Source: Streptomyces sp. V3I8 (lineage in GTDB: Bacteria; Actinomycetota; Actinomycetes; Streptomycetales; Streptomycetaceae). Taken from it: DNA of 64,000 nt. Below the pieces are notes generated by a model. It was not told where the DNA came from and did no database searches. It worked only from the letters and a program-made list of their open reading frames with translations. This document shows positions 1 to 64,000 of this stretch, one piece after another. Position 1 is the stretch's first letter; each line of letters starts with the position of its first letter. The stretch is taken from positions 1,240,001-1,304,000 of the forward strand of contig NZ_JAUSZL010000002.1 of assembly GCF_030817535.1 (NCBI RefSeq), given 5' to 3'. The position numbers were made by a program, and so were the translations under genes.

Positions 1-1024
1 CCTGCCGGTCCTCGGTGGGGGCGAACATCGTTCCGGTGAACAACACGAAGCCGTCCGGGTGTTGATGGTGCGGACCGTGCGTGGCGGCCACCAGGTCCAG
101 TACGTCGCGGCTGATCTCGCGCATGGAACTGCTGCCGTGCAGGACGTAGCCGTCCGCGCCGTCGATCCGCAGGTCGATGTCGATCCCGCGTACGGTGTCG
201 AGGTCGAAGTCCCCGTCGAGCAGGCGGACGAACGGGCCGATCGCGCACGAGGCGTTGTTGTCCTTCGCGCGGGACAGCAGCAGGGCGCTGCGTCCCTCGA
301 TGTCGCGGAGGTTGACGTCGTTGCCGAGCGTCGCGCCGCGCACCCGGCCGCGCGAGTCCACGACGAGGACGGCCTCGGGCTCCGGGTTGTTCCACACCGA
401 CGCGCCGAGCACTCCGACGTCGGCGCCGGTGCCGACCGCGGACAGTACCGGGGCCTTGGTGAACACTTCCGGGTCCGGCCCCATCCCGACCTCCAGGTAC
501 TGCGACCACAGTCCTTCGGAGACGAGCAGTTCCTTGGCCTTGTCCGCCTCCGGCGATCCGGGGCGGATGCCGTCGAGCGCGCCGCCCACCACCTGCACGA
601 CACGGGCCCGCACCTGCGCGGCCTGCGCCGGATCGCCGCCCGTGCGCTCCTCGATGACGCGTTCCAGCAGACTCCGGGCGAAGGTGACGCCCGCGGCCTT
701 GATCACCTGTAGGTCGACGGGGGCGAGCAGATGCGGAACGTCATGGCGGCCGGCCGGTGCCGCGAGCAGTTCGTCCAGGCGCCAGACGTGTCCGCCGTCG
801 GCCTCGCGGACGACCGCCGCCGCGTCGTCGCGTTCCATGAGGTCGGAGACGGTGGGTGCGACGGCCGTCAGGTCGACGACCTGCTCGCCGCGGACCGCGG
901 CCACACACGGTCCGTCGTGTTCCGGGTCGTGGACGCGCGCGACGAGGGCGGCCCGGTCGGCGTCCTCCGGCAGGACGGAGCCGGTGGTGAGGACCGGACG
1001 GGGACGCGCTGCTGCCGATTCCAC
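1..1024 (-). CDS. Fumarylacetoacetate hydrolase family dehydratase (probable 2-keto-3-deoxy-pentonate dehydratase), 3' end cut by window
   Basis: The minus-strand frame from GTG at 1024 stays open to the left edge, so about 341 residues are visible and the C-terminus is missing. A GGAGAG ribosome site lies about 9 nt upstream of the GTG. The later half has the FAH-fold features: VLVVDSRGRVRGATLGND, then NLRDIEGRSALLLSRAKDNN and a metal-binding acidic region. FAH-family members next to IlvD/Edd sugar-acid dehydratases usually convert 2-keto-3-deoxy-arabonate or -xylonate to alpha-ketoglutarate semialdehyde. It lies 48 bp downstream of the IlvD-type gene and is probably co-transcribed with it. 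The family call is firm; the pentonate substrate is inferred from context. Confidence 0.85.
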   Translation of the reverse strand, partial: MESAAARPRPVLTTGSVLPEDADRAALVARVHDPEHDGPCVAAVRGEQVVDLTAVAPTVSDLMERDDAAAVVREADGGHVWRLDELLAAPAGRHDVPHLLAPVDLQVIKAAGVTFARSLLERVIEERTGGDPAQAAQVRARVVQVVGGALDGIRPGSPEADKAKELLVSEGLWSQYLEVGMGPDPEVFTKAPVLSAVGTGADVGVLGASVWNNPEPEAVLVVDSRGRVRGATLGNDVNLRDIEGRSALLLSRAKDNNASCAIGPFVRLLDGDFDLDTVRGIDIDLRIDGADGYVLHGSSSMREISRDVLDLVAATHGPHHQHPDGFVLFTGTMFAPTEDRQ

Positions 1025-1072
1025 GATCGATGCTCTCCTGGATTCGAAGGGGTGCGGTCGCCCGGGGCGGGC

Positions 1073-2809
1073 TCAGTGGGAGTCGCGGGGCACCTCGTGT
1101 CCACGGCTTCCGCGCAGGAAACCGAAGTCGGCGCCCCGGTCGGCCTGTTCGACGTTCTCGGTGTAGAGCCAGGTGTACCCGCCGGTGTGCCGCTCGGCGG
1201 GTGCCCGCCAGCTCTGCCGGCGTCGCGTGAGCTCGGCGTCGTCCACGTCCAGGCGCAGGACGCGGTTCGGGACGTCGAGGACGACGGGGTCCCCGTCGCG
1301 CACCAGGGCGAGGGGTCCGCCGACGGCGGCCTCGGGCGCCACGTGCAGGACCACCGTCCCGTACCCGGTGCCGCTCATCCGGCCGTCGCAGATGCGCACC
1401 ATGTCCTTGACGCCGGCCTTCAGCAGTTTGGCGGGCAGCGGGACGTTGGCGACCTCGGGCATGCCGGGGTAGCCCTTGGGGCCGGCGTTGCGGATGACGA
1501 TGACGGTGTTCTCGTCGATGTCGAGGTCCGGGTCGTCGGCCACCTCGTGATAGGCCTCGGGCGAGTCGAAGACGAGCGCGGGGCCGCGGTGGGTGAGCAG
1601 GTGCGGTGACGCGGCGGACTGCTTGATCACGGCGCCGTCGGGGCACAGGTTGCCGCGCAGGACGGCGATACCGGTACCGGCCGGCTGGAAGGGGGCGGCG
1701 AGGCCGGTGATGACGTCGGAGCCGACGCGTTCGGCATTCCCGGTGTTCTCGGCGACGGTGCGTCCGGTGACCGTGATCTGTTCGCCGTGCAGCAGGTCGC
1801 CGCCGAGCAGCTCGGCCAGGACGGCGGGCAGGCCGCCCGCGTAGCAGAAGTCCTCCATGAGGTATGTGCCGCTGGGCATCAGGTTGACCAGGGTCGGCAC
1901 CGCGCGGACCAGGTCGTCGAAGTCCTTCAGGTCCAACTCGACGCCGACGCGTCCGGCGAGGGCGGTGAGATGGATGAGGGCGTTCGTGGAGCCGCCGATG
2001 GCCGCGTTGACCCGGATGGCGTTCTCGAACGCCTCGCGGGTCAGGATCCGCGAGGGGCGCAGCTCCTCCTCCACCATCGCGACGATGCGCTGCCCCGCCG
2101 CCTGCGCGGTCTCCATCCGCCGGGAGTCGACCGCGGGCCAGGCCGCCGAGCCCGGCAGCTGCATACCGAGCGCCTCGGCCATGCAGGCCATCGTCGAGGC
2201 GGTCCCCATCGTCATGCAGTGCCCGTGGGAACGGGCCATGCACCCTTCGGCGAAGAAGCACTCCTCCTCGGTCATCCGGCCGGTCTTCAGGTCCTCCTCG
2301 AACTTCCACACATGGGTGCCGGATCCCACGTCCTGGCCCCGGTACTTGCCGTTGAGCATCGGTCCGCCGGTGACCATGACGGCGGGCAGGTCGACGCTGG
2401 CGGCGCCCATGAGCATGGCGGGGGTCGTCTTGTCGCAGCCGGACAGCAGCACGACGCCGTCGAGCGGATTGGCCCGGATCAGCTCCTCGACCTCCATGGC
2501 CATGAGGTTGCGGTACAGCATGGCGGTGGGCCGCATCAGGGTCTCGCCGGTGGCCATGGTGGGGAACTGGAGCGGTAGACCGCCCGCCTGCCACACGCCG
2601 CGCTTGACGGCTTCGGCGACGTGTGTCAGATGGGCGTTGCACGGGGCGAGTTCGGAGGCACTGGTCGCGATGCCGATGACGGGACGCCCGTCGAACACCT
2701 CGTGCCCGAATCCCTGGTTGCGCATCCAGGAGCGGTACACCATCCCGCTGCGGCCCCGTGCCCCGAACCACTCCTGGCTGCGGCGGCTCGTCCTGCGACC
2801 CTCGGTCAT
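1073..2809 (-). CDS. IlvD/Edd family sugar-acid dehydratase (arabonate/xylonate dehydratase-like)
   Basis: A 578-residue cytosolic Fe-S dehydratase. The start chosen is ATG 2809 (MTEGRR); the frame runs further upstream, but that part is a shadow of the divergent regulator. IlvD/Edd hallmarks are clear: SGCDKTTPAMLMGAASVDLPA with a cluster cysteine, then EGCMARSHGHCMTMGTAST and the C-terminal GPKGYPGMPE and CDGRMSGTGYG blocks. The family dehydrates dihydroxy acids or aldonic acids. With an FAH-family enzyme downstream and a GntR/FCD regulator divergent, pentonate dehydration in a non-phosphorylative pentose route fits better than branched-chain amino acid synthesis. The exact sugar acid cannot be read from sequence. 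Confidence 0.9.
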   Translation of the reverse strand: MTEGRRTSRRSQEWFGARGRSGMVYRSWMRNQGFGHEVFDGRPVIGIATSASELAPCNAHLTHVAEAVKRGVWQAGGLPLQFPTMATGETLMRPTAMLYRNLMAMEVEELIRANPLDGVVLLSGCDKTTPAMLMGAASVDLPAVMVTGGPMLNGKYRGQDVGSGTHVWKFEEDLKTGRMTEEECFFAEGCMARSHGHCMTMGTASTMACMAEALGMQLPGSAAWPAVDSRRMETAQAAGQRIVAMVEEELRPSRILTREAFENAIRVNAAIGGSTNALIHLTALAGRVGVELDLKDFDDLVRAVPTLVNLMPSGTYLMEDFCYAGGLPAVLAELLGGDLLHGEQITVTGRTVAENTGNAERVGSDVITGLAAPFQPAGTGIAVLRGNLCPDGAVIKQSAASPHLLTHRGPALVFDSPEAYHEVADDPDLDIDENTVIVIRNAGPKGYPGMPEVANVPLPAKLLKAGVKDMVRICDGRMSGTGYGTVVLHVAPEAAVGGPLALVRDGDPVVLDVPNRVLRLDVDDAELTRRRQSWRAPAERHTGGYTWLYTENVEQADRGADFGFLRGSRGHEVPRDSH

Positions 2810-2932
2810 GCAGTCACTCCCGTGGCTCTGGCGTCGTCCGCTTCGCGATGGGGCGTTGTCGGGTTCGGGTGAGGCCCTGCGGACCCGCAGACCCGCGGAC
2901 CCGACGGACCCGCGGGCCGTACCCTGTAGCGC

Positions 2933-2947
2933 AATCATTAAATGATT
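2933..2947. promoter_or_regulatory. Perfect 15-bp palindrome, probable operator of the adjacent GntR regulator
   Basis: AATCATT and AATGATT flank a single central A. This is a perfect AT-rich dyad in otherwise GC-rich DNA, 6 bp upstream of the GntR start codon. It lies in the divergent gap between that regulator and the dehydratase. Size and position fit a GntR/FCD dimer site controlling both directions. No motif library was searched. Confidence 0.65.
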
Positions 2948-2953
2948 GGATGA

Positions 2954-3706
2954 ATGGCGTCCAGGGGGCGGGCAGAGATCGTGGCGCACTTCCTGACCAT
3001 GCACCAGCGCGTGGTCGACGAGCTCGGGCGGCGCATCGTGGGGGGCGCGTGGGAGCCGGGGTCCCCGTTGCCGGTCGAGGAGGAGCTCGCGGCCGGGACC
3101 GGCGTCAGCCGAGGGCTGTTGCGGGAGGCGGTCAAGGCACTGGTGGCCAAGGGGATGCTGCACGTACGTCCGCGTACCGGCACACGCGTGCTGCCCCCGG
3201 AGCACTGGAACCACCTGGACCGTGACGTACTGCGCTGGAAACAGACCGAGGACGCTGCGGCTCTGCTGCGCGACACGGGTGAACTGCGCCGGATCGTCGA
3301 GCCCGAGGCGGCCCGGCTCGCCGCCGGCCGGGCCGGCCCCGACGACGTACGAGTCCTGTACGCGTCCCTGGCGGCCATGGAGGCCGCGGCGGCGGAGCCG
3401 GACCGCGGCGGCTACGTCGAGGCCGACATCGCCTTCCACCGGGCCCTGCTCGACGCCAGCGGCAACCGGCTCCTCGGCTCACTGGGCCGCGCTGTCGACA
3501 TCGCGCTGGAACACAGCTTCGTCGTCAGCACCCGGACCCCCGGCGCGGTGGAGGCGTCGCTGCCGGGTCACCGCGCCGTCGTGCGGGCCGTCGAGGCCCG
3601 CGACCCCGCGGCCGCGGCGGCCGCCGTGCTGGCCATCGTCGAAGCCGCCGAACGGGAGATCGCCCGGTCACCCGGAATGCCCGACCTGCCCGGCGACGCC
3701 ATATGA
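2954..3706 (+). CDS. GntR family transcriptional regulator, FadR/FCD subfamily
   Basis: A 250-residue DNA-binding protein. The N-terminal winged helix-turn-helix (about residues 15-85) contains VDELGRRIVGGAWEPGSPLP, GVSRGLLREAVKALVAKGML and RPRTGTRVLP, the usual GntR pattern. The C-terminal all-helical FCD domain (about 100-235) has RRIVEPEAARLAA, DIAFHRALLDASGN and a late PGHRAVVRAVEARD segment, whose histidines and aspartate normally bind metal and ligand. It diverges from the sugar-acid dehydratase and probably represses it until a sugar acid binds. The ATG at 2954 sits only 6 bp after a palindromic operator, with a weak ribosome site, so autoregulation and possibly a leaderless transcript are likely. 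Confidence 0.9.
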   Translation: MASRGRAEIVAHFLTMHQRVVDELGRRIVGGAWEPGSPLPVEEELAAGTGVSRGLLREAVKALVAKGMLHVRPRTGTRVLPPEHWNHLDRDVLRWKQTEDAAALLRDTGELRRIVEPEAARLAAGRAGPDDVRVLYASLAAMEAAAAEPDRGGYVEADIAFHRALLDASGNRLLGSLGRAVDIALEHSFVVSTRTPGAVEASLPGHRAVVRAVEARDPAAAAAAVLAIVEAAEREIARSPGMPDLPGDAI

Positions 3707-4350
3707 CCTGCCACGTGGCGTTCCGTACACGGAGCGTCTGCTCACTGCCAGAACTTGATGTGCCGACAACGCGCGACTTCGTCGGCCCGAGAACCCGCTT
3801 CCGCCGGGGATCGATTCCGCTCATGGACCGGGGCGGCGCGATGTGGGCGCCGGCCGACCCCGGGACGGCCGACGGCCGGATGCGGGACCGGGACCCCGGC
3901 TTCTGCTGCATGGATCATGCCCTGGCCCCCGCGCAGGTGGGTGGGCGGGCGCTCACGCCGACCCCGCACCGCGCCTCCGATGCGGAGGAGAGCGTGCTTC
4001 CGCCGGACCGGTCACGGCTCGGCAGGTCTGCGAGATGCCGGGAGCGGACGTCGGTGTCCGGCCGAGCTGGAACCACTGCGCGGAGAGCCGGTCGGACCCG
4101 TCGACCGCGGCCGGCCGCGAAAGCCACCCGAAGGCCGGTTCACCACCCGCCTGTGACCGGCTGCCGCCGATCACCTACTCCACTCCGTACGACGGATCGT
4201 TGCCGGCGGATGCCGACGGCACCGCGACGACCCGCGTCCCGGTGACCACCTTCAGACGGCTGCACGCATGTTCAGGGCTTTCGCACGGGATACCTGTCAT
4301 CGATCACGGCCTTCAGATCGTCGGCGTGAAACGTGAAAGGTGACATACCG
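3707..4350. other. Intergenic stretch without a convincing gene
   Basis: About 640 bp between the GntR gene and the SDR gene. Open frames exist on both strands, but they are rich in Arg/Pro/Ala, lack ribosome sites and show no recognisable family. No tRNA, repeat or strong hairpin was seen. Decayed coding sequence or long upstream regulatory DNA for the SDR gene are both possible. Confidence 0.5.
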
Positions 4351-5154
4351 GTGAGCACACCACATGGCACGGCCCTGGTGACAGGAGCCTCCTCCGGCAT
4401 CGGCGCGGCCTACGCCGGACGGCTGGCCTCCCAGGGCTGGGACACCGTCCTCGTGGCCAGGAGGGCGGAGCGGCTCGACGACCTCGCGCAACGGCTGCGC
4501 GAGGGGACGGGCACCACGGTGGAGACCCTCGTGGCCGACCTGTCCGATCCCGGCGACCTGGCACGGGTGGCGCGGCGCGCGGCGGGCGACGACGTCGGAT
4601 TCCTCCTCAACAACGCGGGGATCAACGGCTACGGCCCGTTCGCCGCACTCGAACCGGAACTCATGACGAAGGTCCTCGCCGTCAATGTCGTCGCCGTCAC
4701 CGCGCTCACCCGCGCCGCGGTCCCGGCCATGCTGCAGCGCGGCCGCGGCACCGTGGTCAACGTGGCCTCGCAGCTGGCCTTCGCGGGCGCGCTGCCACCG
4801 CATCCGCTGCCCGAACGCGCTGTGTACGGCGGCACCAAGGGCTACGTGGTCACCTTCACCCGCACACTCGCCGCCGAACTGGCCAGCACACCGCTGCGGA
4901 TCCAGGTGTTGTGCCCTGGACTGACCGCCACCGAGTTCCACCGGTCACGCGGCGACGAGCCCGTCGCGGGACGGGACCAGTCCGTGCACGAGGACGGCGG
5001 CATGCCGGCGGGCGAGGTCGTCAACGCGTCGCTGGCCGCGCTGGACACCGGCGAGGTGGTGTGCGTACCCGGGCTCAAGGACCTAACCCTGACCGACGGC
5101 CTGGCGGAGGCCGAGTTGGCGATCCGCACGGCGGCCCGCCGGGACGGTGACTGA
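4351..5154 (+). CDS. Short-chain dehydrogenase/reductase (SDR), classical type
   Basis: A 267-residue cytosolic NAD(P)-dependent oxidoreductase. The cofactor motif TGASSGIG is at residues 11-18, followed by LLNNAGINGYGPF, the catalytic serine in VVNVASQLAF and the YxxxK pair in AVYGGTKGYV. The late block ALCPGL-like VLCPGLTATEF is also typical. GTG 4351 is preferred because GAAAGG lies 10 nt upstream; an in-frame GTG 18 nt earlier is possible. The gene stands alone between long gaps and converges on the permease gene, so substrate and pathway are unknown. Confidence 0.85.
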   Translation: MSTPHGTALVTGASSGIGAAYAGRLASQGWDTVLVARRAERLDDLAQRLREGTGTTVETLVADLSDPGDLARVARRAAGDDVGFLLNNAGINGYGPFAALEPELMTKVLAVNVVAVTALTRAAVPAMLQRGRGTVVNVASQLAFAGALPPHPLPERAVYGGTKGYVVTFTRTLAAELASTPLRIQVLCPGLTATEFHRSRGDEPVAGRDQSVHEDGGMPAGEVVNASLAALDTGEVVCVPGLKDLTLTDGLAEAELAIRTAARRDGD

Positions 5155-5230
5155 CCCGGTCCGTCGTCCCGCCCGTTCCGGTCCGGACGTCCGTGCACCC
5201 CATCAGTAGCGGCGGTCACGGTGTCGGGCC

Positions 5231-5480
5231 GGTGTGGGTGCATCCGGAGTCCGACGCCGAGCGGCACCTGACGCACCCGCCGGAGCCGGACGACGTACGG
5301 CGGGCACTGCGGGCCCGTCCCGACGCGAAGGGGATGCTGCTGATCACGCCGACGGGCTGGGGCTCCTGCGCGGACGTCCGCGGTGTCGCGAAGGTCTGTG
5401 CTGCCCGTACGCGTCCTCGGCGAGCAGGCCGGGGCGCTCACACCGAGGACGCTCCCGGCTGCCGACCGCGGCCGGGAGCG
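5231..5480 (+). pseudogene. Remnant of an Orn/Lys/Arg decarboxylase family gene
   Basis: Frame 5231-5398 reads VWVHPESDAERHLTHPPEPD, then an ARPDAKGMLLITPTGWGSC block and ADVRGVAKVC. This matches the fold-type I Orn/Lys/Arg decarboxylase region where a conserved SPTYYG-CAD...EVC block precedes the PLP lysine. After about 5398 the similarity continues in another frame as LPVRVLGEQAGALTPRTLPA, resembling the family VDEAWGAH...LP block. The PLP-lysine region and the rest of the roughly 480-residue enzyme are absent. A frameshifted fragment of this size cannot be functional. It lies just past the 3' end of the permease gene. Confidence 0.6.
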
Positions 5481-5491
5481 CCGGGCGTGGT

Positions 5492-6877
5492 TCACGCTGT
5501 CGGGAGGAGGGGGCCGGGGGCCTCCGGCTCCGTGGAGCCGGCTTCGCCGTCCGACTCGATCCGCATCTCGGGGGCGGGGCGGCGGAAGCCCTTGGTGATC
5601 ACCGCGAGCCAGACGATGCCGATGACCAGCCAGCCGAGGCCGAGCCCGACGGCGGTGCCACCCAGCTGGGTGATCAGGTAGACGTCGACCGCGGCGCCGA
5701 CGGCCGGCAGGAGAACGTACCGCACCGGGGAGTGGCGGGTCCCGGAGCGCCACTGCCGCACGGCGTAGGCGATCACGCAGACGTTGACGAGGGTGAAGCC
5801 GAGGAACGCGCCGAAGTTGATGAAGGAGGTGGCGTCGGCGAGGGAGAGGTTCATGGCCAGCAGGCCGACGGCGCCGACGACCAGCACGTTGGTGACCGGG
5901 GTGAGCAGCTTGCGGTGCAGGCGTCCGAAGATCCGGCGCGGCAGGGCACCGTCGCGGCCCATGACGAACATCAGGCGGCTGGTACTGGCCTGGATGGCGA
6001 CGCAGGAGGCGAAGCCGCCGAGCATGCCGACGATGTTGGCGACGTCCGCGAATGTCCCTCCGCCGACGGTGGTGGACACCAGGTATCCCGCGGAGTCCTC
6101 GTCGGGGAAGGAACCGCCCGGGTGGGCCCACTGCATCAGGAAGGAGATCACGATGAAGACGGTGCCGCCGGTCAGCACGGTCAGCACGATGCTGCGCGGG
6201 ATGGTGCGCCGCGGATCGCGCACCTCTTCGCTGAGCGTGCTCACCGCGTCGAAGCCGAGGAAGGCGTAGGCGGCGACGGCCGCGGCGGCGGTGACGGCGG
6301 ACAGGCTGGTGGCGCTGTTCCAGAAGGCGTGGCCGGCCGCGGGGGCGCCGCCGTGGCCGAGGCCGTAGTGGAGGCAGAGCACCGCGAGCACCACGAGGAC
6401 GGCGATGACGCCGAGCAGGAGCACCCGGTTGATCCGGTCGGCGACCTTGAGGCCGACGACGTTGATGGCGGTGGCGAGGACCACGTTGATGACCAGCCAG
6501 GCCCACATCGGGACGGCCGGGAACTGGGCGTGGAGGTAGATGGCCTGGAGCAGCCAGGCGACCATCGGCAGGAAGAGGTAGTCGAGCAGCATCGCCCATC
6601 CGGCCAGGAAGCCGATGCGGGAGTCGAGCTCCTTGCGGGCGTAGGTGTACACGGAGCCGGAGCTGGGGTGGACCCTGGCCATCTTGGCGTAGCTGAGGCC
6701 CGTCAGCAGCATGGCGCCGGTGGCGATCACGTAGGCGGTGGCCGCGGCGCCATGACTGGCGGCGGCGATGACGCCGAAGATCGAGGTGACGACGGCGGGG
6801 GCCATGTAGGCGACACCGAAGGCGACCACGGACACGAGTCCGAGGTCTCCGCGCATGCGGGTGGGCTGATCCGTCAT
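5492..6877 (-). CDS. APC superfamily amino acid/polyamine permease
   Basis: A 461-residue inner-membrane transporter with about 12 hydrophobic segments. The family start motif lies in segments 1-2 (VAYMAPAVVTSIFGVIA and LLTGLSYAKMARVHPSSGSV), and the loop motif SEEVRDPRRTIPRS follows the fifth segment. The overall layout resembles putrescine or amino-acid importers (PuuP/YjeH-like). It overlaps the upstream nitrilase-family gene by 4 bp (ATGA), so uptake and hydrolysis of an amide or amine compound are probably coupled. The decarboxylase remnant beyond its 3' end hints at polyamine or amino-acid metabolism. The substrate is inferred only. Confidence 0.88.
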   Translation of the reverse strand: MTDQPTRMRGDLGLVSVVAFGVAYMAPAVVTSIFGVIAAASHGAAATAYVIATGAMLLTGLSYAKMARVHPSSGSVYTYARKELDSRIGFLAGWAMLLDYLFLPMVAWLLQAIYLHAQFPAVPMWAWLVINVVLATAINVVGLKVADRINRVLLLGVIAVLVVLAVLCLHYGLGHGGAPAAGHAFWNSATSLSAVTAAAAVAAYAFLGFDAVSTLSEEVRDPRRTIPRSIVLTVLTGGTVFIVISFLMQWAHPGGSFPDEDSAGYLVSTTVGGGTFADVANIVGMLGGFASCVAIQASTSRLMFVMGRDGALPRRIFGRLHRKLLTPVTNVLVVGAVGLLAMNLSLADATSFINFGAFLGFTLVNVCVIAYAVRQWRSGTRHSPVRYVLLPAVGAAVDVYLITQLGGTAVGLGLGWLVIGIVWLAVITKGFRRPAPEMRIESDGEAGSTEPEAPGPLLPTA

Positions 6878-7872
6878 GGTGTTCCCTCTTCCGCGAGTGT
6901 ACGGCGGGTCTCGGTGAGGCCGCTGGAGCCACCGGAGCCGCTTGGGTCAGTGGGACCACTGGGGTCATCGGGGTCAGTGGGAGCGCCGGGGAAGAGTGCT
7001 GGTCCGGTGGCGCCGGCCCAGGTGGCGGGGTCGATACGGCCCTGGTAGAGCGGCAGGGCGAGGGGCTGGTCGTCGGGGCGGAACTGCTGCCACGGCCGGT
7101 TGAGCGCGGCGGTGCCGAGACGGCGGACGTTGGCGACCTCGTCCAGGTCGATCACATCGGTGAGGGTGGTGTCGCTGTCGGCCGCGGCCTCGGACCGTAC
7201 GGTGCCCTGCGGGTCCACGAGCAGGCTGCGGCCGGTGCCGACGGGCGCGGCGCAGTTGACGCTGGCGACGAACACCTGGTTGACGATGGCGTTGGCGCGG
7301 GCCAGCACGGTTTCCTGGGCGCGGTCGCTGCCGGAGGTCAGCACGAAGTTCAGTACCAGCTCGGCACCCATCCAGGCCAGGTGGCGGGTGGTCTCCGGGA
7401 ACCACGCGTCGTAGCAGATCGACAGTCCCACGCGGCCGACGCCGTCGAGGTCGAAGACGGTGAACCCGGCGCCGGGGGTGACGGTCTCGTAGGGCCGCCA
7501 CGGGAAGATCTTCCGGTAGGTCGCGACCCGTTCGCCGCGCGGGGAGTAGACGGGGGCGGTGTTGTACACGCGTCCGTCGGCTCCGCGTTCGTGGACGCTG
7601 CCCGGGGCGAGCCAGACACCGAGGTCGCCGGCGAGTTCGGCGAGGGCCCGGTCGCGCGGGCCGTCCAGGGGCTCGGCGAGGGCCTCGGCCTGCTCGGCCG
7701 GTGCGAGCACGGCGCCGCCGACCGGGCCGCCCAGATGCAGCTCGGGATATACGACCAGCGGTGCGGCGGGGAGCCCCGCCGTGCGCCTGCGCACGTCGGC
7801 GGCCAGGCCGTCCAGGTCATCGGCGGCGCGTTGGGCCGCCTGGGCCAGTACGAGGGGAAGAGGGCGGGACAT
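6874..7872 (-). CDS. Carbon-nitrogen hydrolase (nitrilase superfamily)
   Basis: A 332-residue soluble amidohydrolase. The catalytic triad is visible: Glu44 in VYPELHLGG, Lys in TYRKIFPWRPYE and Cys in VGLSICYDAWFPE. The C-terminal tail is repetitive (Asp/Pro/Ser/Gly-rich, PTDPDDPSGPTDPSGSGG) and probably disordered. It is the first gene of a two-gene operon with the permease and faces a TetR regulator across a 121-bp AT-rich gap containing a dyad. Nitrilase-superfamily enzymes of this kind cleave amides or N-carbamoyl compounds; the substrate is unknown. Confidence 0.88.
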   Translation of the reverse strand: MSRPLPLVLAQAAQRAADDLDGLAADVRRRTAGLPAAPLVVYPELHLGGPVGGAVLAPAEQAEALAEPLDGPRDRALAELAGDLGVWLAPGSVHERGADGRVYNTAPVYSPRGERVATYRKIFPWRPYETVTPGAGFTVFDLDGVGRVGLSICYDAWFPETTRHLAWMGAELVLNFVLTSGSDRAQETVLARANAIVNQVFVASVNCAAPVGTGRSLLVDPQGTVRSEAAADSDTTLTDVIDLDEVANVRRLGTAALNRPWQQFRPDDQPLALPLYQGRIDPATWAGATGPALFPGAPTDPDDPSGPTDPSGSGGSSGLTETRRTLAEEGTP

Positions 7873-7895
7873 GGGCCACCAGGTCTGACTCGAGA

Positions 7896-7920
7896 ATTAG
7901 TTAAACGAAATTTAGTTAAT
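7896..7920. promoter_or_regulatory. Imperfect dyad / direct repeat, probable TetR operator
   Basis: TTAGTTAA occurs at 7897-7904 and again at 7912-7919, a 15-bp direct repeat. The same 25 bp also read as an imperfect dyad, ATTAnnTAAA ... TTTAnnTAAT. It is the only AT-rich block in the divergent gap between the nitrilase and TetR genes, where a TetR operator overlapping both promoters would be expected. Confidence 0.55.
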
Positions 7921-7993
7921 GAATAGGGGTGAGTCAATGGAATGCCACAGCTGAGATACGGGCGCCGTACGGCCGTGTGCGAGCATGACGTTC

Positions 7994-8605
7994 ATGGCCC
8001 GACCCAGAAACCAGGCGGAACGCCGCGCCCAGCTGATCGACGCGACCGCCCGGACCGTGGTGGACCTCGGGGCCACGGCCACCAAGCTGCGGGACGTCGC
8101 GAAGGCCGCCGGCGTCACCCCCGCCTCGGTGCTCTACTACTACGCCGACATCCAGGAACTGTTCGCCGCGGTGTTCGAGCGCAGCGCGGCGACGTACTTC
8201 GTCAGCCGCGAGGAGGCCATCGCAGCGGTGGAGGGTCCGGTGGCGCGGCTGCGCGCCTGCGTCCGCAGCGGTGTGCCCTGGCCCGGGGAGGGCGAGGAGA
8301 GCACCCGGCTGCTCTTCGAACTGTTCCCGGTGGCCCTGCGCAACGAGGTCGCCGCCGACCGGCAGCGCACCTTCGCGCACCAGCAGGCCGAGCTCTACCG
8401 CCAGGTGCTCGAACTCGGCGAGGAAAGCGGCGAGTTCACCCTGACCGGCGACGCCCGGTCCCTGGGCCGCTCCTTCGTGGCACTGGAGGACGGCTACGCG
8501 ATGGACCTGCTGGTCGGCGACGCGACCGCCCAGGACATCGAGAACCGCCTGCTCGACCACGCGCACGTCGTGACGGGCAACCCGGCCTTCGACAGGCGCG
8601 GTTGA
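7994..8605 (+). CDS. TetR/AcrR family transcriptional regulator
   Basis: A 203-residue regulator. The N-terminal helix-turn-helix (about residues 8-55) reads RRAQLIDATARTVVDLG, TATKLRDVAKAAGVTPASVLYYYADIQELF, a clear TetR signature. The C-terminal ligand domain, with GEGEESTRLLFELFPVALRN and YRQVLELGEESGEFTLTGDA, resembles the BetI-like TetR_C group. ATG 7994 is preferred over the ATG 9 nt upstream because it gives the usual MARPRNQAERR start. It diverges from the nitrilase-permease operon and very likely controls it. Confidence 0.9.
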   Translation: MARPRNQAERRAQLIDATARTVVDLGATATKLRDVAKAAGVTPASVLYYYADIQELFAAVFERSAATYFVSREEAIAAVEGPVARLRACVRSGVPWPGEGEESTRLLFELFPVALRNEVAADRQRTFAHQQAELYRQVLELGEESGEFTLTGDARSLGRSFVALEDGYAMDLLVGDATAQDIENRLLDHAHVVTGNPAFDRRG

Positions 8606-8612
8606 CCGCCCG

Positions 8613-8951
8613 TCACCCGGGCGGAGAAGGCTCGGCGGGCGGACGGTGGCCGGCCGCGGTCGCCCCGGCCGCTGCGGAGGAGTTCCGCGGCGGCTGCGTG
8701 ATGAGCTGCGACAGGTGCTGCGCCAGGGGGCTCACGGCGTCGAGCGGGATACCCCGGCCGCGGTCGAGCCCGTCGGGCAGCGGGTGCGCCTCGAGCGTGG
8801 CGATCGGCTTGTGGGCCAGGCCGGCCGGCACACCGCGCAGTTCGGCCAGGCGTCCGGCCGTCATCGGCTCGTCTCCGCCGACTGCGGGCACCCGGACGTC
8901 ACCGGTCACCGGCGTCCACACCGGAACGGTCGCCTTGCGGTAGCCGATCAT
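8613..8951 (-). CDS. Small conserved hypothetical protein
   Basis: A 112-residue soluble protein with no recognised domain. It begins MIGYRKATVPVWTPVTGDVRVPAVGGDEPM and continues with an Ala/Leu-rich part (RLAELRGVPAGLAHKPIATLEAHPLPDG). The tail is low-complexity (SSAAAGATAAGHRPPAEPSPPG). The folded part looks like a small unassigned protein of actinobacterial genomes rather than a shadow frame, because composition is balanced and the opposite frame is poor. It converges on the TetR gene with an 8-bp gap. The function is unknown. Confidence 0.55.
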   Translation of the reverse strand: MIGYRKATVPVWTPVTGDVRVPAVGGDEPMTAGRLAELRGVPAGLAHKPIATLEAHPLPDGLDRGRGIPLDAVSPLAQHLSQLITQPPRNSSAAAGATAAGHRPPAEPSPPG

Positions 8952-9034
8952 CGTTTCCGCGTCTCCCCATGCTCTCCCGCAACAGCCTACGGCTGGCGTC
9001 CGACAAGAACGTCACGCAGTCGGGACGCCGTCCG

Positions 9035-10432
9035 TCACCCGGAGTTGTAGCCCCAGCGGGCCCGGCCGTCCTTGCCCATGAAGCACTTCGCGGGCCGTCC
9101 GTCGCCGGTCGTGGCGGTGGCGCCCACAGGAGAGCAGAACTGTCCGAACCCGACGCCTCCCTGACTTCCGGTGCCCCCGCCGGTCGTTCCACCGCCGGTC
9201 GTTCCACCACCGGTGCTGCTCCTCGTGCCGCCGCTTCCCGCACTGCCGCTTCCTGTACTGCCGCTTCCCGAGGTACCGCCCGACGCCGTGCCGTAAGAAG
9301 GCTGCGGGCGTGGCTTCGGGGCAGGCTTGGGTTTCGGGGCGGGCTTCGGCTTCGGCTTCGGCTTCGGCTTCGGTTCGGGACTGGGCTTCGCGCAGGAGGC
9401 GTCGGGGCCGATCAGCCACAGGCTGGGCCGCGTCCCGTCGTGGACCTCGGTGTCGGGGTCCGGCTGCTGTCGGCACACTTCCCAATCCGCCAGGTCGCCC
9501 GGCTCGTCGTCCAGGACCTTGCCGGTGTGGGCGTGGAATCGCAGTGCGTCGGCGAGACCGGCATCGTCCAGAGCGCGCGAGGCGTCGTCGAACCGTTCGC
9601 CGACGAGGTCCGGCATGAGGACGCGACGGGATCCGTACAGCTGTGCCGGGCACTCCTCCCCCTTCGGAACCGCGTACAGCTTCAAGGTGCCGACGGAGGG
9701 ACGGACCGTCTCATGGCCGGAGGGCTCCTGGAAACAGACCCGCCAGCCGGGCCGGGACGGCTCCACCGTCCGGTGCGCGGAGGAGGCGTCGAGCGTCGAC
9801 ACCCGCAGCCATCCATGGGTGCGGGTCTTCGCGACGGCCTCGGCGAGGGTGGTTCCCTCGAAGTCGGGCACCGTCAGGGCGCGGTCCGTACGGAGCTGGG
9901 CGGTGGTCTCCTGCCCGTCGGATCCCGGATCCGCTCCGGTGCCCGGGTTCAGGCCGGCGACGAGTGCCGCGACCACGCCTGTGGTCACCAGAACGGGGTG
10001 CCGGCGTATCCATGTGGCGAACAGCGTCCCACCGCTGGGACGCAAGGGGGAACCCAGAGGCAGGAAAGACCCCGCCGCCGTCAGGAGGTCCCCCTTCGGG
10101 TCGATCTTCGAGCCATGCAGCTTGTGCGGCTTTCCCTCGACGAGGACGTCGACGGAATCGGACACCCCGTACACGGGCCGGAGGATCCACAGGGGCCCGC
10201 GCACACGGGTCGCCCTGGGCGCCCAGAGGTTCCGGAGAAGGATGAGCCCGTTCACGGTGAGCACTGCGTAGCCCCACCCGTCGTGGTAGAAGGACCGGAC
10301 GAGTTCACCGGGCCCGAGTTCTTCCAGCAGCACCTTCTTGTGCTCTTCGGGCAAGGAGATGCTCTCGCCGGCGGCAGCCGTGGCGGTACGTGGGTCATTC
10401 CGCAGCGGACACTGCGCGACAGTCTGGGGCAT
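9035..10432 (-). CDS. Membrane-anchored PASTA-domain protein with Lys-Pro and Gly-Ser tails
   Basis: A 465-residue protein. Residues 1-140 form a cytoplasmic domain with YAVLTVNGLILLRNLWAPRATRV, resembling a PH-like fold. One hydrophobic segment follows (HPVLVTTGVVAALVAGL, about 145-165). Outside the membrane, two PASTA-like units carry the valine/proline pattern VPDFEGTTLAEAVAKTRTHGW and MPDLVGERFDDASRALDDAGL. Next come a Lys-Pro repeat suited to crossing peptidoglycan, a Gly/Ser/Thr-rich linker and a short cysteine-containing end (GQFCSPVGA...AKCFMGKDGRARWGYNS). PASTA units normally bind muropeptides and sit on Ser/Thr kinases or PBPs, but no kinase domain is present here. The role is unknown; cell-wall sensing is a guess. 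Confidence 0.75.
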   Translation of the reverse strand: MPQTVAQCPLRNDPRTATAAAGESISLPEEHKKVLLEELGPGELVRSFYHDGWGYAVLTVNGLILLRNLWAPRATRVRGPLWILRPVYGVSDSVDVLVEGKPHKLHGSKIDPKGDLLTAAGSFLPLGSPLRPSGGTLFATWIRRHPVLVTTGVVAALVAGLNPGTGADPGSDGQETTAQLRTDRALTVPDFEGTTLAEAVAKTRTHGWLRVSTLDASSAHRTVEPSRPGWRVCFQEPSGHETVRPSVGTLKLYAVPKGEECPAQLYGSRRVLMPDLVGERFDDASRALDDAGLADALRFHAHTGKVLDDEPGDLADWEVCRQQPDPDTEVHDGTRPSLWLIGPDASCAKPSPEPKPKPKPKPKPAPKPKPAPKPRPQPSYGTASGGTSGSGSTGSGSAGSGGTRSSTGGGTTGGGTTGGGTGSQGGVGFGQFCSPVGATATTGDGRPAKCFMGKDGRARWGYNSG

Positions 10433-10519
10433 ACGCGGATGTTAGCGGCCGATGTCTTCCGGCCCGAACTCGAAAAGGAGCGGCGCCGGAATCGGGCGGC
10501 GCCGCTCAGGAGTGCTCTG

Positions 10520-10606
10520 CGGAGAGGGCAGGATTCGAACCTGCGCGCGCCCGGACCCGAACCGGTTTGCCCCTGTGCCCCGTTGGGCCACTTCGGGTAC
10601 CTCTCC
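10520..10606 (-). tRNA. tRNA-like gene with non-canonical D/anticodon region
   Basis: Read on the minus strand, GGAGAGG at the 5' end pairs perfectly with CCTCTCC at the 3' end. This is followed by one discriminator G and preceded by a perfect 5-bp T arm, GCAGG-TTCGAAT-CCTGC. Positions 8-9 are TA and a D-like arm CCCG...CGGG encloses the usual GG. The only good anticodon-type stem is CCGG-TTCGGGT-CCGG, giving anticodon CGG (Pro), but about 12 nt more than normal lie between the D arm and this stem. No CCA is encoded. A degenerate tRNA, an unusual tRNA structure or a tRNA-derived fragment are all possible. Confidence 0.55.
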
Positions 10607-10792
10607 TTGTTCCGGTCCGCGGGGCGTCGCCGCGTTCCCGGTGCGTTGCCGAGACTGCCGTGTCCGTCCCGTCCTGCATCCGGCTGGGAGCGGTGTCTCA
10701 GGGGCTCTCGGGACGCCCGGAGGAGCCTGCCCGCGGAGGGGCGTGGGCTCCTCGTAGCCGATCAGGTCGTCGGGCATCGCCCGGGAGGACCC

Positions 10793-10978
10793 TCAGCCCT
10801 CCGCCGCGAATGCCACGAACCGCGTCCATCCTTCGCGCCCCACCGCGAGGGGAGGCCGCGTCGCGTCCTTGGAGTCCCGTACGTGGATGGCTTGTTCGGT
10901 GAGGGCGACTTCAACGCAGCTGTCGCCCTGGCTGCCGCTGTGGCTGGACTTGAACCAGGCGAGTTCCGTCGTACTCAT
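10793..10978 (-). CDS. DUF397 domain protein
   Basis: A 61-residue soluble protein consisting of one DUF397 domain: the opening WFKSSHSGSQGDSCVEVAL and the later IHVRDSKD and TRFVAFAAEG blocks are diagnostic. In Streptomyces these small proteins accompany XRE regulators of the WhiJ/AbaA-associated type and probably act as their toxin-like or modulating partners. It overlaps the XRE gene by 4 bp (ATGA) and is translationally coupled to it. Confidence 0.9.
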   Translation of the reverse strand: MSTTELAWFKSSHSGSQGDSCVEVALTEQAIHVRDSKDATRPPLAVGREGWTRFVAFAAEG

Positions 10979-11826
10979 AGCTCTCCTCGCAGTCGCTCCA
11001 GCAGACCCCTCGAGTCTTTGGGGGTCAGGGCCTGCGAGCGCAGTGTGTCATAGCGCTGCTGGAGCAGACTCACCTCTTTCACGTCGGCGATCAGCCGACC
11101 GTTCTGCTGGCCTTCGGAGTACGCGAGACGCCGCCCCTCCGGTGTCTCGAGCAACTGCACCGGGCCGTCCAGGCATGCGTGCAACTCGCTGTCCAGCGGC
11201 ACGACCTGCAGCCGCACGTTGCGCAGCCGACTGCGCTCCAGCACTTGATCGAGCATGTCCCGCATCTGTTCGGCGTCGCCGAACCGGCGACGGAACACAT
11301 GCTCCTCCACGATGAAGCTGAACGGCACAGTCGGCCGCTCGTACAGCATCCGCCGCCTCTCCATGCGGACAGCAAGCAGAGTCTCCAGGCCCTCGTCCGT
11401 GACCACGGGAATCGTGCCCTCGAACACCGCCCGCGCATATCCCTCCGACTGCAACAGTCCCGGCACCAACCGGCACTCGTACGTGCACAGGCTCACCGCC
11501 ACCTTTTCCAGCCGGGCCCACCGCCGGAACCACGCCGCCAGTCCCGCCTCGCCCCGCGTCAGGTGCCGGGCCGCCTTGCGCAACGCGCCCGTGTCGCCCA
11601 GTGCCTCCTCCGCCCGCTCCACGAACGATTCGTCCGGCATCCGTCTGCCCAACTCCACGGACTCCACGGTGTGCTTGGAGAACCGCACCCGCGCCCCGAA
11701 CTCCGCCCGGCTGAGCCCGGCGTGTTCGCGCAGGGCCTGGACGACCGCCCCGAAGGTCCGCAGACTGTCGGAGGGATCCGGCTCGCGCTCTCCGTCGCAA
11801 GCCGTCACGTCACTGCTGTCCGGCAT
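10975..11826 (-). CDS. XRE family helix-turn-helix regulator with DUF5753 domain (WhiJ-like)
   Basis: A 283-residue regulator. An HTH_3/XRE domain (about residues 22-80) reads FGAVVQALREHAGLSRAEFG, VRFSKHTVESVELGRRMP. The C-terminal DUF5753 ligand-like domain (about 90-275) contains AWFRRWARLEKVA, YECRLVPGLLQSEGYARAV and the tail VSLLQQRYDTLRSQALTP. These proteins pair with DUF397 partners and influence development or antibiotic production in Streptomyces. The neighbouring divergent SpoIIAB-like ATPase completes the usual three-gene module. The target genes cannot be inferred. Confidence 0.9.
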   Translation of the reverse strand: MPDSSDVTACDGEREPDPSDSLRTFGAVVQALREHAGLSRAEFGARVRFSKHTVESVELGRRMPDESFVERAEEALGDTGALRKAARHLTRGEAGLAAWFRRWARLEKVAVSLCTYECRLVPGLLQSEGYARAVFEGTIPVVTDEGLETLLAVRMERRRMLYERPTVPFSFIVEEHVFRRRFGDAEQMRDMLDQVLERSRLRNVRLQVVPLDSELHACLDGPVQLLETPEGRRLAYSEGQQNGRLIADVKEVSLLQQRYDTLRSQALTPKDSRGLLERLRGEL

Positions 11827-11992
11827 ACGCGGCCACCTCCAGATGCGTACGTACGGTGCGGCGTCACCGCGATCAACTCACCCACAGTGACGGCACCCTC
11901 GACGTACTGTCCACCCAAAGTGTCCGTACGCTGACGCAGCGTACGGAGCCCACCCCTGGAACCCGCCCCCGCACGCCCGCCACAGTGACCCC

Positions 11993-12469
11993 ATGAACGC
12001 CACCACCCCCCGCCTCGCCAGCGCCGCTGTGCACACGTTCACGCAGCGGCTCTCCTCCACCCGACGCGGCGCCCGCCTCGCCCGGCTCCTCGCCGTCGAA
12101 CAGCTCCGCGCCTGGCCGGTGTCACCCGGCGTGGCCGACCGCGCGGAACAGATCACCGCCGAGCTGGCCGCCAACGCGGCCCTCCACGGCTGCGTGCAGG
12201 GCCGCGACTTCCGGCTCCGCCTCACCGTCGACACCACCACCGACACGGTGCGTATCGCGGTCACCGACGCACGCGGTGAGCAACTGCCCGCTCTGTCCGT
12301 GGACTTCGAGACACCGCCCGACAGCGAATCGGGACGCGGCCTCATCCTCGTCACCGCCCTCGCCGACCGCTGGGGCACGGAATCGCATCCGCCCGGCGGC
12401 AAGACCGTATGGGCCGAGGTCTCCCCCGCTTCGGGGCAGGCAGGGCGGGTCGACCACCAGCCCGGGTAG
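11993..12469 (+). CDS. SpoIIAB/RsbW-like ATP-binding protein
   Basis: A 158-residue protein with one GHKL ATPase fold. The N box ITAELAANAALHG carries the Mg-binding asparagine, and the G1/G2 boxes are in VRIAVTDARGEQLP and SESGRGLILVTALADRWG. No kinase dimerisation domain is present, as in anti-sigma factors. It is divergent from the XRE-DUF5753/DUF397 pair with a 166-bp gap. Such orphan ATPases belong to the same developmental regulatory modules; whether it phosphorylates an anti-sigma antagonist is unknown. Confidence 0.85.
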   Translation: MNATTPRLASAAVHTFTQRLSSTRRGARLARLLAVEQLRAWPVSPGVADRAEQITAELAANAALHGCVQGRDFRLRLTVDTTTDTVRIAVTDARGEQLPALSVDFETPPDSESGRGLILVTALADRWGTESHPPGGKTVWAEVSPASGQAGRVDHQPG

Positions 12470-12670
12470 CGGGTCAACCGGTGCGGGTCCCAGCAGCGTC
12501 CCGGTGACGCACGGGACCGAGTCGCCGTCCCGTGCGTCACGACGGCCTACCGGAATCTCGGATCGAACAGCCGCGGCGCCGAAGTCCGTGCCTGAACGTG
12601 GCAGCAGCCCGACCCTCGCCGGCACCCGACGGCCGTTCACCGCGGTCGATCGTTGGCTAGGGTGGCGAAG

Positions 12671-13345
12671 ATGGCAGCAGAGACTGAGTCCCGGCCGGCG
12701 CCCTCGGTGCTGCCCCCGTCGTCGCGTGTGTGGCTCGGGGTGGTTGCGGTTCTTGCCGCATTCGCCGTCGTCGTGACCGGGGTGCTGTACGCCGGTCACA
12801 GTCAGGCCGGTCGGGTGGACCGGTGGGTCATGGACCCGACCGACGACAGTGTGCGGTCGCCCTGGCGGGGCGTCGCGCTCGGCGTCGACTTCCTCGGGGA
12901 ACCCGTCGGGGCCGCCGTCCTGGTCGTGGCCGTCGTGACGGGCTGTCTGCTGTTGCGGCGGCCCCGTGCCGCGGTGTTCGTCGTGGTCGGGACCGGGGGC
13001 ACCGTGGTGGTGGCCACCTTGCTCAAGTCCCTGGTGGGGCGCACCATCCACGGGCCCGACAATCTGTCCTACCCGAGCGGGCACACCGCTTTCCTCACCG
13101 CGCTCGCCGTCGCCGTGGCGCTCCTCGTGACCGGTCGGCTCGGCCTCGGCAGGGCGGCCGGCATGTCACTCGTGTCGGCCGCGGCGCTGGCCGCCGGCGC
13201 CGTCATGGGCTGGGCACAGGTCGCGCTGGGCGCGCACTACCCGACCGACGTCCTCGGCGGTTGGTGCACCGCGCTGGCGGTGGTGCCGGTGGCGGCCCTG
13301 CTGGTCGATCTCGTCACCGACCGGCACCGGCACCGGCAGCACTGA
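12671..13345 (+). CDS. PAP2 family membrane phosphatase
   Basis: A 224-residue integral membrane protein with about six hydrophobic segments. Catalytic motifs are present: KSLVGRTIHG, then YPSGHTAF (PSGH) and LGAHYPTDVLGG (the third motif with its histidine and aspartate). PAP2 enzymes dephosphorylate lipid phosphates such as undecaprenyl pyrophosphate or phosphatidate on the outer face of the membrane. ATG 12671 follows AGGG at about 9 nt; upstream GTG/TTG codons are possible. It ends 7 bp from the convergent aminotransferase gene. A role in recycling the lipid carrier of the polysaccharide locus is possible but unproven. Confidence 0.88.
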   Translation: MAAETESRPAPSVLPPSSRVWLGVVAVLAAFAVVVTGVLYAGHSQAGRVDRWVMDPTDDSVRSPWRGVALGVDFLGEPVGAAVLVVAVVTGCLLLRRPRAAVFVVVGTGGTVVVATLLKSLVGRTIHGPDNLSYPSGHTAFLTALAVAVALLVTGRLGLGRAAGMSLVSAAALAAGAVMGWAQVALGAHYPTDVLGGWCTALAVVPVAALLVDLVTDRHRHRQH

Positions 13346-13352
13346 TGTCACG

Positions 13353-14678
13353 TCAGGCCTGGCGGCGGAACACCGGCTTCACCGGTCGGCCGCCCGTCCA
13401 CGGCGTGGGGTCCCCCGCGTCCAGTGCCTTGCGGTACACCGCGCACGCCTGGGCCACCACGTCGACGGTGTGGTCGATGTCGGCGTCGTCGAGCGCGCTG
13501 CTCACCACGAACGACGGGGCGAGCACCCCGCCCGCGAGGAGCCGGCGCAGGAACAGGGTGCGGTACTCCTGCGACGGCCGGCCCTGCTCGTCGAGGGTGG
13601 CGTACACCAGGTTGCTGGCCCGGCCCCGGACGACGAGGTGGTCGCCGACGCCCATGCCGGCCGCGGCGTCGCGGACCCCGGCGGCCAGTCGCTCGCCGAG
13701 GGTGTGCAGTCGCGCGGTGATGCCCTCTTCGGTGTAGGTGGCCTGCACGGCCATCGCCGCCGCCAGGGAGTGGGTCTCCGCGCCGTGCGTGGTGGACAGC
13801 AGGAACACCCGGTCGCCGGAGTGGCGCAGGCCGCCCAGCTCCATCAGCTCGCGGCGCCCGGCCAGCGCGGAGACGGCGAACCCGTTGCCCAGCGCCTTGC
13901 CGAAGGTGGAGAGGTCGGGGACGACGCCGTACAGGCCCTGGGCGCCCGCCTCGGACCAGCGCAGACCGGTGATCATCTCGTCGAAGACCAGGACGCAGCC
14001 GTGCCGGTCGGCCACCTCGCGCAGGCCGGCCAGGTATCCGGGCGGCGGCTCGGTGTGGGTGGCGGGTTCGAGGATCAGGCAGGCGACCTCGCCCCGGTGC
14101 CGGGTGAGCAGCTCCTCCGTGGCGGCCAGGTCCCCGTACGGGAAGGACACGGTGAGGTCGGTGGTCGTCGCCGGGATGCCCGCGGACATCGGCGTGGTGC
14201 CGATGAACCAGTCGTCGGTGGAGAAGAACGGGTGGTCGGCGCAGAGGGCCACCAGGGGGCGGCCGGTGGCGGCGCGCGCGAGGCGTACCGCGGCGGTGGT
14301 GGCGTCGGAGCCGTTCTTCGCGAACTTCACCATCTCGGCGGTCGGCACGGTGGCCAGGAAGCGTTCCGCGGCCTCCACCTCCACGATCGAGGGCCGGACG
14401 AAGTTGCTGCCGCGGTCGAGTTCGCGCCGTACCGCCTCGGTCACGCGCGGGTGGGCGTGGCCGAGGCTGACCGACCGCAGGCCGGAGCCGTACTCGATGT
14501 AGCGGTTGCCGTCGACGTCCCACACATGGGCGCCGCGGCCGTGGCTGATGACCGGTGCCAGGTTCTCGGGGTACTGGTCGTCGCCCTTGGCGTAGGTGTG
14601 CGCGCCCCCGGGGACCAGGGCGTGCAGCCGCTCGTTGGCCGCCGTCGACCGGGGCAGGCCGAACTCTTCGGGTTCCAC
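13353..14678 (-). CDS. Class III PLP aminotransferase, glutamate-1-semialdehyde mutase-like
   Basis: A 441-residue PLP enzyme. It has VPGGAHTYAKG at the start, NGSDATTAAVRLARAATGR for phosphate binding, VFDEMITGLRW with the PLP-ring aspartate (about 233) and FGKALGNGF with Lys261 as the Schiff-base lysine. GSA-type aminotransferases of this branch occur in polysaccharide loci, where they are thought to aminate a keto-sugar or a small side-chain precursor rather than make tetrapyrroles. It is the last gene of the minus-strand polysaccharide locus, 7 bp after the epimerase gene. The substrate is unknown. Confidence 0.85.
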   Translation of the reverse strand: MEPEEFGLPRSTAANERLHALVPGGAHTYAKGDDQYPENLAPVISHGRGAHVWDVDGNRYIEYGSGLRSVSLGHAHPRVTEAVRRELDRGSNFVRPSIVEVEAAERFLATVPTAEMVKFAKNGSDATTAAVRLARAATGRPLVALCADHPFFSTDDWFIGTTPMSAGIPATTTDLTVSFPYGDLAATEELLTRHRGEVACLILEPATHTEPPPGYLAGLREVADRHGCVLVFDEMITGLRWSEAGAQGLYGVVPDLSTFGKALGNGFAVSALAGRRELMELGGLRHSGDRVFLLSTTHGAETHSLAAAMAVQATYTEEGITARLHTLGERLAAGVRDAAAGMGVGDHLVVRGRASNLVYATLDEQGRPSQEYRTLFLRRLLAGGVLAPSFVVSSALDDADIDHTVDVVAQACAVYRKALDAGDPTPWTGGRPVKPVFRRQA

Positions 14679-14685
14679 GGTGACG

Positions 14686-15237
14686 TCAGCTCTCCTTCTG
14701 CTTCAGGGCCACCGCGAGGCTCGGCGCCTCCCGGTCCCGCCGGGACATCGAGGTGACCGGCAGCGGCCAGGGAACGGCGAGTTCCGGGTCGTCGAAGGCG
14801 ATCGTCACGTCCTCGGCCGGATCGTGCGGGCGGTCGATGCGGTAGGAGGTGTCGGCGGTCTCGGTCAGCGCCTGGAAGCCGTGCGCGCACCCCGCCGGGA
14901 TGTAGAGCGTCCTCTGCGTCTCGTCGGACAGCTCGAAGGAGGCCACGGTGCGGTACGTCGGTGAGTCCGGGCGCAGGTCCACGACGACGTCGAAGATCCT
15001 GCCGTACGAGCAGCGCACCAGCTTGGCCTCGCCGGCGCCGGAGCGCAGGTGCAGGCCGCGCAGCACCCCCCGGGCCGAGCGGGACAGGCTGTCCTGGAGG
15101 AAGGCGTGCGGGTCGAGGCCCACCGAGCGGACCACGTCGGCGTCGAAGGTGCGGCAGAAGAAGCCGCGTTCGTCGGCGTACGGCGTCGGCTCGAACAGGT
15201 ACGCGCCGGCGATCGCCGGGACTTCGGTCGCTTTCAT
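14686..15237 (-). CDS. dTDP-4-dehydrorhamnose 3,5-epimerase family (RmlC-like cupin)
   Basis: A 183-residue cupin. RmlC hallmarks are visible: ADERGFFCRTFD, SARGVLRGLHLR with the catalytic His63, the strand RIFDVVVDLRPDSPTY and IPAGCAHGFQAL near the C-terminus. It epimerises a 4-keto-6-deoxy nucleotide sugar. No complete rmlABD set is present in the window, so the sugar may be CDP- rather than dTDP-linked, given the RfbF-like enzyme upstream. The start ATG 15237 overlaps the pyruvyltransferase gene by 4 bp. Confidence 0.88.
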   Translation of the reverse strand: MKATEVPAIAGAYLFEPTPYADERGFFCRTFDADVVRSVGLDPHAFLQDSLSRSARGVLRGLHLRSGAGEAKLVRCSYGRIFDVVVDLRPDSPTYRTVASFELSDETQRTLYIPAGCAHGFQALTETADTSYRIDRPHDPAEDVTIAFDDPELAVPWPLPVTSMSRRDREAPSLAVALKQKES

Positions 15238-16526
15238 GGTGCCTTCCGTACGGCGTCGGCCCGGGTGCGGGTGGGAGTGTGGGCACGGGTTCGGTCGGTC
15301 GTCGGGAACAGGGCCGCGGTCAACGCCGTGAACTGGTCCTCGAGTTGGCGGGTGACGTCCGCGTTCCGCTCGGCGAGGGTCCGCCGCAGCTGCGCCGACT
15401 TCTTCTCCAGTGACCGGAACTGTTCGAGCAGCCGGTCGGCGTCGACCTCGCGGGCCGGGTGGCAGTACGCGTCGAGGCCCATCCGGGCCATGAGCGCGTC
15501 GCTCTTGGCCGCGTAGCTGAGCGCGAGCGTCGGTGTGCCGGCCTTCAACGCGCAGACCAGGTTGTGGTAGCGCGTGGCCACCACGGCGTCGGCGGCCGCC
15601 GTCTCCTTCATCAGGTCGGCCAGGGAGGCCGCCCCGGCGGCGGTGACCAGCGGCGAGTCCACCGCGTCGAGGATCGCGGCGGCCACCGGGGCGTCGCAGT
15701 CGTCGCCGGTGAGCAGCCGGACCGTTCTGCCGTCCTCGGCCAGCGCGCGGACGAACCGGGTCGTCCCGTCGAGGTAGCGCCGGTGGATCTCCTCGGCCCG
15801 GGCACGGTCGTCGTTGCCGCCGTGGAAGTCCATGACGCCGACGCAGACCGGGCGCGGCGGGCCCGTCGGCACACCCGCCTCCGGCACACCCGCCTCCGGC
15901 ACATCCGCCCGCGGCGCCGGCAGGGCGAACGCCAGGTCCGGGTAGACCTCGTCGCGTGCGGTGTCCACGCCCATGTCCCGCAGCGCGTCGCGGGACTGGG
16001 CGTCCCGGTACGACCGGTAGGTGGCCAGCCGCGCCGACCGGCGCACCAGGGCCCGGGTCGCCCGGTCCCCGATCGGGGCGGCGCCGACGCCGACCAGTGC
16101 GACCTTGGTGCCGAACAGCCGGCCGCTCGCGCAGAGCAGGAACAGCGCGTACGGGAAGCCCCACGGCCGCAGCGGCAGGGTGGCCTCCAGGACGCCCATG
16201 CCGGGCACGATCACCACGTCGTGCCGGCGCACCCAGGCGGCGGTGCGGAAGGCGTCGACGAGTTTGCCCAGGCCCTTCCCCGCGATCGCGCCCGCCCGGG
16301 AGGCGGTCCGGTACTCGCCGCGGTACCAGTGCAGCCTTGTGGCGGGAATCCGGTACCGGGCCGCGACGACCTCGGGTCCGCCGCACAGCGCGTCCACGGC
16401 CGCGTCCGGGTGCTCGGCGCGCAGGTAGCCGAGCACGGCCTCCAGCGATCCGTCGTTGCCGAGGTTGCCGGAGCCGAGCAGGCCGAACAGCCCGACGCGC
16501 ACCGGGGCCTTGTCCGCGGACGTCAT
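15234..16526 (-). CDS. Polysaccharide pyruvyl transferase family protein
   Basis: A 430-residue protein of the CsaB/WcaK type. It opens with VRVGLFGLLGSGNLGNDGSLEAVL, the family's first glycine-rich block. Later come VVIVPGMGVLEATLP, ATYRSYRDAQSRDAL and the conserved VVATRYHNLVCALKAGTPTLALSY (R-Y-H-N). These enzymes transfer pyruvate from PEP to form a ketal on a sugar in a cell-surface polymer. A short PEAGV duplication near residue 210 reflects a 15-bp tandem repeat at about 15875-15905. ATGA overlaps couple it to both neighbours. The product is probably a pyruvylated repeat unit. Confidence 0.85.
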   Translation of the reverse strand: MTSADKAPVRVGLFGLLGSGNLGNDGSLEAVLGYLRAEHPDAAVDALCGGPEVVAARYRIPATRLHWYRGEYRTASRAGAIAGKGLGKLVDAFRTAAWVRRHDVVIVPGMGVLEATLPLRPWGFPYALFLLCASGRLFGTKVALVGVGAAPIGDRATRALVRRSARLATYRSYRDAQSRDALRDMGVDTARDEVYPDLAFALPAPRADVPEAGVPEAGVPTGPPRPVCVGVMDFHGGNDDRARAEEIHRRYLDGTTRFVRALAEDGRTVRLLTGDDCDAPVAAAILDAVDSPLVTAAGAASLADLMKETAAADAVVATRYHNLVCALKAGTPTLALSYAAKSDALMARMGLDAYCHPAREVDADRLLEQFRSLEKKSAQLRRTLAERNADVTRQLEDQFTALTAALFPTTDRTRAHTPTRTRADAVRKAP

Positions 16527-17470
16527 GTCCGCCTCCCCTCCCGGCCGGCGACGAGGGCGTCGACGGAGACGGTGGGCCGGGCCGGGTCGACCGGGGCCCG
16601 GTCCTCGACCCGCTCGCCGGCGCCCGGCCGGACCCGGCTGGTCGCCCACGCGGCGAGGTGGCGGTAGCAGGCGCGCCGGTCGGCCGCGGACAGCGGTGCC
16701 CGCCGGACCGCCGAGACGAAGCCCCAGACGTACTCGGCCAGCAGCCGGGGCGTCGGGTGCAGCGGGCCCGCCCGGCGCGGGTCCAGGTTGACGCACCGGG
16801 AGCGCTTGGAGGGGTTCGCCCGTTCGGCGCGGGTGGGGTGGTCGCGGCGGAAGTACAGCAGTTCCGGCACCTGGTAAAAGGGTCCGTGCAGGGTGATCTC
16901 GGCAACGAACGTGCGGTCCGCGTGGTGGTAGCTGTCGTGCGGCTTCACCCGGCGCAGCATGTCGGCCCGCATCACCCCGTAGAAGTCGTCGCCGCCGGGC
17001 TCGAACAGCAGGCTGCGGAAGCGCTCCGGCGCGTGCGGCGAGTCGGTGGCGAGGCCGTAGTCGTACGGGACCTTCACCCGGCCGTCGCCGTCGATGACCG
17101 CCTGGCCGCTGTGCGCGAGGACCACGTCCGGCCGCTCGTCCAGCGCCTCGACGCAGGCCCGCAGCAGGTCCCGGGCGTAGAGGTCGTCGTGCGAGGCCCA
17201 CTTGAACAGCTCGCCACGGCACTCGGTGAACACGTAGTTGTGGTTCGGCGCGGCGCCGATGTTCCGAGGCAGCCGGATGTACCGGATGCGCGGGTCCTTC
17301 GCCGCGTACGTGCGGCAGATCTCCTGGGTCCCGTCGGTCGAGGCGTTGTCGGAGACGACCAGCTCGAAGTCCTCGTAGGTCTGGCCGAGCAGGGCCTCGA
17401 ACGACTCGGCGAGGTACTCCTCGCCGTTGTAGACGGGCAGGCCGATGCTCAGCCTGGGGTGGGCGGTCAT
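16523..17470 (-). CDS. Glycosyltransferase family 2
   Basis: A 315-residue GT-A enzyme. LSIGLPVYNG (7-16) and VVSDNASTDGT (about 39-48) are the nucleotide-sugar binding start of GT2, and KWASHDDLYA (about 90-99) supplies the metal-binding acidic pair. No membrane segment is present, so it acts on the cytoplasmic lipid-linked repeat unit. The tail after about residue 250 is Arg/Pro-rich and probably disordered. It overlaps the flippase gene and the pyruvyltransferase gene by 4 bp each. The donor sugar is unknown. Confidence 0.88.
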   Translation of the reverse strand: MTAHPRLSIGLPVYNGEEYLAESFEALLGQTYEDFELVVSDNASTDGTQEICRTYAAKDPRIRYIRLPRNIGAAPNHNYVFTECRGELFKWASHDDLYARDLLRACVEALDERPDVVLAHSGQAVIDGDGRVKVPYDYGLATDSPHAPERFRSLLFEPGGDDFYGVMRADMLRRVKPHDSYHHADRTFVAEITLHGPFYQVPELLYFRRDHPTRAERANPSKRSRCVNLDPRRAGPLHPTPRLLAEYVWGFVSAVRRAPLSAADRRACYRHLAAWATSRVRPGAGERVEDRAPVDPARPTVSVDALVAGREGRRT

Positions 17471-18762
17471 GGGGTCCTCACTTCGGGGATGGGGTGGGGG
17501 TGGCGCTCACGGAGGGCGGACCGCAGCTGCAGCCACCACACGGCGGAGCCGCAGACGGTCGCGGCGGCCACGCCCCAGGCCGAGCCGACCGTGCCCGCCG
17601 CGGCGGCTCCGCCGAGCCCGCCGCCGAGGTAGCAGGCGGAGGCGAACAGCTGGCAGCGCAGGCTGCGCCGGGCCGCGGCGAGGGCGCGCAGCCCGGCCGC
17701 CGCACCGCTGCCCAGGCCCGCGCCCGCGACGCCGAGCGTGGCCGGCACGATGAGCTCCGAGGCGGAGCCCCAGACGCCGCCGAGCACGAACTCGCCGGCC
17801 CGGTCAGGCACCAGCAGCAGCGCCGCGCCCCAGAGCAGCGCGGCGACGGCCTGTCCGCCGCCGAGGAAGAGGCAGAACCTGCCCAGGCGGTGCGGGGCCC
17901 GCCGCAGCACCCGGGCCGCCTCCGCGACGGTGACCAGCGAAAGACCCATCAGCAGGGCGAGGAACGGGCCGAGCAGGAGTTCCGCGCCCCGGACGGCGCC
18001 CACCGCGCCGACGCCGGCGATCGCGCCGAGGCCGTACGCCCGCAGCTGGCTCGCGCCGCTGAGGCTGACGTTCTCGACCAGGTACCGGTAGCCGAGGTCG
18101 CTCTGCTCACGCAGCCAGCCACGGGCCTGTGTCATGCGGGGACGGATACCGGACTGCACCCAGCCGTACCCGGCGGCCACCGCGGCGGAGGCGCCCCAGG
18201 CGAGCACGAAGGCGGCCACGGTGTCCACGCGGGCCGCCACCACCATGGCCGGGACGAGCGCGACGCCCCACACCAGGTCGTTGAGGAACGCCTTGCGCCC
18301 GGCGCCGGCGGCGAAGAACGCGAACCGCCAGGCGTCCTGCAGCAGCAGCGCCGGCAGGACGACACCGAGACAGGTGAAGGCGGGCCCCACACTGCCGCCG
18401 AGGCCGAGCCCGACCAGCAGGCACACCGCGCCGAGGGCGGTGCCGACGCCGAGGGCGGCACCGGACGACCGGGCCGTCGCCGCGCGCCAGGACGCGTCCG
18501 GCACACCGCTGAAACGCACCACGAGCGGATCGGTGGCCAGCCCGCGGGCGACGTTGAGCACCACACCGTAGGTCAGCCAGGCCAGGCTGAACACGCCGAA
18601 CGCGGCCAGCCCCAGCGAGCGCGCCACGTAGATGCCCACCGCGAAGTTGGTCATGCTGGAGGCCGCCTGGTCGGCCAGTCCCCAGGACAGCCGGCCCACG
18701 AGGCCCCGCCTGGCGGCCGACGAGGCCGTCCCCTTCTCCCTCCCGGTGGCCATCGGCGTCAT
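17467..18762 (-). CDS. Polysaccharide flippase-like membrane protein (Wzx/MATE fold)
   Basis: A 431-residue protein with about 12 hydrophobic segments and short loops. It begins with a cytoplasmic GLVGRLSWGLADQAASSMTNF motif and continues VARSLGLAAFGVFSLAW, the pattern of Wzx-type lipid-linked oligosaccharide flippases. It is the only flippase candidate in the locus, and a Wzy polymerase candidate and two chain-length proteins are also present, so a Wzx/Wzy export route is likely. It shares 4-bp overlaps with both neighbours. Confidence 0.8.
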   Translation of the reverse strand: MTPMATGREKGTASSAARRGLVGRLSWGLADQAASSMTNFAVGIYVARSLGLAAFGVFSLAWLTYGVVLNVARGLATDPLVVRFSGVPDASWRAATARSSGAALGVGTALGAVCLLVGLGLGGSVGPAFTCLGVVLPALLLQDAWRFAFFAAGAGRKAFLNDLVWGVALVPAMVVAARVDTVAAFVLAWGASAAVAAGYGWVQSGIRPRMTQARGWLREQSDLGYRYLVENVSLSGASQLRAYGLGAIAGVGAVGAVRGAELLLGPFLALLMGLSLVTVAEAARVLRRAPHRLGRFCLFLGGGQAVAALLWGAALLLVPDRAGEFVLGGVWGSASELIVPATLGVAGAGLGSGAAAGLRALAAARRSLRCQLFASACYLGGGLGGAAAAGTVGSAWGVAAATVCGSAVWWLQLRSALRERHPHPIPEVRTP

Positions 18763-20048
18763 GCCTTGATCAGTCCGGCGCCGTGCAGGGCGTCGGCGGC
18801 GACGGCGACGGTGTCGAAGGACAGCCCGGACCGCTGCGCGACGTCCAGCAGACTGTGCTCGCCGTCGGAGAGGCTGAGCACCCAGAGCATGGCCAGCTGG
18901 GCCTCCTTCGCGTCGCTGCGCCCGCCGAGCGAGTCGTACAGCCCCCGCCGTCCCAGCTGTGGTTCGCCGTAGGGACTGAGGTTGACGTACCGCCGGTTGC
19001 GGTCGAGGACGGCGAACGCCTCGCGGCAGACGGCGAGCGTGTCCGCCATCGCCTCCGGGGAGACGAAGTCCGGGTTGTCCGCCGAGGTGTGGTACTCGGG
19101 GTACCCGGCGTACGGGGTCCGGCTGAGCGAGCCCACGCCGAGGTCGAACCCGGGTGAGCAGTACTGCCGCTCGTCGTAGCCGTACGGGGTGAACTCGTTG
19201 ACGCTGTGCGGGCGTTCGGAGGCTGCCAGCACATGCCGCAGCACCCGGTCGATCTCCGCGTCGCCGCGCCTGCTCTGCTTGTACGTCAACTGGCCGGTGT
19301 CACCGGCGCACGCCAGCACGAGCCCGTGCCTGACCTGCTCCACGCGTTCCGCGTTGCGGGCGAGCCAGGTGATCGCGCCGACGGTGCCGGGCGCGAAGAT
19401 GAACCGGTAGGTGTAGTACGGCGTCGTCCGCGCCAGCTCCCGGGCCAGGAACGTCGCCACCGCGATGCCGGCCAGGTTGTCGTTGGCCAGCGACGGGTGG
19501 CAGACGTGACAGGAGACGATCACCTCGTCGGAGACCTGCCCGGGTACCACGTGCTCGGCGTAGGTGAGGTGGCCGTCGGCCAGGGTGGAGTCGATGCGCA
19601 CCTCGTACTCGCCGTCGGGCAGCGCGTCCAGAGTCTCCTGGGCCAGGCAGAATCCCCAGTCCGGCTTGTAGTAACTGGTGCGGTAGGGCACCAGGGACGG
19701 CTGGTCCGGCAGGGTGTGCAGGTGGGCGCGCAGCTCGGCCAGCGGCATGGTCGCCGACACCGGCAGGCTGTAGCCGAGCACGTGCAGGCTGGACGCGCGG
19801 AAGTCGACGACCCGGTTGCCGGCCGCGTCGGCGATGTACGCGTCCCGGATGTTCCACTCCTGCGGCACCGTCCAGTCGAGCACCTGCGTCCCGGTCGGCA
19901 CCTCGTGCACCCGCAGCGGGACGTACTCGCCGACGATCTCCAGGGTGGCGCGCACCCCGTCGCCCGTGATGCTCCGGCACAGCGGGTACAGCCGCTCCAC
20001 CAGCGCGTGCATCTCCTCGCCGGTACCGTCCTGCGGCCGCGCGGTCAC
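18759..20048 (-). CDS. DUF4910 aminopeptidase-like protein
   Basis: A 429-residue soluble protein starting at GTG 20048, which overlaps the stop of the epimerase gene (GTGA). The first half carries WNIRDAYIADAAGNRVVDF and the zinc-peptidase-like segment IVSCHVCHPSLANDNLAGI. EYHTSADNPDF near residue 310 supplies further likely metal ligands. The C-terminal 80 residues form a winged-helix-like domain (LLDVAQRSGLSFDTVAVAADALHGAGLI). DUF4910 proteins recur in polysaccharide loci beside PIG-L, epimerase and RfbF-like genes, but their reaction is not established. It could hydrolyse an amide on the sugar or its side chain. Confidence 0.8.
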   Translation of the reverse strand: MTARPQDGTGEEMHALVERLYPLCRSITGDGVRATLEIVGEYVPLRVHEVPTGTQVLDWTVPQEWNIRDAYIADAAGNRVVDFRASSLHVLGYSLPVSATMPLAELRAHLHTLPDQPSLVPYRTSYYKPDWGFCLAQETLDALPDGEYEVRIDSTLADGHLTYAEHVVPGQVSDEVIVSCHVCHPSLANDNLAGIAVATFLARELARTTPYYTYRFIFAPGTVGAITWLARNAERVEQVRHGLVLACAGDTGQLTYKQSRRGDAEIDRVLRHVLAASERPHSVNEFTPYGYDERQYCSPGFDLGVGSLSRTPYAGYPEYHTSADNPDFVSPEAMADTLAVCREAFAVLDRNRRYVNLSPYGEPQLGRRGLYDSLGGRSDAKEAQLAMLWVLSLSDGEHSLLDVAQRSGLSFDTVAVAADALHGAGLIKA

Positions 20049-21070
20049 CGGCGCCACCGCAGGGTGTCGTCGACGGTGCCGGCCTCGGACGCCGCGCGCA
20101 GCACGGCCAGGCGGGTGAAGCGCTGCTCGAAGTCCTCCCGGGTCAGCCCGTGCTCCCGGTAGGCGTCGGCGAGTTCGAGCGCGCCCCGCTTCACCGTCCA
20201 CTCGCAGTCGAAGCCGGGGATCGCGGCGCGGAACCGGGCGAAGTCCACCCGGTAGGACCGCGGGTCGGCGCCGTTCTCGCCGGTGATCCGCACCTTCGCG
20301 CCGGACACCGACTCGGCGACCTGCTCGGCGATCTCGGCGACCGTGACGTTGTTGGTCTCGCTGCCGATGTTGAACGCCCGGTCGTGGACCGCCTCGCGCG
20401 GCGCGTCCAGCGCGGCCGTGAAGGCCCGGGCGATGTCGGCGGCGTGCACCAGCGGGCGCCAGGGGGTGCCGTCGGAGAGCACGAGCACCTCCCCGGACAG
20501 CAGCGCGTGACCGACCAGGTTGTTCAGCACGATGTCGGCGCGCAGCCGGGGCGAGTAGCCGAAGGCCGTGGCGTTGCGCATGTACACCGGGCTGAAGTCG
20601 CCGTCGGCGAGCGCGTGCAGGTCGTCCTCCACCCGCACCTTGGACTCCGCGTACGGGGTCACCGGGCGCAGCGGGGCGTCCTCGGCCACCAGGCCGCCAC
20701 CGCCGGCGGCGCCGTAGACCGAGCAGGTGGACGCGTACAGGAAGCGTCGCACCCCGGCCTCGCGGGCGAGGCGGGCCAGCCGTACGGAGGCGTGGTGGTT
20801 GATGTCGTAGGTGAGGTCGGGCGCCAGCGATCCCAGCGGGTCGTTGGACAGCGCGGCCAGGTGGATCACGGCGTCCACCCCGGCCACGTGTTCGGCCGTG
20901 ACGTCCCGCAGGTCCACCCGGTGTCCCGGCGGGTCCGCGGGCGGCGGGCCGAGCACGCAGTCGGCGAACAGGCCGGCGTCGAGGCCGACGACCTCGTGTC
21001 CGGCGGCCGCGAGGACCGGAGCCATCACGGTGCCCAGATAGCCCTGGTGCCCGGTCAGCAGTACGCGCAC
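20045..21070 (-). CDS. NAD-dependent epimerase/dehydratase (extended SDR)
   Basis: A 341-residue enzyme. The Rossmann motif TGHQGYLG is at residues 6-13, followed by HLAALSNDPLG and the catalytic YASTCSVYG ... PYAESKVRVED (Tyr and Lys of YxxxK). The family changes the configuration of, or reduces, a nucleotide sugar. It lies between the DUF4910 and PIG-L genes. No separate CDP-glucose 4,6-dehydratase is present, so this enzyme may provide a dehydratase or 4-reductase step; sequence alone does not decide. Confidence 0.88.
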   Translation of the reverse strand: MRVLLTGHQGYLGTVMAPVLAAAGHEVVGLDAGLFADCVLGPPPADPPGHRVDLRDVTAEHVAGVDAVIHLAALSNDPLGSLAPDLTYDINHHASVRLARLAREAGVRRFLYASTCSVYGAAGGGGLVAEDAPLRPVTPYAESKVRVEDDLHALADGDFSPVYMRNATAFGYSPRLRADIVLNNLVGHALLSGEVLVLSDGTPWRPLVHAADIARAFTAALDAPREAVHDRAFNIGSETNNVTVAEIAEQVAESVSGAKVRITGENGADPRSYRVDFARFRAAIPGFDCEWTVKRGALELADAYREHGLTREDFEQRFTRLAVLRAASEAGTVDDTLRWRR

Positions 21071-21073
21071 AGT

Positions 21074-21751
21074 TCATTCCCCTAGTTCGGAGGTGCCCGG
21101 TTCGGAAGGACCCAGGTCGAGCGTGAGTTTGGTGACGGCGAACGCCTCGGCGTAGCGCGCGTGGCATTCGATGCCGCGGATCCGGGCGAGGCCGAGGAAG
21201 GCCTCCCGGTCGTACCAGGGCCGGTGCCGCTGCGAGGGGTAGTACTCCTGCAGCAGCCGTACCTTGTGTTCGGCGGTCCGCGGCGACAGCGGCTGGTACG
21301 CCGCCATCCGGCCGAGGTCGCCGTCCCACTTGACGATCTCGTAGCCGAGTACGAGGTGGTCGCGGAACGCGGTGGACATCAGCTGCGCCAGGCCGCGGTG
21401 GTCCTGGTGCGCGTCGTCGGTGCGCGGGGCGAGGACGAGGTCCGGTTCGGTGCGTCCGCGCAGTTCCTCGACCGCGGTCTTGGCCTCCTCCCACTGCGCG
21501 GGCAGCCGGCCGTCCGTCAGTTTGAGCACGGTCAGCCGCAGGTCGGCGCCCGGGCAGAAGGCGGCGAGCGCGGCCCGTTCCTCCTGCTCCCGCTCGCTGC
21601 CGCCGCCGGTGAGGACGAGGGCGTCGACGCGCAGACCGGGCCGGGCCTGGCACATCGCCAGCAGCGTGCCGCCGGCGCCGATGGCGATGTCGTCGCAGTG
21701 CGCGCCCACCGCGACGAGCCGGTCCAGGGTCCCGGCGCCGAGCCGGATCAC
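21074..21751 (-). CDS. PIG-L family deacetylase
   Basis: A 225-residue Zn-dependent deacetylase-fold protein. The family motif AHPDD appears as AVGAHCDDIAIG near residue 18, and the partner PRTDDAHQDHRGLAQL holds a second metal histidine. The start GTG 21751 overlaps the upstream nucleotidyltransferase stop (GTGA). PIG-L enzymes de-N-acetylate amino sugars or related compounds. Here it is part of the nucleotide-sugar cassette, so it probably removes an acyl group from an intermediate. Confidence 0.85.
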   Translation of the reverse strand: MIRLGAGTLDRLVAVGAHCDDIAIGAGGTLLAMCQARPGLRVDALVLTGGGSEREQEERAALAAFCPGADLRLTVLKLTDGRLPAQWEEAKTAVEELRGRTEPDLVLAPRTDDAHQDHRGLAQLMSTAFRDHLVLGYEIVKWDGDLGRMAAYQPLSPRTAEHKVRLLQEYYPSQRHRPWYDREAFLGLARIRGIECHARYAEAFAVTKLTLDLGPSEPGTSELGE

Positions 21752-22557
21752 GCGGTCCCCACGGCGGCGTCCGCCCGTACGCCGTCCCGTTCCCACACGG
21801 CCCAGGGACGCTCGCCCCGGGCGTAGCCGTCGTCGAGCGCGGCCTTCTCCTTGACGGTGTCGGTCGGCTTCCAGAAGCCGCGGTGCTGGTACGCCACCAG
21901 CCGTCCCTGCTTGGCCAGTTGCCCGCATCCGTCGGCGACCAGGTCCCCGCCCTCCGGGATGTGGTCGAAGACCTCCTGGCGGAGCACGAAGTAGCCGCCG
22001 TTCTCCCACAGCGGCAGTTCGCTCACCGCGGTGATGCCTCCCACCAGGCCGTCCTCGCCCAGGTCCACGCAGTGGAAGGAGGACTGCGGCGGCACCACCA
22101 TCATCGACGCGCCGGCGTCGCGCCGGGCGAACTGGTCGATCATGCGGGGCAGCGGGGCGTCGGTGAGCACGTCGGCGTAGTTGGCGAGGAACATCTCGTC
22201 GCCGTCCAGGTGGTGCCGCACCCGGCGCAGCCGCTCCCCGATCGGTGACTCGATGCCGGTCTGCGCGAAGGTGATCGTCCAGTCGGCTATGTCGGTGGAC
22301 AGCAGCTCGGTGCGTCCGCCGCGCAGTACGAAGTCGTTGGACGTCGTCTCCTCGTAGTTGAGGAAGAAGTCCTTGATGTGGTGGGCCCCGTATCCGAGGC
22401 ACAGGATGAACTCCGTGTGCCCGAAGTGCGCGTAGTAGCGCATGACGTGCCAGATCAGCGGGCGCGGACCGACCATCGCCATCGGCTTGGGGATGTCGTC
22501 GGACGCCCCGCTGCGCATCCGCAGTCCGTACCCGCCGCAGAACAGTACGACCTTCAT
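21748..22557 (-). CDS. Glucose-1-phosphate cytidylyltransferase-like nucleotidyltransferase
   Basis: A 269-residue sugar-1-phosphate nucleotidyltransferase. The signature is MKVVLFCGGYGLRMRSGASD...PKPMAMVG; CGGxGxR with PKPM is typical of RfbF enzymes. Later landmarks are FLANYADVLTD, which holds the metal aspartate, and GFWKPTDTVKEK at the C-terminus. It probably makes CDP-glucose or a related CDP-sugar as the entry to a branched or 6-deoxy sugar. The next genes encode a C-methyltransferase-like protein upstream and PIG-L, epimerase and DUF4910 proteins downstream. Confidence 0.85.
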   Translation of the reverse strand: MKVVLFCGGYGLRMRSGASDDIPKPMAMVGPRPLIWHVMRYYAHFGHTEFILCLGYGAHHIKDFFLNYEETTSNDFVLRGGRTELLSTDIADWTITFAQTGIESPIGERLRRVRHHLDGDEMFLANYADVLTDAPLPRMIDQFARRDAGASMMVVPPQSSFHCVDLGEDGLVGGITAVSELPLWENGGYFVLRQEVFDHIPEGGDLVADGCGQLAKQGRLVAYQHRGFWKPTDTVKEKAALDDGYARGERPWAVWERDGVRADAAVGTA

Positions 22558-22570
22558 GCTGCAACCTCTT

Positions 22571-23815
22571 TCACGACGTGGCCTCGACCACGCTGAGTTC
22601 CGGGATGGGGAAGACCAGGCGGCCACCCCACTCGTGCACGAAGGACAGCTGCTCGACCAGCTCGGTCCGCAGGTTCCAGGGCAGGACCAGCACGTAGTCC
22701 GGCCGGTCGAGCGCGATCTGTTCGGGCGCCAGGACCGGGATGCGGGTGCCCGGGGTGAACCTGCCGTGCTTGTAGGGGTTGCGGTCGACCGTGTACGGGA
22801 GCAGGTCGGGCCGGATGCCGCAGTGGTTGAGCAGGGTGTTGCCCTTGCCCGGGGCGCCGTAGCCGACGACCGTCTCGCCGCGCTCGGCCGCCTCGATGAG
22901 GAACTTGAGGAGGTCCCGGCGCACCTTGGCCACCCGGGCGGAGAACTCGGTGTACCCGGACAGTTCCTGCAGTCCGGCGGCCTTCTCGCGGGCCAGTACG
23001 TCGGCCACCCGCCGTGTCGGCTCCTGGGCCGCCTCGGCCGGCCGGGCCAGGAGCCGGATGGAGCCGCCGTGCGTGGGCAGCAACTCGACGTCCACGAGGG
23101 TGAGTCCACCGCTCGCGAGGGCCCTGATCGCGGACGCGACCGTGTAGTACTGGAAGTGCTCGTGGTAGATCGTGTCGTACTGGTTCTCCTCGATCAGGGT
23201 CAGCAGGTGCTGCACCTCGATGGAGACCCAGCCGTCGTCGGCGACCAGGGCGCGCAGCCCCTGGGTGAACCCGACCACGTCGGGGATGTGCGCGTACACG
23301 TTGTTGGCCACGACCAGGTCCGCCGGGCCGTGCTCGGCGCGGACGGCCGCGCCGACCTCCGGGGACAGGAACTCCGTGAGGGTGGGCACGCCCGCGTCCC
23401 GCGCCGCGGCGCCGACGTTCACCGACGGTTCGATGCCCAGGCAGCGGATCCCGCGGTCCACCAGGTGTTTCAGCAGGTAGCCGTCGTTGCTCGCGACCTC
23501 CACCACGAAGGCTTCCTTCTCCTTCGGGTCGAGCCCCAGCCGCTGCACGGTGTCGGCGACGAAGGTGCGCGCGTGCTCCACCCAGGAGGTCGAGAAGGAC
23601 GAGAAGTACGCGTACTCGCTGAACGTCTCCTCCGGGGTGATCAGCGGAGGTATCTGCGCGAGCCAGCAGTCGGTGCAGACCCGCAGGTGCAGCGGGTACG
23701 CCGGCTCCGGCCGGTCCAGTTGGTCCGCGGCGAGAAAGCTCTCGCACGGCGGAGTCGCTCCCAGGTCGACGACGCTCACCAGCGCCGCCGAACCGCAGAG
23801 TCGGCATCCTGTCAT
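22571..23815 (-). CDS. Sugar C-methyltransferase-like SAM-dependent enzyme
   Basis: A 414-residue enzyme with three parts. An N-terminal zinc-binding block holds four cysteines (MTGCRLCGSAAL and RVCTDCWLAQ). The SAM fold comes next (VVEVASNDGYLLKHL, GIEPSVNV, VVANNVYAHIPD). A C-terminal domain follows (VVGYGAPGKGNTLLNHCGI, LPYTVDRNPYKHGRFTPG). This order matches TylC3/NovU-like deoxysugar C-methyltransferases (Methyltransf_13 and _14 families). The conserved YDTIYHEHFQYY block contains the active-site His and Tyr. It probably methylates a 4-keto-sugar made in this cassette. It overlaps the GT4 gene by 4 bp. Confidence 0.87.
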   Translation of the reverse strand: MTGCRLCGSAALVSVVDLGATPPCESFLAADQLDRPEPAYPLHLRVCTDCWLAQIPPLITPEETFSEYAYFSSFSTSWVEHARTFVADTVQRLGLDPKEKEAFVVEVASNDGYLLKHLVDRGIRCLGIEPSVNVGAAARDAGVPTLTEFLSPEVGAAVRAEHGPADLVVANNVYAHIPDVVGFTQGLRALVADDGWVSIEVQHLLTLIEENQYDTIYHEHFQYYTVASAIRALASGGLTLVDVELLPTHGGSIRLLARPAEAAQEPTRRVADVLAREKAAGLQELSGYTEFSARVAKVRRDLLKFLIEAAERGETVVGYGAPGKGNTLLNHCGIRPDLLPYTVDRNPYKHGRFTPGTRIPVLAPEQIALDRPDYVLVLPWNLRTELVEQLSFVHEWGGRLVFPIPELSVVEATS

Positions 23816-25098
23816 CTGCTTCCCCCATCTCTGCCCGCGCGGGCCCCCCGCCGCGAGCCACTGCTTGCGTTTCCTGTCGCCGTCGGGCTGTCCCCGACGG
23901 CGGACCGCCCCGCGATCGCGGTGCGGTACTCCTCCAGCAGGCGCTCCAGCCCGACGTCCGGGCTGAAACCCTGTTCGTAGCGGCGCCGGGCCGCCCGGCC
24001 CATCTCCCGGTTGCGGTCCGCCCCGGCCGTGATCCGGCGCAGGCAGGACGCGAGCGAGGCGGCCTCGCCCGGCCGGTGCAGCAGTCCGCTCACCCCGTCC
24101 TCGACGAGTTCGGTGAAGGCGCCGTGACCGGCGGCGACGGCCGGGACCCCGGCCGCCATCGCCTCCACGACCACCAGGCCGAACGCCTCCAGCCAGGTCG
24201 AGGGCGCCACCACGGCGACCGACCGCGCGAGGGCCTGCCGGCACCCGTCCGGGTCCAGCAGGCCGACGTACCGCACGTCGTCCCGGCCCGCCGCCCAGGC
24301 GGTCACCTCCCGCTCCAGCGGCCCCGTGCCGGCGATCATCAGCGGCACGCCCGCACCGCCGCCCGCCGCGACCTCGTCCCACGCGGCCATGAGCAGCCGT
24401 ACGCCCTTGGCCTCGGCGAGCCGGCCGAGGTAGAGCAGGTGCTCGCCGTCGCCCGAGCGGCGGACGTCCGGTTCCGGCACGAAGTTGTGCTTCACCGACA
24501 GCCGCTCGGCGGGCATGCCGGAGGCCACCAGGACGTCGCGCTGCGCCGCCGAGATGCACAGGAACCGCTCCACGCCCGACCACCACCGGCGCCGGTTGAC
24601 CGACAGGCTGACCGCCAGCGGCACCGTCGCCAGCCGGGAGTCGCGGTAGCAGCCGTGCCGGACGGCGGGCAGCGGCGCCGAGCCGACGCACTCGGTGCAC
24701 GGCCGGCCGTCCCGCTGCAGCGTGCCGGGCGGGCAGACCTGGGTGTAGTTGTGCAGCGTGGCGACGGCGGGCACGCCGGCGTCGGCGCAGGCGGCCAGCA
24801 CCGCGGGCGACAGGAGCGGGAAGACGTTGTGGACGTGCACCACGTCCGGGCGTTCGGCACGGAGCCGGGCGGCGAGTTCCCTGCGCACCGACGGGTTCCA
24901 CGGCACGAGGAGCGGTATCGCGGCCTTGCCCGGCAGGGACCGGGCGGCGATGTCGTCGCTGCGCCGCTCGAACACGCCGACCCGGTGGCCGGCCGCGCGC
25001 AGCAGCTCCACTTCCTGGTCGACGACCTTGTTCTCCCCGCTTGGCTGCGCCGAGGAGTAGCGGTTGTGCACCACGAGGACGTGCATGCGTGAGGTCAT
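23812..25098 (-). CDS. Glycosyltransferase family 4
   Basis: A 428-residue GT-B enzyme. The N-terminal domain opens with VLVVHNRYSSAQPSGENKVV and PDVVHVHNVFPLLSP. The donor-binding half has LLYLGRLAEAKGVRLLMAAW and APSTWLEAFGLVVVEAMAAG, containing the conserved E...E pair. A cysteine-rich insertion (CPPGTLQRDGRPCTECVG) is typical of a GT4 subgroup in exopolysaccharide loci. The Arg/Gly-rich tail is probably disordered. It adds one sugar to the lipid-linked repeat unit; donor unknown. Confidence 0.88.
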   Translation of the reverse strand: MTSRMHVLVVHNRYSSAQPSGENKVVDQEVELLRAAGHRVGVFERRSDDIAARSLPGKAAIPLLVPWNPSVRRELAARLRAERPDVVHVHNVFPLLSPAVLAACADAGVPAVATLHNYTQVCPPGTLQRDGRPCTECVGSAPLPAVRHGCYRDSRLATVPLAVSLSVNRRRWWSGVERFLCISAAQRDVLVASGMPAERLSVKHNFVPEPDVRRSGDGEHLLYLGRLAEAKGVRLLMAAWDEVAAGGGAGVPLMIAGTGPLEREVTAWAAGRDDVRYVGLLDPDGCRQALARSVAVVAPSTWLEAFGLVVVEAMAAGVPAVAAGHGAFTELVEDGVSGLLHRPGEAASLASCLRRITAGADRNREMGRAARRRYEQGFSPDVGLERLLEEYRTAIAGRSAVGDSPTATGNASSGSRRGARAGRDGGSR

Positions 25099-25101
25099 CT
25101 C

Positions 25102-26454
25102 CTAGTCCCGGGCCCAGCGCGGGACACGCCGTCGGGGGGTGCGGGACGTCGCCGGGGGCTTCGCGAGGACTGTCGTGAAGGCTGTCGTGGGGGCCGTCGC
25201 GACCGGCGCCGGCAGGGGCGGGGCCGGAGCGGGTGCCGTCAGCAGCGAGGCGGCCAGGGCCAGGTGCAGCAGGTACGGCGAGGCGTCGCCGAGACCGGCC
25301 TCGGTGTAGGACGCGATCGCGCAGTAGCTGATCAGGAAGATCGCGCAGGCCCTCGCCAGCGACGGCGGCCGCAGCAGCGCGACACCGCCCAGTACGACGA
25401 AGACCGCCGCCACGAGCGTCACGCCGATCCAGCCCTGCTCCTGGTAGACGGCCAGCCAGCTGTTGTCGATCGGCAGCCCGCCGAACGACTTGTCGCCCAG
25501 GCCCATGCCGAACAGTTCCTCCCCGGTGGACCGGGGCGCCGCCAGCAGGGCGTCCCAGACCTTGGCCCGGCCGGTGAGGCTGGTGAGGTTCTCCTGGCTC
25601 TGTCCGCGCAGGAACCACGTCCGCAGCGCGGAGGCGAACCCCACCGCGGCCACCACGGCGATGAGCACCGCCCAGGTGAAGAACCGGCGGGCGGCGGCGC
25701 TGGTCAGGACGAGCGAGCCGATCGCCAGCACCAGCCCGATGAGCAGGCCGAGCGTGGCCGTGCGGGTATGGGTCAGCGCCAGCAGCACGAGGGAGGGCAC
25801 GATGACGACCGCCGCGCTGGTCCGGTCGGTGCGGCGCCCCAGGACGAGCAGCACGGTGAGCCCGATGATCACCGCGGCGTACTGTCCGATCTGCGGCGGG
25901 GTGAGCGGCCACAGCGCGCCGACCAGCCGTCCGCCGTAGAGCTCGGGCATGGCCGCGCCCGGTGAGACGACCGCGCCGGCGGCGACCGATCCGAGCACCG
26001 CGAAGTACATCCGGATGTGGTGCCGGACGAAGGCCGGGCCGCCGTCCCACCAGCGGGTGAGCAGCCACAGCGTGCCGATGAAGAGGGCCAGCCGCGCGCA
26101 GCGGAACAGCGCGCCGAGCCCGGACTCCAGTTGCAGGCTGGAGATCAGGCTCGGTACCAGCAGCAGGGTGAGCAGGAGCACGAAGGCGCTGGGGCGGATG
26201 CGCAGCCGGAGGTTGAGCGCGAGCGCCAGGGTGAACGCGGCGACCAGCGCACCCATGGTGACCAGCTGGATGAGGGAGCGGGGCAGCGGGATGACGGTCT
26301 TCGCCCCGGCGGAGCCGAGGGTGTTGAGGATCAGCAGGCCCCAGACGATCCCGACGGTCCTCGGTGTGCCGGCGGGGAGCGGTCCGGCGCCGGGCCGCGT
26401 GTCCGCCGTGTCCTGCCCGGCGGGCGGTCCGCCGCGCCGCAGGTCCTGGTCCAT
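25102..26454 (-). CDS. O-antigen ligase/polymerase-like membrane protein (Wzy candidate)
   Basis: A 450-residue integral membrane protein with about 10-12 hydrophobic segments. A large outside loop around residues 270-330 (RTWFLRGQSQENLTSLTGRAKVWDAL ... GLPIDNSWLAVYQEQGWIG) is the hallmark of the Wzy_C/O-antigen ligase family. It would join flipped repeat units into polymer. ATG 26454 follows GGTGG at 6-7 nt; a GTG 9 nt upstream would overlap the beta-helix gene. The Pro/Ala/Thr-rich tail is probably cytoplasmic and unstructured. Confidence 0.82.
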   Translation of the reverse strand: MDQDLRRGGPPAGQDTADTRPGAGPLPAGTPRTVGIVWGLLILNTLGSAGAKTVIPLPRSLIQLVTMGALVAAFTLALALNLRLRIRPSAFVLLLTLLLVPSLISSLQLESGLGALFRCARLALFIGTLWLLTRWWDGGPAFVRHHIRMYFAVLGSVAAGAVVSPGAAMPELYGGRLVGALWPLTPPQIGQYAAVIIGLTVLLVLGRRTDRTSAAVVIVPSLVLLALTHTRTATLGLLIGLVLAIGSLVLTSAAARRFFTWAVLIAVVAAVGFASALRTWFLRGQSQENLTSLTGRAKVWDALLAAPRSTGEELFGMGLGDKSFGGLPIDNSWLAVYQEQGWIGVTLVAAVFVVLGGVALLRPPSLARACAIFLISYCAIASYTEAGLGDASPYLLHLALAASLLTAPAPAPPLPAPVATAPTTAFTTVLAKPPATSRTPRRRVPRWARD

Positions 26455-26455
26455 G

Positions 26456-27985
26456 TCAGCCACCGGCCCGTGGGTCGAGGGTGCTGCCCTTGTCCTGCCG
26501 GTAGGGCGTGCCCTGCCACTGCCCGAAGTCGAGCACCCGGCTGGGGTCGTGGGCGACGAACTGCCACGGCCCGAGGTAGACGTTGTCGTGCCAGCGGTTG
26601 TGCTGGTCCAGGGTGATCGCCTCGGCCACCCGCTCGCCCTTGTACGGCGACCACTTCGGGTAGGTGCCGTAGTTGGCCAGCACCGCCATGCGGTCGCACT
26701 TCACCGTGCACTTGACGACGGACTTGTCCAGCACGAAGCGGTTGTCGTGGATGTCCACCCGCTGGGTCTTCCACCGGCAGTCGGCGTAGAGCGGTGCGGT
26801 GGCGATCGCCGGCCGCACGCAGCGGTCGGTGTCCCGCGCCAGCAGCGTGCAGTCGCCGGAGGAGGTGTTGGCCGGGCTGTTGCAGAACCGGTCGGCGTTC
26901 TCCCACAGGGTGATTCCGGACCAGTTGTCCTCCAGTACGTTCCGGTAGACCTCGATCTTGTCCGTGCGGGCCGGGACCCGTGGTTCGCCGCCTGACTCGG
27001 ACAGGTAGACGGTCGCGAACGGGAAGTTGTCGCCGCGGTCGGCGTACTTGCGGCCCTCGACCCAGTTGTTGCGCCGGATCGTGTTCTTCCGGATGACCGC
27101 GTTGTAGCTGGTCTCGTACATCAGCGCGGCACCGTCGTTGGCCTCGATCACGTTGTTCTCGATGCGGAAGTCGTTGTTGTTGGTGTCCGCCCACAGCCCG
27201 GCTCCGCGGTTGTCGTGCACCCAGTTGCCGCGGATGTCGGCGCCGTCGACGGCCCAGAACTTGATGCCGCCGGTGCAGCCGCAGCCCTCCCGGCGCCGCT
27301 CCCAGTCGCCGGTGTTGTTGCCCACGATCTCGTTGCCCTCGACGACCAGGTCGCGCAGCGGGCCGCCGGACTTGTAGGCGTTCATGCCGTACTGGCCGTT
27401 GTCGCGCAGGCAGCTGGCGCGAACCTGCTGGCGGGCACCGGCCATCAGTCCGGCGCCGGAGTTGCGCCGGATCGTCGCGTGCTCGATCACCCACCCGTCG
27501 GCCGAGTCGTGGTTGACCACGCCCTCGTCGTGCGGCGCGACGAAGTTCTGCACGGTCAGGTGGCTGACGGTGACGTCGCGGGCGCCGCCGCCGAACGCGT
27601 ACTGGTTGGTCCTGCGGCCGTCGAGCACCGCGCCCGGCGCGCCGAGGTAGCGGTTGCCCTTCTTCGGAAGGACCTGGGCGTAGCGGTCCGGTGCGAGCCG
27701 GTGCTTGCCCGGCCGCAGCCAGAACGTGGTCCTCGGGGGGTGGTCCTTGGTCTTCGCGGCCAGGTCGCCGACGACCCCGGGGTCGACCGTCACCGCGCCC
27801 GCCGGTGCCTTCGCCGGTCCGGCCGCGGGCTCGGCGCACACCCGGGCCGCGGCGGGGGCCGCGGAGACGGACGGCGGCGCGGTGGCCGGCTTTTCCGCCG
27901 GGGCGCCGGGCGTGCTCACGCAGCCGGCCGCCAGCAGGGCCAGCGCCGCCGCCGGCAGCGTCCGCTTGCGCCATCTGATCCCCAC
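26456..27985 (-). CDS. Right-handed parallel beta-helix lipoprotein
   Basis: A 509-residue secreted lipoprotein. The signal reads MGIRWRKRTLPAAALALLAAGC, and Cys22 in LAAGC is the lipobox. After an Ala/Pro linker, PbH1-like repeats run through the body (for example VTVSHLTVQNFVAPHDEGVV, DLVVEGNEIVGNN, DFRIENNVIEANDGAALM, KIEVYRNVLEDNWSGITL). Such helices form polysaccharide lyases and C5-epimerases. Placed between Wzy and a heparinase-type gene, it probably edits or trims the exported polymer, but no catalytic residues could be assigned. It lies 13 bp downstream of the heparinase-type gene. Confidence 0.82.
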   Translation of the reverse strand: MGIRWRKRTLPAAALALLAAGCVSTPGAPAEKPATAPPSVSAAPAAARVCAEPAAGPAKAPAGAVTVDPGVVGDLAAKTKDHPPRTTFWLRPGKHRLAPDRYAQVLPKKGNRYLGAPGAVLDGRRTNQYAFGGGARDVTVSHLTVQNFVAPHDEGVVNHDSADGWVIEHATIRRNSGAGLMAGARQQVRASCLRDNGQYGMNAYKSGGPLRDLVVEGNEIVGNNTGDWERRREGCGCTGGIKFWAVDGADIRGNWVHDNRGAGLWADTNNNDFRIENNVIEANDGAALMYETSYNAVIRKNTIRRNNWVEGRKYADRGDNFPFATVYLSESGGEPRVPARTDKIEVYRNVLEDNWSGITLWENADRFCNSPANTSSGDCTLLARDTDRCVRPAIATAPLYADCRWKTQRVDIHDNRFVLDKSVVKCTVKCDRMAVLANYGTYPKWSPYKGERVAEAITLDQHNRWHDNVYLGPWQFVAHDPSRVLDFGQWQGTPYRQDKGSTLDPRAGG

Positions 27986-27998
27986 GGGGCCTTCCTTC

Positions 27999-29981
27999 CT
28001 AGTCGCTGAACGTGAGTACGGTCGTGAACTGCCGTGCGCCGTCGGCGAAGCCGGTGCCGACGAGCGTCGTGGCGGGTTCCTTGCGGCCGAAGCCGGCGGA
28101 GTACCAGCCCAGCGGCGGGTCGCTCTCGCCGCGGTGCGCCCGCCAGTTCAGCTCCCCGGGCAGGTCGAGCACCGCGGAGCGCTCCCGGCCGTCCCGGGTC
28201 CAGGTGAGCACGGCCCGGTTCCCCGTCAGGTCCGCGGTGACCGCCGGGCCGAGGTGGAAGGCCAGGCGCGCGGCCCGGCGCGGGCCGCGTACCTCGTCGA
28301 TCACGCGCAGCTCGCGGCTCGCGGCCGTCAGCTCGACCCGGCGGCGGTGCACGGAGCCGCGGTAGCCGTCGTGCTCGGCGTACCAGCGGGCCGTCCCCCC
28401 GGTGGAGGCGCCGGTGGTGTCCTCCGCTGCCAGGACGCGACTGCGGGCGTGACGGGTCCACAGGAACGGGCCGCCGGAGACGGACTGGTCGGCGCCGTCC
28501 AGCTCCAGGGTGTTGTGGCCGAGCGTGGACCGGAAGTACCGCCGCCACGCGGGCTGCCCGTGGTAGCAGTACGTCCCCGGGTCGGCGAGCACGTCGACCC
28601 CGTCGTGCCGGACCTCCACGGACAGCGCGTCGGCGTGGGCGTGCGCGGCGATGGACAGGAAGCCGTGCGGGCCTCCGTCGCAGCGGCACCAGATCTCCCC
28701 CGGGCCGCGCAGGACGGTCAGCCCCGCGTCGGCGAAGTGGGCCGGCCTGCTCGCCGGGCGGGTCACGGCCGGCGCCGTCGTGCCCTTCGCGTACGGCCGG
28801 ACGAGCGCGGCCAGCAGGGGGGTGCGCACATCGGTGCCGGTCACGGCCGGCCACCAGGCCAGCCGGCCGAACACCGCGTCCCCGGTGGCCAGCAGCGAGG
28901 CCCAGCGGTCGGTGCCCGCGCCGTCCACGACCAGGCCGTGTCCGTCGTCCGCGTCCCCCTGGCGCGGCGGCCGCAGCCGGTTGTCCACGACGGCCGCGAG
29001 CGCGTCGGTCATCCGCAGCAGCACCAGCCGGACCGGCGCGGGGACCGGCACGTCCGCGGCGTCCGCCTCGGCCACCGCGGCCAGGCCGAGTTCGAGGACG
29101 AGTCCGTGGTACTCGGTGGCCAGCTCGCGGTTGAGGCCGGAGGGAAAGGTGTTGGCGCGCAGGTGCCGTTCGAGGGAGTGCAGCGCATCGGCCCGCCAGC
29201 GCGGCGAGGAGGGGAACCAGCCGAACGCGCAGGCCGCCGCGAACTGCCCGGCGGCTTCGGCGACGGCGTGGTTGTTCGCCGAGGAGCCCCGGCTGGGGAA
29301 GGCGGCGAGCCAGCGCTGGTGGTGCCAGATCTGGTGCAGCGCCGCCGGGTTGTCCTCGAACAGTGCGGCCGCGCCCGGCCAGCCGTCGAGCAGCCGGCGG
29401 ATCCAGACCCAGGACAGCAGCCGGATGCCCAGCTCGATGCCGCTGACCCAGTGCACGCCGCGCAGCGGCGGGTTGGCCGTCCACCACGACCGCAGGTGCG
29501 CGGCGACCCGCTCGGCGTACCGCTCGTCCCCGGTGACCGCGTAGGCGGCGGCGAGCACGGTGAGGTACTGGTGCCGGGACGGCTCCCAGATCTGCTTGAT
29601 GTCCCCGGCCGTGTCCTCGTCGCGGTACGGCACGTCGAAGGCGTAGCCCCCCGGGGCCCGGCGCCCGGTCTTCGGGTCGTACCGCCAGTCCGGGTCCACC
29701 AGGTCGTCGCGGGCCACCCCGAAGAACTCGGCGTGTCCGTCCATCAGCCGGTCCGCCTCGGCGACGAGACGTTTCGCGGCGTCCGGCGGCACCGCGGCGA
29801 CCGCCCGGGCGGGCAGCACCGCGGTGAAACGGGCACCACTCACGTGCGGGGAGTCCGGCGGCGCGGAGCGCCGCCACCGCCGCCTGCGCGCGGCGTCGCC
29901 CGCCCGGCCGCCGACCTCCCGCGGACCCATCCGGGACAGCCGCCTCAGGTACCAGCCCGCACTGCCGGAGCTCACCGTCAT
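27999..29981 (-). CDS. Heparinase II/III-type (alginate lyase-like) protein
   Basis: A 660-residue protein without an obvious signal peptide. The N-terminal half is an (alpha/alpha) toroid of the alginate-lyase/heparinase type (WVSGIELGIRLLSWVWIRRLL, SRGSSANNHAVAEAAGQFAAAC, NRELATEYHGLVLELG). The C-terminal half is the Hepar_II_III beta-sandwich (LSIAAHAHADALSVEVRHDG, DPGTYCYHG, RSTLGHNTLELDGADQS). The NNH, Y and H residues expected for uronic-acid elimination are present. The family cleaves uronate-containing polysaccharides; in biosynthetic loci it probably trims or degrades mislocated polymer. Its ATG overlaps the oxidoreductase stop (ATGA). Confidence 0.87.
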   Translation of the reverse strand: MTVSSGSAGWYLRRLSRMGPREVGGRAGDAARRRRWRRSAPPDSPHVSGARFTAVLPARAVAAVPPDAAKRLVAEADRLMDGHAEFFGVARDDLVDPDWRYDPKTGRRAPGGYAFDVPYRDEDTAGDIKQIWEPSRHQYLTVLAAAYAVTGDERYAERVAAHLRSWWTANPPLRGVHWVSGIELGIRLLSWVWIRRLLDGWPGAAALFEDNPAALHQIWHHQRWLAAFPSRGSSANNHAVAEAAGQFAAACAFGWFPSSPRWRADALHSLERHLRANTFPSGLNRELATEYHGLVLELGLAAVAEADAADVPVPAPVRLVLLRMTDALAAVVDNRLRPPRQGDADDGHGLVVDGAGTDRWASLLATGDAVFGRLAWWPAVTGTDVRTPLLAALVRPYAKGTTAPAVTRPASRPAHFADAGLTVLRGPGEIWCRCDGGPHGFLSIAAHAHADALSVEVRHDGVDVLADPGTYCYHGQPAWRRYFRSTLGHNTLELDGADQSVSGGPFLWTRHARSRVLAAEDTTGASTGGTARWYAEHDGYRGSVHRRRVELTAASRELRVIDEVRGPRRAARLAFHLGPAVTADLTGNRAVLTWTRDGRERSAVLDLPGELNWRAHRGESDPPLGWYSAGFGRKEPATTLVGTGFADGARQFTTVLTFSD

Positions 29982-32167
29982 CGGGCTCCCGCCAACGTCA
30001 CCGGCACGCCGCCGGCCAGGCCCGTCCGCACGGCGAGGGTGGCCGCCGTGGTGGCGACCAGCGACTCCAGCGGCACCGGCATCGGCCCGCCGGTCCGTAC
30101 GGCCCTGACGAAGGCCGCCAGTTCGGCGGCCTGGCCCTTGTCCCGGGCCTTGGGCAGCCGCGAGCTGACCCAGCGCTTGCGGGCGTACACCGAGGCGCGG
30201 ACGAAGTCGTCCAGCCGCAGCACCTTGCCGTCCGCGACGAGGTCCAGCGTCTCCTTGGGGAAGCCGGGCGCGCCGGTGGTGACGTAACTGATGGCGGCGG
30301 TGGACCCGTCCGGGTAGCCGAGCACGATCTGCAGGTCCTCGTTGCCGGACGGGGCGACGGCGTACACCGACACCGGGTCGGCCCCGAGCAGCCAGCTCGC
30401 CGTGTCGATGAAGTGCCCGCCCTCGCCGGCGAACCGCGAGCCCTCGGTGCCCTGCTGGAGGTACCAGCTGCCGTGCTGCAGCCGGCCCGCGTTGACCAGG
30501 TAGCGCAGGCTCGCCGGACCGGTCCGGGCGCCGAACCGCTGCCTGGCCTCCTGCAGCAGCGGGGCGAAGCGGCGGTTGAAGCCGACCTGCAGCCGGTCGT
30601 TGCCGGACTCCTCGACCGCCGCGAGCACACCGGCCAGTTCGTCCTCGGTGAGGGCCAGGGGCTTCTCCACGAACACCGTCTTGCCGGCCAGCAGTGCCTT
30701 GCGGGTCAGTTCGGCGTGCGAGCTGTGGCGGGTGACGACGAACACCGCGTCGACGGAAGGGTCGCCGAGCACGGCGTCGAGATCGGTGGTCGCCCCGGCG
30801 AAGCCGAACTTCCGCTTCGCGTTGGCCGCGGACAGCGCCGTCGTGGTGACGACCGTGGACAGTTCGACGCCGTCGCGCCGGGCCAGGTGCGGCAGCAGCA
30901 TCGACGTCGCGTAGTTCCCCGCGCCGACGAACGCCAGGCGCACCGGCGCCGTGGCGGACCGGGCCGGGGCGGCCGCCCTGCCGCCGGGCCGCACCGCGGG
31001 CACGGTCACCACCGGGGGCTCCGGCTCGGCCGGGGATGCGGCGGGACCGGGGTAGCGGAACAGCACGGCCACGGCCTTCAGTTCGCCGTCCTTCAGGCGC
31101 CGGTACGTCTCGACGGCGTCGTCGAAGTCGGCGACGTGCGAGACCAGCGGCTCCACGTCGACGCTGCCGCGGGCGAGGAGGTCGAGGAAGCACGCCAGGT
31201 TGCGGCGCTCGGTCCAGCGCACGTAGCCGATCGGGTAGTCCCGCCCCTCGAGTTCGTACTCCGGGTCGTAGCGCCCGGGGCCGTAGCTGCGGGAGAACCG
31301 GACGTCGAGCTCCTTCTCGTAGTACGCGTTCCACGGCAGGTCCAGGCGGCACTTGCCGATGTCGACGACCCGGCCGCGGTCCCGGCACAGCTGGGCGGCC
31401 AGCTCGACGGGCTGGTTGCTGCCGCCGCCGGCGGCCAGGTACACCTGGTCCACGCCGTGTCCGCCGGTGAGTTCGGCGACGGCGCTCCCGACGGCCGCGG
31501 ACGCGGGATCACCGCAGGCCACGGCGCCCAGGCTCACGGCGAGTTCGCAGCGCGCCGGATCGGGGTCGGCGCCGACGACGCGGACCCCCGAGGCGGTGAG
31601 GAGCTGCGCCACCAGCTGCCCGATCAGCCCGAGGCCGATGACCAGCGCCACCTCGCCGAGTTGCGGCTCGCCCTGGCGCACGCCCTGCATCGCGATCGAC
31701 CCGACGGTGCCGAAGGCGGCGTGCCGCGGCGCGAGGCCGTCCGGCACCGGCGCGTAGAGGTTCTTCGGCACCCAGTTCAGTTCGGCGTGCAGCGCGTGCT
31801 CGTTGCCGGCGCAGGCCACGAGGTCGCCGGCCTTCACGTCGTCGACGCCGGCGCCGACCTGCTCGACCACCCCGCACAGCGAGTAGCCCAGCGGGGTGTA
31901 GGAGTCCAGCTTGCCCATCACCTTGCGGTAGGTGGCGGGCACCCCGTTGGTGGCCACGCTCTGCATGACCTTGGCGACCTGGTCCGGCCGGGAGCGGGCC
32001 TTGCCCACCATCGACATGCCGGCCTCGGACACCTTCATGAGCTCGGTCCCGGTGGAGATCAGCGAGTAGGCGCTGCGGACCAGCACACCGCCCGGCTTGC
32101 AGCCCGGCACCGGCACGTCGAGCACCGCCAGTTCGCCGCTCTTGTAGTTCTGAACTACCTGTTTCAC
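29978..32167 (-). CDS. Two-domain oxidoreductase: MDR alcohol dehydrogenase fused to Gfo/Idh/MocA
   Basis: A 729-residue fusion. Residues 1 to about 365 form a medium-chain dehydrogenase/reductase (YSLISTGTELMKVSEAGMSMVGKA, PLGYSLCGVVEQVGAGV, VIGLGLIGQLVAQLL). After a Pro/Ala linker, residues from about 408 form a Gfo/Idh/MocA domain (RLAFVGAGNYATSMLLPHLA, FVVTRHSSHAELTRKALLAGK, VFVEKPLALTEDEL, AGEGGHFIDTASWLLG). This fusion is regularly found next to heparinase-type genes in exopolysaccharide loci. The combined redox chemistry probably modifies a nucleotide-linked sugar or uronic acid; the product is not known. It is soluble and cytosolic. Confidence 0.87.
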   Translation of the reverse strand: MKQVVQNYKSGELAVLDVPVPGCKPGGVLVRSAYSLISTGTELMKVSEAGMSMVGKARSRPDQVAKVMQSVATNGVPATYRKVMGKLDSYTPLGYSLCGVVEQVGAGVDDVKAGDLVACAGNEHALHAELNWVPKNLYAPVPDGLAPRHAAFGTVGSIAMQGVRQGEPQLGEVALVIGLGLIGQLVAQLLTASGVRVVGADPDPARCELAVSLGAVACGDPASAAVGSAVAELTGGHGVDQVYLAAGGGSNQPVELAAQLCRDRGRVVDIGKCRLDLPWNAYYEKELDVRFSRSYGPGRYDPEYELEGRDYPIGYVRWTERRNLACFLDLLARGSVDVEPLVSHVADFDDAVETYRRLKDGELKAVAVLFRYPGPAASPAEPEPPVVTVPAVRPGGRAAAPARSATAPVRLAFVGAGNYATSMLLPHLARRDGVELSTVVTTTALSAANAKRKFGFAGATTDLDAVLGDPSVDAVFVVTRHSSHAELTRKALLAGKTVFVEKPLALTEDELAGVLAAVEESGNDRLQVGFNRRFAPLLQEARQRFGARTGPASLRYLVNAGRLQHGSWYLQQGTEGSRFAGEGGHFIDTASWLLGADPVSVYAVAPSGNEDLQIVLGYPDGSTAAISYVTTGAPGFPKETLDLVADGKVLRLDDFVRASVYARKRWVSSRLPKARDKGQAAELAAFVRAVRTGGPMPVPLESLVATTAATLAVRTGLAGGVPVTLAGAR

Positions 32168-32233
32168 CCGAAGTCCTCTTGTCTCTGAGCCGTGTGTCTC
32201 TACGTCGTGCCTGTGCGTCGTGCCGGTGCGCCG

Positions 32234-34168
32234 TCAGGCAGCTCGGTCGCGGCCGGACCCGGAGCCGGAGGTCGCGTCGCGGTACCAGTGCTCGAGGGTC
32301 AGCACGTGCCACAGGTGCTTGGAGAAGTCCCGCCGGCCGGCGGCGTCCTCGGCGACCATCCGCGCCAGCGCGTCGCGGCGCAGCAGCCCGGAGCTGACGA
32401 GCACGCCGTCGTTGACCACCTCGCGCACCAGCGGTGCCAGGTCCCGGCTCATCCAGGCCCGCAGCGGGGCGCTGAACAGGCCCTTGGGCCGGTACACGAT
32501 CTCCCGGGGCAGGACCGAGGTGGCCGCCTCCTTGAGGGCGGCCTTGCCCTGCCGTCCGGCGATCTTGCGGTTGCCGGGCACGGTGAACGCCGCCCTGACC
32601 ACCTCGACGTCCACGTACGGCACCCGCACCTCGGTCGACGCCGCCATGCTCGACCGGTCGGTGTAGGCGAGGTTCAGGCCCGGCAGGAACATCCGGGCGT
32701 CGGCCAGGCACATGCGGTTGACGAAGTCGTCGAGGTGGTTGTCCTGGTAGGTGTCCGCGTGTTCGGTCAGCACGTCCTCGACCGCCGGGGCCAGGTCCGG
32801 GTTGACCAGGGCGAGCAGCTCGTCCTGGTCGTACATGGTGTAGCTGCGCCGGAACGCCGTCTCCTCCGGCAGGTCGGCGAAGGAGAGGAACCGCTTCGCG
32901 AAGCGCACCGACCGGTACCCCCGGCGGGCCGTGGCGACCGGCAGCCGGTCCACGGTCGCCGACAGGCCGCGCCGCAGGGGCCCCGGGACGCGCTGGTAGC
33001 GCAGCGCCAGCAGGTTGGCCAGGTGCTTGCGGTACCCGGCGAACAGTTCGTCGGCGCCCATCCCCGAGAGCATCACCTTGACCCCGGCCTCCCGGGCGGC
33101 TTGGCAGATCAGGAAGGTGTTGATCGCGGCGGGGTCGCCGATCGGCTCGTCCAGGTGGTACGTCATCTCCGGCAGCAGGTCGAGCACGTTGGGGGCGATC
33201 TCGATCTCGTGCAGGTCGACGCCGAACCGCTCGGCCACCTGCCGGGCGTAGCGCAGGTCGTCCGGCATCGCCTCGAACTTCGCGTCCTCGGCGCGGAACC
33301 CGATCGTGTAGGCGGAGATCCCGGGCCGGTGGCGGGCCGCCAGCGCGGTCAGCCAGCTGGAGTCGAGGCCGCCGGAGAGGAAGGTCGCCACGGGGACGTC
33401 GGAGAGCAGGTGCCGCCGGGTCGACTCCTCGACGACGGCGGCCAGGTCCGGCCGCTCGCCGGCCCGGGCCCGCTCCTGGCCCTCGGCGGCGACGTCCCGG
33501 AGGTTCCAGTACCGGCCGCGCTCGATCCGGCCGTCGGGCCGGCACCGCAGCCAGCTGCCCGGCGGCAGCTTCTCCGCCTCGCGGAACGCGCAGCGCGAGT
33601 CCGGCACCCAGTAGTAGAGGAGCGAGGCCACCAGTGCCGCGTGGTCCACCTCCAGCGTTCCGCCGGTCACGGCGGCGAGCGCCTTGAGCTCGGAGGCGAA
33701 CATCAGGCCTTCGCCGCGCCGGAGCAGGAACAGCGGCTTGATGCCGAGCTGGTCCCGGGCGAGGACCAGCTCACCGGTCCGCTCGTCGAAGACCGCGAAC
33801 GCGAACATGCCGCGCAGCCGGGGCAGGCAGTCGGTGCCCCAGCGCCGCCAGGCCTCCAGGAGCACCTCGGTGTCGGAGGTGCCGCGGAAGCGCGCGCCGC
33901 CGGCCGCCAGTTCGGTCCGCAGTTCGGGCGCGTTGTACAGCTCGCCGTTGTACGTCAGGACGAGGCCGTCGGAGACCATCGGCTGGGCGCCGGTCTCGGA
34001 CAGGTCGATGATGGACAGCCGGCGGTGCCCGAGGTGCACCTCGCCGTCACCGGCGCCGTGGCTGTACCGGCCGGCCCCGTCCGGGCCGCGGTGGGCCAGG
34101 ACATCGGTGAGCCGGTCGGTCACGGCCTTCCCGTCCGGCCACCGGTACGTGCCTGCGATGCCACACAT
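32234..34168 (-). CDS. Asparagine synthase-like amidotransferase (AsnB/WbpS type)
   Basis: A 644-residue class II glutamine amidotransferase. Cys2 of MCGIAGTYRW is the glutaminase nucleophile. LTYNGELYN and GTSDTEVLLEAW complete the N-terminal domain, and the ATP pyrophosphatase loop is VATFLSGGLDSSWLTAL with a later KVMLSGMGADELFAGY. AsnB homologues in O-antigen loci amidate uronic acids. With an AlgD-like GDP-mannose dehydrogenase in the same locus, amidation of a uronate carboxyl is a reasonable guess. A 66-bp gap separates it from the oxidoreductase gene downstream. Confidence 0.9.
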   Translation of the reverse strand: MCGIAGTYRWPDGKAVTDRLTDVLAHRGPDGAGRYSHGAGDGEVHLGHRRLSIIDLSETGAQPMVSDGLVLTYNGELYNAPELRTELAAGGARFRGTSDTEVLLEAWRRWGTDCLPRLRGMFAFAVFDERTGELVLARDQLGIKPLFLLRRGEGLMFASELKALAAVTGGTLEVDHAALVASLLYYWVPDSRCAFREAEKLPPGSWLRCRPDGRIERGRYWNLRDVAAEGQERARAGERPDLAAVVEESTRRHLLSDVPVATFLSGGLDSSWLTALAARHRPGISAYTIGFRAEDAKFEAMPDDLRYARQVAERFGVDLHEIEIAPNVLDLLPEMTYHLDEPIGDPAAINTFLICQAAREAGVKVMLSGMGADELFAGYRKHLANLLALRYQRVPGPLRRGLSATVDRLPVATARRGYRSVRFAKRFLSFADLPEETAFRRSYTMYDQDELLALVNPDLAPAVEDVLTEHADTYQDNHLDDFVNRMCLADARMFLPGLNLAYTDRSSMAASTEVRVPYVDVEVVRAAFTVPGNRKIAGRQGKAALKEAATSVLPREIVYRPKGLFSAPLRAWMSRDLAPLVREVVNDGVLVSSGLLRRDALARMVAEDAAGRRDFSKHLWHVLTLEHWYRDATSGSGSGRDRAA

Positions 34169-34171
34169 GTT

Positions 34172-35731
34172 CTACCTGGCTTCCTGGTCGCTGTCCGGGA
34201 CCCGTACGGGCGGTGCCGCCGTCCGCTCCGTGCGCGGCCGGCCCTCCCCCACTGCCTGAGCGGCGTGGGAGGTACCCTCACCGTTCCGCCGGGCCGCCCA
34301 CTCCTCATGGCCGCGCAGCGCGGTGTGCAGCCCGTCCCACAGCGTGCCGTCGGTCCGGTCGCGCGGATCGGGATCGACCAGCACCACGCCGATCACCGGG
34401 ATGCGCCGGTCCGCGAGCTGCCGCGCCACGGTGTGCAGCCACGCGGCGCTGCCGTGCCCGGCCCGTACGACCAGCACGGTCTGCCCGCCGAGGTGGTGCA
34501 GGTCGGTCCACGCCGTGCCGGGCGCCACCGAGCCGACGCCGAGCCGGCGGGTCCGGTGCGCCGCGGCCGCGGCGTGCTCGGTGCCGACCACGCTCACGTC
34601 CCCCGGATCCTGGTGGCCGGCGAGTCGGGAGCCGGGCAGACCGTCGACGACGGTCACCGGCCCCTCCGCCGCCAGCGCCCCGGCGATGTCCAGGGCGAGC
34701 GCGCCGGTGGTGCGCGCGCAGCCCAGTTCCAGCAGGGAGACCGGTTCCGCCGAGCCGCGCACGGCGCGGGTCAGGGTCGCGACGAGCCGTTCGCGTGCCA
34801 CACGGGTCCGGCGGCGCCGCCACAGCCAGGACGGCCGGCGGGACGTACGGGGCAGCTCCGCGATGACGGAGGCGCCCAGGTTCGCCGCGATCTCCCGGCG
34901 CAGTACGGGCCGGTCCGCCACCACCGTGCCGACCGCGGCCAGCGTGAGCCCGAGGACGAGCCCGAGGACGAGCCCGATCGCGCCGTTGGTGGCGGCTGCC
35001 CCGGTCAGGGACTGCGGCACCGCGCGCGGGGTGTCCACGATCTGCGTACCGGCGACGACCTTGGGCGTGCCGGTGCGCGCGTCCGCAGCGCGCTGGTCGA
35101 AGTCGGCGATGCGTGAGTTGAGCAGGGCCCGGCGGGCGAAGAGCGACTCGATGCTCGCCGACGACTGCGGGTCGCTCTCCGGCGACCGGTCGCCGATCGC
35201 CTCGTTGACCTCGGTGAGCTCGTCCCGCATACGGTCCCGCTGGTCGAGCAGCGCCTTGGCCTCGGCCGTCGCGGCTTCCCGCATCCGCCGCACGTGGTCC
35301 GCGACGAAGGCGTCGGCCAGTGCCCCGGCCCGGGCCACCGCCTGCGCGTCGTCCTTGCCCGTCACCTCGATCTGCAGCAGGTTGTTGGTCAGGCCGGTGC
35401 CGCGGTAGTCCTTCATGAAGTCCTCGGGTTTCTCCGGGGACTTGAGGGACCGCAGGGCCTTGTCGGCGATCCGTGTGGTGCCCAGCAGGGCGACGTCGGT
35501 ACGGATCAGCGTCCCGGTGTCGTTCGGCTGGTCGTCCTGGTGGACGACCAGCACGGTGGCCGTCGCGGTCGGCGGCGGCGGCAGCAGGACGGCGACCGCC
35601 GTGCCCAGCAGCAGTCCCAGTGCCGCCAGGGAGCACCAGAGGCGGCGGCGTCTGCGCACCGCCACCACCAGCGCGTGCAGGTCCAGCAGCGGGGTGGCGG
35701 CCGGTGACTGTGGAGTCGTGCTCGTCGTCAT
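34172..35731 (-). CDS. Wzz-type polysaccharide chain-length protein with degenerate BY-kinase-like domain (first copy)
   Basis: A 519-residue membrane protein. Segment 1 (WCSLAALGLLLGTAVAVLLPPPP) is followed by a periplasmic-type domain with coiled coil (AEAKALLDQRDRMRDELTEVNEAI), then segment 2 (GAIGLVLGLVLGLTLAAVGTVV). The C-terminal cytoplasmic part resembles a BY-kinase (LLELGCARTTGALALDIAGALAAEGPVTVVDG), but the Walker A GK-S/T is missing. No tyrosine cluster follows. It would control polymer length or export as a PCP co-polymerase without kinase activity. It overlaps the second copy by 4 bp (ATGA). Confidence 0.85.
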   Translation of the reverse strand: MTTSTTPQSPAATPLLDLHALVVAVRRRRRLWCSLAALGLLLGTAVAVLLPPPPTATATVLVVHQDDQPNDTGTLIRTDVALLGTTRIADKALRSLKSPEKPEDFMKDYRGTGLTNNLLQIEVTGKDDAQAVARAGALADAFVADHVRRMREAATAEAKALLDQRDRMRDELTEVNEAIGDRSPESDPQSSASIESLFARRALLNSRIADFDQRAADARTGTPKVVAGTQIVDTPRAVPQSLTGAAATNGAIGLVLGLVLGLTLAAVGTVVADRPVLRREIAANLGASVIAELPRTSRRPSWLWRRRRTRVARERLVATLTRAVRGSAEPVSLLELGCARTTGALALDIAGALAAEGPVTVVDGLPGSRLAGHQDPGDVSVVGTEHAAAAAHRTRRLGVGSVAPGTAWTDLHHLGGQTVLVVRAGHGSAAWLHTVARQLADRRIPVIGVVLVDPDPRDRTDGTLWDGLHTALRGHEEWAARRNGEGTSHAAQAVGEGRPRTERTAAPPVRVPDSDQEAR

Positions 35732-37095
35732 GCCGGGCCTCCCGTCGTGCGGCCGCGCGCGGCGAGCGCCGGAGCGGCGTCGTCCGCGGGACGGCCGGCG
35801 GAGCGCGCCGGGCGCTCCCGGACCGTCTCGGCGACGACGACGCCGACGACCTCGTGCCCGCCGTCCGCGCACGCCGCGGCGATGCCGGTGAGTTCGCCTG
35901 CGGTCCAGCTGCCCGCGCTGAGCACGACCAGGGCGCCGGACTCGGTGCCGCGGTCCGGCACCATCGGCTGGGACACCGGGACCTCCACGATCCGCAGCAG
36001 CGGATCGCCTCCGGCCTCGGTGACCAGCTGTCCGGCGGCGCGGTGGGCGATCCCGTCGCCGTCCGGTACGACGACCAGCAGCCGCCGGGGGGCGGGCAGC
36101 CGGTCCCGGAGGCGAGCGCACACCCGCCGGTAGCGGATCCGTCTGCCGGCCTCGTCGCCGGACGTCTGCGGGGCCGGTACGTCCCAGCGGGTGTCGACGC
36201 CGAGGAGCCGGCGGATCCGGGCCCGCGCGCCACGGTTCCCGGGCCGGTGCGCGGGCGGTTCACCGGGGACGTCGACGGTGCCCAGCAGCGCCGAGCCGAG
36301 CGCCGCGGCGATCTCCGGTTCGGCGCGCAGCCGGCGGTTCACGCGGGCGGCGGCGAGATGGCCGACGACCGTGAGCAGCAGGAACAGCAGCGCCCCGCCG
36401 ACGACGAGTTGCACTCTCGTGGGCGGCGCCTCGCCGGTCGGCCGGGCCGCCGGTCCCATCACGACCATGCCGGCCACATTGCTCGACGGGTCGGCCTGGT
36501 CCAGTTTCTCCATGGCCTCCTCCAGCGCGGTACGCAGGTTCGCGAGCGCGGTACGGGCCTGCACGCTCTCCACGGTCCGCCCCGGATCGGCCGCTTCGGC
36601 CAGATCGGAGATGCGGCGGTTGGTCTCCTCCACCTTCTGCCGCAGTGCCTCGGGTCCCGTGGCCTCTTCGGAGTCGGTGCTGTCGCCCGCGATCCGCGCG
36701 GCGAACGCGACGAACTGCTGGGCCATCCGGTCGGAGAGCTGCTGTGCGCGCTCCGGGCTGTCGGCCGTGCCCGAGATCTCGATGATGTTGCCGTCGGTGG
36801 CTCCGGCGGTCACCCGGTCCTTCAGTTCACCGCCGCCGACACCCGGCCAGTCGAGCGCGGCGGCCGCGCGGTCGAGCACGACCGAACTGGTCGCGATCTC
36901 CGTCTGGGTGAGCAGTTCGCGCTCCTCCCACTGCCCCGGCAGCAGGACCGATGCCGAGGCCGTGTACCGCGGCGGGAACAGCACCGAGGCGCCGAAGCCG
37001 ACCAGCGCGCCCACCACGGTGAGAAGGGCGAGCAGTCGCCGGCGCCGGCGGAGGATACGCCCGATCGTGACCAGGCGTATGGTGTCGTCGTTCAA
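35728..37095 (-). CDS. Wzz-type polysaccharide chain-length protein with degenerate BY-kinase-like domain (second copy)
   Basis: A 455-residue membrane protein. It has an N-terminal segment (LLALLTVVGALVGFGASVLFPP) followed by the Wzz motif RYTASASVLLP. The outside domain contains ISGTADSPERAQQLSDRMAQQFVAF, and a second segment reads LVVGGALLFLLLTVVGHLAAA. The C-terminal region (RLLVVVPDGDGIAHRAAGQL, ESGALVVLSAGSWTAGEL) matches a BY-kinase fold with no Walker A lysine. It forms a tandem pair with the preceding PCP gene but is only distantly similar, so the two may form a hetero-oligomer. Confidence 0.83.
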   Translation of the reverse strand: MNDDTIRLVTIGRILRRRRRLLALLTVVGALVGFGASVLFPPRYTASASVLLPGQWEERELLTQTEIATSSVVLDRAAAALDWPGVGGGELKDRVTAGATDGNIIEISGTADSPERAQQLSDRMAQQFVAFAARIAGDSTDSEEATGPEALRQKVEETNRRISDLAEAADPGRTVESVQARTALANLRTALEEAMEKLDQADPSSNVAGMVVMGPAARPTGEAPPTRVQLVVGGALLFLLLTVVGHLAAARVNRRLRAEPEIAAALGSALLGTVDVPGEPPAHRPGNRGARARIRRLLGVDTRWDVPAPQTSGDEAGRRIRYRRVCARLRDRLPAPRRLLVVVPDGDGIAHRAAGQLVTEAGGDPLLRIVEVPVSQPMVPDRGTESGALVVLSAGSWTAGELTGIAAACADGGHEVVGVVVAETVRERPARSAGRPADDAAPALAARGRTTGGPA

Positions 37096-38360
37096 CGGTG
37101 CGGCCTCTTCCCTGTGCGTATGGGGTCGTCCGCCGGCGCCGGGGCGCGGTCGCGGCAGGCAGCTGCGTAGGCGGCGAGCAGCGACCGCTGGGAGTTCCGC
37201 CAGGACAGTTCCCCGTTGATCCGTTCCTGGCCGATCCTGCCCATGCGGGCCCGCTTCTGCGGATCGTCCAGCAGCGTCGTGATGAGCTCGGCGAACTCGG
37301 ACTCGTCGTCGTCGGACGCGTAGACGGCGGCGTCACCGGCGGAGACCCGCGCCTCCCGGAGGTCGAACGAGACGATCGGCCGGCCCATGGCCATGTATTC
37401 CAGGACCTTGTTCATGGTCGACACGTCGTTGAGCGGATTGCACGGGTCGGGCGACAGGCACACGTCCGCGGTGGACAGGTGGCGCACCAGGTCGGCGTCC
37501 GGGATGCGCCCGGTGAACTCGACCTGGTCCGAGAGCCCGAGCCGCCGGGACAGTTCCACCATCGCGTCGAAGGCGTCGCCGGAGCCGATGAACACCGCGT
37601 GCCAGTCGGTCCGTCCGAGCTCGTCGCGCAGCTTCGCAAGGGCCCGCAGGGCGTAGTCGACGCCGTCCTGGGGACCCATGACGCCGAGGTAGCACAGCAG
37701 ATGAGGCTTGCCGCGCTTCAGCTCCGGTTCGGGCGGCACCGGCCGGAACCGGTCGGTCTGCGGCGCGCTGCGCACCACGAAGACGTCCTGCGGCCGCTGT
37801 CCGCCGCGGCGCACCGCGACGTCCCGGTAGCTCTCGTTCGTGGCGAGCACGACGTCCGCGGCCCGGTAGGTCATCCGTTCCAGTGCGCACACGGCGCGGT
37901 AGAGCAGGTCCTCGCCGCGGTCGAAGCGGGACAGGTACAGCTCGGGCACCAGGTCGTGCTGGTCGAAGACGAACCGCGCGCCGCGCCGCTTGAGCCACCG
38001 GGCCGGCAGGAACAGCAGGTCGGGCGGGTTGCAGGCGTGGACCACGTCGACCGGGCCGATCCTGCGGGCCAGCCGGACGGTGTGCCACAGCGCCGATCCG
38101 TACTCCCGCAGGTAGCCGGCCGGTCCTCCGGTGGCCGCGCGCAACGGGTAGCGGTGGATCCGCACCCCGTCGATCACGGCCTCCGGTTCCGTGTCCCGCT
38201 TGCTCCCCCGGGGGCAGATGACGTGCACCTCCCAGCCCGCGTCGCGCAGCGTGGTGCACTCCTGCCACACCCGCCGGTCGAACGGCACCGACAGGTTCTC
38301 CACCAGGACCAGCGCGCGCCGGTCCGGCCGGCCGCCGCCGGCTGCGTCGTCGGGCGACAT
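37092..38360 (-). CDS. Glycosyltransferase family 4 (WbuB-like)
   Basis: A 422-residue GT-B enzyme. ALVLVENLSVPFDRRVWQEC is the WbuB-type opening. VDVVHACNPPDLLFLPARWL, FDQHDLVPEL and LCYLGVMGPQDGVDYALRAL follow, and the donor-site segment is DVCLSPDPCNPLNDVSTMNKVLEYMAMGRP. ATG 38360 is preferred because it starts after the stop of the dehydrogenase gene; TTG 38387 would overlap it. Placed right after the initiating transferase and GDP-mannose dehydrogenase genes, it is a good candidate for adding the second sugar. Confidence 0.88.
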   Translation of the reverse strand: MSPDDAAGGGRPDRRALVLVENLSVPFDRRVWQECTTLRDAGWEVHVICPRGSKRDTEPEAVIDGVRIHRYPLRAATGGPAGYLREYGSALWHTVRLARRIGPVDVVHACNPPDLLFLPARWLKRRGARFVFDQHDLVPELYLSRFDRGEDLLYRAVCALERMTYRAADVVLATNESYRDVAVRRGGQRPQDVFVVRSAPQTDRFRPVPPEPELKRGKPHLLCYLGVMGPQDGVDYALRALAKLRDELGRTDWHAVFIGSGDAFDAMVELSRRLGLSDQVEFTGRIPDADLVRHLSTADVCLSPDPCNPLNDVSTMNKVLEYMAMGRPIVSFDLREARVSAGDAAVYASDDDESEFAELITTLLDDPQKRARMGRIGQERINGELSWRNSQRSLLAAYAAACRDRAPAPADDPIRTGKRPHR

Positions 38361-38376
38361 GTCACCGGACGATCTG

Positions 38377-39696
38377 TTACCAAGCAAGGCCCACGTACCC
38401 CGGTTCGGTCCGGCGCGCCTCGGCGTCGGGAAGGTGGATGAGATCGATGAGCAGCGGCCCGGCGCCGCCGTGGGGCAGCGCCGACAGGACGGCGGGGTCC
38501 TTGGTCCCCACCAGGCACACCTCGGCGTGCTCGAGCACGTCCTCGACGGAGTCCGCGAGCAGGTGCGCGAGGTGCGGCAGCCGGGTCTCGATGTATTCGC
38601 GGTTCGCGCCGAGCAGCCGGGACAGGCTCACGTTGGCGTCGTAGATCTTCAGGTCGTACCCCTTGCCGAACAGCCTCTCCGCCAGCTCGACGAGCGGGCT
38701 CTCGCGGAGGTCGTCGGTGCCGGGTTTGAAGGACAGCCCGAACATCCCCACCCGGCGCTTCCCGGTGCGTTCGACCAGCTCCACCGCGCGTTGCAGATGG
38801 GCGGAGTTGGAGGGCAGCACGTGGGCGAGGATGGGCACCGAGACGTCGGCCCGCTGCGCCGCGTGGACCAGGCTGCGCAGGTCCTTGGGCAGGCAGGAGC
38901 CGCCGAAGGCGAAGCCCGGCCGCAGGTAGGCGGGGCTGATGTTGAGTTTGCGGTCGGCCAGGAACACGTCGATCACCTGGTGCGAGTCGACTCCGAGTGC
39001 CTGGCACACCGCGCCCAGCTCGTTCGCGAAGCCGATCTTGAGGCCGTGGAACGCGTTGTCCGCGTACTTGATCGCCTCGGCCGTCGGCACCGGCACCCGG
39101 AACACCTCGCCGGACAGTCCCTCGTACAGCGCCTGCACCGCGTCGCCGCTCGCCCGGTCGAGTTCGCCGATGACGGTCTTGGGCGGGTCGAAGAAGTCCT
39201 GCACGCTCGTGCCCTCGCGCAGGAACTCCGGGTTGACCGCGACCCCGAGGTCCACCCCGGCGGTGCCGCCGACGTACTTCTCCAGGATCGGTACCAGCAG
39301 GTTCAGACAGGTACCCGGGAGCATGGTGGAGCGGAAGACGACGGTGTGCCGCCCGCCCCGCTCGGCCAGTGCGGCGCCGATCTGCTCGGTGACCCGCTCC
39401 AGGTAGGTGGTGCACAGGCTGCCGTTGGCCTCCGAGGGCGTGCCCACGCAGACCAGCGAGATCTCGCTGCCCATGATCGCCTCACGGACGTCGTCCGTGG
39501 CTCTCAGGGCGCCGGTCCGTACGACGTCGGCGATGAGTTCGCCGATACGTTCCTCCACCACCGGGGCCTTGCCGTCGTTGACCAGGTCGACCTTGACCTG
39601 GTTCACGTCCACCCCGATGACCTCGTGCCCCATGCTGGCCAGGCACGCGGCCGACACGCAGCCCACGTAGCCGAGTCCGAAAACGCTGACTCTCAT
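38377..39696 (-). CDS. GDP-mannose 6-dehydrogenase (AlgD-like)
   Basis: A 439-residue NAD-dependent nucleotide-sugar dehydrogenase, oxidising GDP-mannose to GDP-mannuronate. FGLGYVG (6-12) binds NAD. PEFLREGTSVQDF, YADNAFHGLKIGFANELG and FAFGGSCLPKD with catalytic Cys268 follow, then the C-terminal GLSFKPGTDDLRESPLVELAE. From memory, this follows Pseudomonas AlgD closely, down to cysteine position and total length, so AlgD is preferred over UDP-glucose dehydrogenase. ATG 39696 has a GGGAGGGA ribosome site. Mannuronic acid is the likely sugar; no substrate assay can be read from sequence. Confidence 0.87.
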   Translation of the reverse strand: MRVSVFGLGYVGCVSAACLASMGHEVIGVDVNQVKVDLVNDGKAPVVEERIGELIADVVRTGALRATDDVREAIMGSEISLVCVGTPSEANGSLCTTYLERVTEQIGAALAERGGRHTVVFRSTMLPGTCLNLLVPILEKYVGGTAGVDLGVAVNPEFLREGTSVQDFFDPPKTVIGELDRASGDAVQALYEGLSGEVFRVPVPTAEAIKYADNAFHGLKIGFANELGAVCQALGVDSHQVIDVFLADRKLNISPAYLRPGFAFGGSCLPKDLRSLVHAAQRADVSVPILAHVLPSNSAHLQRAVELVERTGKRRVGMFGLSFKPGTDDLRESPLVELAERLFGKGYDLKIYDANVSLSRLLGANREYIETRLPHLAHLLADSVEDVLEHAEVCLVGTKDPAVLSALPHGGAGPLLIDLIHLPDAEARRTEPGYVGLAW

Positions 39697-39769
39697 GACC
39701 CGTCCCTCCCCCCAGGCAGGCCCTGACGGCCTGCGGTCCGTGCGCCGGACGGGCGGCGCTCCCCCCACA

Positions 39770-41248
39770 TCAGTAGGCCCCGTGCCCGTAGAGCACCGCG
39801 CGTAGCGTCTTCCACAAGATCACCGTGTCCAGGGCGAGCGACCAGTCCTCCACGTACCGCAGGTCGAGGCGGACCGCCTCCTCCCACGGCAGGTCGCTGC
39901 GTCCGCTGATCTGCCACAGGCCGGTGAGGCCGGGTTTGACCAGCAGCCGCCGCCGGATGTCCGGCCCGTACGCGGCGGACTCCTCCGGCAGCGGAGGCCG
40001 CGGGCCGACGAGCGACATCGGTCCGGTCAGTACGTTGAAGAGCTGCGGGAGCTCGTCGAGGGAGTAGCGGCGCAGCACCGCTCCCACCCGGGTCACCCGG
40101 GGGTCCCGGCGGAGCTTGAACAGCAGGCCGGCACCCTCGTTGCGGTCGGCGAGCGCGTCACGTGCCCGGTCGGCCCCGGCGACCATGGTGCGGAACTTGT
40201 AGATGGTGAACTCGCGGCCGTCCTTGCCGACTCTGCGCTGACGGTAGAACACCCCGCCGCGGCTGTCCGCCAGGACGAGCAGTCCGACGAGCGCCATCAG
40301 CGGCGCGAACAGCATCAGCAGGATCGCCGCGCCCATCCGGTCGACGACCCCCTTGACCGCCCGGCGGCCTCCGGTGAAGGTCGGCATGCTGACGCGCAGC
40401 AGCGGTATCCCGAGCACCGCGTCGACGTGCAGTCGCGGGCCGGCCACCTCCATCAGCACGGGGGCCACCACCATCTCGGCATCGCTGCCCTCGAGGTTCC
40501 AGGCCAGCCGCTGCAGCCGGTCCGGTGACCAGTGCGGGTCCGGTGTGACGGCGACGACGCGGTAGCCGTCGCGGCGGACGTGGCCCGCGACGTCCGCCAG
40601 CCGGCCGACGACCGGCACCCCGTCCAGGTGGTCGCCGTCGGGTCCGAGACCGTCCGTCGTGCAGACCGCGTCCACCCGCCAGCCCAGGTGCGGGAGCTTG
40701 CGGGCCCGGGTGATCAGGTCGCGCACGGTGTCCGGGCTCCCGGCGGCGAGCACCGGTCTGAGGCACCGTCCGTCCTTGCGCTGCTTGTGCAGCCGCAGGC
40801 GCAGCAGATATCGCGCGATCATGGTGACGATGGCGATCGCGGGAATCGCGACGAAGATCCAGAGTTTGATGTTGCGCGAGGTCAGGGCTATTCCGCCGAG
40901 TGCCAGGACGACGGCCGCCGTGAAGAGCGAGCGGCCGAGCCGGCGGAATTCCTCGGCGCCCTGACCGAGTACGGCCGGGGCCCACGAATGGCTCACCGCG
41001 AGCGCTCCCAGCACCAGCAATTCGGTGCCGAATGCGAGAATCACCCATTTCTCGTGCCAGTTGGCCGCGTCCCGGGCGCCGAAGAAGTTGCCGATCGCCG
41101 CCACCACGAAGGCGGTGGCCACGGTGTCGCTGATGATCACGGTGCGTCTGTAACGCTGTTCCCAGTCGATCGCGGCCCGGCTGATCGTTCCGTTGGCCAA
41201 ACGTGCGCGCGCCGACGGAAAAGGGTCGACTAGTTCCCCCCGCTGCAC
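39770..41248 (-). CDS. Initiating sugar-phosphate transferase (WbaP/exopolysaccharide polyprenyl glycosylphosphotransferase)
   Basis: A 492-residue membrane enzyme that transfers sugar-1-phosphate to undecaprenyl phosphate, the first step of repeat-unit assembly. Four to five hydrophobic segments (for example TVIISDTVATAFVVAAIGNFF and AAVVLALGGIALTS) precede a CoA-binding-like domain. The catalytic C-terminal domain has GVVDRMGAAILLMLFAPLMA, EFTIYKFRTM, RRYSLDELPQLFNVL, MSLVGPRPPLPEE and KPGLTGLWQISGRS. GTG 41248 is chosen over the long upstream reading because a GGGGGG ribosome site lies 4 nt before it and the upstream part is repetitive leader. It heads the minus-strand polysaccharide locus. 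Confidence 0.88.
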   Translation of the reverse strand: MQRGELVDPFPSARARLANGTISRAAIDWEQRYRRTVIISDTVATAFVVAAIGNFFGARDAANWHEKWVILAFGTELLVLGALAVSHSWAPAVLGQGAEEFRRLGRSLFTAAVVLALGGIALTSRNIKLWIFVAIPAIAIVTMIARYLLRLRLHKQRKDGRCLRPVLAAGSPDTVRDLITRARKLPHLGWRVDAVCTTDGLGPDGDHLDGVPVVGRLADVAGHVRRDGYRVVAVTPDPHWSPDRLQRLAWNLEGSDAEMVVAPVLMEVAGPRLHVDAVLGIPLLRVSMPTFTGGRRAVKGVVDRMGAAILLMLFAPLMALVGLLVLADSRGGVFYRQRRVGKDGREFTIYKFRTMVAGADRARDALADRNEGAGLLFKLRRDPRVTRVGAVLRRYSLDELPQLFNVLTGPMSLVGPRPPLPEESAAYGPDIRRRLLVKPGLTGLWQISGRSDLPWEEAVRLDLRYVEDWSLALDTVILWKTLRAVLYGHGAY

Positions 41249-41286
41249 AGAACCCCCCAGGTTCCCAGTGGTTCGACGTTTTCGCC

Positions 41287-41400
41287 CAGCACTGTTCCTC
41301 CCCCCGGGAGGCCCCCGCCCCCCGCACAGTCCCTCCCCTCGGGAGGACCCCCGTCCCCCCGCCGTGCTGTTCCGTCCCGTAGGAGGCCCCCGCCTCCCGC
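41287..41400 (-). repeat. Three imperfect G-rich tandem repeats with CCTCC...GGAGG hairpins in the leader
   Basis: On the minus strand three units of about 37 nt follow each other. Each has a GGGGG run, a CCTCC segment, a GGGA/GGGG loop, a GGAGG segment and an ACAGTGC-like end. CCTCC and GGAGG within each unit can pair, giving three iterated hairpins upstream of GTG 41248. Read in frame they would encode RGPPxGRNS-like repeats, but their position before the ribosome site suggests untranslated leader. Whether they pause polymerase, bind a protein or are merely repetitive is not known. Confidence 0.6.
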
Positions 41401-41994
41401 GCACGACATGTCCGCCTGTTCCAGCGGTACTCGGACAACTCATCCGGCGACAGCGGAATCGATCACCGCGGACGCCGGAAAAGCGGCCGCCGACTGAGCG
41501 CAGCATCTGGTCCGGATAATGATTTGTCGCCATGTGTCCGAACAGCTGAGCCGAAGCACGGTCAATCTAGACCATCGGGACCTGTATGTAGAGGGGATGT
41601 GTGCAAAATGCGGTCAACCTTTGAGACATAAAGATGTCTTGGCGAAAGACGCGCGTCTTGCGGCCCGTGCGCCGCTGCGGAACCGCCGGAGACCGCGCGC
41701 CCCGGCCCCGGCCGGCGGCCGGGGCCGCCGTCGCGCGTGGTGCCCTGGGTGCGTGCGCGTGCACCGGACCGCGTGCCGGGCCGTAAAGGCGCTGGTCGCC
41801 GAAGTGCGGCCCCGCCGCCCGGCGTCGGGCCGAACGACGGCGGAGCCGCACCGGGACCGCCGGCGCCCGCTCCGCCGGGACGGGTCCGGTGGCCCCGGGC
41901 CGGCCGCCGAGGCCGCCGCGGGCGCCGCCGGCCCGGACGTCGATGTTGGCTTCAAGTGGGTGGTCGGTGAACACGAAAGGTTTTCAGGAGCTCA

Positions 41995-42033
41995 CCGGCA
42001 CAAACGGACACTGATGTTCCGCTTGTGGGTGCC
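41995..42033 (-). terminator. Hairpin terminator after the ABC transporter gene
   Basis: CACAAACGGA and TCCGCTTGTG form a near-perfect stem around a 9-nt loop, with CGGCAC/GTGCCG extending it. The structure lies 2 bp past the ABC transporter stop codon at 42036, the usual place for a terminator. The AT-rich tail expected of an intrinsic terminator is weak. Confidence 0.55.
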
Positions 42034-42035
42034 GT

Positions 42036-43928
42036 CTAGGCCGCCACCTCGCCGGCGCCGGGGACCCTCGCCGCGCCGAACTGCGTCCGGTACAGCTCCG
42101 CGTACCGGCCCTGCGCCGCCAACAGCTGTTCGTGCGTGCCGCGTTCGACGATGCGGCCCGCCTCGACCACCAGGATCAGGTCGGCCGCCCGTACCGTCGA
42201 CAGGCGGTGGGCGATGACGACCGCGGTCCGGCCCTCGAGGGCTTCGGCGAGGGCCGCCTGGACGGCGGCCTCCGAGGTGTTGTCCAGGTGGGCGGTGGCC
42301 TCGTCGAGGACGACGACGCGCTGGCGGGCGAGGAGCAGCCGGGCGATGGTCATGCGCTGGCGCTCGCCGCCGGAGAGCCGGTAGCCGCGCTCGCCGACGA
42401 CCGTGTCGAGACCGTCGGGCAGGGAGCGGACGAGGCCGTCGAGGCGGGCCCGGCGCAGGACGTCCCACAGTTCGTCCTCGTGGGCGTCCGGCCGGGCGAG
42501 CAGCAGGTTGGCGCGGACCGACTCGTGGAAGAGGTGGCCGTCCTGGGTGACCATGCCGAGGGTCGCCCGCATCGACCCGGCGCTCAGGTCGCGGACATCG
42601 ACACCGCCGATGCGTACGGAGCCCTCATCGGTGTCGTACAGCCGGGGCAGCAGTGCGGCGACGGTGGACTTGCCGGCGCCGGACGAGCCGACGAGCGCGA
42701 CGGTCTGCCCGGGTTCGGCGCGGAAGGAGATGCCGTGCAGGACCTCGGTGCCGGCCCGGGTGTCGAGCGCGGCGACCTCCTCCAGGGAGGCCAGGGAGAC
42801 CTTGTCGGCGGACGGGTAGGCGAAGCGCACGTCGGTGAACTCGACCGCGACCGGGCCGTCGGGCACCTCGCGGGCGTCGGGCCGCTCCTCGATCAGCGGT
42901 TTCAGGTCGAGCACCTCGAAGACGCGCTCGAAGCTGACCAGGGCGCTCATGACCTCGACGCGGGCGCCGGCCAGCGAGGTGAGCGGCGCGTACAGGCGGG
43001 TCAGCAGCAGGGCCAGCGAGACGACGGCGCCCGGCTCCAGGCTGCCGCGCAGGGCGTACCAGCCGCCGAGGCCGTAGACCAGCGCCAGCGCCAGCGCGGA
43101 CACGAGGGTGAGGGCCGTGATGAACACGGTCTGCGCCATCGCGGTGCGTACCCCGATGTCCCGTACGCGGCGGGCCCGTTCGGCGAACTCGGCCGATTCG
43201 TCGCCGGGCCGGCCGAAGAGTTTGATCAGGGTGGCGCCGGGCGCGGAGAAGCGCTCGGTCATCCGTGTGCCCATGGCGGCGTTGAGGTCGGCGGCCTCGC
43301 GCTGCAGCTTCGCCATCCGCCGGCCCACCCGGCGCGCGGGAACGACGAAGACCGGCAGCAGGACGAGCGCGAGCAGCGTGATCTGCCAGGACAGGGTGAG
43401 CATCACGGCGAGGGTGAGCAGCAGGGTGACGACGTTGCCCACCACTCCGGACAGGGTATTGCTGAAGGCGCGCTGGGCGCCGATCACGTCGTTGTTGAGA
43501 CGACTGACGAGCGCACCCGTACGAGTGCGTGTGAAGAACGCGACCGGCATGCGCTGCACATGATCGAACACAGCTGTCCGCAGGTCGAGGATGAGTCCCT
43601 CGCCCAGGGTCGCGGAGAACCAGCGGCCCACCAGGCCGAGCGCCGCCTCGGCGACGGCGATCACCGCGATGAGCAGGGCGAGCCGTACGATCGTCCTCTC
43701 GTCGTGGCCGGCCACGATCGCGTCCACCACACGTCCGGCGAGGACCGGCGTCGCCACCGCGAGCAGCGCCGTCGCCACGCTCAGTGCGACGAACTGCGCG
43801 ATCCGGCGCCGGTGCGGGCGGGCGAAGCCCGCGATACGGCGGAGGGTCGCGCGGGCGAAGGGACGGCGCTCCCGCTGGGCGTTCATGACGCTGTACAACT
43901 GCGTCCAGGCTGTCGTCTCCATACTCAT
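42036..43928 (-). CDS. ABC exporter with fused permease and ATPase, SoxR-box controlled
   Basis: A 630-residue half-transporter. Six hydrophobic segments (residues about 38-330) form the type IV exporter domain. The ATPase domain follows with Walker A VGSSGAGKST, Q-loop VTQDGHLFHESVR, signature LSGGERQRM, Walker B VVVLDEATAH and switch IAHRLSTV. It should work as a homodimer exporting a drug or redox-active compound. Its promoter has a perfect SoxR box between consensus-like -35 and -10 elements, and ATG 43928 coincides with the expected transcription start, so the message is probably leaderless. From memory, an S. coelicolor SoxR-regulon ABC gene (SCO7008) is a plausible relative. Confidence 0.9.
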   Translation of the reverse strand: MSMETTAWTQLYSVMNAQRERRPFARATLRRIAGFARPHRRRIAQFVALSVATALLAVATPVLAGRVVDAIVAGHDERTIVRLALLIAVIAVAEAALGLVGRWFSATLGEGLILDLRTAVFDHVQRMPVAFFTRTRTGALVSRLNNDVIGAQRAFSNTLSGVVGNVVTLLLTLAVMLTLSWQITLLALVLLPVFVVPARRVGRRMAKLQREAADLNAAMGTRMTERFSAPGATLIKLFGRPGDESAEFAERARRVRDIGVRTAMAQTVFITALTLVSALALALVYGLGGWYALRGSLEPGAVVSLALLLTRLYAPLTSLAGARVEVMSALVSFERVFEVLDLKPLIEERPDAREVPDGPVAVEFTDVRFAYPSADKVSLASLEEVAALDTRAGTEVLHGISFRAEPGQTVALVGSSGAGKSTVAALLPRLYDTDEGSVRIGGVDVRDLSAGSMRATLGMVTQDGHLFHESVRANLLLARPDAHEDELWDVLRRARLDGLVRSLPDGLDTVVGERGYRLSGGERQRMTIARLLLARQRVVVLDEATAHLDNTSEAAVQAALAEALEGRTAVVIAHRLSTVRAADLILVVEAGRIVERGTHEQLLAAQGRYAELYRTQFGAARVPGAGEVAA

Positions 43929-43935
43929 GGGAACG

Positions 43936-43966
43936 ACCGTAGGACCTCAAGCTTCCTTGAGGTCAA
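43936..43966 (-). promoter_or_regulatory. MerR-type promoter with SoxR box for the ABC exporter
   Basis: On the minus strand TTGACC (43966-43961) and TACGGT (43941-43936) are separated by 19 bp, the long spacer typical of MerR-family promoters. The spacer holds the 18-bp dyad CCTCAAGCTTCCTTGAGG (43945-43962), with perfect 7-bp arms, which matches the known SoxR box. The -10 element ends 7 nt before ATG 43928. The divergent membrane-protein gene starts only 15 bp from the box and may also be affected. Confidence 0.75.
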
Positions 43967-43976
43967 GGGATCACCG

Positions 43977-45029
43977 ATGACACGTACCGAACCGCCGCCC
44001 GTCCCGTGTCCGCAACCTCGCGTCGGTGCGGCGCGGCGAAGCTCTGTGGATGTGACGATCGAACAGCTCCCCCGAAGCCTGCCCCTGCGGAGTCCGTCCC
44101 GGCGCCCTGCGGTCCGGCAGGTCCTGTGCCTGCTCCCGCTCGTCCTCGTGGCCGTGGTGGCGGTACGGCAGCGGTCCGTGCTCGCGGAGGGCTTCGGCCA
44201 TCTCGCCTCCGCGAAGTGGCCCTGGCTGCTGGCCGCGGCCGCCGCGACCTGCCTGACCTGGGTGGCGGCCGCCGTCACCCGGCAGGGCGCCCTCCTCCAG
44301 CGGCTGCCCAGGCGCCGTCTGCTGGCGACCCAGTTCGCGGCGGGCGCGGCCAACCACCTGCTGCCGACGGGGCTGGGCGCGAGCGCGGTCAACCTGCGCT
44401 TCATGACGGTGTGCGGGGTCCCGCCGGCGCGTTCGTCCTCGGCCCTCGCCCTCTACCTGCTGGCGGAGTCCGTCGCGCGGGTCGGCCTGCTGGCGGCCCT
44501 GCTGATCGCCTTCCCCGACGCGCTGCGGCCCGGCGGACTCCTCCCGGACGGAGCGGTGGGCCCGCTGCTGCTCGCCGCCGGCGGCGTGGTGTGCGCCGCG
44601 GTGACGGTCCTGCTGCTCGTACGGCGGGTGCGTACCGTCGTGTCCGGGTTCCTGCGGACCGCGCTGGGCGAGGCGCGGTCGGTGCACACGCGGCCGGCCC
44701 GCGCACTGGCGCTGTGGGGCGGCTCGTTCTCGTTCCCGCTCTGCCAGGCGGCCGGGCTGGCCGCCGTCGGCCGGTCGCTGGGACTGCCGGTGCCGCCGCT
44801 GCACATGGCCGTCGCCTACCTCGCGGCCACGGTCGCCGTCGCGCTGGTGCCGGCGCCGGGCGGGATCGGCTCGGTGGAGGCGGCGCTGATCGTGGCGCTG
44901 GTGGCGGCGGGCGGTCCGGCCGCGCCGGCGACGGCGGTGGTGCTCACGTACCGCGTCATCACGGTGTGGCTGCCGCTGCTGCCGGGCGCGCTGACACTGG
45001 GCGCGCTCGTACGCCTGAAGATGATCTGA
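43977..45029 (+). CDS. Lysylphosphatidylglycerol synthase TM-region / flippase-like membrane protein
   Basis: A 350-residue protein with about eight hydrophobic segments and a cytoplasmic N-terminus of 45 residues. The family core TQFAAGAANHLLPTGLGASAVNLRFM and the late VALVPAPGGIGSVEAALIVAL are the conserved blocks of the UPF0104/LPG-synthase transmembrane fold. No catalytic GNAT-like domain follows, so it is more likely a lipid or lipid-linked substrate translocator than an amino-acid transferase. ATG 43977 has AAGGGA 6 nt upstream. It diverges from the SoxR-box ABC exporter by 48 bp. Confidence 0.8.
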   Translation: MTRTEPPPVPCPQPRVGAARRSSVDVTIEQLPRSLPLRSPSRRPAVRQVLCLLPLVLVAVVAVRQRSVLAEGFGHLASAKWPWLLAAAAATCLTWVAAAVTRQGALLQRLPRRRLLATQFAAGAANHLLPTGLGASAVNLRFMTVCGVPPARSSSALALYLLAESVARVGLLAALLIAFPDALRPGGLLPDGAVGPLLLAAGGVVCAAVTVLLLVRRVRTVVSGFLRTALGEARSVHTRPARALALWGGSFSFPLCQAAGLAAVGRSLGLPVPPLHMAVAYLAATVAVALVPAPGGIGSVEAALIVALVAAGGPAAPATAVVLTYRVITVWLPLLPGALTLGALVRLKMI

Positions 45030-45458
45030 CGCACCCGCGGCGACGGCACGCCGCCGGGCGCACCACCGCGGCAGCGGCCCGTCAACCGTTCCCCGAGCGT
45101 GTTTCGGCTCATACAGGCCGATACCGGCCAACTTGCCACCCGGCCCGGACAGGTCCTCCCGCCGGTCCGCCGGAACGGACGGCGGGGCGGGCCTGCCTCC
45201 CGTACCGCCCGGAGCGGGCGGCAACGGGCCGGGAGAGGGGCCGGGCCGGCGGCGGTGCGGCGGGGAGGTGGCCTGACCTCAGCGGCTCGGCGCCGGACCA
45301 TCCCGGCGGATGTAGCAAGATGAGCCAGTCCCGCGGTCGGCGCTCAGCCGCGGCCGGCGGGACCGCACATCCCCACATCGAGCACCAGGTGGCTACAAGG
45401 TGACGACACATCACACAACGGGCGTACGCCCTCTCCGCGACGCGACGGGAGGCAGTCG
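45030..45458. other. Intergenic stretch, nothing convincing seen
   Basis: About 430 bp between two plus-strand membrane-protein genes. The sequence is GC-rich with short inverted repeats (for example GGCCGATACCGGCC near 45117). There is no open frame with plausible composition and no repeat array. The ACAAGGTGACGACACATCACAC area near 45395-45420 is slightly less GC-rich and could hold the promoter of the channel gene. Confidence 0.4.
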
Positions 45459-46532
45459 GTGAACCGAGACCTCACCGCGCACGACTGGATCGTGGCGGGC
45501 GGCTGGCTGATCGCCGGGCTCGTGGCGACCGTCCTGCTCCGCTTCCTCCTGCGCTGGCTGGGCAAGCACGCCACCCGTACCCGGTGGAGCGGTGACGACG
45601 TCCTCGTCGACGCCCTGCGCGCGCTGGTGCCGGTCGCGGCGGTCACGGGCGGGGTGGCCGCCGCGGCGGCGGCGCTGCCGCTGACCGGCAAGGTCAACCA
45701 CACCGTCAACCAGATCCTGACGGTCCTGGTCATGCTCGCCGCCACCATCACCGTCGCCCGGGTGCTGGCCGGTCTGGTGCGGGCCGTCACCCAGTCCCGT
45801 TCCGGTGTCGCCGGATCGGCCTCGATCTTCGTCAACATCACCCGGGTCGTCGTCCTGGCCCTCGGCTGCCTGGTCGTCCTGCAGACCCTGGGGATCTCCA
45901 TAGCCCCGCTGCTCACCGCGCTCGGCGTCGGTGGTCTCGCGGTCGCACTGGCCCTCCAGGACACCCTCGCCAACCTCTTCGCCGGCATCCACATCCTCGC
46001 CTCGAAGACGATCCAGCCCGGCGACTACATCCGCCTCACCAGCGGGGAGGAGGGGTACGTCGTCGACATCAACTGGCGCAACACCGTGGTGCGCAACCTC
46101 TCCAACAACCTCGTCATCATCCCGAACGCCCAGCTCTCCAGCACCAACATGACCAACTACAGCCGTCCGGAACAGGAGATGACCCTGACGGTGCAGGTCG
46201 GCGTCGGTTACGACAGCGACCTGGAGCACGTGGAGCGCGTCACCTCCGAGGTGGTGACCGAGGTCATGACGGAGACCGAGGGCGCGATGCCCGAGCACGA
46301 ACCCGCCGTCCGTTTCCACACGTTCGGGGACTCCCGGATCGGCTTCACCGTGATCCTGGGCGTCGGCGAGTTCAGCGACCAGTACCGGATCAAGCACGAG
46401 TTCGTCAAGCGGCTGCACAAGCGCTACCGCGTCGAGGGCATCCGGATCCCCTCCCCCGCGCGGACCGTCGCCCTCCAGCAGAACGGCGTGGCGATCCCGC
46501 CGCAGCGCGACGGGTCCCTGTCCCTCCCGTAG
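45459..46532 (+). CDS. MscS family mechanosensitive ion channel
   Basis: A 357-residue membrane channel. Four to five hydrophobic segments lead into the pore helix and the MscS beta domain, with ALLTALGVGGLAVALALQDTLANLFAG, HILASKTIQPGDYIRL, VDINWRNTVVRNLSNNLVIIPNAQLSS and NYSRPEQEMTLTVQVGVGYD. It opens under membrane tension during hypo-osmotic shock. GTG 45459 has GGGAGG a few nucleotides upstream. The C-terminal tail (SPARTVALQQNGVAIPP) is short. It is a single gene followed by a strong terminator. Confidence 0.92.
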   Translation: MNRDLTAHDWIVAGGWLIAGLVATVLLRFLLRWLGKHATRTRWSGDDVLVDALRALVPVAAVTGGVAAAAAALPLTGKVNHTVNQILTVLVMLAATITVARVLAGLVRAVTQSRSGVAGSASIFVNITRVVVLALGCLVVLQTLGISIAPLLTALGVGGLAVALALQDTLANLFAGIHILASKTIQPGDYIRLTSGEEGYVVDINWRNTVVRNLSNNLVIIPNAQLSSTNMTNYSRPEQEMTLTVQVGVGYDSDLEHVERVTSEVVTEVMTETEGAMPEHEPAVRFHTFGDSRIGFTVILGVGEFSDQYRIKHEFVKRLHKRYRVEGIRIPSPARTVALQQNGVAIPPQRDGSLSLP

Positions 46533-46541
46533 GACGGCACC

Positions 46542-46582
46542 GGGGCCGCCCGCGCCGTCGGACACCCGGCGCGGGCGGCCCC
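46542..46582. terminator. Bidirectional rho-independent-type hairpin
   Basis: GGGGCCGCCCGCGCC (46542-46556) and GGCGCGGGCGGCCCC (46568-46582) form a perfect 15-bp stem with an 11-nt loop. It lies between the convergent MscS and MFS genes, 9 bp and 7 bp from their stop codons, so it can end both transcripts. A following C/T-rich run is short, as is common in Streptomyces. Confidence 0.8.
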
Positions 46583-46589
46583 CCGTAGC

Positions 46590-47924
46590 TCAGTGGGCGG
46601 TGACCAGCCCCTGGGGCGTGTCGCTCGGCGACGTCCGCTTCGAGCCGCGCAGGGCGGCGACACCGATGAAGACCATGGACGACAGGCCGGCGATCGCGAA
46701 GGCCGTGAAGCCCCAGTCACCGTTCCCGGCGGCGAGCAGCTGGCCGCCGAGCCAGGGGCCGAACACGGCGCCGAAGCGGCCCATGCCCGAGGTCCAGCCG
46801 ACCGCGGTGGCGCGGCTGTCGGGGGTGGAGCGGATCGAGACCGTCGCGTAGATCATGACCTGGGCGCTGTTGAGGAACACGCCGGTGAGGAAGACGACCG
46901 TGAAGGTCGCCGCCAGCGGCATGTGGACACTGAGCAGGAAGACCCCCACGGCGGTCAGCGCGAACCAGAGCGAGGAGATGCGCGGGGCGCCGAAGCGGTC
47001 CGCGGCGCGTCCGGCGACCAGCATGCCCACGATGCCGCCGAGGTTGAAGAGGACGACGAAGGTCAGGGCCGAGCCCAGTTCGTAGCCCTCGCCGCGCATG
47101 AGCGTGGGCAGCCAGGTGGCCACGCCGTAGACGAGCAGCAGGCCGCCGAAGGAGGCCAGCCAGTACAGCAGGGTCTGGGCCCACTCGCCGCCGCGGAACA
47201 GACCGGCGAGGGCGTGCCGGCGGTCGCCCGCGGCCTTCTTCTCCGTGGCGGCGGGCACGTCCACCCCGAAGCGGCCGGCCAGCGCGCGGGCCTCCTCGGT
47301 ACGGCCCTTGGCGACGAGGAAGCTCAGCGACTCGGGCATGAACCTCGCGAGCACCGGCACGAAGAGCAGCGGGACCACGCAGCACCAGAACGCGGCGCGC
47401 CAGCCGAGCGGTTCCACGATCCACAGGGCCACGTAGGCGGAGAGGATGCCGCCCGCGTGGTGGGCGGTCATCAGCATGCCGATGACGAGGGCGGCGCGCC
47501 CGCGCGGGGCGTAGTCGGAGACCATGCTGATCGCGGTGGGCAGCAGTCCGCCGAGGCCGACGCCGGCGAGGGTGCGGCCCAGGCCGAAGACCGCCACGCT
47601 GCCCGACACGGCGCACAGCGCGGAGGCCAGCGAGAAGAGCGTGACGCAGACGACCATCAGCTTCTTGCGGCCGACGCGGTCGGCGACCGTTCCCGCGGTC
47701 AGCGCGCCGACCAGCATGCCGAACGTGGCGTAGCTGCCGAGGTCGCCCGCCCGGTCCGGGGTGATGCCGAGGGCCTTCTCGGCCAGCATGTGCGGCAGCA
47801 CGGAGCCGTAGATGAACATGTCGAGGCCGTCGAAGAGCACGGCGAGCCAGCACAGCCCCAGGGCCAGTACGGCCATTCTGCTGCCGCGTGCGGACAGGGC
47901 GGAGGAGGAAGAGGAGGGGGACAT
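46590..47924 (-). CDS. MFS transporter, aromatic acid:H+ symporter type
   Basis: A 444-residue transporter with 12 hydrophobic segments. Segment 1 holds LFDGLDMFIYG, the acidic DGxD motif of the AAHS family. The loop motif GTVADRVGRKK lies between segments 2 and 3, and a matching AADRFGAPR lies in the second half. AAHS members import benzoates, protocatechuate or gallate. ATG 47924 follows GAGAGGA at 7 nt. It is followed by the convergent terminator and preceded by the dioxygenase and GalD/C/B genes. A GntR-type operator sits about 110 bp upstream, so it is probably an inducible uptake system for the aromatic substrate. Confidence 0.88.
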   Translation of the reverse strand: MSPSSSSSALSARGSRMAVLALGLCWLAVLFDGLDMFIYGSVLPHMLAEKALGITPDRAGDLGSYATFGMLVGALTAGTVADRVGRKKLMVVCVTLFSLASALCAVSGSVAVFGLGRTLAGVGLGGLLPTAISMVSDYAPRGRAALVIGMLMTAHHAGGILSAYVALWIVEPLGWRAAFWCCVVPLLFVPVLARFMPESLSFLVAKGRTEEARALAGRFGVDVPAATEKKAAGDRRHALAGLFRGGEWAQTLLYWLASFGGLLLVYGVATWLPTLMRGEGYELGSALTFVVLFNLGGIVGMLVAGRAADRFGAPRISSLWFALTAVGVFLLSVHMPLAATFTVVFLTGVFLNSAQVMIYATVSIRSTPDSRATAVGWTSGMGRFGAVFGPWLGGQLLAAGNGDWGFTAFAIAGLSSMVFIGVAALRGSKRTSPSDTPQGLVTAH

Positions 47925-48018
47925 CGTTGTTCCTCTCGTCCAGGGGTCGGGTTCCTGGAGGGGATTCGGGAGGCGGGCCGCACGCGGCGTGAGCGGCGGC
48001 CCGGTGATGCGCTCGACG

Positions 48019-49017
48019 CTAGGAATCCGCCCGATTATTGTCAACGTTTTTGTCAACAATCACAGGAACCGGTGGGGTGCCGTGCGTGTGGAAGGACTCG
48101 ATGGTCTTCAGGCCCCAGGCCTGGCCCTTCTTGCGCTCGTCCTCGGTCCACGTGACCAGCGGCCAGTCGGGGGCCAGCACCAGGCGGGTGAGCGGGTTGC
48201 ACAGCTCGATCCGGTTGCCGCCGGGCTCGTAGACGTACAGGAAGAACGTCTGCTGGATGGCGTGCTTGTGCGGTCCGGTCTCGATGAACACACCGGTGTC
48301 GAGGGCGAGATCGGCGGCGCGCAGGATGTCCTCGCGGGTGTCCGTGGCGAACGCGATGTGGTGCAGGCGCCCTCGGGAGCCGCTCCAGTCCTCGGTGTAG
48401 ACGATGTCGTACGACTTGCTGCTGAAGGTCAGCCACTGGGCGGCGATCCTGCCGTCGTCGAGCCGGATCTGCTCGGTCGGGCGGGCGCCGAGCACCTCGT
48501 GGACGAAACCGCCGTTCGACGCGACGTCCGCGGCGAGGAAGTTGACGTGGTCCAGACGGCGTACGCCCACCCCGTGCCCGGGCTTGGCCTGCGGCTGGTT
48601 CTTCAGGCCGGGCTTGAGCGCGTCCGGCGCCCTGTACCACTCGCTCTCCCAGTAGAGGGCGACCTCGTGGCCGTCGGGGTCGGTGGTGACGTACAGCGGG
48701 CCGAGACCGGGCTCGTCCTCGGTCCAGCGGCCCGGGCGGCCGGCGCTCTCCGCCTCCTTCACCCGTCGCCGGAGGGCTTCCTCGCTGGAGGCGCGCAGGG
48801 CGGTGCGGCGGATGCCCGGGGTCTCGTGCGCGGTCAGGACCAGGCTGTGGTGCTCGTAGTCGTCCCAGGTCCGCAGGTAGACGGAGCCGCCGTCCGCCGA
48901 GCGGCCGTTCTCGGTGAGGCCTAGGTAGTCGGTGAAGAACCGGACGCTGGCGTCCAGGTCGGGGGTGAGCAGTTCGACGTGCCCGAGGTGGGCGATGTCG
49001 CCGAGCGGCGGGGCCAT
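48019..49017 (-). CDS. VOC-fold extradiol dioxygenase (catechol 2,3-dioxygenase-like)
   Basis: A 332-residue iron enzyme made of two VOC modules. The metal ligands of the catalytic second module are visible: His157 in RRLDHVNFL, His219/220 in GRLHHIAFATD and Glu271 in GGNRIELC. His252 in PHKHAIQQTFFLYVYEPGG corresponds to the conserved acid-base histidine. It cleaves a catechol ring beside its hydroxyls. The neighbours encode gallate-pathway enzymes, so gallate or a related trihydroxybenzoate is the likely substrate, although gallate dioxygenases known to me are of the LigB type. The last codons overlap an operator-like sequence. Confidence 0.88.
   Translation of the reverse strand: MAPPLGDIAHLGHVELLTPDLDASVRFFTDYLGLTENGRSADGGSVYLRTWDDYEHHSLVLTAHETPGIRRTALRASSEEALRRRVKEAESAGRPGRWTEDEPGLGPLYVTTDPDGHEVALYWESEWYRAPDALKPGLKNQPQAKPGHGVGVRRLDHVNFLAADVASNGGFVHEVLGARPTEQIRLDDGRIAAQWLTFSSKSYDIVYTEDWSGSRGRLHHIAFATDTREDILRAADLALDTGVFIETGPHKHAIQQTFFLYVYEPGGNRIELCNPLTRLVLAPDWPLVTWTEDERKKGQAWGLKTIESFHTHGTPPVPVIVDKNVDNNRADS
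48034..48060. promoter_or_regulatory. Tandem GntR-type operator motif near the end of the dioxygenase gene
   Basis: ATTGTCAACGTT (48037-48048) is followed directly by TTTGTCAACAAT (48049-48060). The second unit differs by one base from ATTGTCAACAAT, the dyad core in front of the GntR gene at 52448-52459. It lies about 110-135 bp upstream of the MFS start codon, inside the last codons of the dioxygenase gene. This places it well for the GntR regulator to control transporter expression. Confidence 0.6.
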
Positions 49018-49026
49018 GGGGCCTCC

Positions 49027-50196
49027 TCAGGAGTGGTGTGCGGCGGCTCGGACAGGCCGGGGGAAGACCGTGCCGTCGAAGATCTTGCGTGCGGTACGGA
49101 CGACGGCGGTGCGGCGGGCGACCGGGAGACCGGCGCCGCGTACGCCTGCCGGGGTGCCCGGGGAACGCGCGCCCGGGGCGTCCGGGTCCGGGGCGTCCGG
49201 GGTCTCGTACGCGAGGGCCGTCTCGATGTCGAGGAAGCCGGTGGGGTGCTCGATGCGCAACCGGTCCCCGTGCGCCGGCGGGCTCGCCACCCCCTCGCCG
49301 ACGCCGCCCTCGATCCGCAGTCCGGCGGCGACGCTCGCGGCGCCCAGGACCCCGATCGCGGTGTGGCAGCGCACCGGTATGAAGGTGCGGGTCATGACCG
49401 CGCCGCCGTCCGACGGCGGGGCGAGCAGGGTGAGTTTGGGCACGGTGGTGTCCGCCACGTCGCCGAGCCCCATCAGTTTCCCGGCCTCCAGCCGGATCGC
49501 CCGGAGCCGTTCGGCGAGCTCCCGGTCCGCCTCCAGGGCGGCGGGCTCCTCGTAACCGGTGACGCCGAGCGAGGACGCGGCGATCAGCACGGTCGGCATC
49601 CCGTTGTTCACGCAGGTCACCGGGGTGTCCGCGACGAGGTCGCGGACCCGGCCGGTCGGCAGCAGCGGGCCGGCCCCCTGCGGGAACTCGATGACGACCG
49701 GTGCGGCGGACCCCGGGACGCCGGAGATCTCGGCAGGACCGCGGTAGTCGACGCGCCCGCCCGGCGTGGGGAAGTCCGCGACCGCGAGGTCTCCGGTGTT
49801 GAGCATGCGGATCCGTACGGAGGTCCGGTCGCCGTCGGGCACGACGAGACCGCGCTCGACGGCGAAGGGCCCGACTCCCGCGAGGAGGTTCCCGCAGTTC
49901 TGACGGTCACTCACCTCATCGCTGTCGACGCCCACCTGGAGGAACAGGTAGTCGACGTCCGCCTCGGGACCGCCGGCCGCGGAGACCACCGCCACCTTGC
50001 TCGTCAGGGGGTGCGCGCCGCCCAGGCCGTCGATCTGGCGCGGGTCGGGACTGCCCATGATCCGCAGCAACAGGTCGTCGCGCGGGGCGGGTTCGGCGGG
50101 CAGGTCGGCGGCGAGGAAGTAGGCACCCTTGGAGGTGCCGCCCCGCATGAGCATGCAGCGCACCTCTTCGGCGGGGGCCCTCCCGGAGCCGGTCAC
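49027..50196 (-). CDS. PrpF/GalD-like 4-oxalomesaconate tautomerase
   Basis: A 389-residue enzyme of the PrpF (diaminopimelate epimerase-like) fold. MRGGTSKGAYFLAADLP starts the first domain and RQNCGNLLAGVGPFAVERGL holds the active-site cysteine region. The NNGMPTVLIAASSLGVTG and IPVRCHTAIGVLGAASVA blocks are also typical. GTG 50196 overlaps the GalC-like stop (GTGA) and follows GGAG at 7-9 nt. In gallate catabolism GalD interconverts the keto and enol forms of 4-oxalomesaconate. The genes beside it encode the following hydratase and aldolase, so the assignment is consistent. Confidence 0.86.
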   Translation of the reverse strand: MTGSGRAPAEEVRCMLMRGGTSKGAYFLAADLPAEPAPRDDLLLRIMGSPDPRQIDGLGGAHPLTSKVAVVSAAGGPEADVDYLFLQVGVDSDEVSDRQNCGNLLAGVGPFAVERGLVVPDGDRTSVRIRMLNTGDLAVADFPTPGGRVDYRGPAEISGVPGSAAPVVIEFPQGAGPLLPTGRVRDLVADTPVTCVNNGMPTVLIAASSLGVTGYEEPAALEADRELAERLRAIRLEAGKLMGLGDVADTTVPKLTLLAPPSDGGAVMTRTFIPVRCHTAIGVLGAASVAAGLRIEGGVGEGVASPPAHGDRLRIEHPTGFLDIETALAYETPDAPDPDAPGARSPGTPAGVRGAGLPVARRTAVVRTARKIFDGTVFPRPVRAAAHHS

Positions 50197-50909
50197 GACC
50201 CCGCTCCGTCCCGCTCGCGCTCGTACGCGGCGTACGACGTGTAGGTGACGCCCAGCCGTTCGAGGGTGCCGCGCAGGCCGTAGCGGTCGAGGCCGAGCTG
50301 GCCCTCCTGGAAGGCGGCGCGGGCGCCGGCCTCCTTGGTCTCGCGGGCCTCGGAGGCCTCGGCCGTCCGCCGGGCGCGCTCGCGGGGCACGCACACCACG
50401 CCGTCGTCGTCGGCGAGGATCACGTCGCCGGGCCGGATCACCTGGCCGCCCACGACCACCGGCACGTTGACGCTGCCTCCGGTCGCCTTGACCGTGCCCT
50501 GCGGGCTGACCGCCCGGGACCAGGCGGGGAAGCCCATCTCGCGCAGTTCGACGGTGTCCCGGATGCCCGCGTCGATGACCAGGCCGCGTACGCCGCGGCG
50601 CTGCAGCGCGGTGGCGAACAGTTCGCCGAACATGCCGTCGGTGGAGGGCGAGGTGGTCGTGACGACCAGGATGTCGCCCTCGCCGCACTGCTCGACGGCC
50701 GCGTGGATCATGAGGTTGTCGCCGGGCCAGGAGAGCACCGTGACCGCGGTGCCCGCGACCCGGGTGTCCTGCTGGACGGGGCGCAGGTGGGTGCCGAGCA
50801 GGCCGGTGCGGCCCATCGCCTCGTGCACGGTGGCGACTGCGTACCGGGCGAGCGCCTCGACGTCCGCGGCGTCCGCCTTCGGCGGGTCGGTGACGATCAC
50901 GTTGTTCAT
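50193..50909 (-). CDS. RraA-like 4-carboxy-4-hydroxy-2-oxoadipate aldolase (GalC/LigK type)
   Basis: A 238-residue class II aldolase of the RraA fold. VATVHEAMGRTGLL, GTAVTVLSWPGDNLMIHAAVEQCGEGDILVV and RRGVRGLVIDAGIRDTVEL with the metal- and substrate-binding G-x-x-D/R-D pattern are all present. GDVILADDDGVVCVPRERA is the family's last block. It cleaves 4-carboxy-4-hydroxy-2-oxoadipate to pyruvate and oxaloacetate. ATGA/GTGA overlaps couple it to the GalB- and GalD-like genes. RraA proteins can also be RNase E inhibitors, but the extended C-terminus and context favour the aldolase. Confidence 0.87.
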   Translation of the reverse strand: MNNVIVTDPPKADAADVEALARYAVATVHEAMGRTGLLGTHLRPVQQDTRVAGTAVTVLSWPGDNLMIHAAVEQCGEGDILVVTTTSPSTDGMFGELFATALQRRGVRGLVIDAGIRDTVELREMGFPAWSRAVSPQGTVKATGGSVNVPVVVGGQVIRPGDVILADDDGVVCVPRERARRTAEASEARETKEAGARAAFQEGQLGLDRYGLRGTLERLGVTYTSYAAYERERDGAGS

Positions 50910-51655
50910 GCCAGTTCTCCCGTCACCTGCGGATAGGGCCGCATGTACGCCTCGGCCATGGTCGTGTGGGCCAGTCCCAGGTTGGGGCCGGCGTTGCGCT
51001 TGAGCTGGACACCGCGGCGGACGCCGAGGTCCGTGTAGTAGTCCCACAGGTGCTGCTGGGCGGCGAGGCACTCCATCGCCCTGCGCTTGGTCTCCCAGAC
51101 CTCGGAGATGTCGAGGAGGACCTCCGGCCTGAAGCCGCACATCTCCGGCTGGTGCGGCTCGAAGAAGAACACCGGCGGGGCGCCGATGATCTCTCCCTCG
51201 GCCGGGTAGCCGATGGCCTGCGCGAGGACCCGCGCGTCCAGGGCCATCCGCGCGGCCGCCGGGTGGTCGCCGTTGTAGGGGTCGTCGAGCGGGTGGGTGA
51301 GCACGACGTCCGGCTGGGTCCGCCGGTAGACGCCCACCAGACGGTCGGTCAGCTCCGGGGTGACGGTCAGGGGGTAGTCGCCCGCGTCGAAGAAGACGAC
51401 CTCGGCGCCGAGCGCGGCGGCGGCCGCCTCGGCCTCGCCGCGGCGCATCGCCTTGATCTCATCGAGTGTTCTGCCCTCGCGCCACGCCTTGGCGGACTCG
51501 CCGCGCTCTCCGTAGGTCAGGCACGCGACGGTGACCTTCTCGCCGCGGGAGGCGGCGAGGGCGATGGCTCCCCCGGCCCGCCACACGAAGTCCCCGGCGT
51601 GGGCGGTGACGACGAGCGTCGAGCGTGGGGTGTCGGGCGCGTTGCCGTGCGTCAT
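50906..51655 (-). CDS. PIG-L family 4-oxalomesaconate hydratase (GalB-like)
   Basis: A 249-residue Zn hydrolase-fold protein. TLVVTAHAGDFVWRAGGAIAL carries the first metal ligands; here the family AHPDD is AHAGD, as is common in GalB-type hydratases. HPLDDPYNGDHPAAARMALD supplies the second histidine pair. ATG 51655 has AAGGAG about 9 nt upstream. GalB adds water to 4-oxalomesaconate. It is the first gene of the GalB-C-D-dioxygenase-MFS series and lies 90 bp downstream of the GntR regulator gene. Confidence 0.87.
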   Translation of the reverse strand: MTHGNAPDTPRSTLVVTAHAGDFVWRAGGAIALAASRGEKVTVACLTYGERGESAKAWREGRTLDEIKAMRRGEAEAAAAALGAEVVFFDAGDYPLTVTPELTDRLVGVYRRTQPDVVLTHPLDDPYNGDHPAAARMALDARVLAQAIGYPAEGEIIGAPPVFFFEPHQPEMCGFRPEVLLDISEVWETKRRAMECLAAQQHLWDYYTDLGVRRGVQLKRNAGPNLGLAHTTMAEAYMRPYPQVTGELA

Positions 51656-51745
51656 TCCTGCGATCTCCTTGCTGGACAGGCCGGTCGGCCCGCCCCGCGG
51701 CGTCGTGCGCCCGACGCGTCGCTCACCGATGCCGGTCACCCGACG

Positions 51746-52396
51746 TCATTCGCGCAACGCGTCGATCACACCCGCGAGGTGGGAGCGGACGGCCCTTTCG
51801 GCCGCCTGCGGGTCCCTGGCCCTGATCGCGTCGATCATGGCCAGATGCTCGCTCAGGGACTTCTGCGGCCGGCCGGGGCGCAGCGCCAGCTGGAAACGGT
51901 GGCGCACCAGCTGCGCGTTGAGCCGCTCCAGGAGTCCCACGGCCACCTGCTGGCCGGAGAACTGCCTGATCCGGCCGTGCAGTTCGTGGTTGAGGTCGGA
52001 GTAGGTCACCGGCTCACCATCGGCGACGGCCTTGGACATCGCCTCGCCCAGTGCGACCAACTGGTCCAGCTGGTCGTCACTGGCCTCGACGGCCGCCTTG
52101 CCCGCGCACAGCCCTTCCAGGACCATGCGGCACTCGGTGATGGCGACCGCTTCCTCCACGGTCACCACCCGGACCCGCGAACCGCGGTTGCGGATCCGTT
52201 CGACCAGCCCTTCCGACTCCAGCTCGATCAGAGCCGCCCGGACGCTGGCCCGCGTCACACCGAACTGCTCGGCGAGCTCGTTCTCCACCAGCCGTTGGGC
52301 CGGAGCCATCTCGCCTTGCAGGATCGCCTGCCGCACCTGCGCGAGCGCATGCTGTCTGGCCTGTTCTCCGGTGCTCGGACGGGCTTCCTTCGGCAT
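51746..52396 (-). CDS. GntR family regulator (FCD type) of the aromatic-acid module
   Basis: A 216-residue regulator. The winged helix (about residues 10-75) reads ALAQVRQAILQGEMAPAQRL, VTRASVRAALIELESEGLVERIRNRG. The FCD helical domain contains ECRMVLEGLCAGKAAVEA, YSDLNHELHGRIRQFSG and a late LSEHLAMIDAIRARDPQ with ligand-binding histidines. ATG 52396 is chosen because GGGAGGG lies 7 nt upstream; the longer upstream frame would read through the operator. It is oriented with the galB-C-D genes and should repress them, and itself, until a substrate-derived acid binds. Confidence 0.9.
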   Translation of the reverse strand: MPKEARPSTGEQARQHALAQVRQAILQGEMAPAQRLVENELAEQFGVTRASVRAALIELESEGLVERIRNRGSRVRVVTVEEAVAITECRMVLEGLCAGKAAVEASDDQLDQLVALGEAMSKAVADGEPVTYSDLNHELHGRIRQFSGQQVAVGLLERLNAQLVRHRFQLALRPGRPQKSLSEHLAMIDAIRARDPQAAERAVRSHLAGVIDALRE

Positions 52397-52744
52397 GTGT
52401 GCCCTCCCTGAGTGAGTGCCTGTCGAACCTAAAACTAGACGAACAAGATTGTCAACAATTTTGTTCGACATGTGTGGTCCGACATCGCCGTACGGCTGCC
52501 CGCCGGCCGTGCCGCGATGGCCGCCGGACCGGCCGTGGCCGCCCTCGGCACCGGGGGCACGCCCACCCCGCCGGACCGGGCACCCGCGACACCCTCAGGT
52601 GTCGCGGCGCTCCCCGGCCCCTCGACCCGGAGTCCCCGGAGTCCCCGGCCGGGATCCCGGCCTCCTCGGGCACCGGGCCCGAACCGAAGACGGCCGCCTG
52701 CCCGCACGGCGCCGTCGCCAAAGGCCGCGCCCGGACCGGCCGGT
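52397..52744. other. Regulatory gap upstream of the GntR gene, otherwise no gene seen
   Basis: About 350 bp between the GntR start and the end of the ApbE-like gene. The GntR operator occupies 52441-52466. The remaining 270 bp are very GC-rich with Pro/Arg-type open frames on both strands and no recognisable protein. Whether some of it belongs to the 3' region of the flavin operon is unclear. Confidence 0.45.
52441..52466. promoter_or_regulatory. Extended palindromic operator before the GntR gene
   Basis: A 26-bp dyad begins GAACAA and ends TTGTTC, with core ATTGTCAACAAT at 52448-52459; 22 of 26 positions match their own reverse complement. It lies 45-70 bp upstream of ATG 52396, a natural position for autorepression. 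The core recurs with one mismatch at 48049-48060, upstream of the MFS gene. Confidence 0.7.
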
Positions 52745-53539
52745 TCAGGTCCGCGGGGCCACGGGGAACCCGGGGCTGCGCAGCACCCTGCGCCCGGCGT
52801 CCACGGCGAACACCTCGCACCCCTCCCGCGCGGCGGCCCACTCGACGCCCTCCACCCCCATCGCGAACCCCGTGGTGGCGACGGCGTCGGCCTCGGTCAG
52901 CGACGCCGCCACCACGGTGAGACCGAGCAGCCCGGTGGCCGCCCGTCCCGTACGCCCGTCGAAGATGTGGTCCCCGCGCTCGTACCGCCCGGAGGTGGCC
53001 ACCGCCCCGTCGGCGACCTCCACGACCACGCACACCCGGTCGGCCCGCTCCGGGTGCCGTACGCCCACCCGCCAGGGCCGCCCCGCCGCGACCACGTCAC
53101 CGCCCGCGTTGAGGCAGAACGTGGTCACCCCCGCCGCCCGCAACAGCTCCGCGGCGCGCTCGACGGCCCAGCCCTTGACCACGGCACAGGGATCGAGCCC
53201 CCGGCCGGGCAGCCGCACCTGGAACGCACCCCCGCTCTCGGCCCGGTACCGCTCGCACAGGTCCAGGATCTCGGCCAGGTCCGGGCTCAGCCCGTCGGCG
53301 GCCACCTCACCCCGGCCGAACCGCGACACCTCGCTGTCGGCCAGGAACGGGCTGAACCGCGCGTCGGCCTCACGCAGCCACGCGAACACCCGGTCCGCGG
53401 CCTCCGCAGGGTCCACGGGATCCGTGCCGCGGCCCTCGCCCTCGATCCGCACGGAGACGGGCAGCCCCATGACGTGCTCGACCCGATGCACCACGCCGGT
53501 CACGGCGGCCGGGGCCGTGCGGGTCTCGGTCCTCGCCAT
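52745..53539 (-). CDS. ApbE-like FAD:protein FMN transferase
   Basis: A 264-residue flavin transferase. HVMGLPVSVRIEG, the ADARFSPFLADSEVSRFGRGE segment, DPCAVVKGWAVERAAELLRAAG and VTTFCLNAGGDVVAAG contain the substrate- and Mg-binding positions of the ApbE family; the DAVATTGFAMG block near the C-terminus is also diagnostic. No lipobox is visible. It covalently attaches FMN to threonine in target proteins, here almost certainly the duplicated FMN-binding protein encoded just upstream. ATG 53539 is 9 nt after GAGGGG; the in-frame ATG 53548 overlaps the upstream stop and is an alternative. Confidence 0.9.
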   Translation of the reverse strand: MARTETRTAPAAVTGVVHRVEHVMGLPVSVRIEGEGRGTDPVDPAEAADRVFAWLREADARFSPFLADSEVSRFGRGEVAADGLSPDLAEILDLCERYRAESGGAFQVRLPGRGLDPCAVVKGWAVERAAELLRAAGVTTFCLNAGGDVVAAGRPWRVGVRHPERADRVCVVVEVADGAVATSGRYERGDHIFDGRTGRAATGLLGLTVVAASLTEADAVATTGFAMGVEGVEWAAAREGCEVFAVDAGRRVLRSPGFPVAPRT

Positions 53540-53544
53540 CGCCG

Positions 53545-54243
53545 TCATCCCCTCGCGTCGAGCGCGGCCTGCAGCGACTCGACGTATCCCTCGCTCGTGA
53601 TCGTGGCCCCCGACACCGCGTCGATGTCGGCGCTCTGCGCCTTGAGCGTCTCCGCGACGAGCTTCGGCACGGCCGCCTCGGTCTGCGGGTGGTTCGGCTG
53701 CCGCAGCATGCGTACGGAACCGATCGTGTCGCCCTCGAAGGTCACCTCGACCTGGACGGCACCCTTCTCGGTGTCCACGGTGGATCCCGCCACCACCTGC
53801 GAGGCGGCGGCGGACGAGGACGCGGCGGACGACGAGGCCTCGGCCGCCGCGTCGATGGCGGCCTGCAACGACTCCCGGTAGCCGTCGCTGGTGAGGGTCG
53901 CGCCGGACACCGTGTCGACGTCGGCGCTCTGCGCCTCCAGGGTCTCCGCGACGAGCTTCGGCACGGCCGCCTCGGTCTGCGGGTGGTTCGGCTGCCGCAG
54001 CAGCTTCACGGCGGTGATCTCGTCGCCGTCGAAGGTCACCTCGACCTGCACGGGGCCCTTCTCGGTGTCCACGGTCGTGCCCTTGACCACCTGGGACGAG
54101 CCGTCCCCGGAGGAGGACGCGGAGGGCGTCGAGGCGGGCGACGAGGCCTCGGTGGTCGTCGTCGAGCCGTCCGAGGGCGCGTAGCGCCACACCGGGACCA
54201 GGCCCGCGACGGACAGGACCAGGACAGGTATTGCTCGCTTCAC
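53545..54243 (-). CDS. Secreted protein with two FMN-binding domains
   Basis: A 232-residue exported protein. The start region VKRAIPVLVLSVAGLVPVWRYA is a signal peptide or anchor, followed by a Ser/Thr/Ala linker. Two FMN-binding domains of about 75 residues follow, each with VEVTF.GD, LLRQPNHPQTEAAVPKLVAETL and an FMN-acceptor threonine in VSGAT(L/I)TS. The two are nearly identical, down to 61 identical bases. ApbE would flavinylate both acceptor threonines. It is coupled to the ApbE gene and 10 bp downstream of the flavocytochrome gene, forming an outside-facing electron-transfer module. Confidence 0.87.
   Translation of the reverse strand: MKRAIPVLVLSVAGLVPVWRYAPSDGSTTTTEASSPASTPSASSSGDGSSQVVKGTTVDTEKGPVQVEVTFDGDEITAVKLLRQPNHPQTEAAVPKLVAETLEAQSADVDTVSGATLTSDGYRESLQAAIDAAAEASSSAASSSAAASQVVAGSTVDTEKGAVQVEVTFEGDTIGSVRMLRQPNHPQTEAAVPKLVAETLKAQSADIDAVSGATITSEGYVESLQAALDARG
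53648..54002 (-). repeat. Direct duplication within the FMN-binding protein gene
   Basis: Bases 53648-53708 and 53942-54002 are identical over 61 bp with a 294-bp offset, and similarity continues on both sides. The duplicated unit encodes one complete FMN-binding domain. Exact identity over so long a stretch in coding sequence suggests recent duplication or gene conversion between the two units. Confidence 0.8.
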
Positions 54244-54253
54244 GATGTCTCTC

Positions 54254-55594
54254 TCATCCCGCCAGGCTGAAGCGCTCGAAGTGGATCTGCGGCTTGGGCA
54301 CACCCAGCTCGCGCAGGCTGCCCAGCACCGCGTTCATCATCGGCGGCGGCCCGCACAGGAACACGTCGCGGTCGCCGATGTCCGGCACGAGCCGCGCGAG
54401 CTCGTGCGGCGCCAGCTTGTCGGGCCGGACCGGCCCGGAGACCAGGTGCAGTTCGGCGCCCTTGGCCAGGGCCAGTTCCCGCAGCTCCTCGTAGAGGACC
54501 GCGTCCCGGTCCGAGCCCACCCGGTAGATGACCACCGCGTGCCCGTGCAGTTCCTCCAGCAGGGCGCGGATGGGGGTGACGCCCACGCCGCCCGCGATGA
54601 GCACGGCCTCGGAGCGGGTGCGGTGCATCGCGGTGAAGGCGCCGTAGGGCCCCTCGGCGAAGACCCGCGTGCCCACCTTCAGGTGCCGCAGGGCCGCGGT
54701 GCCGTCGCCGGCCGCCTTGGCGGTGAGCCGCAGGGTCCGGCCGTCGGGGGCGGCCGACAGGGAGAACGGGTTGGCCTGCCACCACCGGTCCCTGGTGAGG
54801 AAGCGCCACAGGAAGAACTGGCCGGCGCGGGCCGGCAGCCGGTCCAGGTCGCGTCCGGTGATGTGGACGGACACGACGTCGTCGGACTCGGGCACGACGG
54901 CGCAGACCCGCAGCCGGTGGCGGAGGTTGCGCCACAGCGGGAGGACGAGCCGGCCCAGCAGCACCGCGCCGAGCGCCACGCCCCAGAGCACGTACCAGTA
55001 CGTCGTGGCCGCGGGGGAAGAGGTGAACGTCGTGCCCGCCGCCACCTGGTGCGTGAACGCCAGCACCACCGCGACGTACGTGTACAGGTGGATGAAGTGC
55101 CAGGTCTCGTACGCGAGCCGGCGGCGGGCGAAGCGGGCCGAGACCCCGCCGATCACGAGGATCAGGCCGAGCGCGACGATCGCGCGGAACACGCCCTCGA
55201 CGGTCTCACCGAGGTCCACCAGCTGGTTCACCGGGTCCATCGAGGACGACTGCGCGTAGCCGAAGGTGATGAAGACGGCGTGCCCGAGCAGCGTGAACAG
55301 CAGGCCGAAGCCGACGTAGCGGTGCCAGGAGGTCAGCCGGTCCATGCCGATGCGGCGGTCGAACCAGGGCAGCCGGGCGACCAGCAGGAGCTGGAAGGCC
55401 ATCAGGAGCGCGCCGTACAGGCCGGCGAGTCTGCCCAGCACGATGAGGGTGTTCGAGGCGAACCCGGCCTGGACGAAGAACACGGTCACCACGACCACGT
55501 TCAGGGCCAGCAGCCCGTACAGCCCGGCGCGGGCCACCACCTTGGGGCGCACCACCGCGGCCGGCGGCGGAAAGGTCGTCTGGACAGTCGTCAC
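54254..55594 (-). CDS. Ferric reductase-like flavocytochrome (membrane oxidoreductase)
   Basis: A 446-residue membrane protein. Six hydrophobic segments form a ferric-reductase-like domain with heme-ligand histidines in SWHRYVGFGLLFTLLGHAVF and YETWHFIHLYTYVAVVLAFTHQ. The cytoplasmic part binds FAD (FFLWRFLTRDRWWQANPFSLS) and NAD(P) (VLIAGGVGVTPIRALLEEL and FLCGPPPMMNAV). It passes electrons from NAD(P)H through the membrane, probably to the FMN-binding protein encoded 10 bp downstream. GTG 55594 is preferred because GAGGAG lies about 10 nt upstream; TTG 55675 would also be in frame. Confidence 0.88.
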   Translation of the reverse strand: MTTVQTTFPPPAAVVRPKVVARAGLYGLLALNVVVVTVFFVQAGFASNTLIVLGRLAGLYGALLMAFQLLLVARLPWFDRRIGMDRLTSWHRYVGFGLLFTLLGHAVFITFGYAQSSSMDPVNQLVDLGETVEGVFRAIVALGLILVIGGVSARFARRRLAYETWHFIHLYTYVAVVLAFTHQVAAGTTFTSSPAATTYWYVLWGVALGAVLLGRLVLPLWRNLRHRLRVCAVVPESDDVVSVHITGRDLDRLPARAGQFFLWRFLTRDRWWQANPFSLSAAPDGRTLRLTAKAAGDGTAALRHLKVGTRVFAEGPYGAFTAMHRTRSEAVLIAGGVGVTPIRALLEELHGHAVVIYRVGSDRDAVLYEELRELALAKGAELHLVSGPVRPDKLAPHELARLVPDIGDRDVFLCGPPPMMNAVLGSLRELGVPKPQIHFERFSLAG

Positions 55595-55745
55595 GGACGG
55601 CAACTCCTCGATCGGGTCCTGGGACTCCGAGCCTGCCTCGTCAACCCTGTCGTTTTCCTGTCGATGAACTTTCAAGTGATTATCGATCCGGACTCGACGG
55701 ACCCTTTGCCATGGCGCTGATCGCCGGGTGAAGCACTATGGGCAC

Positions 55746-56456
55746 GTGGAAAAAGTACGACTTCTCGTCGTGGACGACGATCCGCCCATCGCCGACCTGG
55801 TCGCGACGGTCGCCCGCTACGAGGGCTGGGAGGCGGTCACCGCGAACAGCGGTGAGGAGGCGCTGCGCCGCGCCGCCGCGTTCCGTCCGGACATCGTGGT
55901 GCTCGACCTGATGCTGCCGGGACTCGACGGCTTCGCCGTTCTCGACCGCCTGCGCCTGTCCGGGACGATGGTTCCGGTGGTGTTCCTCACCGCCCGCGAC
56001 GGAGTGGCGGACCGGGTCGCGGGCCTCACCAGGGGCGGCGACGACTACCTCGTCAAACCGTTCGCGGTGGAGGAGCTGATGGCCCGGCTGCGGACCGTGC
56101 TGCGCCGCAGCGTGGGACCCGGCTTCCAGCGGTCCGTGCTCACGGTCGCGGACCTGACCATGGACGAGGACACCCGCGAGGTGCGCCGCGGCGAGCGCCT
56201 GCTGACGCTCACCCCCACCGAGTACGAGGTGCTGCGCTACCTGATGCGCAAGTCGCCGACCGTGCTGACCAAGGCGCAGATCCTCGACCACGTCTGGGAG
56301 TACGGCTTCGGCGGCCGCTCGAACGTGGTGGAACTGGTCGTCAGCCGCCTGCGCCGCAAACTCGACGGCGACACCGACGGCGACGGCACCGACGGGCCGC
56401 AGCTCATCCACACCGTGCGGGGCGTCGGGTACGTGGTCCGGCAGGCCGGCGCGTGA
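55746..56456 (+). CDS. OmpR/PhoB family response regulator (orphaned)
   Basis: A 236-residue regulator if started at GTG 55746; GTG 55728 is the alternative. The receiver has the acidic pocket VVDDD at the start, phospho-acceptor Asp54 in IVVLDLMLPG and the switch lysine in DDYLVKPF. The C-terminal winged helix has LTPTEYEVLRYLMRKSPTVLTKAQILDHVWEYGF and VVELVVSRLRRKLD. It diverges from the flavin electron-transfer operon and may activate it. Its sensor kinase should follow directly, but only nine codons of a coupled frame remain, so it probably lacks a dedicated kinase. Confidence 0.9.
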   Translation: MEKVRLLVVDDDPPIADLVATVARYEGWEAVTANSGEEALRRAAAFRPDIVVLDLMLPGLDGFAVLDRLRLSGTMVPVVFLTARDGVADRVAGLTRGGDDYLVKPFAVEELMARLRTVLRRSVGPGFQRSVLTVADLTMDEDTREVRRGERLLTLTPTEYEVLRYLMRKSPTVLTKAQILDHVWEYGFGGRSNVVELVVSRLRRKLDGDTDGDGTDGPQLIHTVRGVGYVVRQAGA

Positions 56457-56482
56457 CCGGCGACAGCCCACTCATCAGGTGA
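56453..56482 (+). pseudogene. Truncated start of a sensor kinase gene
   Basis: GTG at 56453 overlaps the response-regulator stop (GTGA), the usual junction with a histidine kinase gene. It reads MTGDSPLIR and stops after nine codons. No kinase sequence follows; the minus-strand membrane-protein gene begins its 3' end 31 bp later. Identity as a kinase start is inferred from position only. Confidence 0.45.
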
Positions 56483-56513
56483 AGGGCGACGCGCGCTCCG
56501 TTGCCATGTCTCC

Positions 56514-57110
56514 TCAAGGTCGGCTGCAACTTTTCACGGGCTCGATGGAGACGATTCGGCTGATCGGCGTCTCCTTCAAGCTCTCCCCCTTGACGACCAC
56601 GTTGCCGTCGGCGGTTCCTACGAGTTCACCGCACATGCTGTCACCTCTGGTGACCACCCGGACCGTCGGTTTTTCAGGGTGTGAGACCGGACCGAACCAG
56701 GTGAAGCCGAGGGCGGCCACAAGAAGCGAAAGCGCCACAAAGGTCAGTAGAGCGGCGCACCAGATCCGTCGGGCGACAATTTTGACCTCGTGCCTGGTCC
56801 ATTCTCGAAGCCCTTCGCCGGTCAGGAGTATTTCCGCGCCGGGTGTCCCGGCGGCCGCCCGGACGGCGAGGACCGTCGCCGTGAGGAGACCTCCGAACGT
56901 CATGACGAGCAACACAGCGACAGTCACCCTCGTCCAGGACGCGAGATCACCTATGGTCTCATGTCCCTTCACCACCAGTACGATGCCCAGCAGCGTGGTC
57001 ATACCGGTCAGCCCGGTCCGCCAGACTTCCGCCTGCTTGCGCGCGGTCGGCAACTGCTCGAGCCGTAACTTCTGGGCGTACTGGGCCCACCGCTTGTGTT
57101 CGATACTCAT
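56514..57110 (-). CDS. Membrane protein, third gene of the caspase/Hsp90 operon
   Basis: A 198-residue protein of no recognised family. A basic, helical N-terminus (MSIEHKRWAQYAQKLRLEQL) precedes three hydrophobic segments: TGMTTLLGIVLVVKG, VTVAVLLVMTFGGLLTATVLAV and CAALLTFVALSLLVAALGFTWF. The last 50 residues are polar, with TVRVVTRGDSMCGELVGTADGNVVVKG, likely beta-rich. ATG 57110 overlapped the stop of the small zinc-ribbon gene (TGATG) before the IS5 insertion, so the two were translationally coupled. A membrane effector released or activated by the caspase is possible, but not shown. Confidence 0.7.
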   Translation of the reverse strand: MSIEHKRWAQYAQKLRLEQLPTARKQAEVWRTGLTGMTTLLGIVLVVKGHETIGDLASWTRVTVAVLLVMTFGGLLTATVLAVRAAAGTPGAEILLTGEGLREWTRHEVKIVARRIWCAALLTFVALSLLVAALGFTWFGPVSHPEKPTVRVVTRGDSMCGELVGTADGNVVVKGESLKETPISRIVSIEPVKSCSRP

Positions 57111-57124
57111 CAGATGCCGACAGA

Positions 57125-57132
57125 CCAGTAAG
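57125..57132. repeat. Left target-site repeat of the IS5-family element
   Basis: CCAGTAAG occurs at 57125-57132 and again at 58013-58020, on both sides of the element. Two or three bases around the left junction do not match the right one, so the true duplication may be AGTAAG plus one base. Joining the flanks at this repeat restores one reading frame and a TGATG overlap. Confidence 0.65.
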
Positions 57133-57137
57133 AGGTC

Positions 57138-57955
57138 CTAACAAAGGCGTCGGACGTGGCGGTAGGTGATCAGGCAGGTGGCGAGGCCGAGGAATGCTTC
57201 GTGGATGTCGTCGCGTCGTTCCCAGCGGATGCGTAGGCGGCGGAAGCCGTGAAGCCAGGCGATCGTGCGTTCGACGACGTAGCGGAAGACGCCCAGGCCG
57301 GTGCCGTGAGACTCGCCCCGCTTCGCGATCACGGGACGGATCCCGCGCCGCCACAGCAAGCGCCGGTACTTGTCGTGGTCGTAACCACGGTCGGCGAGCA
57401 GTGCGTCGGGCCGGTGGCGGGGCCGGCCGACAACCCCGGCGACGGCGGGGATCTTGTCGAGCAGGGGCAGGAGTTGGGTGACGTCGTTGCGGTTGCCGCC
57501 GGTCAGCGACACCGCGAGCGGGATGCCCTGCCCGTCGACGATGAGGTGGTGCTTGCTGCCCGGACGTGCGCGGTCGACCGGGCTGGGACCGCTTTTGGGC
57601 CCCGTCGGGCCGCGCGGACATGCGAGGAGTCGATCACCGCCCGGCCCCAGTCCAGATGGTTCTTCGACCGCAGCTCGTTCAGCAGCAGATGGTGGAGCTG
57701 GTCCCAGACGCCGGCCTTGTTCCAAGCCGCCAGGCGCCGCCAGCAGGTCATCCCCGAGCCGAAGCCGAGCTCCTGGGGCAGGTACTCCCACTGGATGCCG
57801 GTGTGCAGGACGAACAGGATCCCGGACAGGGCCTGCCGGTCCGGCACCCGCGGTCTGCCCTCAGCCTTCTTCGGGCCCGGGTTCGGTAGCAACGGCTCGA
57901 TCAACGACCACAGTTCGTCCGACACGATCCACGGCCGCGACTGACGGTTTCCCAT
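57138..57955 (-). CDS. IS5-family transposase, made by programmed -1 frameshift
   Basis: Frame A (57955 down to about 57597) begins MGNRQSRPWIVSDELWSLIE and contains FVLHTGIQWEYLPQELGFGSGMTCWRRL and the first catalytic aspartate in AVIDSSHVRA. Frame B (from about 57600 down to 57138) continues with GPSPVDRARPGSKHHLIVDGQ, ALLADRGYDHD for the second aspartate, and the final YVVERTIAWLHGFRRLRIRWERR with the catalytic glutamate. The frames join by a -1 shift at the heptamer CCCAAAA (minus strand, 57599-57593). ATG 57991 could extend the N-terminus. The complete enzyme should be functional. Confidence 0.88.
57593..57599 (-). promoter_or_regulatory. Slippery heptamer for -1 ribosomal frameshift
   Basis: On the minus strand C CCA AAA in the zero frame becomes CCC AAA after slipping back one base, the classical X XXY YYZ pattern. 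It joins the two transposase frames at GPK, which is shared by both. Confidence 0.75.
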
Positions 57956-58006
57956 ACCCAGACATACGAGCAGAGAGACCGACAGTCTCATGATCAGCAG
58001 CTTTTG

Positions 58007-58297
58007 TTAGAGCCAGTAAGCGCCGCATCCCGTATCCGGCGACTCAGGCGGCCTGCCCTCGTGCCAGTAACCGCATTCGCAATACATCGTCACCTTCGTC
58101 GGCTGCGTCGGCCGAGCCCGCCGGAGAGGTCCTTTCGTGCCCTGAGGGCTGCCGTACACGAACGTCATCTCTGTACGGGTGGCGCATCGAGGGCACAGTC
58201 CCGCAACGGTAAGCCCTCCTTCATCCCGCAGCACCGCGAAGTCCGTTTGGTGAGCAACCTCTATTTCGGCGAAAGCGACACTGTCGTGGTCAGCCAT
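58007..58297 (-). CDS. Small zinc-ribbon-like protein, 3' end altered by IS insertion
   Basis: A 96-residue protein without a known family. LCPRCATRTEMTF and YCECGYWHE provide two CxxC/CxC-type pairs, so a zinc ribbon is likely. ATG 58297 overlaps the caspase gene stop by 8 bp, so the genes are coupled. The last codons (TGG CTC TAA) run into the IS5 end. Without the element the frame would continue TGG TCT GTC GGC ATC TGA, ending CGAYWSVGI and overlapping the next ATG. The loss of four native residues is minor and the protein may still work. Confidence 0.7.
   Translation of the reverse strand: MADHDSVAFAEIEVAHQTDFAVLRDEGGLTVAGLCPRCATRTEMTFVYGSPQGTKGPLRRARPTQPTKVTMYCECGYWHEGRPPESPDTGCGAYWL
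58013..58020. repeat. Right target-site repeat of the IS5-family element
   Basis: CCAGTAAG, the second copy of the left-flank sequence. It forms the codons for Ala-Tyr-Trp near the end of the small zinc-ribbon gene on the minus strand. Confidence 0.65.
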
Positions 58298-61200
58298 TTA
58301 GAGGCTCCTCCGGAAGACTCAAGGAGAACAGACGAGCGTAACTCCGCACCCGTTCCAGAATCTGTGAGGCTGGATTCCCCGTCGCTTCGGCCGCTCTAGC
58401 AAAGTGGTCCGGGTCCACCCGGCCGCCGATTTCCGGCCGTTGTCCGTCCAGATGGACAGTCAATGCCAGCAGGTCGCACCAGTGCACGATTCCCTCCGGG
58501 ACCGCGTCAGACGCGTAGGTGAGACGCAGACCGAGCAGTGCCATCCGGGTGAGCCGCTGATGGGCCTCCCGCAGGGACATGCCGAGCCGACCAGCGATTT
58601 GCACCAGTCTCAAGGCATCCACTTCCGTCAGGTAGACATCGTCCACGAGGGAAGCGGGTGTCTCACGGGGAATTACAAGCAACTCGTGATCATAAAGATC
58701 TGGGTGCCATGCACTCAGTTCCTCGACGTCTTCCTTAGAAAGATCTGGAAGAGGCGCACCCAGCTCTCGGTAGGGAACAACTTTCCAAAGGAACTCACTG
58801 ACGGTGCAACCGAAGTCGAGTGCACCGGCAACGATCTGCCCGACGCCGAGAGCCCATCCCACGGGCTCCACCGCCCAGTAGGGGGTGATCAGATAATCCT
58901 GAAGCAGCCACGGTTGGAGCTCCTCTGCGCTTTGGTCGATCTCGGGGAGCCGGACCTCGGGGTAGACCCTGGAGAAACACTTACGGGCTTCTCCGAGCGA
59001 TCCGATGATCATTGACGCGAGGTGAACCAGGTCCGGTCCGGTGATCTCCACATCCGGAATCGTGAAGGCAACCAGATCCTCCACTTGGTTCGTCACACCA
59101 CGCCGCATGTACCGCCCGGATAGTGCAGCCGCCACCGACAATGAAGCCGGGCGTCGCAGGAACCTCTGTCGACCTGTCCGAGGGTCCATTATCTGCAGCG
59201 CATAGCCGATGAATCCGACAGTTTCCGCGTCGGGACAGAAATCTTCCGCGGTCTCGGCCTCTGGCAACTCAAGAAGGCCACACCCCTCCAAATCTCCGAG
59301 TTCCGACCTGACTTCTTGATAACTGTTTCCGGTCAGCCCAGCGATATGAATCAGCTGAACGGGTGTCAGAATATCTCCGATCTCTTCCAGGTGTCGCAGC
59401 GCTTCCACCTGCACCTGACTGAATGACTCCGGATATCGTTCGCGTCCGGCCACGCTCACTCCCAGAGAGGCGAATCGCTCACACATTTCAAGAATCTGCG
59501 ATATTTCTCTACCGAGTTCGCCGGCTGCGTGGGCAATATGGGCGGGCTGCAGCGGTCCCGATATCCAGGGAGGAAGGGAGATGAGCCGAACGGACAGAAG
59601 CCTCGCCTCGGCCACCGTGCATATGCGGTCTCCAAGCTGGCCGAGTTCGGCACACGGCCCGACCCATCCGGGGGGCGCTATCGCGGCTGCTCTGCGCACG
59701 ACCTCACGCAGCGGCTGGTCGAGTTGCACAGACGCCTTAACCAAGCTCCCGGCGACAATGGCGGAACGCGCAAGACCAGGCGGAGACCAGGCGGCCAGTG
59801 CCCCGGCAAGCGCGGCGTCCTCCTTCTTGAATGTCAGGTCGACAGCAGGGCCACGATGGAGATTGCGTAGATCCAGACCAGTTATCGCAAATTTTCGCAG
59901 TCGATGGAGAAGCCTCGAAAGCTTCTGCTTCTCATGTGCGGTTGCTTCGAGGATCTCCTCGAGCAGAACGGGGCGGTCCTCACCATAGTGATGATTGAGC
60001 CGGGCTAAAAGAGCCCCGTCGACAGGGTCGGCCACAGGAAACCCTTCGACCGAGAGTGCCTGAGGTATACGACGCAGGTTCCACTGGGCGCTGGACCTTC
60101 CTTTCCACGCTCCGGACCGCCAGATCGTGAACCACCGAGAGTAAAGGTAGTAGCCTCTGCTCTTCGGGTCGAAAAGTTCCTTGTCCTGCGGAACACAGCC
60201 GGTCCCCGCAAGCGAAATGGTCGCACTTTGCCCCCAGCCACCACCGATCGGTATCTCTGCTTCGACTTCCACAAGATGCTTGAAGACACGTTCAGCCACC
60301 TCCGCCGATGAATTCGTGACTTCCCACAGCCAGGACAGTGTCAGCCCCGGCCAGTCATCCAAGGCGGGCAGAGATTCGTCGATTTTCCCGTAAACCCAGT
60401 CTTCGTGCCAGGTACGAATTTTCTTTCGGTCGACAGTGAACTGAGGGCGATGCTCGTCTCTCAGATTGACAATCAACCCGTAAATCTCTTCATTGGTACG
60501 TAAACCGTCTGCCGCCAGGCCACCTTCACCCGAAACCCACCAAAGGTCGCGATCGAACTCAAGCGATTCAGCCGAATCATCCTGATACCGAAGCTGCTGG
60601 GGTTGCCACTTCTCCGGTGCCGAGGCGTGTTCGGTCGCAATGACCCTGTACTCGGCGATCCACAACAGTCGGCGAAGGGTCTGCAGAACGGAGATCTTCT
60701 TGTCAGCCTCTTCTTCTCCAGTGAGGTAGAGCCTGATCCTGGTGCCGCCCTGCAGCATTTCTTCAGATGGAGTCACCTGCATCAGGCTGCCGCTGCTGGC
60801 GATCCGGACAGCGAATCCATCCGGTGAGGGGATGCCTTGCTGGTCCACAGGGCGCGTGTACAGAAGGACCTCATCCGCAATCATGAAGTAGCTGAAGACT
60901 CCAACGCCGAACTGGCTGTTGGAGACCATACGCAGCGGCGGGTCGAGCTCCTGCCAGACGGCGTGCTCGGCGCGGTAGTCCTGTGAGTAGACGAACCGCT
61001 CCCCGGCCTGCGAAAAAACATGCTCCAGCACGTCCCGGGTCATCCCGACGCCGTTGTCTTCGCATTCGATGTACTCTCGGTCGCCGTCCAGTCCTTGCCG
61101 GAAGATGATCTCTCCCGTCCACGGCGCGGGACGTCGGCCTTTCCTCCGTAGCCCTTCAAGACGAGTGTCCCGGTATCGGCAGGCGTCCAGGGAGTTCTGG

Positions 61201-63074
61201 TAGAGCTCACGGATCGCGAGTGCGGGGTCGTCGTAGAGCTGCCGACCCATCAGCAGTTCGCGGATCTTGTCCTCGGAGAGCCGGAACCGGGTCAAGGGCA
61301 CCTCGTACACGGCAGTGCCGTTCGGGCCCGGACGATCGGGCCGTACTCCGTCATGAGTGATCCGGAAGGGCAGGGTGTCGTCGACCGGGCCCAGGCGTCC
61401 GAGTCCTTGCAGACGACTCAGGACATGCTGTCCGGCGTCGGCCACGGCCTGAAAGGCATCCTGTTGCGCGGGATGTGTACAGATCAGCGCCAGATCGAGA
61501 TCCCCTTTGCGTCTCTTCGCACGCAGCAGGTCGGCGGCGTCCTTGACCGAGGCGAGGGACAGTTCGAGACCGGTGCCTATGTGATCGGCTATCACTGCAG
61601 GCAGACGGCGTGGGTCGGCCGCCAGGGTCCCTGCAAGCCATAGCGTTCCTGTTCTCCCCCGCCATTCGTCCGGCAGCGCGGCAAGCCTTTCCTCCAGTCG
61701 CACATCGACCGGTCCCGCGGCCACCGCGCGGATCAACGTCTCCATCAGGTGGCAGCACTCGCCCTGGCTCAGATCGGTCGCGGTCCTGCGGATCAGACTC
61801 GCCCCACGATCGGCACACACCTGTGATTGCCGGAGTTTCCACAAACCGGTGAAACCATCGAGCCAGCGATGGACCAGCCACATGACGAGGGTCTCGGCAG
61901 CTTCGGCCTCGCCTCGTCGGGTCAGTCCCTCGGCCCGACGGGTCACCTGGGGATACATCTCGTGGGTGAGCTCGAGGTCGGTTCGATGGCCCCGCTCGTA
62001 GCAACGCTTGAAGTCACCTGGCCTGATGACAGCAGCCTTTCGCACTCCTTCCGCGAGAACCGCCTCGCGCATGAAGGGAGCCGCGATCATCACTGCCGCC
62101 TCTTCGGCCGCGATCGGCGTGCCCTCGGTCAAGATCTCCGCAGTGAAGCCGATCGTTCTCGCCGGGTAGTTCGGGTCGAACCAGTGGTCAGTCATCCCCG
62201 TCCGCTCCCGGAGTTCGTTGGAGACCTCCAGATGAGTGCGCGCGCAGTCCTCCGCCACCCCCGTCACGTGGCCGCGTATCTCGTCCGTGACTCCGGAGGC
62301 GAGATCCCAGAGACGGTTGTCCGCCGCGACGCGGCGCCACGCGGAGACGAGTTCGTCACCCTCGCAGATCACCTGATCCGCAGCATCCCGGAACATCGTC
62401 ATCGGGTAGGCGTTCGGGATCTGGGAGCTGTTCTGCCCTCGCCCCGTGGTCCTACGCATCTCCTTGGTGACCTCGTTGAGTACCGCGGACAGCGTGCGGG
62501 CGGGGTGACGACGGTCGAGTACTCGGGCGAGTGTTCTCGTGAATACACTGCCGTCCTCACCGTAGTGACAGACCTGGCCGGGAGCACAGGCAGCCACCAT
62601 CACTTGCGAGCCCTCCGCCGGATAGTGCAGCACTCCTCCTCCACCTCCCTCCGTGGGAAGGCCGGCAGGAGAGTCCCGGCACGCATCGACGAAGAACACC
62701 ACGAGTCTCGCGCGACAGTTGCTCAAATCCGGAACCACAGGCACAAGACTGTCCAGGACGAGCTCCCCGCCCTCGCGGAAGGCGTCGCTGGGAACGAGGT
62801 AGTCGACACCGTCGGCGCTGACGCCGTGTCCGGAGAAATAGAGGAGCAGCACACTGCCCTCCGCGGCTTCCGCACAGGCCTTCCTGATCGCAGCCCGGAT
62901 TCGGCTCCCACTCGGATCCAACGTGTCCGCACCGATCGAATCAACCGAGTAGGAAGATGGTGTCAACGCCGACCGCATCTTCTCCAGATCGTTTCTCACC
63001 ACCTGTGCGATAGGGGAGAATGTCACGTCATCACATTGCGGTACACCGATGAGTAGCGCCTGACGTCGCGTCAC
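58290..63074 (-). CDS. Caspase / Hsp90-type ATPase / winged-helix-repeat conflict-system protein
   Basis: A protein of about 1594 residues if started at GTG 63074; ATG 63107 is also possible. Residues 1-230 form a caspase-like protease, with His83 in LLLYFSGHGVS and Cys132 in VVFFVDACRDS. A helical middle part follows. Residues about 600-800 form an Hsp90/GHKL ATPase with Asn627 in AIRELYQNSLDAC, DNGVGM at 673-678, SQFGVGVFSYF at about 720 and a later GGTRIRLYL. The last 500 residues contain at least five winged-helix-like repeats (for example LTPVQLIHIAGLTGNSYQEV and LTEVDALRLVQIAGRLGMSLREAH). This resembles predicted caspase-Hsp90 conflict systems: sensing or assembly by the repeats and ATPase, protease activation as output. 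Confidence 0.87.
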   Translation of the reverse strand: MTRRQALLIGVPQCDDVTFSPIAQVVRNDLEKMRSALTPSSYSVDSIGADTLDPSGSRIRAAIRKACAEAAEGSVLLLYFSGHGVSADGVDYLVPSDAFREGGELVLDSLVPVVPDLSNCRARLVVFFVDACRDSPAGLPTEGGGGGVLHYPAEGSQVMVAACAPGQVCHYGEDGSVFTRTLARVLDRRHPARTLSAVLNEVTKEMRRTTGRGQNSSQIPNAYPMTMFRDAADQVICEGDELVSAWRRVAADNRLWDLASGVTDEIRGHVTGVAEDCARTHLEVSNELRERTGMTDHWFDPNYPARTIGFTAEILTEGTPIAAEEAAVMIAAPFMREAVLAEGVRKAAVIRPGDFKRCYERGHRTDLELTHEMYPQVTRRAEGLTRRGEAEAAETLVMWLVHRWLDGFTGLWKLRQSQVCADRGASLIRRTATDLSQGECCHLMETLIRAVAAGPVDVRLEERLAALPDEWRGRTGTLWLAGTLAADPRRLPAVIADHIGTGLELSLASVKDAADLLRAKRRKGDLDLALICTHPAQQDAFQAVADAGQHVLSRLQGLGRLGPVDDTLPFRITHDGVRPDRPGPNGTAVYEVPLTRFRLSEDKIRELLMGRQLYDDPALAIRELYQNSLDACRYRDTRLEGLRRKGRRPAPWTGEIIFRQGLDGDREYIECEDNGVGMTRDVLEHVFSQAGERFVYSQDYRAEHAVWQELDPPLRMVSNSQFGVGVFSYFMIADEVLLYTRPVDQQGIPSPDGFAVRIASSGSLMQVTPSEEMLQGGTRIRLYLTGEEEADKKISVLQTLRRLLWIAEYRVIATEHASAPEKWQPQQLRYQDDSAESLEFDRDLWWVSGEGGLAADGLRTNEEIYGLIVNLRDEHRPQFTVDRKKIRTWHEDWVYGKIDESLPALDDWPGLTLSWLWEVTNSSAEVAERVFKHLVEVEAEIPIGGGWGQSATISLAGTGCVPQDKELFDPKSRGYYLYSRWFTIWRSGAWKGRSSAQWNLRRIPQALSVEGFPVADPVDGALLARLNHHYGEDRPVLLEEILEATAHEKQKLSRLLHRLRKFAITGLDLRNLHRGPAVDLTFKKEDAALAGALAAWSPPGLARSAIVAGSLVKASVQLDQPLREVVRRAAAIAPPGWVGPCAELGQLGDRICTVAEARLLSVRLISLPPWISGPLQPAHIAHAAGELGREISQILEMCERFASLGVSVAGRERYPESFSQVQVEALRHLEEIGDILTPVQLIHIAGLTGNSYQEVRSELGDLEGCGLLELPEAETAEDFCPDAETVGFIGYALQIMDPRTGRQRFLRRPASLSVAAALSGRYMRRGVTNQVEDLVAFTIPDVEITGPDLVHLASMIIGSLGEARKCFSRVYPEVRLPEIDQSAEELQPWLLQDYLITPYWAVEPVGWALGVGQIVAGALDFGCTVSEFLWKVVPYRELGAPLPDLSKEDVEELSAWHPDLYDHELLVIPRETPASLVDDVYLTEVDALRLVQIAGRLGMSLREAHQRLTRMALLGLRLTYASDAVPEGIVHWCDLLALTVHLDGQRPEIGGRVDPDHFARAAEATGNPASQILERVRSYARLFSLSLPEEPLNG

Positions 63075-63272
63075 CGACCCATGGTACGGAAACTGCCGCT
63101 CAGCCATCAGCCGATCGGCACAAGCCACTACCACTACCGCCGTCCATCAGGGTTCCGAGCCGTGATCCACCCTGATCTGCTCGGCTGCCCCGGCGCTGTT
63201 CCAGCCCACGACCGCTCTCGAGGACGGCGAGCCGCGCCCTCGTCCTTGCGTTCTGGTTGGATGCCGTCATGA

Positions 63273-63740
63273 GTGACGAAGAGCATCTGGAGCGATGCCG
63301 ACTTCGACTCGATGGGATGGCACGACGGAACCATCCACGGACTCTGCGTGCAGCCGGGAGCCTCCGAGAACTCGCTGCCCCGCCTGTTCCTGGACATCGA
63401 CTACATCGTCCGTTGGGTGCATCCGGTCGCACCTCAGACACACTTCAGCTTCTGGGCCGCGCCGTCCACTCTTGTGTTCGACGACGTTTGGGACATCGAG
63501 GGCAGCCTCGACTTCAAGGGAATGGCCTTGAGTCTCGACATCGACCATCTTCGACGCTCGCTCCCGCAGGACAGTCGTGGCGGCCCGCGCTGGCACGTCG
63601 AAGGCCACTCCTTCGACCTCACGTTCCGAGCCACAGGATTCCATCAGTACCTGCGGCGGGCTCCCCAGTACGCGCAGCGGCTTGCCCTCCCGCACAGCGA
63701 GCGCGGAGGGGTCTCGTTTACGGAGAGCGCCTTCACCTGA
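63273..63740 (+). CDS. Hypothetical protein
   Basis: A 155-residue soluble protein of no recognised family. It begins MTKSIWSDADFDSMGWHDGTIHGL, and LFLDIDYIVRWVHP and SFWAAPSTLVFDDVWDIEGSL give a regular beta-rich pattern with conserved Trp, Asp and His. The pattern resembles small immunity-type proteins, but that is not established. GTG 63273 is preferred; its ribosome site is weak. It diverges from the caspase gene by about 200 bp and has near-normal codon bias. It could be an unrelated flanking gene. Confidence 0.65.
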   Translation: MTKSIWSDADFDSMGWHDGTIHGLCVQPGASENSLPRLFLDIDYIVRWVHPVAPQTHFSFWAAPSTLVFDDVWDIEGSLDFKGMALSLDIDHLRRSLPQDSRGGPRWHVEGHSFDLTFRATGFHQYLRRAPQYAQRLALPHSERGGVSFTESAFT

Positions 63741-63798
63741 ACCACTCCACATGCCCACCCTGCCGAAAGCGGGCCGTACTGATCTCCATGCGACGTCC

Positions 63799-63832
63799 GT
63801 GACATTCCACCGTTTCCGCGGTGGAACGTCAC
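63799..63832. terminator. Strong hairpin between converging genes
   Basis: GTGACATTCCACCG and CGGTGGAACGTCAC form a 14-bp stem with one wobble pair and a 6-nt loop. It lies about 60 bp past the plus-strand gene and about 110 bp before the end of the minus-strand gene entering from the right. A bidirectional terminator is the simplest reading. Confidence 0.6.
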
Positions 63833-63945
63833 CAGGGGTGCAGGTCAGGCGTACAGCCTCACGGAGTACGTCGGCGTAAGGCTTATCCACAATCCCGTTC
63901 CGCAAGGTGTAGCCGCCGACGAGGTTCTGCACGTTGTACGTCCCG

Positions 63946-64000
63946 TTAGTAGTAGAAGCCGCACGGCTTCGGGTGGTTGGGGCTCCCGTCCCAGATGTCG
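63946..64000 (-). CDS. C-terminus of a gene entering from the right edge
   Basis: The minus strand reads DIWDGSPNHPKPCGFYY and ends at TAA (63946-63948). Only about 17 residues are visible, so no family can be named. The Trp/Pro/Tyr-rich composition and a stop that fits the downstream hairpin suggest a real coding end, but this may be chance. Confidence 0.3.
   Translation of the reverse strand, partial: DIWDGSPNHPKPCGFYY

Follow-up and report, generated by a model that had tools for sequence, protein, structure and literature searches.

A three-gene operon of actinomycetes joins a caspase–Hsp90 protein to a zinc-ribbon and membrane protein pair that appears to serve caspase-clan proteases as a portable module

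Analysis of a 64,000-nucleotide stretch of the Streptomyces sp. V3I8 genome (hereafter the window) uncovered a three-gene operon of actinomycetes, a putative protease switch conserved with overlapping genes, in which a large caspase–Hsp90 protein is followed by a zinc-ribbon protein (ZR) and a three-TM membrane protein (MP). What is new here is the ZR-MP partner pair, which recurs beside a second family of proteases and seems to be a portable module that caspase-clan proteases share. Many multicellular bacteria carry proteases of this clan, most of whose partners and outputs are not known, and in the open-access literature we found no paper on ZR-MP or using the term iHD-CE in this sense.

Results

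The large gene occupies positions 58290..63074 on the minus strand, as defined by its open reading frame, Pfam matches, relatives and a PDB profile. Longer in-frame GTG starts lie at 63107 and 63134, the longest frame (58290-63134, minus strand) encoding 1614 amino acids, yet the aligned relatives share the consensus N-terminus 'MT.R.ALLIGV'. This speaks for the GTG at 63074 as start and for a product of 1594 amino acids, as long as the protein deposited for this gene (P0002). The preliminary description of this DNA, made from the sequence alone, had proposed a single protein of about 1600 residues carrying a caspase with His83 and Cys132, a GHKL/Hsp90 ATPase with Asn627 and the motifs DNGVGM and GVGVFS, and several winged-helix-like repeats, all of which held up on closer analysis; the residues named correspond to H94, C143 and N638 in the numbering of P0001, which is used below.

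The N-terminal caspase (Peptidase_C14) domain spans 62391..63005 on the minus strand (Pfam, 2.5e-20), and the codons of its catalytic dyad lie at about 62826-62828 (His94) and 62679-62681 (Cys143). It is followed on the same strand by an iHD-CE domain (PF24401, 61338..62339, 4.3e-41; 141.7 bits against a Pfam cut-off of 27), overlapped by a match to HD-CE (9e-15), and by a Hsp90/HtpG-type N-terminal ATPase domain (60705..61253) with an N-box and both motifs. The ATPase matched PRK14083 at residues 619-801 (1.8e-11, under that model's own cut-off) and HATPase_c at 0.0098, under the Pfam cut-off; the Hsp90 assignment is secured by a 49-sequence family profile, which matched HtpG among PDB sequences at 7.5e-10 and, in its caspase part, metacaspase-4 (2.3e-6) and MALT1 (2.7e-6). 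The winged-helix-like repeats, seven by our count, cover 58293..59753 on the minus strand (residues 1119-1605), with three stretches matching wHTH-HSP90_Na-assoc (PF24410, 2e-17, 63.7 bits against a cut-off of 23). The last 647 residues were modelled with a pLDDT of 85.5 and a pTM of 0.85, and in self-comparison units 3 and 6 matched at 96%, 2 and 6 at 91-94% and 2 and 7 at 88-91%, the remaining pairs being weaker and many below 20%, against 0% in all 49 comparisons of units with controls.

The catalytic residues are strongly conserved. Twelve positions proved invariant in the 49-row alignment (H94, C143, N638, E634, D641, D684, N685, G686, G688, M689, G734 and G736), and in a wider profile-aligned set H94 and C143 were kept in 69/69 caspase domains, including all 37 ZR+MP-bearing large proteins, as were E634, N638, D641, D684 and the glycines in 91/91 ATPase domains, N685 being replaced in 10 of the 91. 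As a kind, the large protein is not new, contrary to the earlier suggestion: its domains are Pfam families with hundreds of relatives. The names iHD-CE, HD-CE, wHTH-HSP90_Na-assoc and Pepco were presumably given by the Aravind/Iyer group.

ZR (58007..58297, minus strand, 96 amino acids) overlaps the large gene by 8 nucleotides, and its residues Cys35, Cys38, Cys73, Cys75, His79 and Cys91 are invariant in all 19 ZRs of the large-protein class. MP (56514..57110, minus strand, 198 amino acids) was defined by its open reading frame, relatives and a structural model, which predicts three long helices and a small C-terminal beta barrel (pLDDT 87.9), Hfq/SH3-like according to the model and fold searches. 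The positive-inside rule places this barrel, weakly, outside the membrane; a conserved pair, Cys160 and Cys195, could form a disulfide. The barrel is missing in three loci (L118, L119 and L121). Pfam holds no family for the ZR or MP of the window, PADLOC-DB 2.0.0 gave no match at E<=1 for either, and neither profile nor fold searches found a relative of known function. None of 19 MP members matched the SLATT models at E<=1 in a profile search, which does not compare folds directly, and no gasdermin was among the matches listed in the MP fold searches, where absence from a ranked list does not amount to exclusion. A tblastn search of 72,556 plasmid records with MP, and one of 50,697 phage records with the large protein, returned no match.

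The coupling of these three genes, already noted in the preliminary description, is strongly conserved. The neighbourhood survey proposed there located ZR and MP directly downstream of the large gene in 35 relative loci (18 of 49 from GTDB and 17 of 40 retrieved from Streptomyces), giving 36 with the window, and a 4-nucleotide overlap between ZR and MP was observed in 33 of the 35 (17/18 and 16/17, respectively). All conserved partners lie 3' of the large gene, its 5' neighbours not being conserved in the ZR+MP class. Partner genes were examined for 92 large genes, of which 37 carried ZR+MP, 23 carried Pepco and none carried both; at the window and at all 37 ZR+MP genes, Pepco was absent within 1.5 kb. 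The pair is missing from a single member of the ZR+MP clade (L104).

The pair is also found beside CHAT proteases, another caspase-clan protease family. Among 47 other MP loci, 33 had a CHAT protease within 4 kb and one more at 7.1 kb, compared with about 0.24% expected (an estimate based on 131 CHAT matches across 61 Streptomyces genomes), and a six-frame search of 20 random 10-kb regions detected no CHAT. The catalytic His and Cys are conserved in all 34 MP-linked CHAT proteases. Thus, ZR-MP seems to follow caspase-clan proteases and not the large protein alone, though some of the CHAT-linked loci share ancestry and the 33 therefore do not count as 33 independent events. Neither caspase nor CHAT was present at 13 of the 47 loci. 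A subtilase lies near ZR-MP at one locus, L184. A lysine in the ZR loop, invariant in the 19 ZRs of the large-protein class, was considered as a shared cleavage site and ruled out, as it is missing from CHAT-linked ZRs; hence no cleavage site common to both classes can be named.

As to the genomic setting, an IS5-family element lies between ZR and MP in the window (57133..58012, minus strand; transposase frames 57138-57791 and 57503-57991, with DDE_Tnp_1 and DUF4096), flanked by CCAGTAAG at 57125-57132 and 58013-58020. It removes the overlap of the two genes together with the last few residues of ZR, and MP now stands apart from ZR. The low GC content previously placed at 59.0-60.7 kb is real, but its extent is larger, with values of 0.58-0.65 from 58 kb onwards up to the end of the window, compared with about 0.72 in the DNA ahead of 55 kb, and the island carrying the operon splits a two-component operon. 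Low GC and the placement inside a two-component operon together suggest acquisition. A single integration site shared by all loci was rejected, as no orthologues (at least 50% identity) of the window's regulator, kinase and ferric reductase turned up among the other loci analysed, with the exception of regulator-family matches at 53-54% in L075, L087 and L146.

Enrichment in defence islands, raised as a check in the preliminary description, was not borne out: PADLOC matched 7 model families (E<=1e-15, none by more than two proteins) in 145 genes adjoining ZR+MP operons, against 41 families in 134 genes of 20 random Streptomyces regions (among those listed, many were PD-T4-6 models with one protein each), a comparison that counts families and not proteins, uses genes from a simple ORF caller, some of them spurious, and discriminates poorly. 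The ZR+MP operon matches no named system in PADLOC-DB 2.0.0, where the window's large protein hit only the model 'caspase' (2.7e-10).

Discussion

The reading we favour, tentatively and at somewhat less than even chances, is that of an NLR-like switch in which the caspase acts with or on its membrane partner to stop growth, where we infer both the trigger and the direction of action. In such a switch the winged-helix-like repeats would form the sensing arm, possibly responding to invaders, the Hsp90-type ATPase would be the switch, using ATP to drive dimerisation, and the effector would be the N-terminal caspase, active once two copies are brought together. Upon sensing, the caspase would cut or release MP-ZR at the membrane, and the cut or released proteins might then permeabilise the cell or stop its growth, following the logic of gasdermins but through another membrane protein, with ZR and MP as a portable membrane module serving caspase-clan proteases in general. 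This reading draws on the retained catalytic residues, the conserved overlapping operon, the mutual exclusion with Pepco and the presence of ZR-MP beside two caspase-clan families. It is weakened by the lack of PADLOC enrichment, of a conserved cleavage site and of any MP or ZR relative of known function in our searches, by the MP loci with neither caspase nor CHAT, by the clade member devoid of the pair and by the shared descent of some CHAT loci. A broader proposal, possible but one we doubt, is that of a portable membrane effector activated by proteases: caspase-Hsp90 proteins and TPR/CHAT proteins, and perhaps a subtilase, would each have separately adopted ZR-MP as an output, and bacteria would thereby have solved the gasdermin problem a second time, by means of another membrane protein.

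The same pair could instead act upstream of the protease, as a membrane-bound sensor or anchor that detects an envelope signal and recruits and activates the adjacent caspase-clan protease, which then cuts other proteins. The predicted barrel, if indeed outside the membrane and stabilised by its cysteine pair, would suit such a role, and the EACC1 study (PMC7159879) proposes a membrane partner as a caspase-activating sensor, which may apply here by analogy; nevertheless, three loci do without the barrel, which is thus not always needed, and fold searches with the MP model recognised no ligand-binding fold, and we consider this role rather unlikely. Less probable still is that the system serves the life cycle of filamentous actinomycetes (development or envelope stress) in place of defence, through programmed death or the regulation of proteolysis, with ZR-MP as a membrane scaffold. 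All 18 GTDB loci with the full set belong to Actinomycetota, out of 49 from several phyla, and the missing defence-island signal would fit as well, but the distribution is patchy (PF24401 in 45/295 and MP in 67/392 Streptomyces genomes), which is unexpected for core developmental genes, and the signs of acquisition in the window likewise speak against it.

For this genome only, and compatibly with any of these readings for the intact relatives, the locus might be a decaying passenger in which the insertion sequence has come between ZR and MP and function has been lost. Of the 36 ZR+MP loci the window alone has an insertion between the pair, at the cost of the overlap and the end of ZR; still, the large frame runs without stop or frameshift across its 1594 codons, MP remains an open frame and ZR keeps its invariant residues up to Trp95, leaving such decay doubtful.

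Should the reading as an NLR-like switch prove right, bacteria would possess a form of protease-gated membrane damage that relies on a membrane protein which is not a gasdermin. More generally, the recurrence of ZR-MP beside two protease architectures points to a common output or controller, and the pair offers a two-gene question (is MP cut, and is it toxic when cut?) that can be answered without knowing the trigger.

Among known systems, the closest are the iHD-CE, HD-CE and wHTH-HSP90_Na-assoc proteins of Pfam (PF24401, PF24391, PF24410), which are the same large protein, with caspase, iHD-CE, Hsp90 ATPase and winged-helix repeats. In their Pepco branch (PF24393), a small Pepco gene usually stands immediately upstream, whereas the window's branch has ZR and MP downstream and never Pepco (0/92). 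In bacterial gasdermin systems, a protease adjoins a membrane-active partner, with cleavage and then membrane damage proposed, yet the helices and Hfq/SH3-like barrel predicted for MP appear unlike the gasdermin fold. Craspase (TPR-CHAT Csx29 with Csx30), as far as the accessible part of its description goes (PMC10028731), is likewise a sensor-activated caspase-clan protease whose target is encoded in the same system, but its sensor is a CRISPR effector and its substrate controls a sigma factor; that part of the paper makes no mention of a ZR or MP relative. According to Kaur et al. 2020 (PMC7159879), the two-gene caspase/EACC1 conflict system also unites a caspase and a membrane protein as a conserved gene pair. 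There, the 3' gene encodes the caspase, and the TM segment of EACC1 is strongly conserved; the present operon, in contrast, places MP, a protein with three TM helices, on the 3' side of the caspase gene and after ZR, and the large protein scored 57.1 bits against the NCBIfam model caspase_w_EACC1 (cut-off 140), too low for the EACC1-associated type. The same paper describes VMAP systems with trypsin and Trypco1/2, which differ in having a MoxR-vWA NTPase, another protease and other small partners, and which resemble the present operons in that their small genes track the protease type and are mutually exclusive.

Operon organization and genomic setting

The preliminary description proposed that the caspase/Hsp90/winged-helix gene forms an operon with two small partners, and this was confirmed. 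On the minus strand of the 9.3-Mb genome, the large gene (58290-63074, 1594 aa) heads the operon, followed by the gene of a small zinc-ribbon protein (ZR; 58007-58297, minus strand), which overlaps it by 8 nt, and lastly by that of a membrane protein (MP; 56514-57110, minus strand). ZR and MP are separated by an IS5-family element (57133-58012), both flanks of which carry the 8-nt direct repeat CCAGTAAG (57125-57132 and 58013-58020), where the IS ends may include part of the repeat. The window's ZR stops one residue past the invariant Trp95, and that of the other named relatives runs ~4-6 residues further, overlapping MP.

Intact copies of the operon are present in relatives. In tblastn and profile searches, 18 of 49 GTDB loci carried ZR and MP directly after the large gene, all 18 being Actinomycetota by their titles, and both genes were present in 17 of 40 Streptomyces regions sampled from 64 PF24401 matches. 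The ZR-MP overlap was 4 nt in 17 of the 18 GTDB loci (1 nt in L033) and in 16 of the 17 Streptomyces loci (1 nt in L082). Together with the window, this ZR+MP class, in which the large gene has both partners downstream, comprises 36 loci, with six more recovered by a search from the MP side; in the other 35 of the 36, ZR and MP had no insertion between them, the IS being found in the window only.

The island containing the operon interrupts a two-component operon. The response-regulator gene (55728-56456, plus strand) is separated from the kinase gene by ~8.2 kb holding the operon; the two genes were directly adjacent in 8/8 relatives examined (L217-L224). At the far side of the island we found a degenerate, internally deleted second copy of the response-regulator region (55728-56461 in the window), matching over 167 nt (85%) and 41 nt (98%). 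This second copy lies at 9686-9939 of locus L081, corresponding to ~64685-64938 in window numbering, outside the window. The split two-component operon, the duplicated regulator region and the lower GC argue for acquisition of the island. A 155-aa ORF (63273-63740, plus strand) lies within this low-GC island, upstream of and divergent from the large gene; it had no Pfam family, and the other loci compared held no counterpart matching it at ≥50% identity over 100 residues.

Domains of the large protein

The large protein has its closest named relatives in Streptomyces (85% and 82%; S. physcomitrii, 84%). Pfam assigned it Peptidase_C14, iHD-CE (the same stretch is matched by HD-CE) and three wHTH-HSP90_Na-assoc stretches, with a HATPase_c match under the Pfam cut-off. 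A profile of 49 sequences, namely the window protein and 48 relatives at 37-85% identity to it, matched HtpG at 7.5e-10, and its caspase part matched metacaspase-4 (2.3e-6) and MALT1 (2.7e-6). Invariant in this alignment (P0001 numbering) were the caspase residues His94 and Cys143 and the Hsp90 residues Glu634/Asn638/Asp641, Asp684/Asn685/Gly686/Gly688 and Gly734/Gly736. In the wider, profile-aligned locus set, His94 and Cys143 were kept in 69/69 caspase domains, and the ATPase residues, Asn685 excepted, in 91/91 domains, which include one plain HtpG (first gene of L093). Asn685 was substituted in 10 of the 91, four of them from the ZR+MP class (L109, L118, L119 and L121).

AlphaFold2 modelling of the last 647 residues (16 sequences; pLDDT 85.5, pTM 0.85) and the unit comparisons below bore out the several winged-helix-like repeats of the preliminary description. 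By our count, made by eye from the model together with the sequence, there are probably seven units of 45-49 residues. In profile comparisons, units 3 and 6 scored 96%, units 2 and 6 91-94%, and units 2 and 7 88-91%; pairs 1-2, 1-6, 2-3, 2-5, 3-4 and 4-6 reached 28-70%, depending on pair and direction, and the remaining pairs <20%. Against seven control segments taken from other parts of the large protein, 49/49 comparisons gave 0. Foldseek returned no significant match for the whole array.

Spread and branches of the family

Homologue searches, which scored the best 7992 candidates and thus give lower bounds, found at least 118 proteins with the whole length as query (E≤1e-5) and at least 650 with its iHD-CE/ATPase part (1e-10). 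PF24401 occurred in 45/295 Streptomyces genomes, and the 49 loci of the GTDB scan came from Actinomycetota, Cyanobacteria, Planctomycetota, other phyla and one archaeal MAG. The large protein therefore belongs to a predicted kind already known to curators: its domain names are Pfam's, and NCBI labels such proteins 'caspase family protein', 'HD domain-containing protein' or 'wHTH domain-containing protein'.

A census of 92 candidate genes from 89 loci (including the L093 HtpG and counting the split gene of L063 twice) comprised caspase with ZR and MP (37), caspase with Pepco (22), Pepco only (1), caspase alone (10) and none of these (22). Pepco (PF24393; three members scanned) is the identity of a group of similar small genes that lie upstream in other loci, and in none of the 92 genes did ZR or MP occur together with it within 1.5 kb. 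On a quick, midpoint-rooted FastTree of the ATPase domains, with supports not printed, the ZR+MP genes formed one group, within which L104 lacks the pair, and most caspase-less proteins formed another; the N-termini of seven caspase-less proteins scanned held no Pfam effector domain. A caspase-less iHD-CE/Hsp90 group in Streptomyces comprises L088, L089, L091, L092, L093 (second gene), L094, L095, L097, L099, L100, L102, L112 and L116.

The ZR-MP pair beside CHAT proteases

Counting the window's genome each time, MP was found in 15/394 genomes of the class (E≤1e-10), 6/396 of the phylum (1e-8) and 67/392 of Streptomyces (1e-8). We examined 53 MP loci (13 + 40), chosen mainly as lying outside the known ZR+MP class; six proved to be members of it, and ZR was present in 48 of the 53. 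Among the other 47, a protease of the caspase-clan family CHAT (PF12770) lay within 4 kb in 33 and at 7.1 kb in L166; it was not found in 13, including L142, which sits at a contig end. The CHAT profile was purpose-built from three Pfam-confirmed domains in two iterations, and Pfam confirmed the domain in seven partner genes scanned (1e-43 to 5e-27). The His and Cys presumed to be catalytic were kept in 34/34 aligned CHAT domains.

CHAT genes are uncommon: 61 Streptomyces genomes gave 131 matches, which would place one within 4 kb of ~0.24% of random genes, and a six-frame search of 20 random 10-kb regions found none. Many of the CHAT-linked loci are related by descent, and we give no probability for the association; it nevertheless recurs across several arrangements and families, with CHAT upstream on the same strand (e.g. 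L170, L180), downstream (L141) or divergent (L160-L164, L177).

Other neighbors were observed in single loci or small sets. L184 encodes a subtilase (6379-8526, plus strand) near the pair, with no caspase or CHAT found, a single case. In L156 (2612-3763, plus strand) and L159 (2719-3873, plus strand), where no protease was found, the pair adjoins a gene whose 383-384-aa product belongs to no recognised family, possibly a further partner type; closely similar MPs also occur in L157 and L158. The ZR-MP-CHAT locus L141 holds a TIR-reverse transcriptase fusion (10606-12624, minus strand), and in L138 a TIR / AAA-NB-ARC-like protein (4960-6258, minus strand) and a TPR-rich protein follow the pair beside a CHAT protein.

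The membrane protein and a possible mechanism

The predicted structure of MP (68 sequences; pLDDT 87.9, pTM 0.68) consists of helices 3-53, 58-87 and 98-139 followed by five strands (149-192), and its hydropathy profile, with four peaks of which two overlap, was read as three putative transmembrane segments. Positive charge at the N-terminus and in the second loop weakly suggests an N-in orientation with the barrel outside, weakly because the tail is charged too. The barrel resembles Hfq/Sm barrels in shape, the match not being significant. Cys160 and Cys195 were invariant in the first 19 members, and the MPs of L118, L119 and L121 end before the barrel. Across both protease classes, conservation is highest in R..A..WR.GL, located at the beginning of TM1.

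The reading of the operon as a putative conflict system draws on domain content and patchy spread. Two results weigh against a defence role: the proposed defence-island enrichment was not seen with PADLOC models beside the operon, and the plasmid and phage records searched gave no match to MP and the large protein, respectively. To judge from the architecture, a single chain could combine the repeats as sensor, the Hsp90 domain as ATP switch and the caspase as effector. Because ZR-MP recurs beside two caspase-clan architectures, the pair likely acts with the protease itself, and not with the Hsp90 domain or the repeats. In the open-access literature searched we found no description of ZR paired with MP, of the mutual exclusion between this pair and Pepco, or of the pair being common to CHAT proteases as well; against that literature these features appear to be new.

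As for MP, we give most weight to its being the target or effector of the protease, by analogy with known protease-partner pairs such as the gasdermins. The analogy extends to Craspase-Csx30, another such pair as reported in PMC10028731. Less weight falls on MP as a sensor or anchor, which would parallel the role proposed for EACC1 (PMC7159879).
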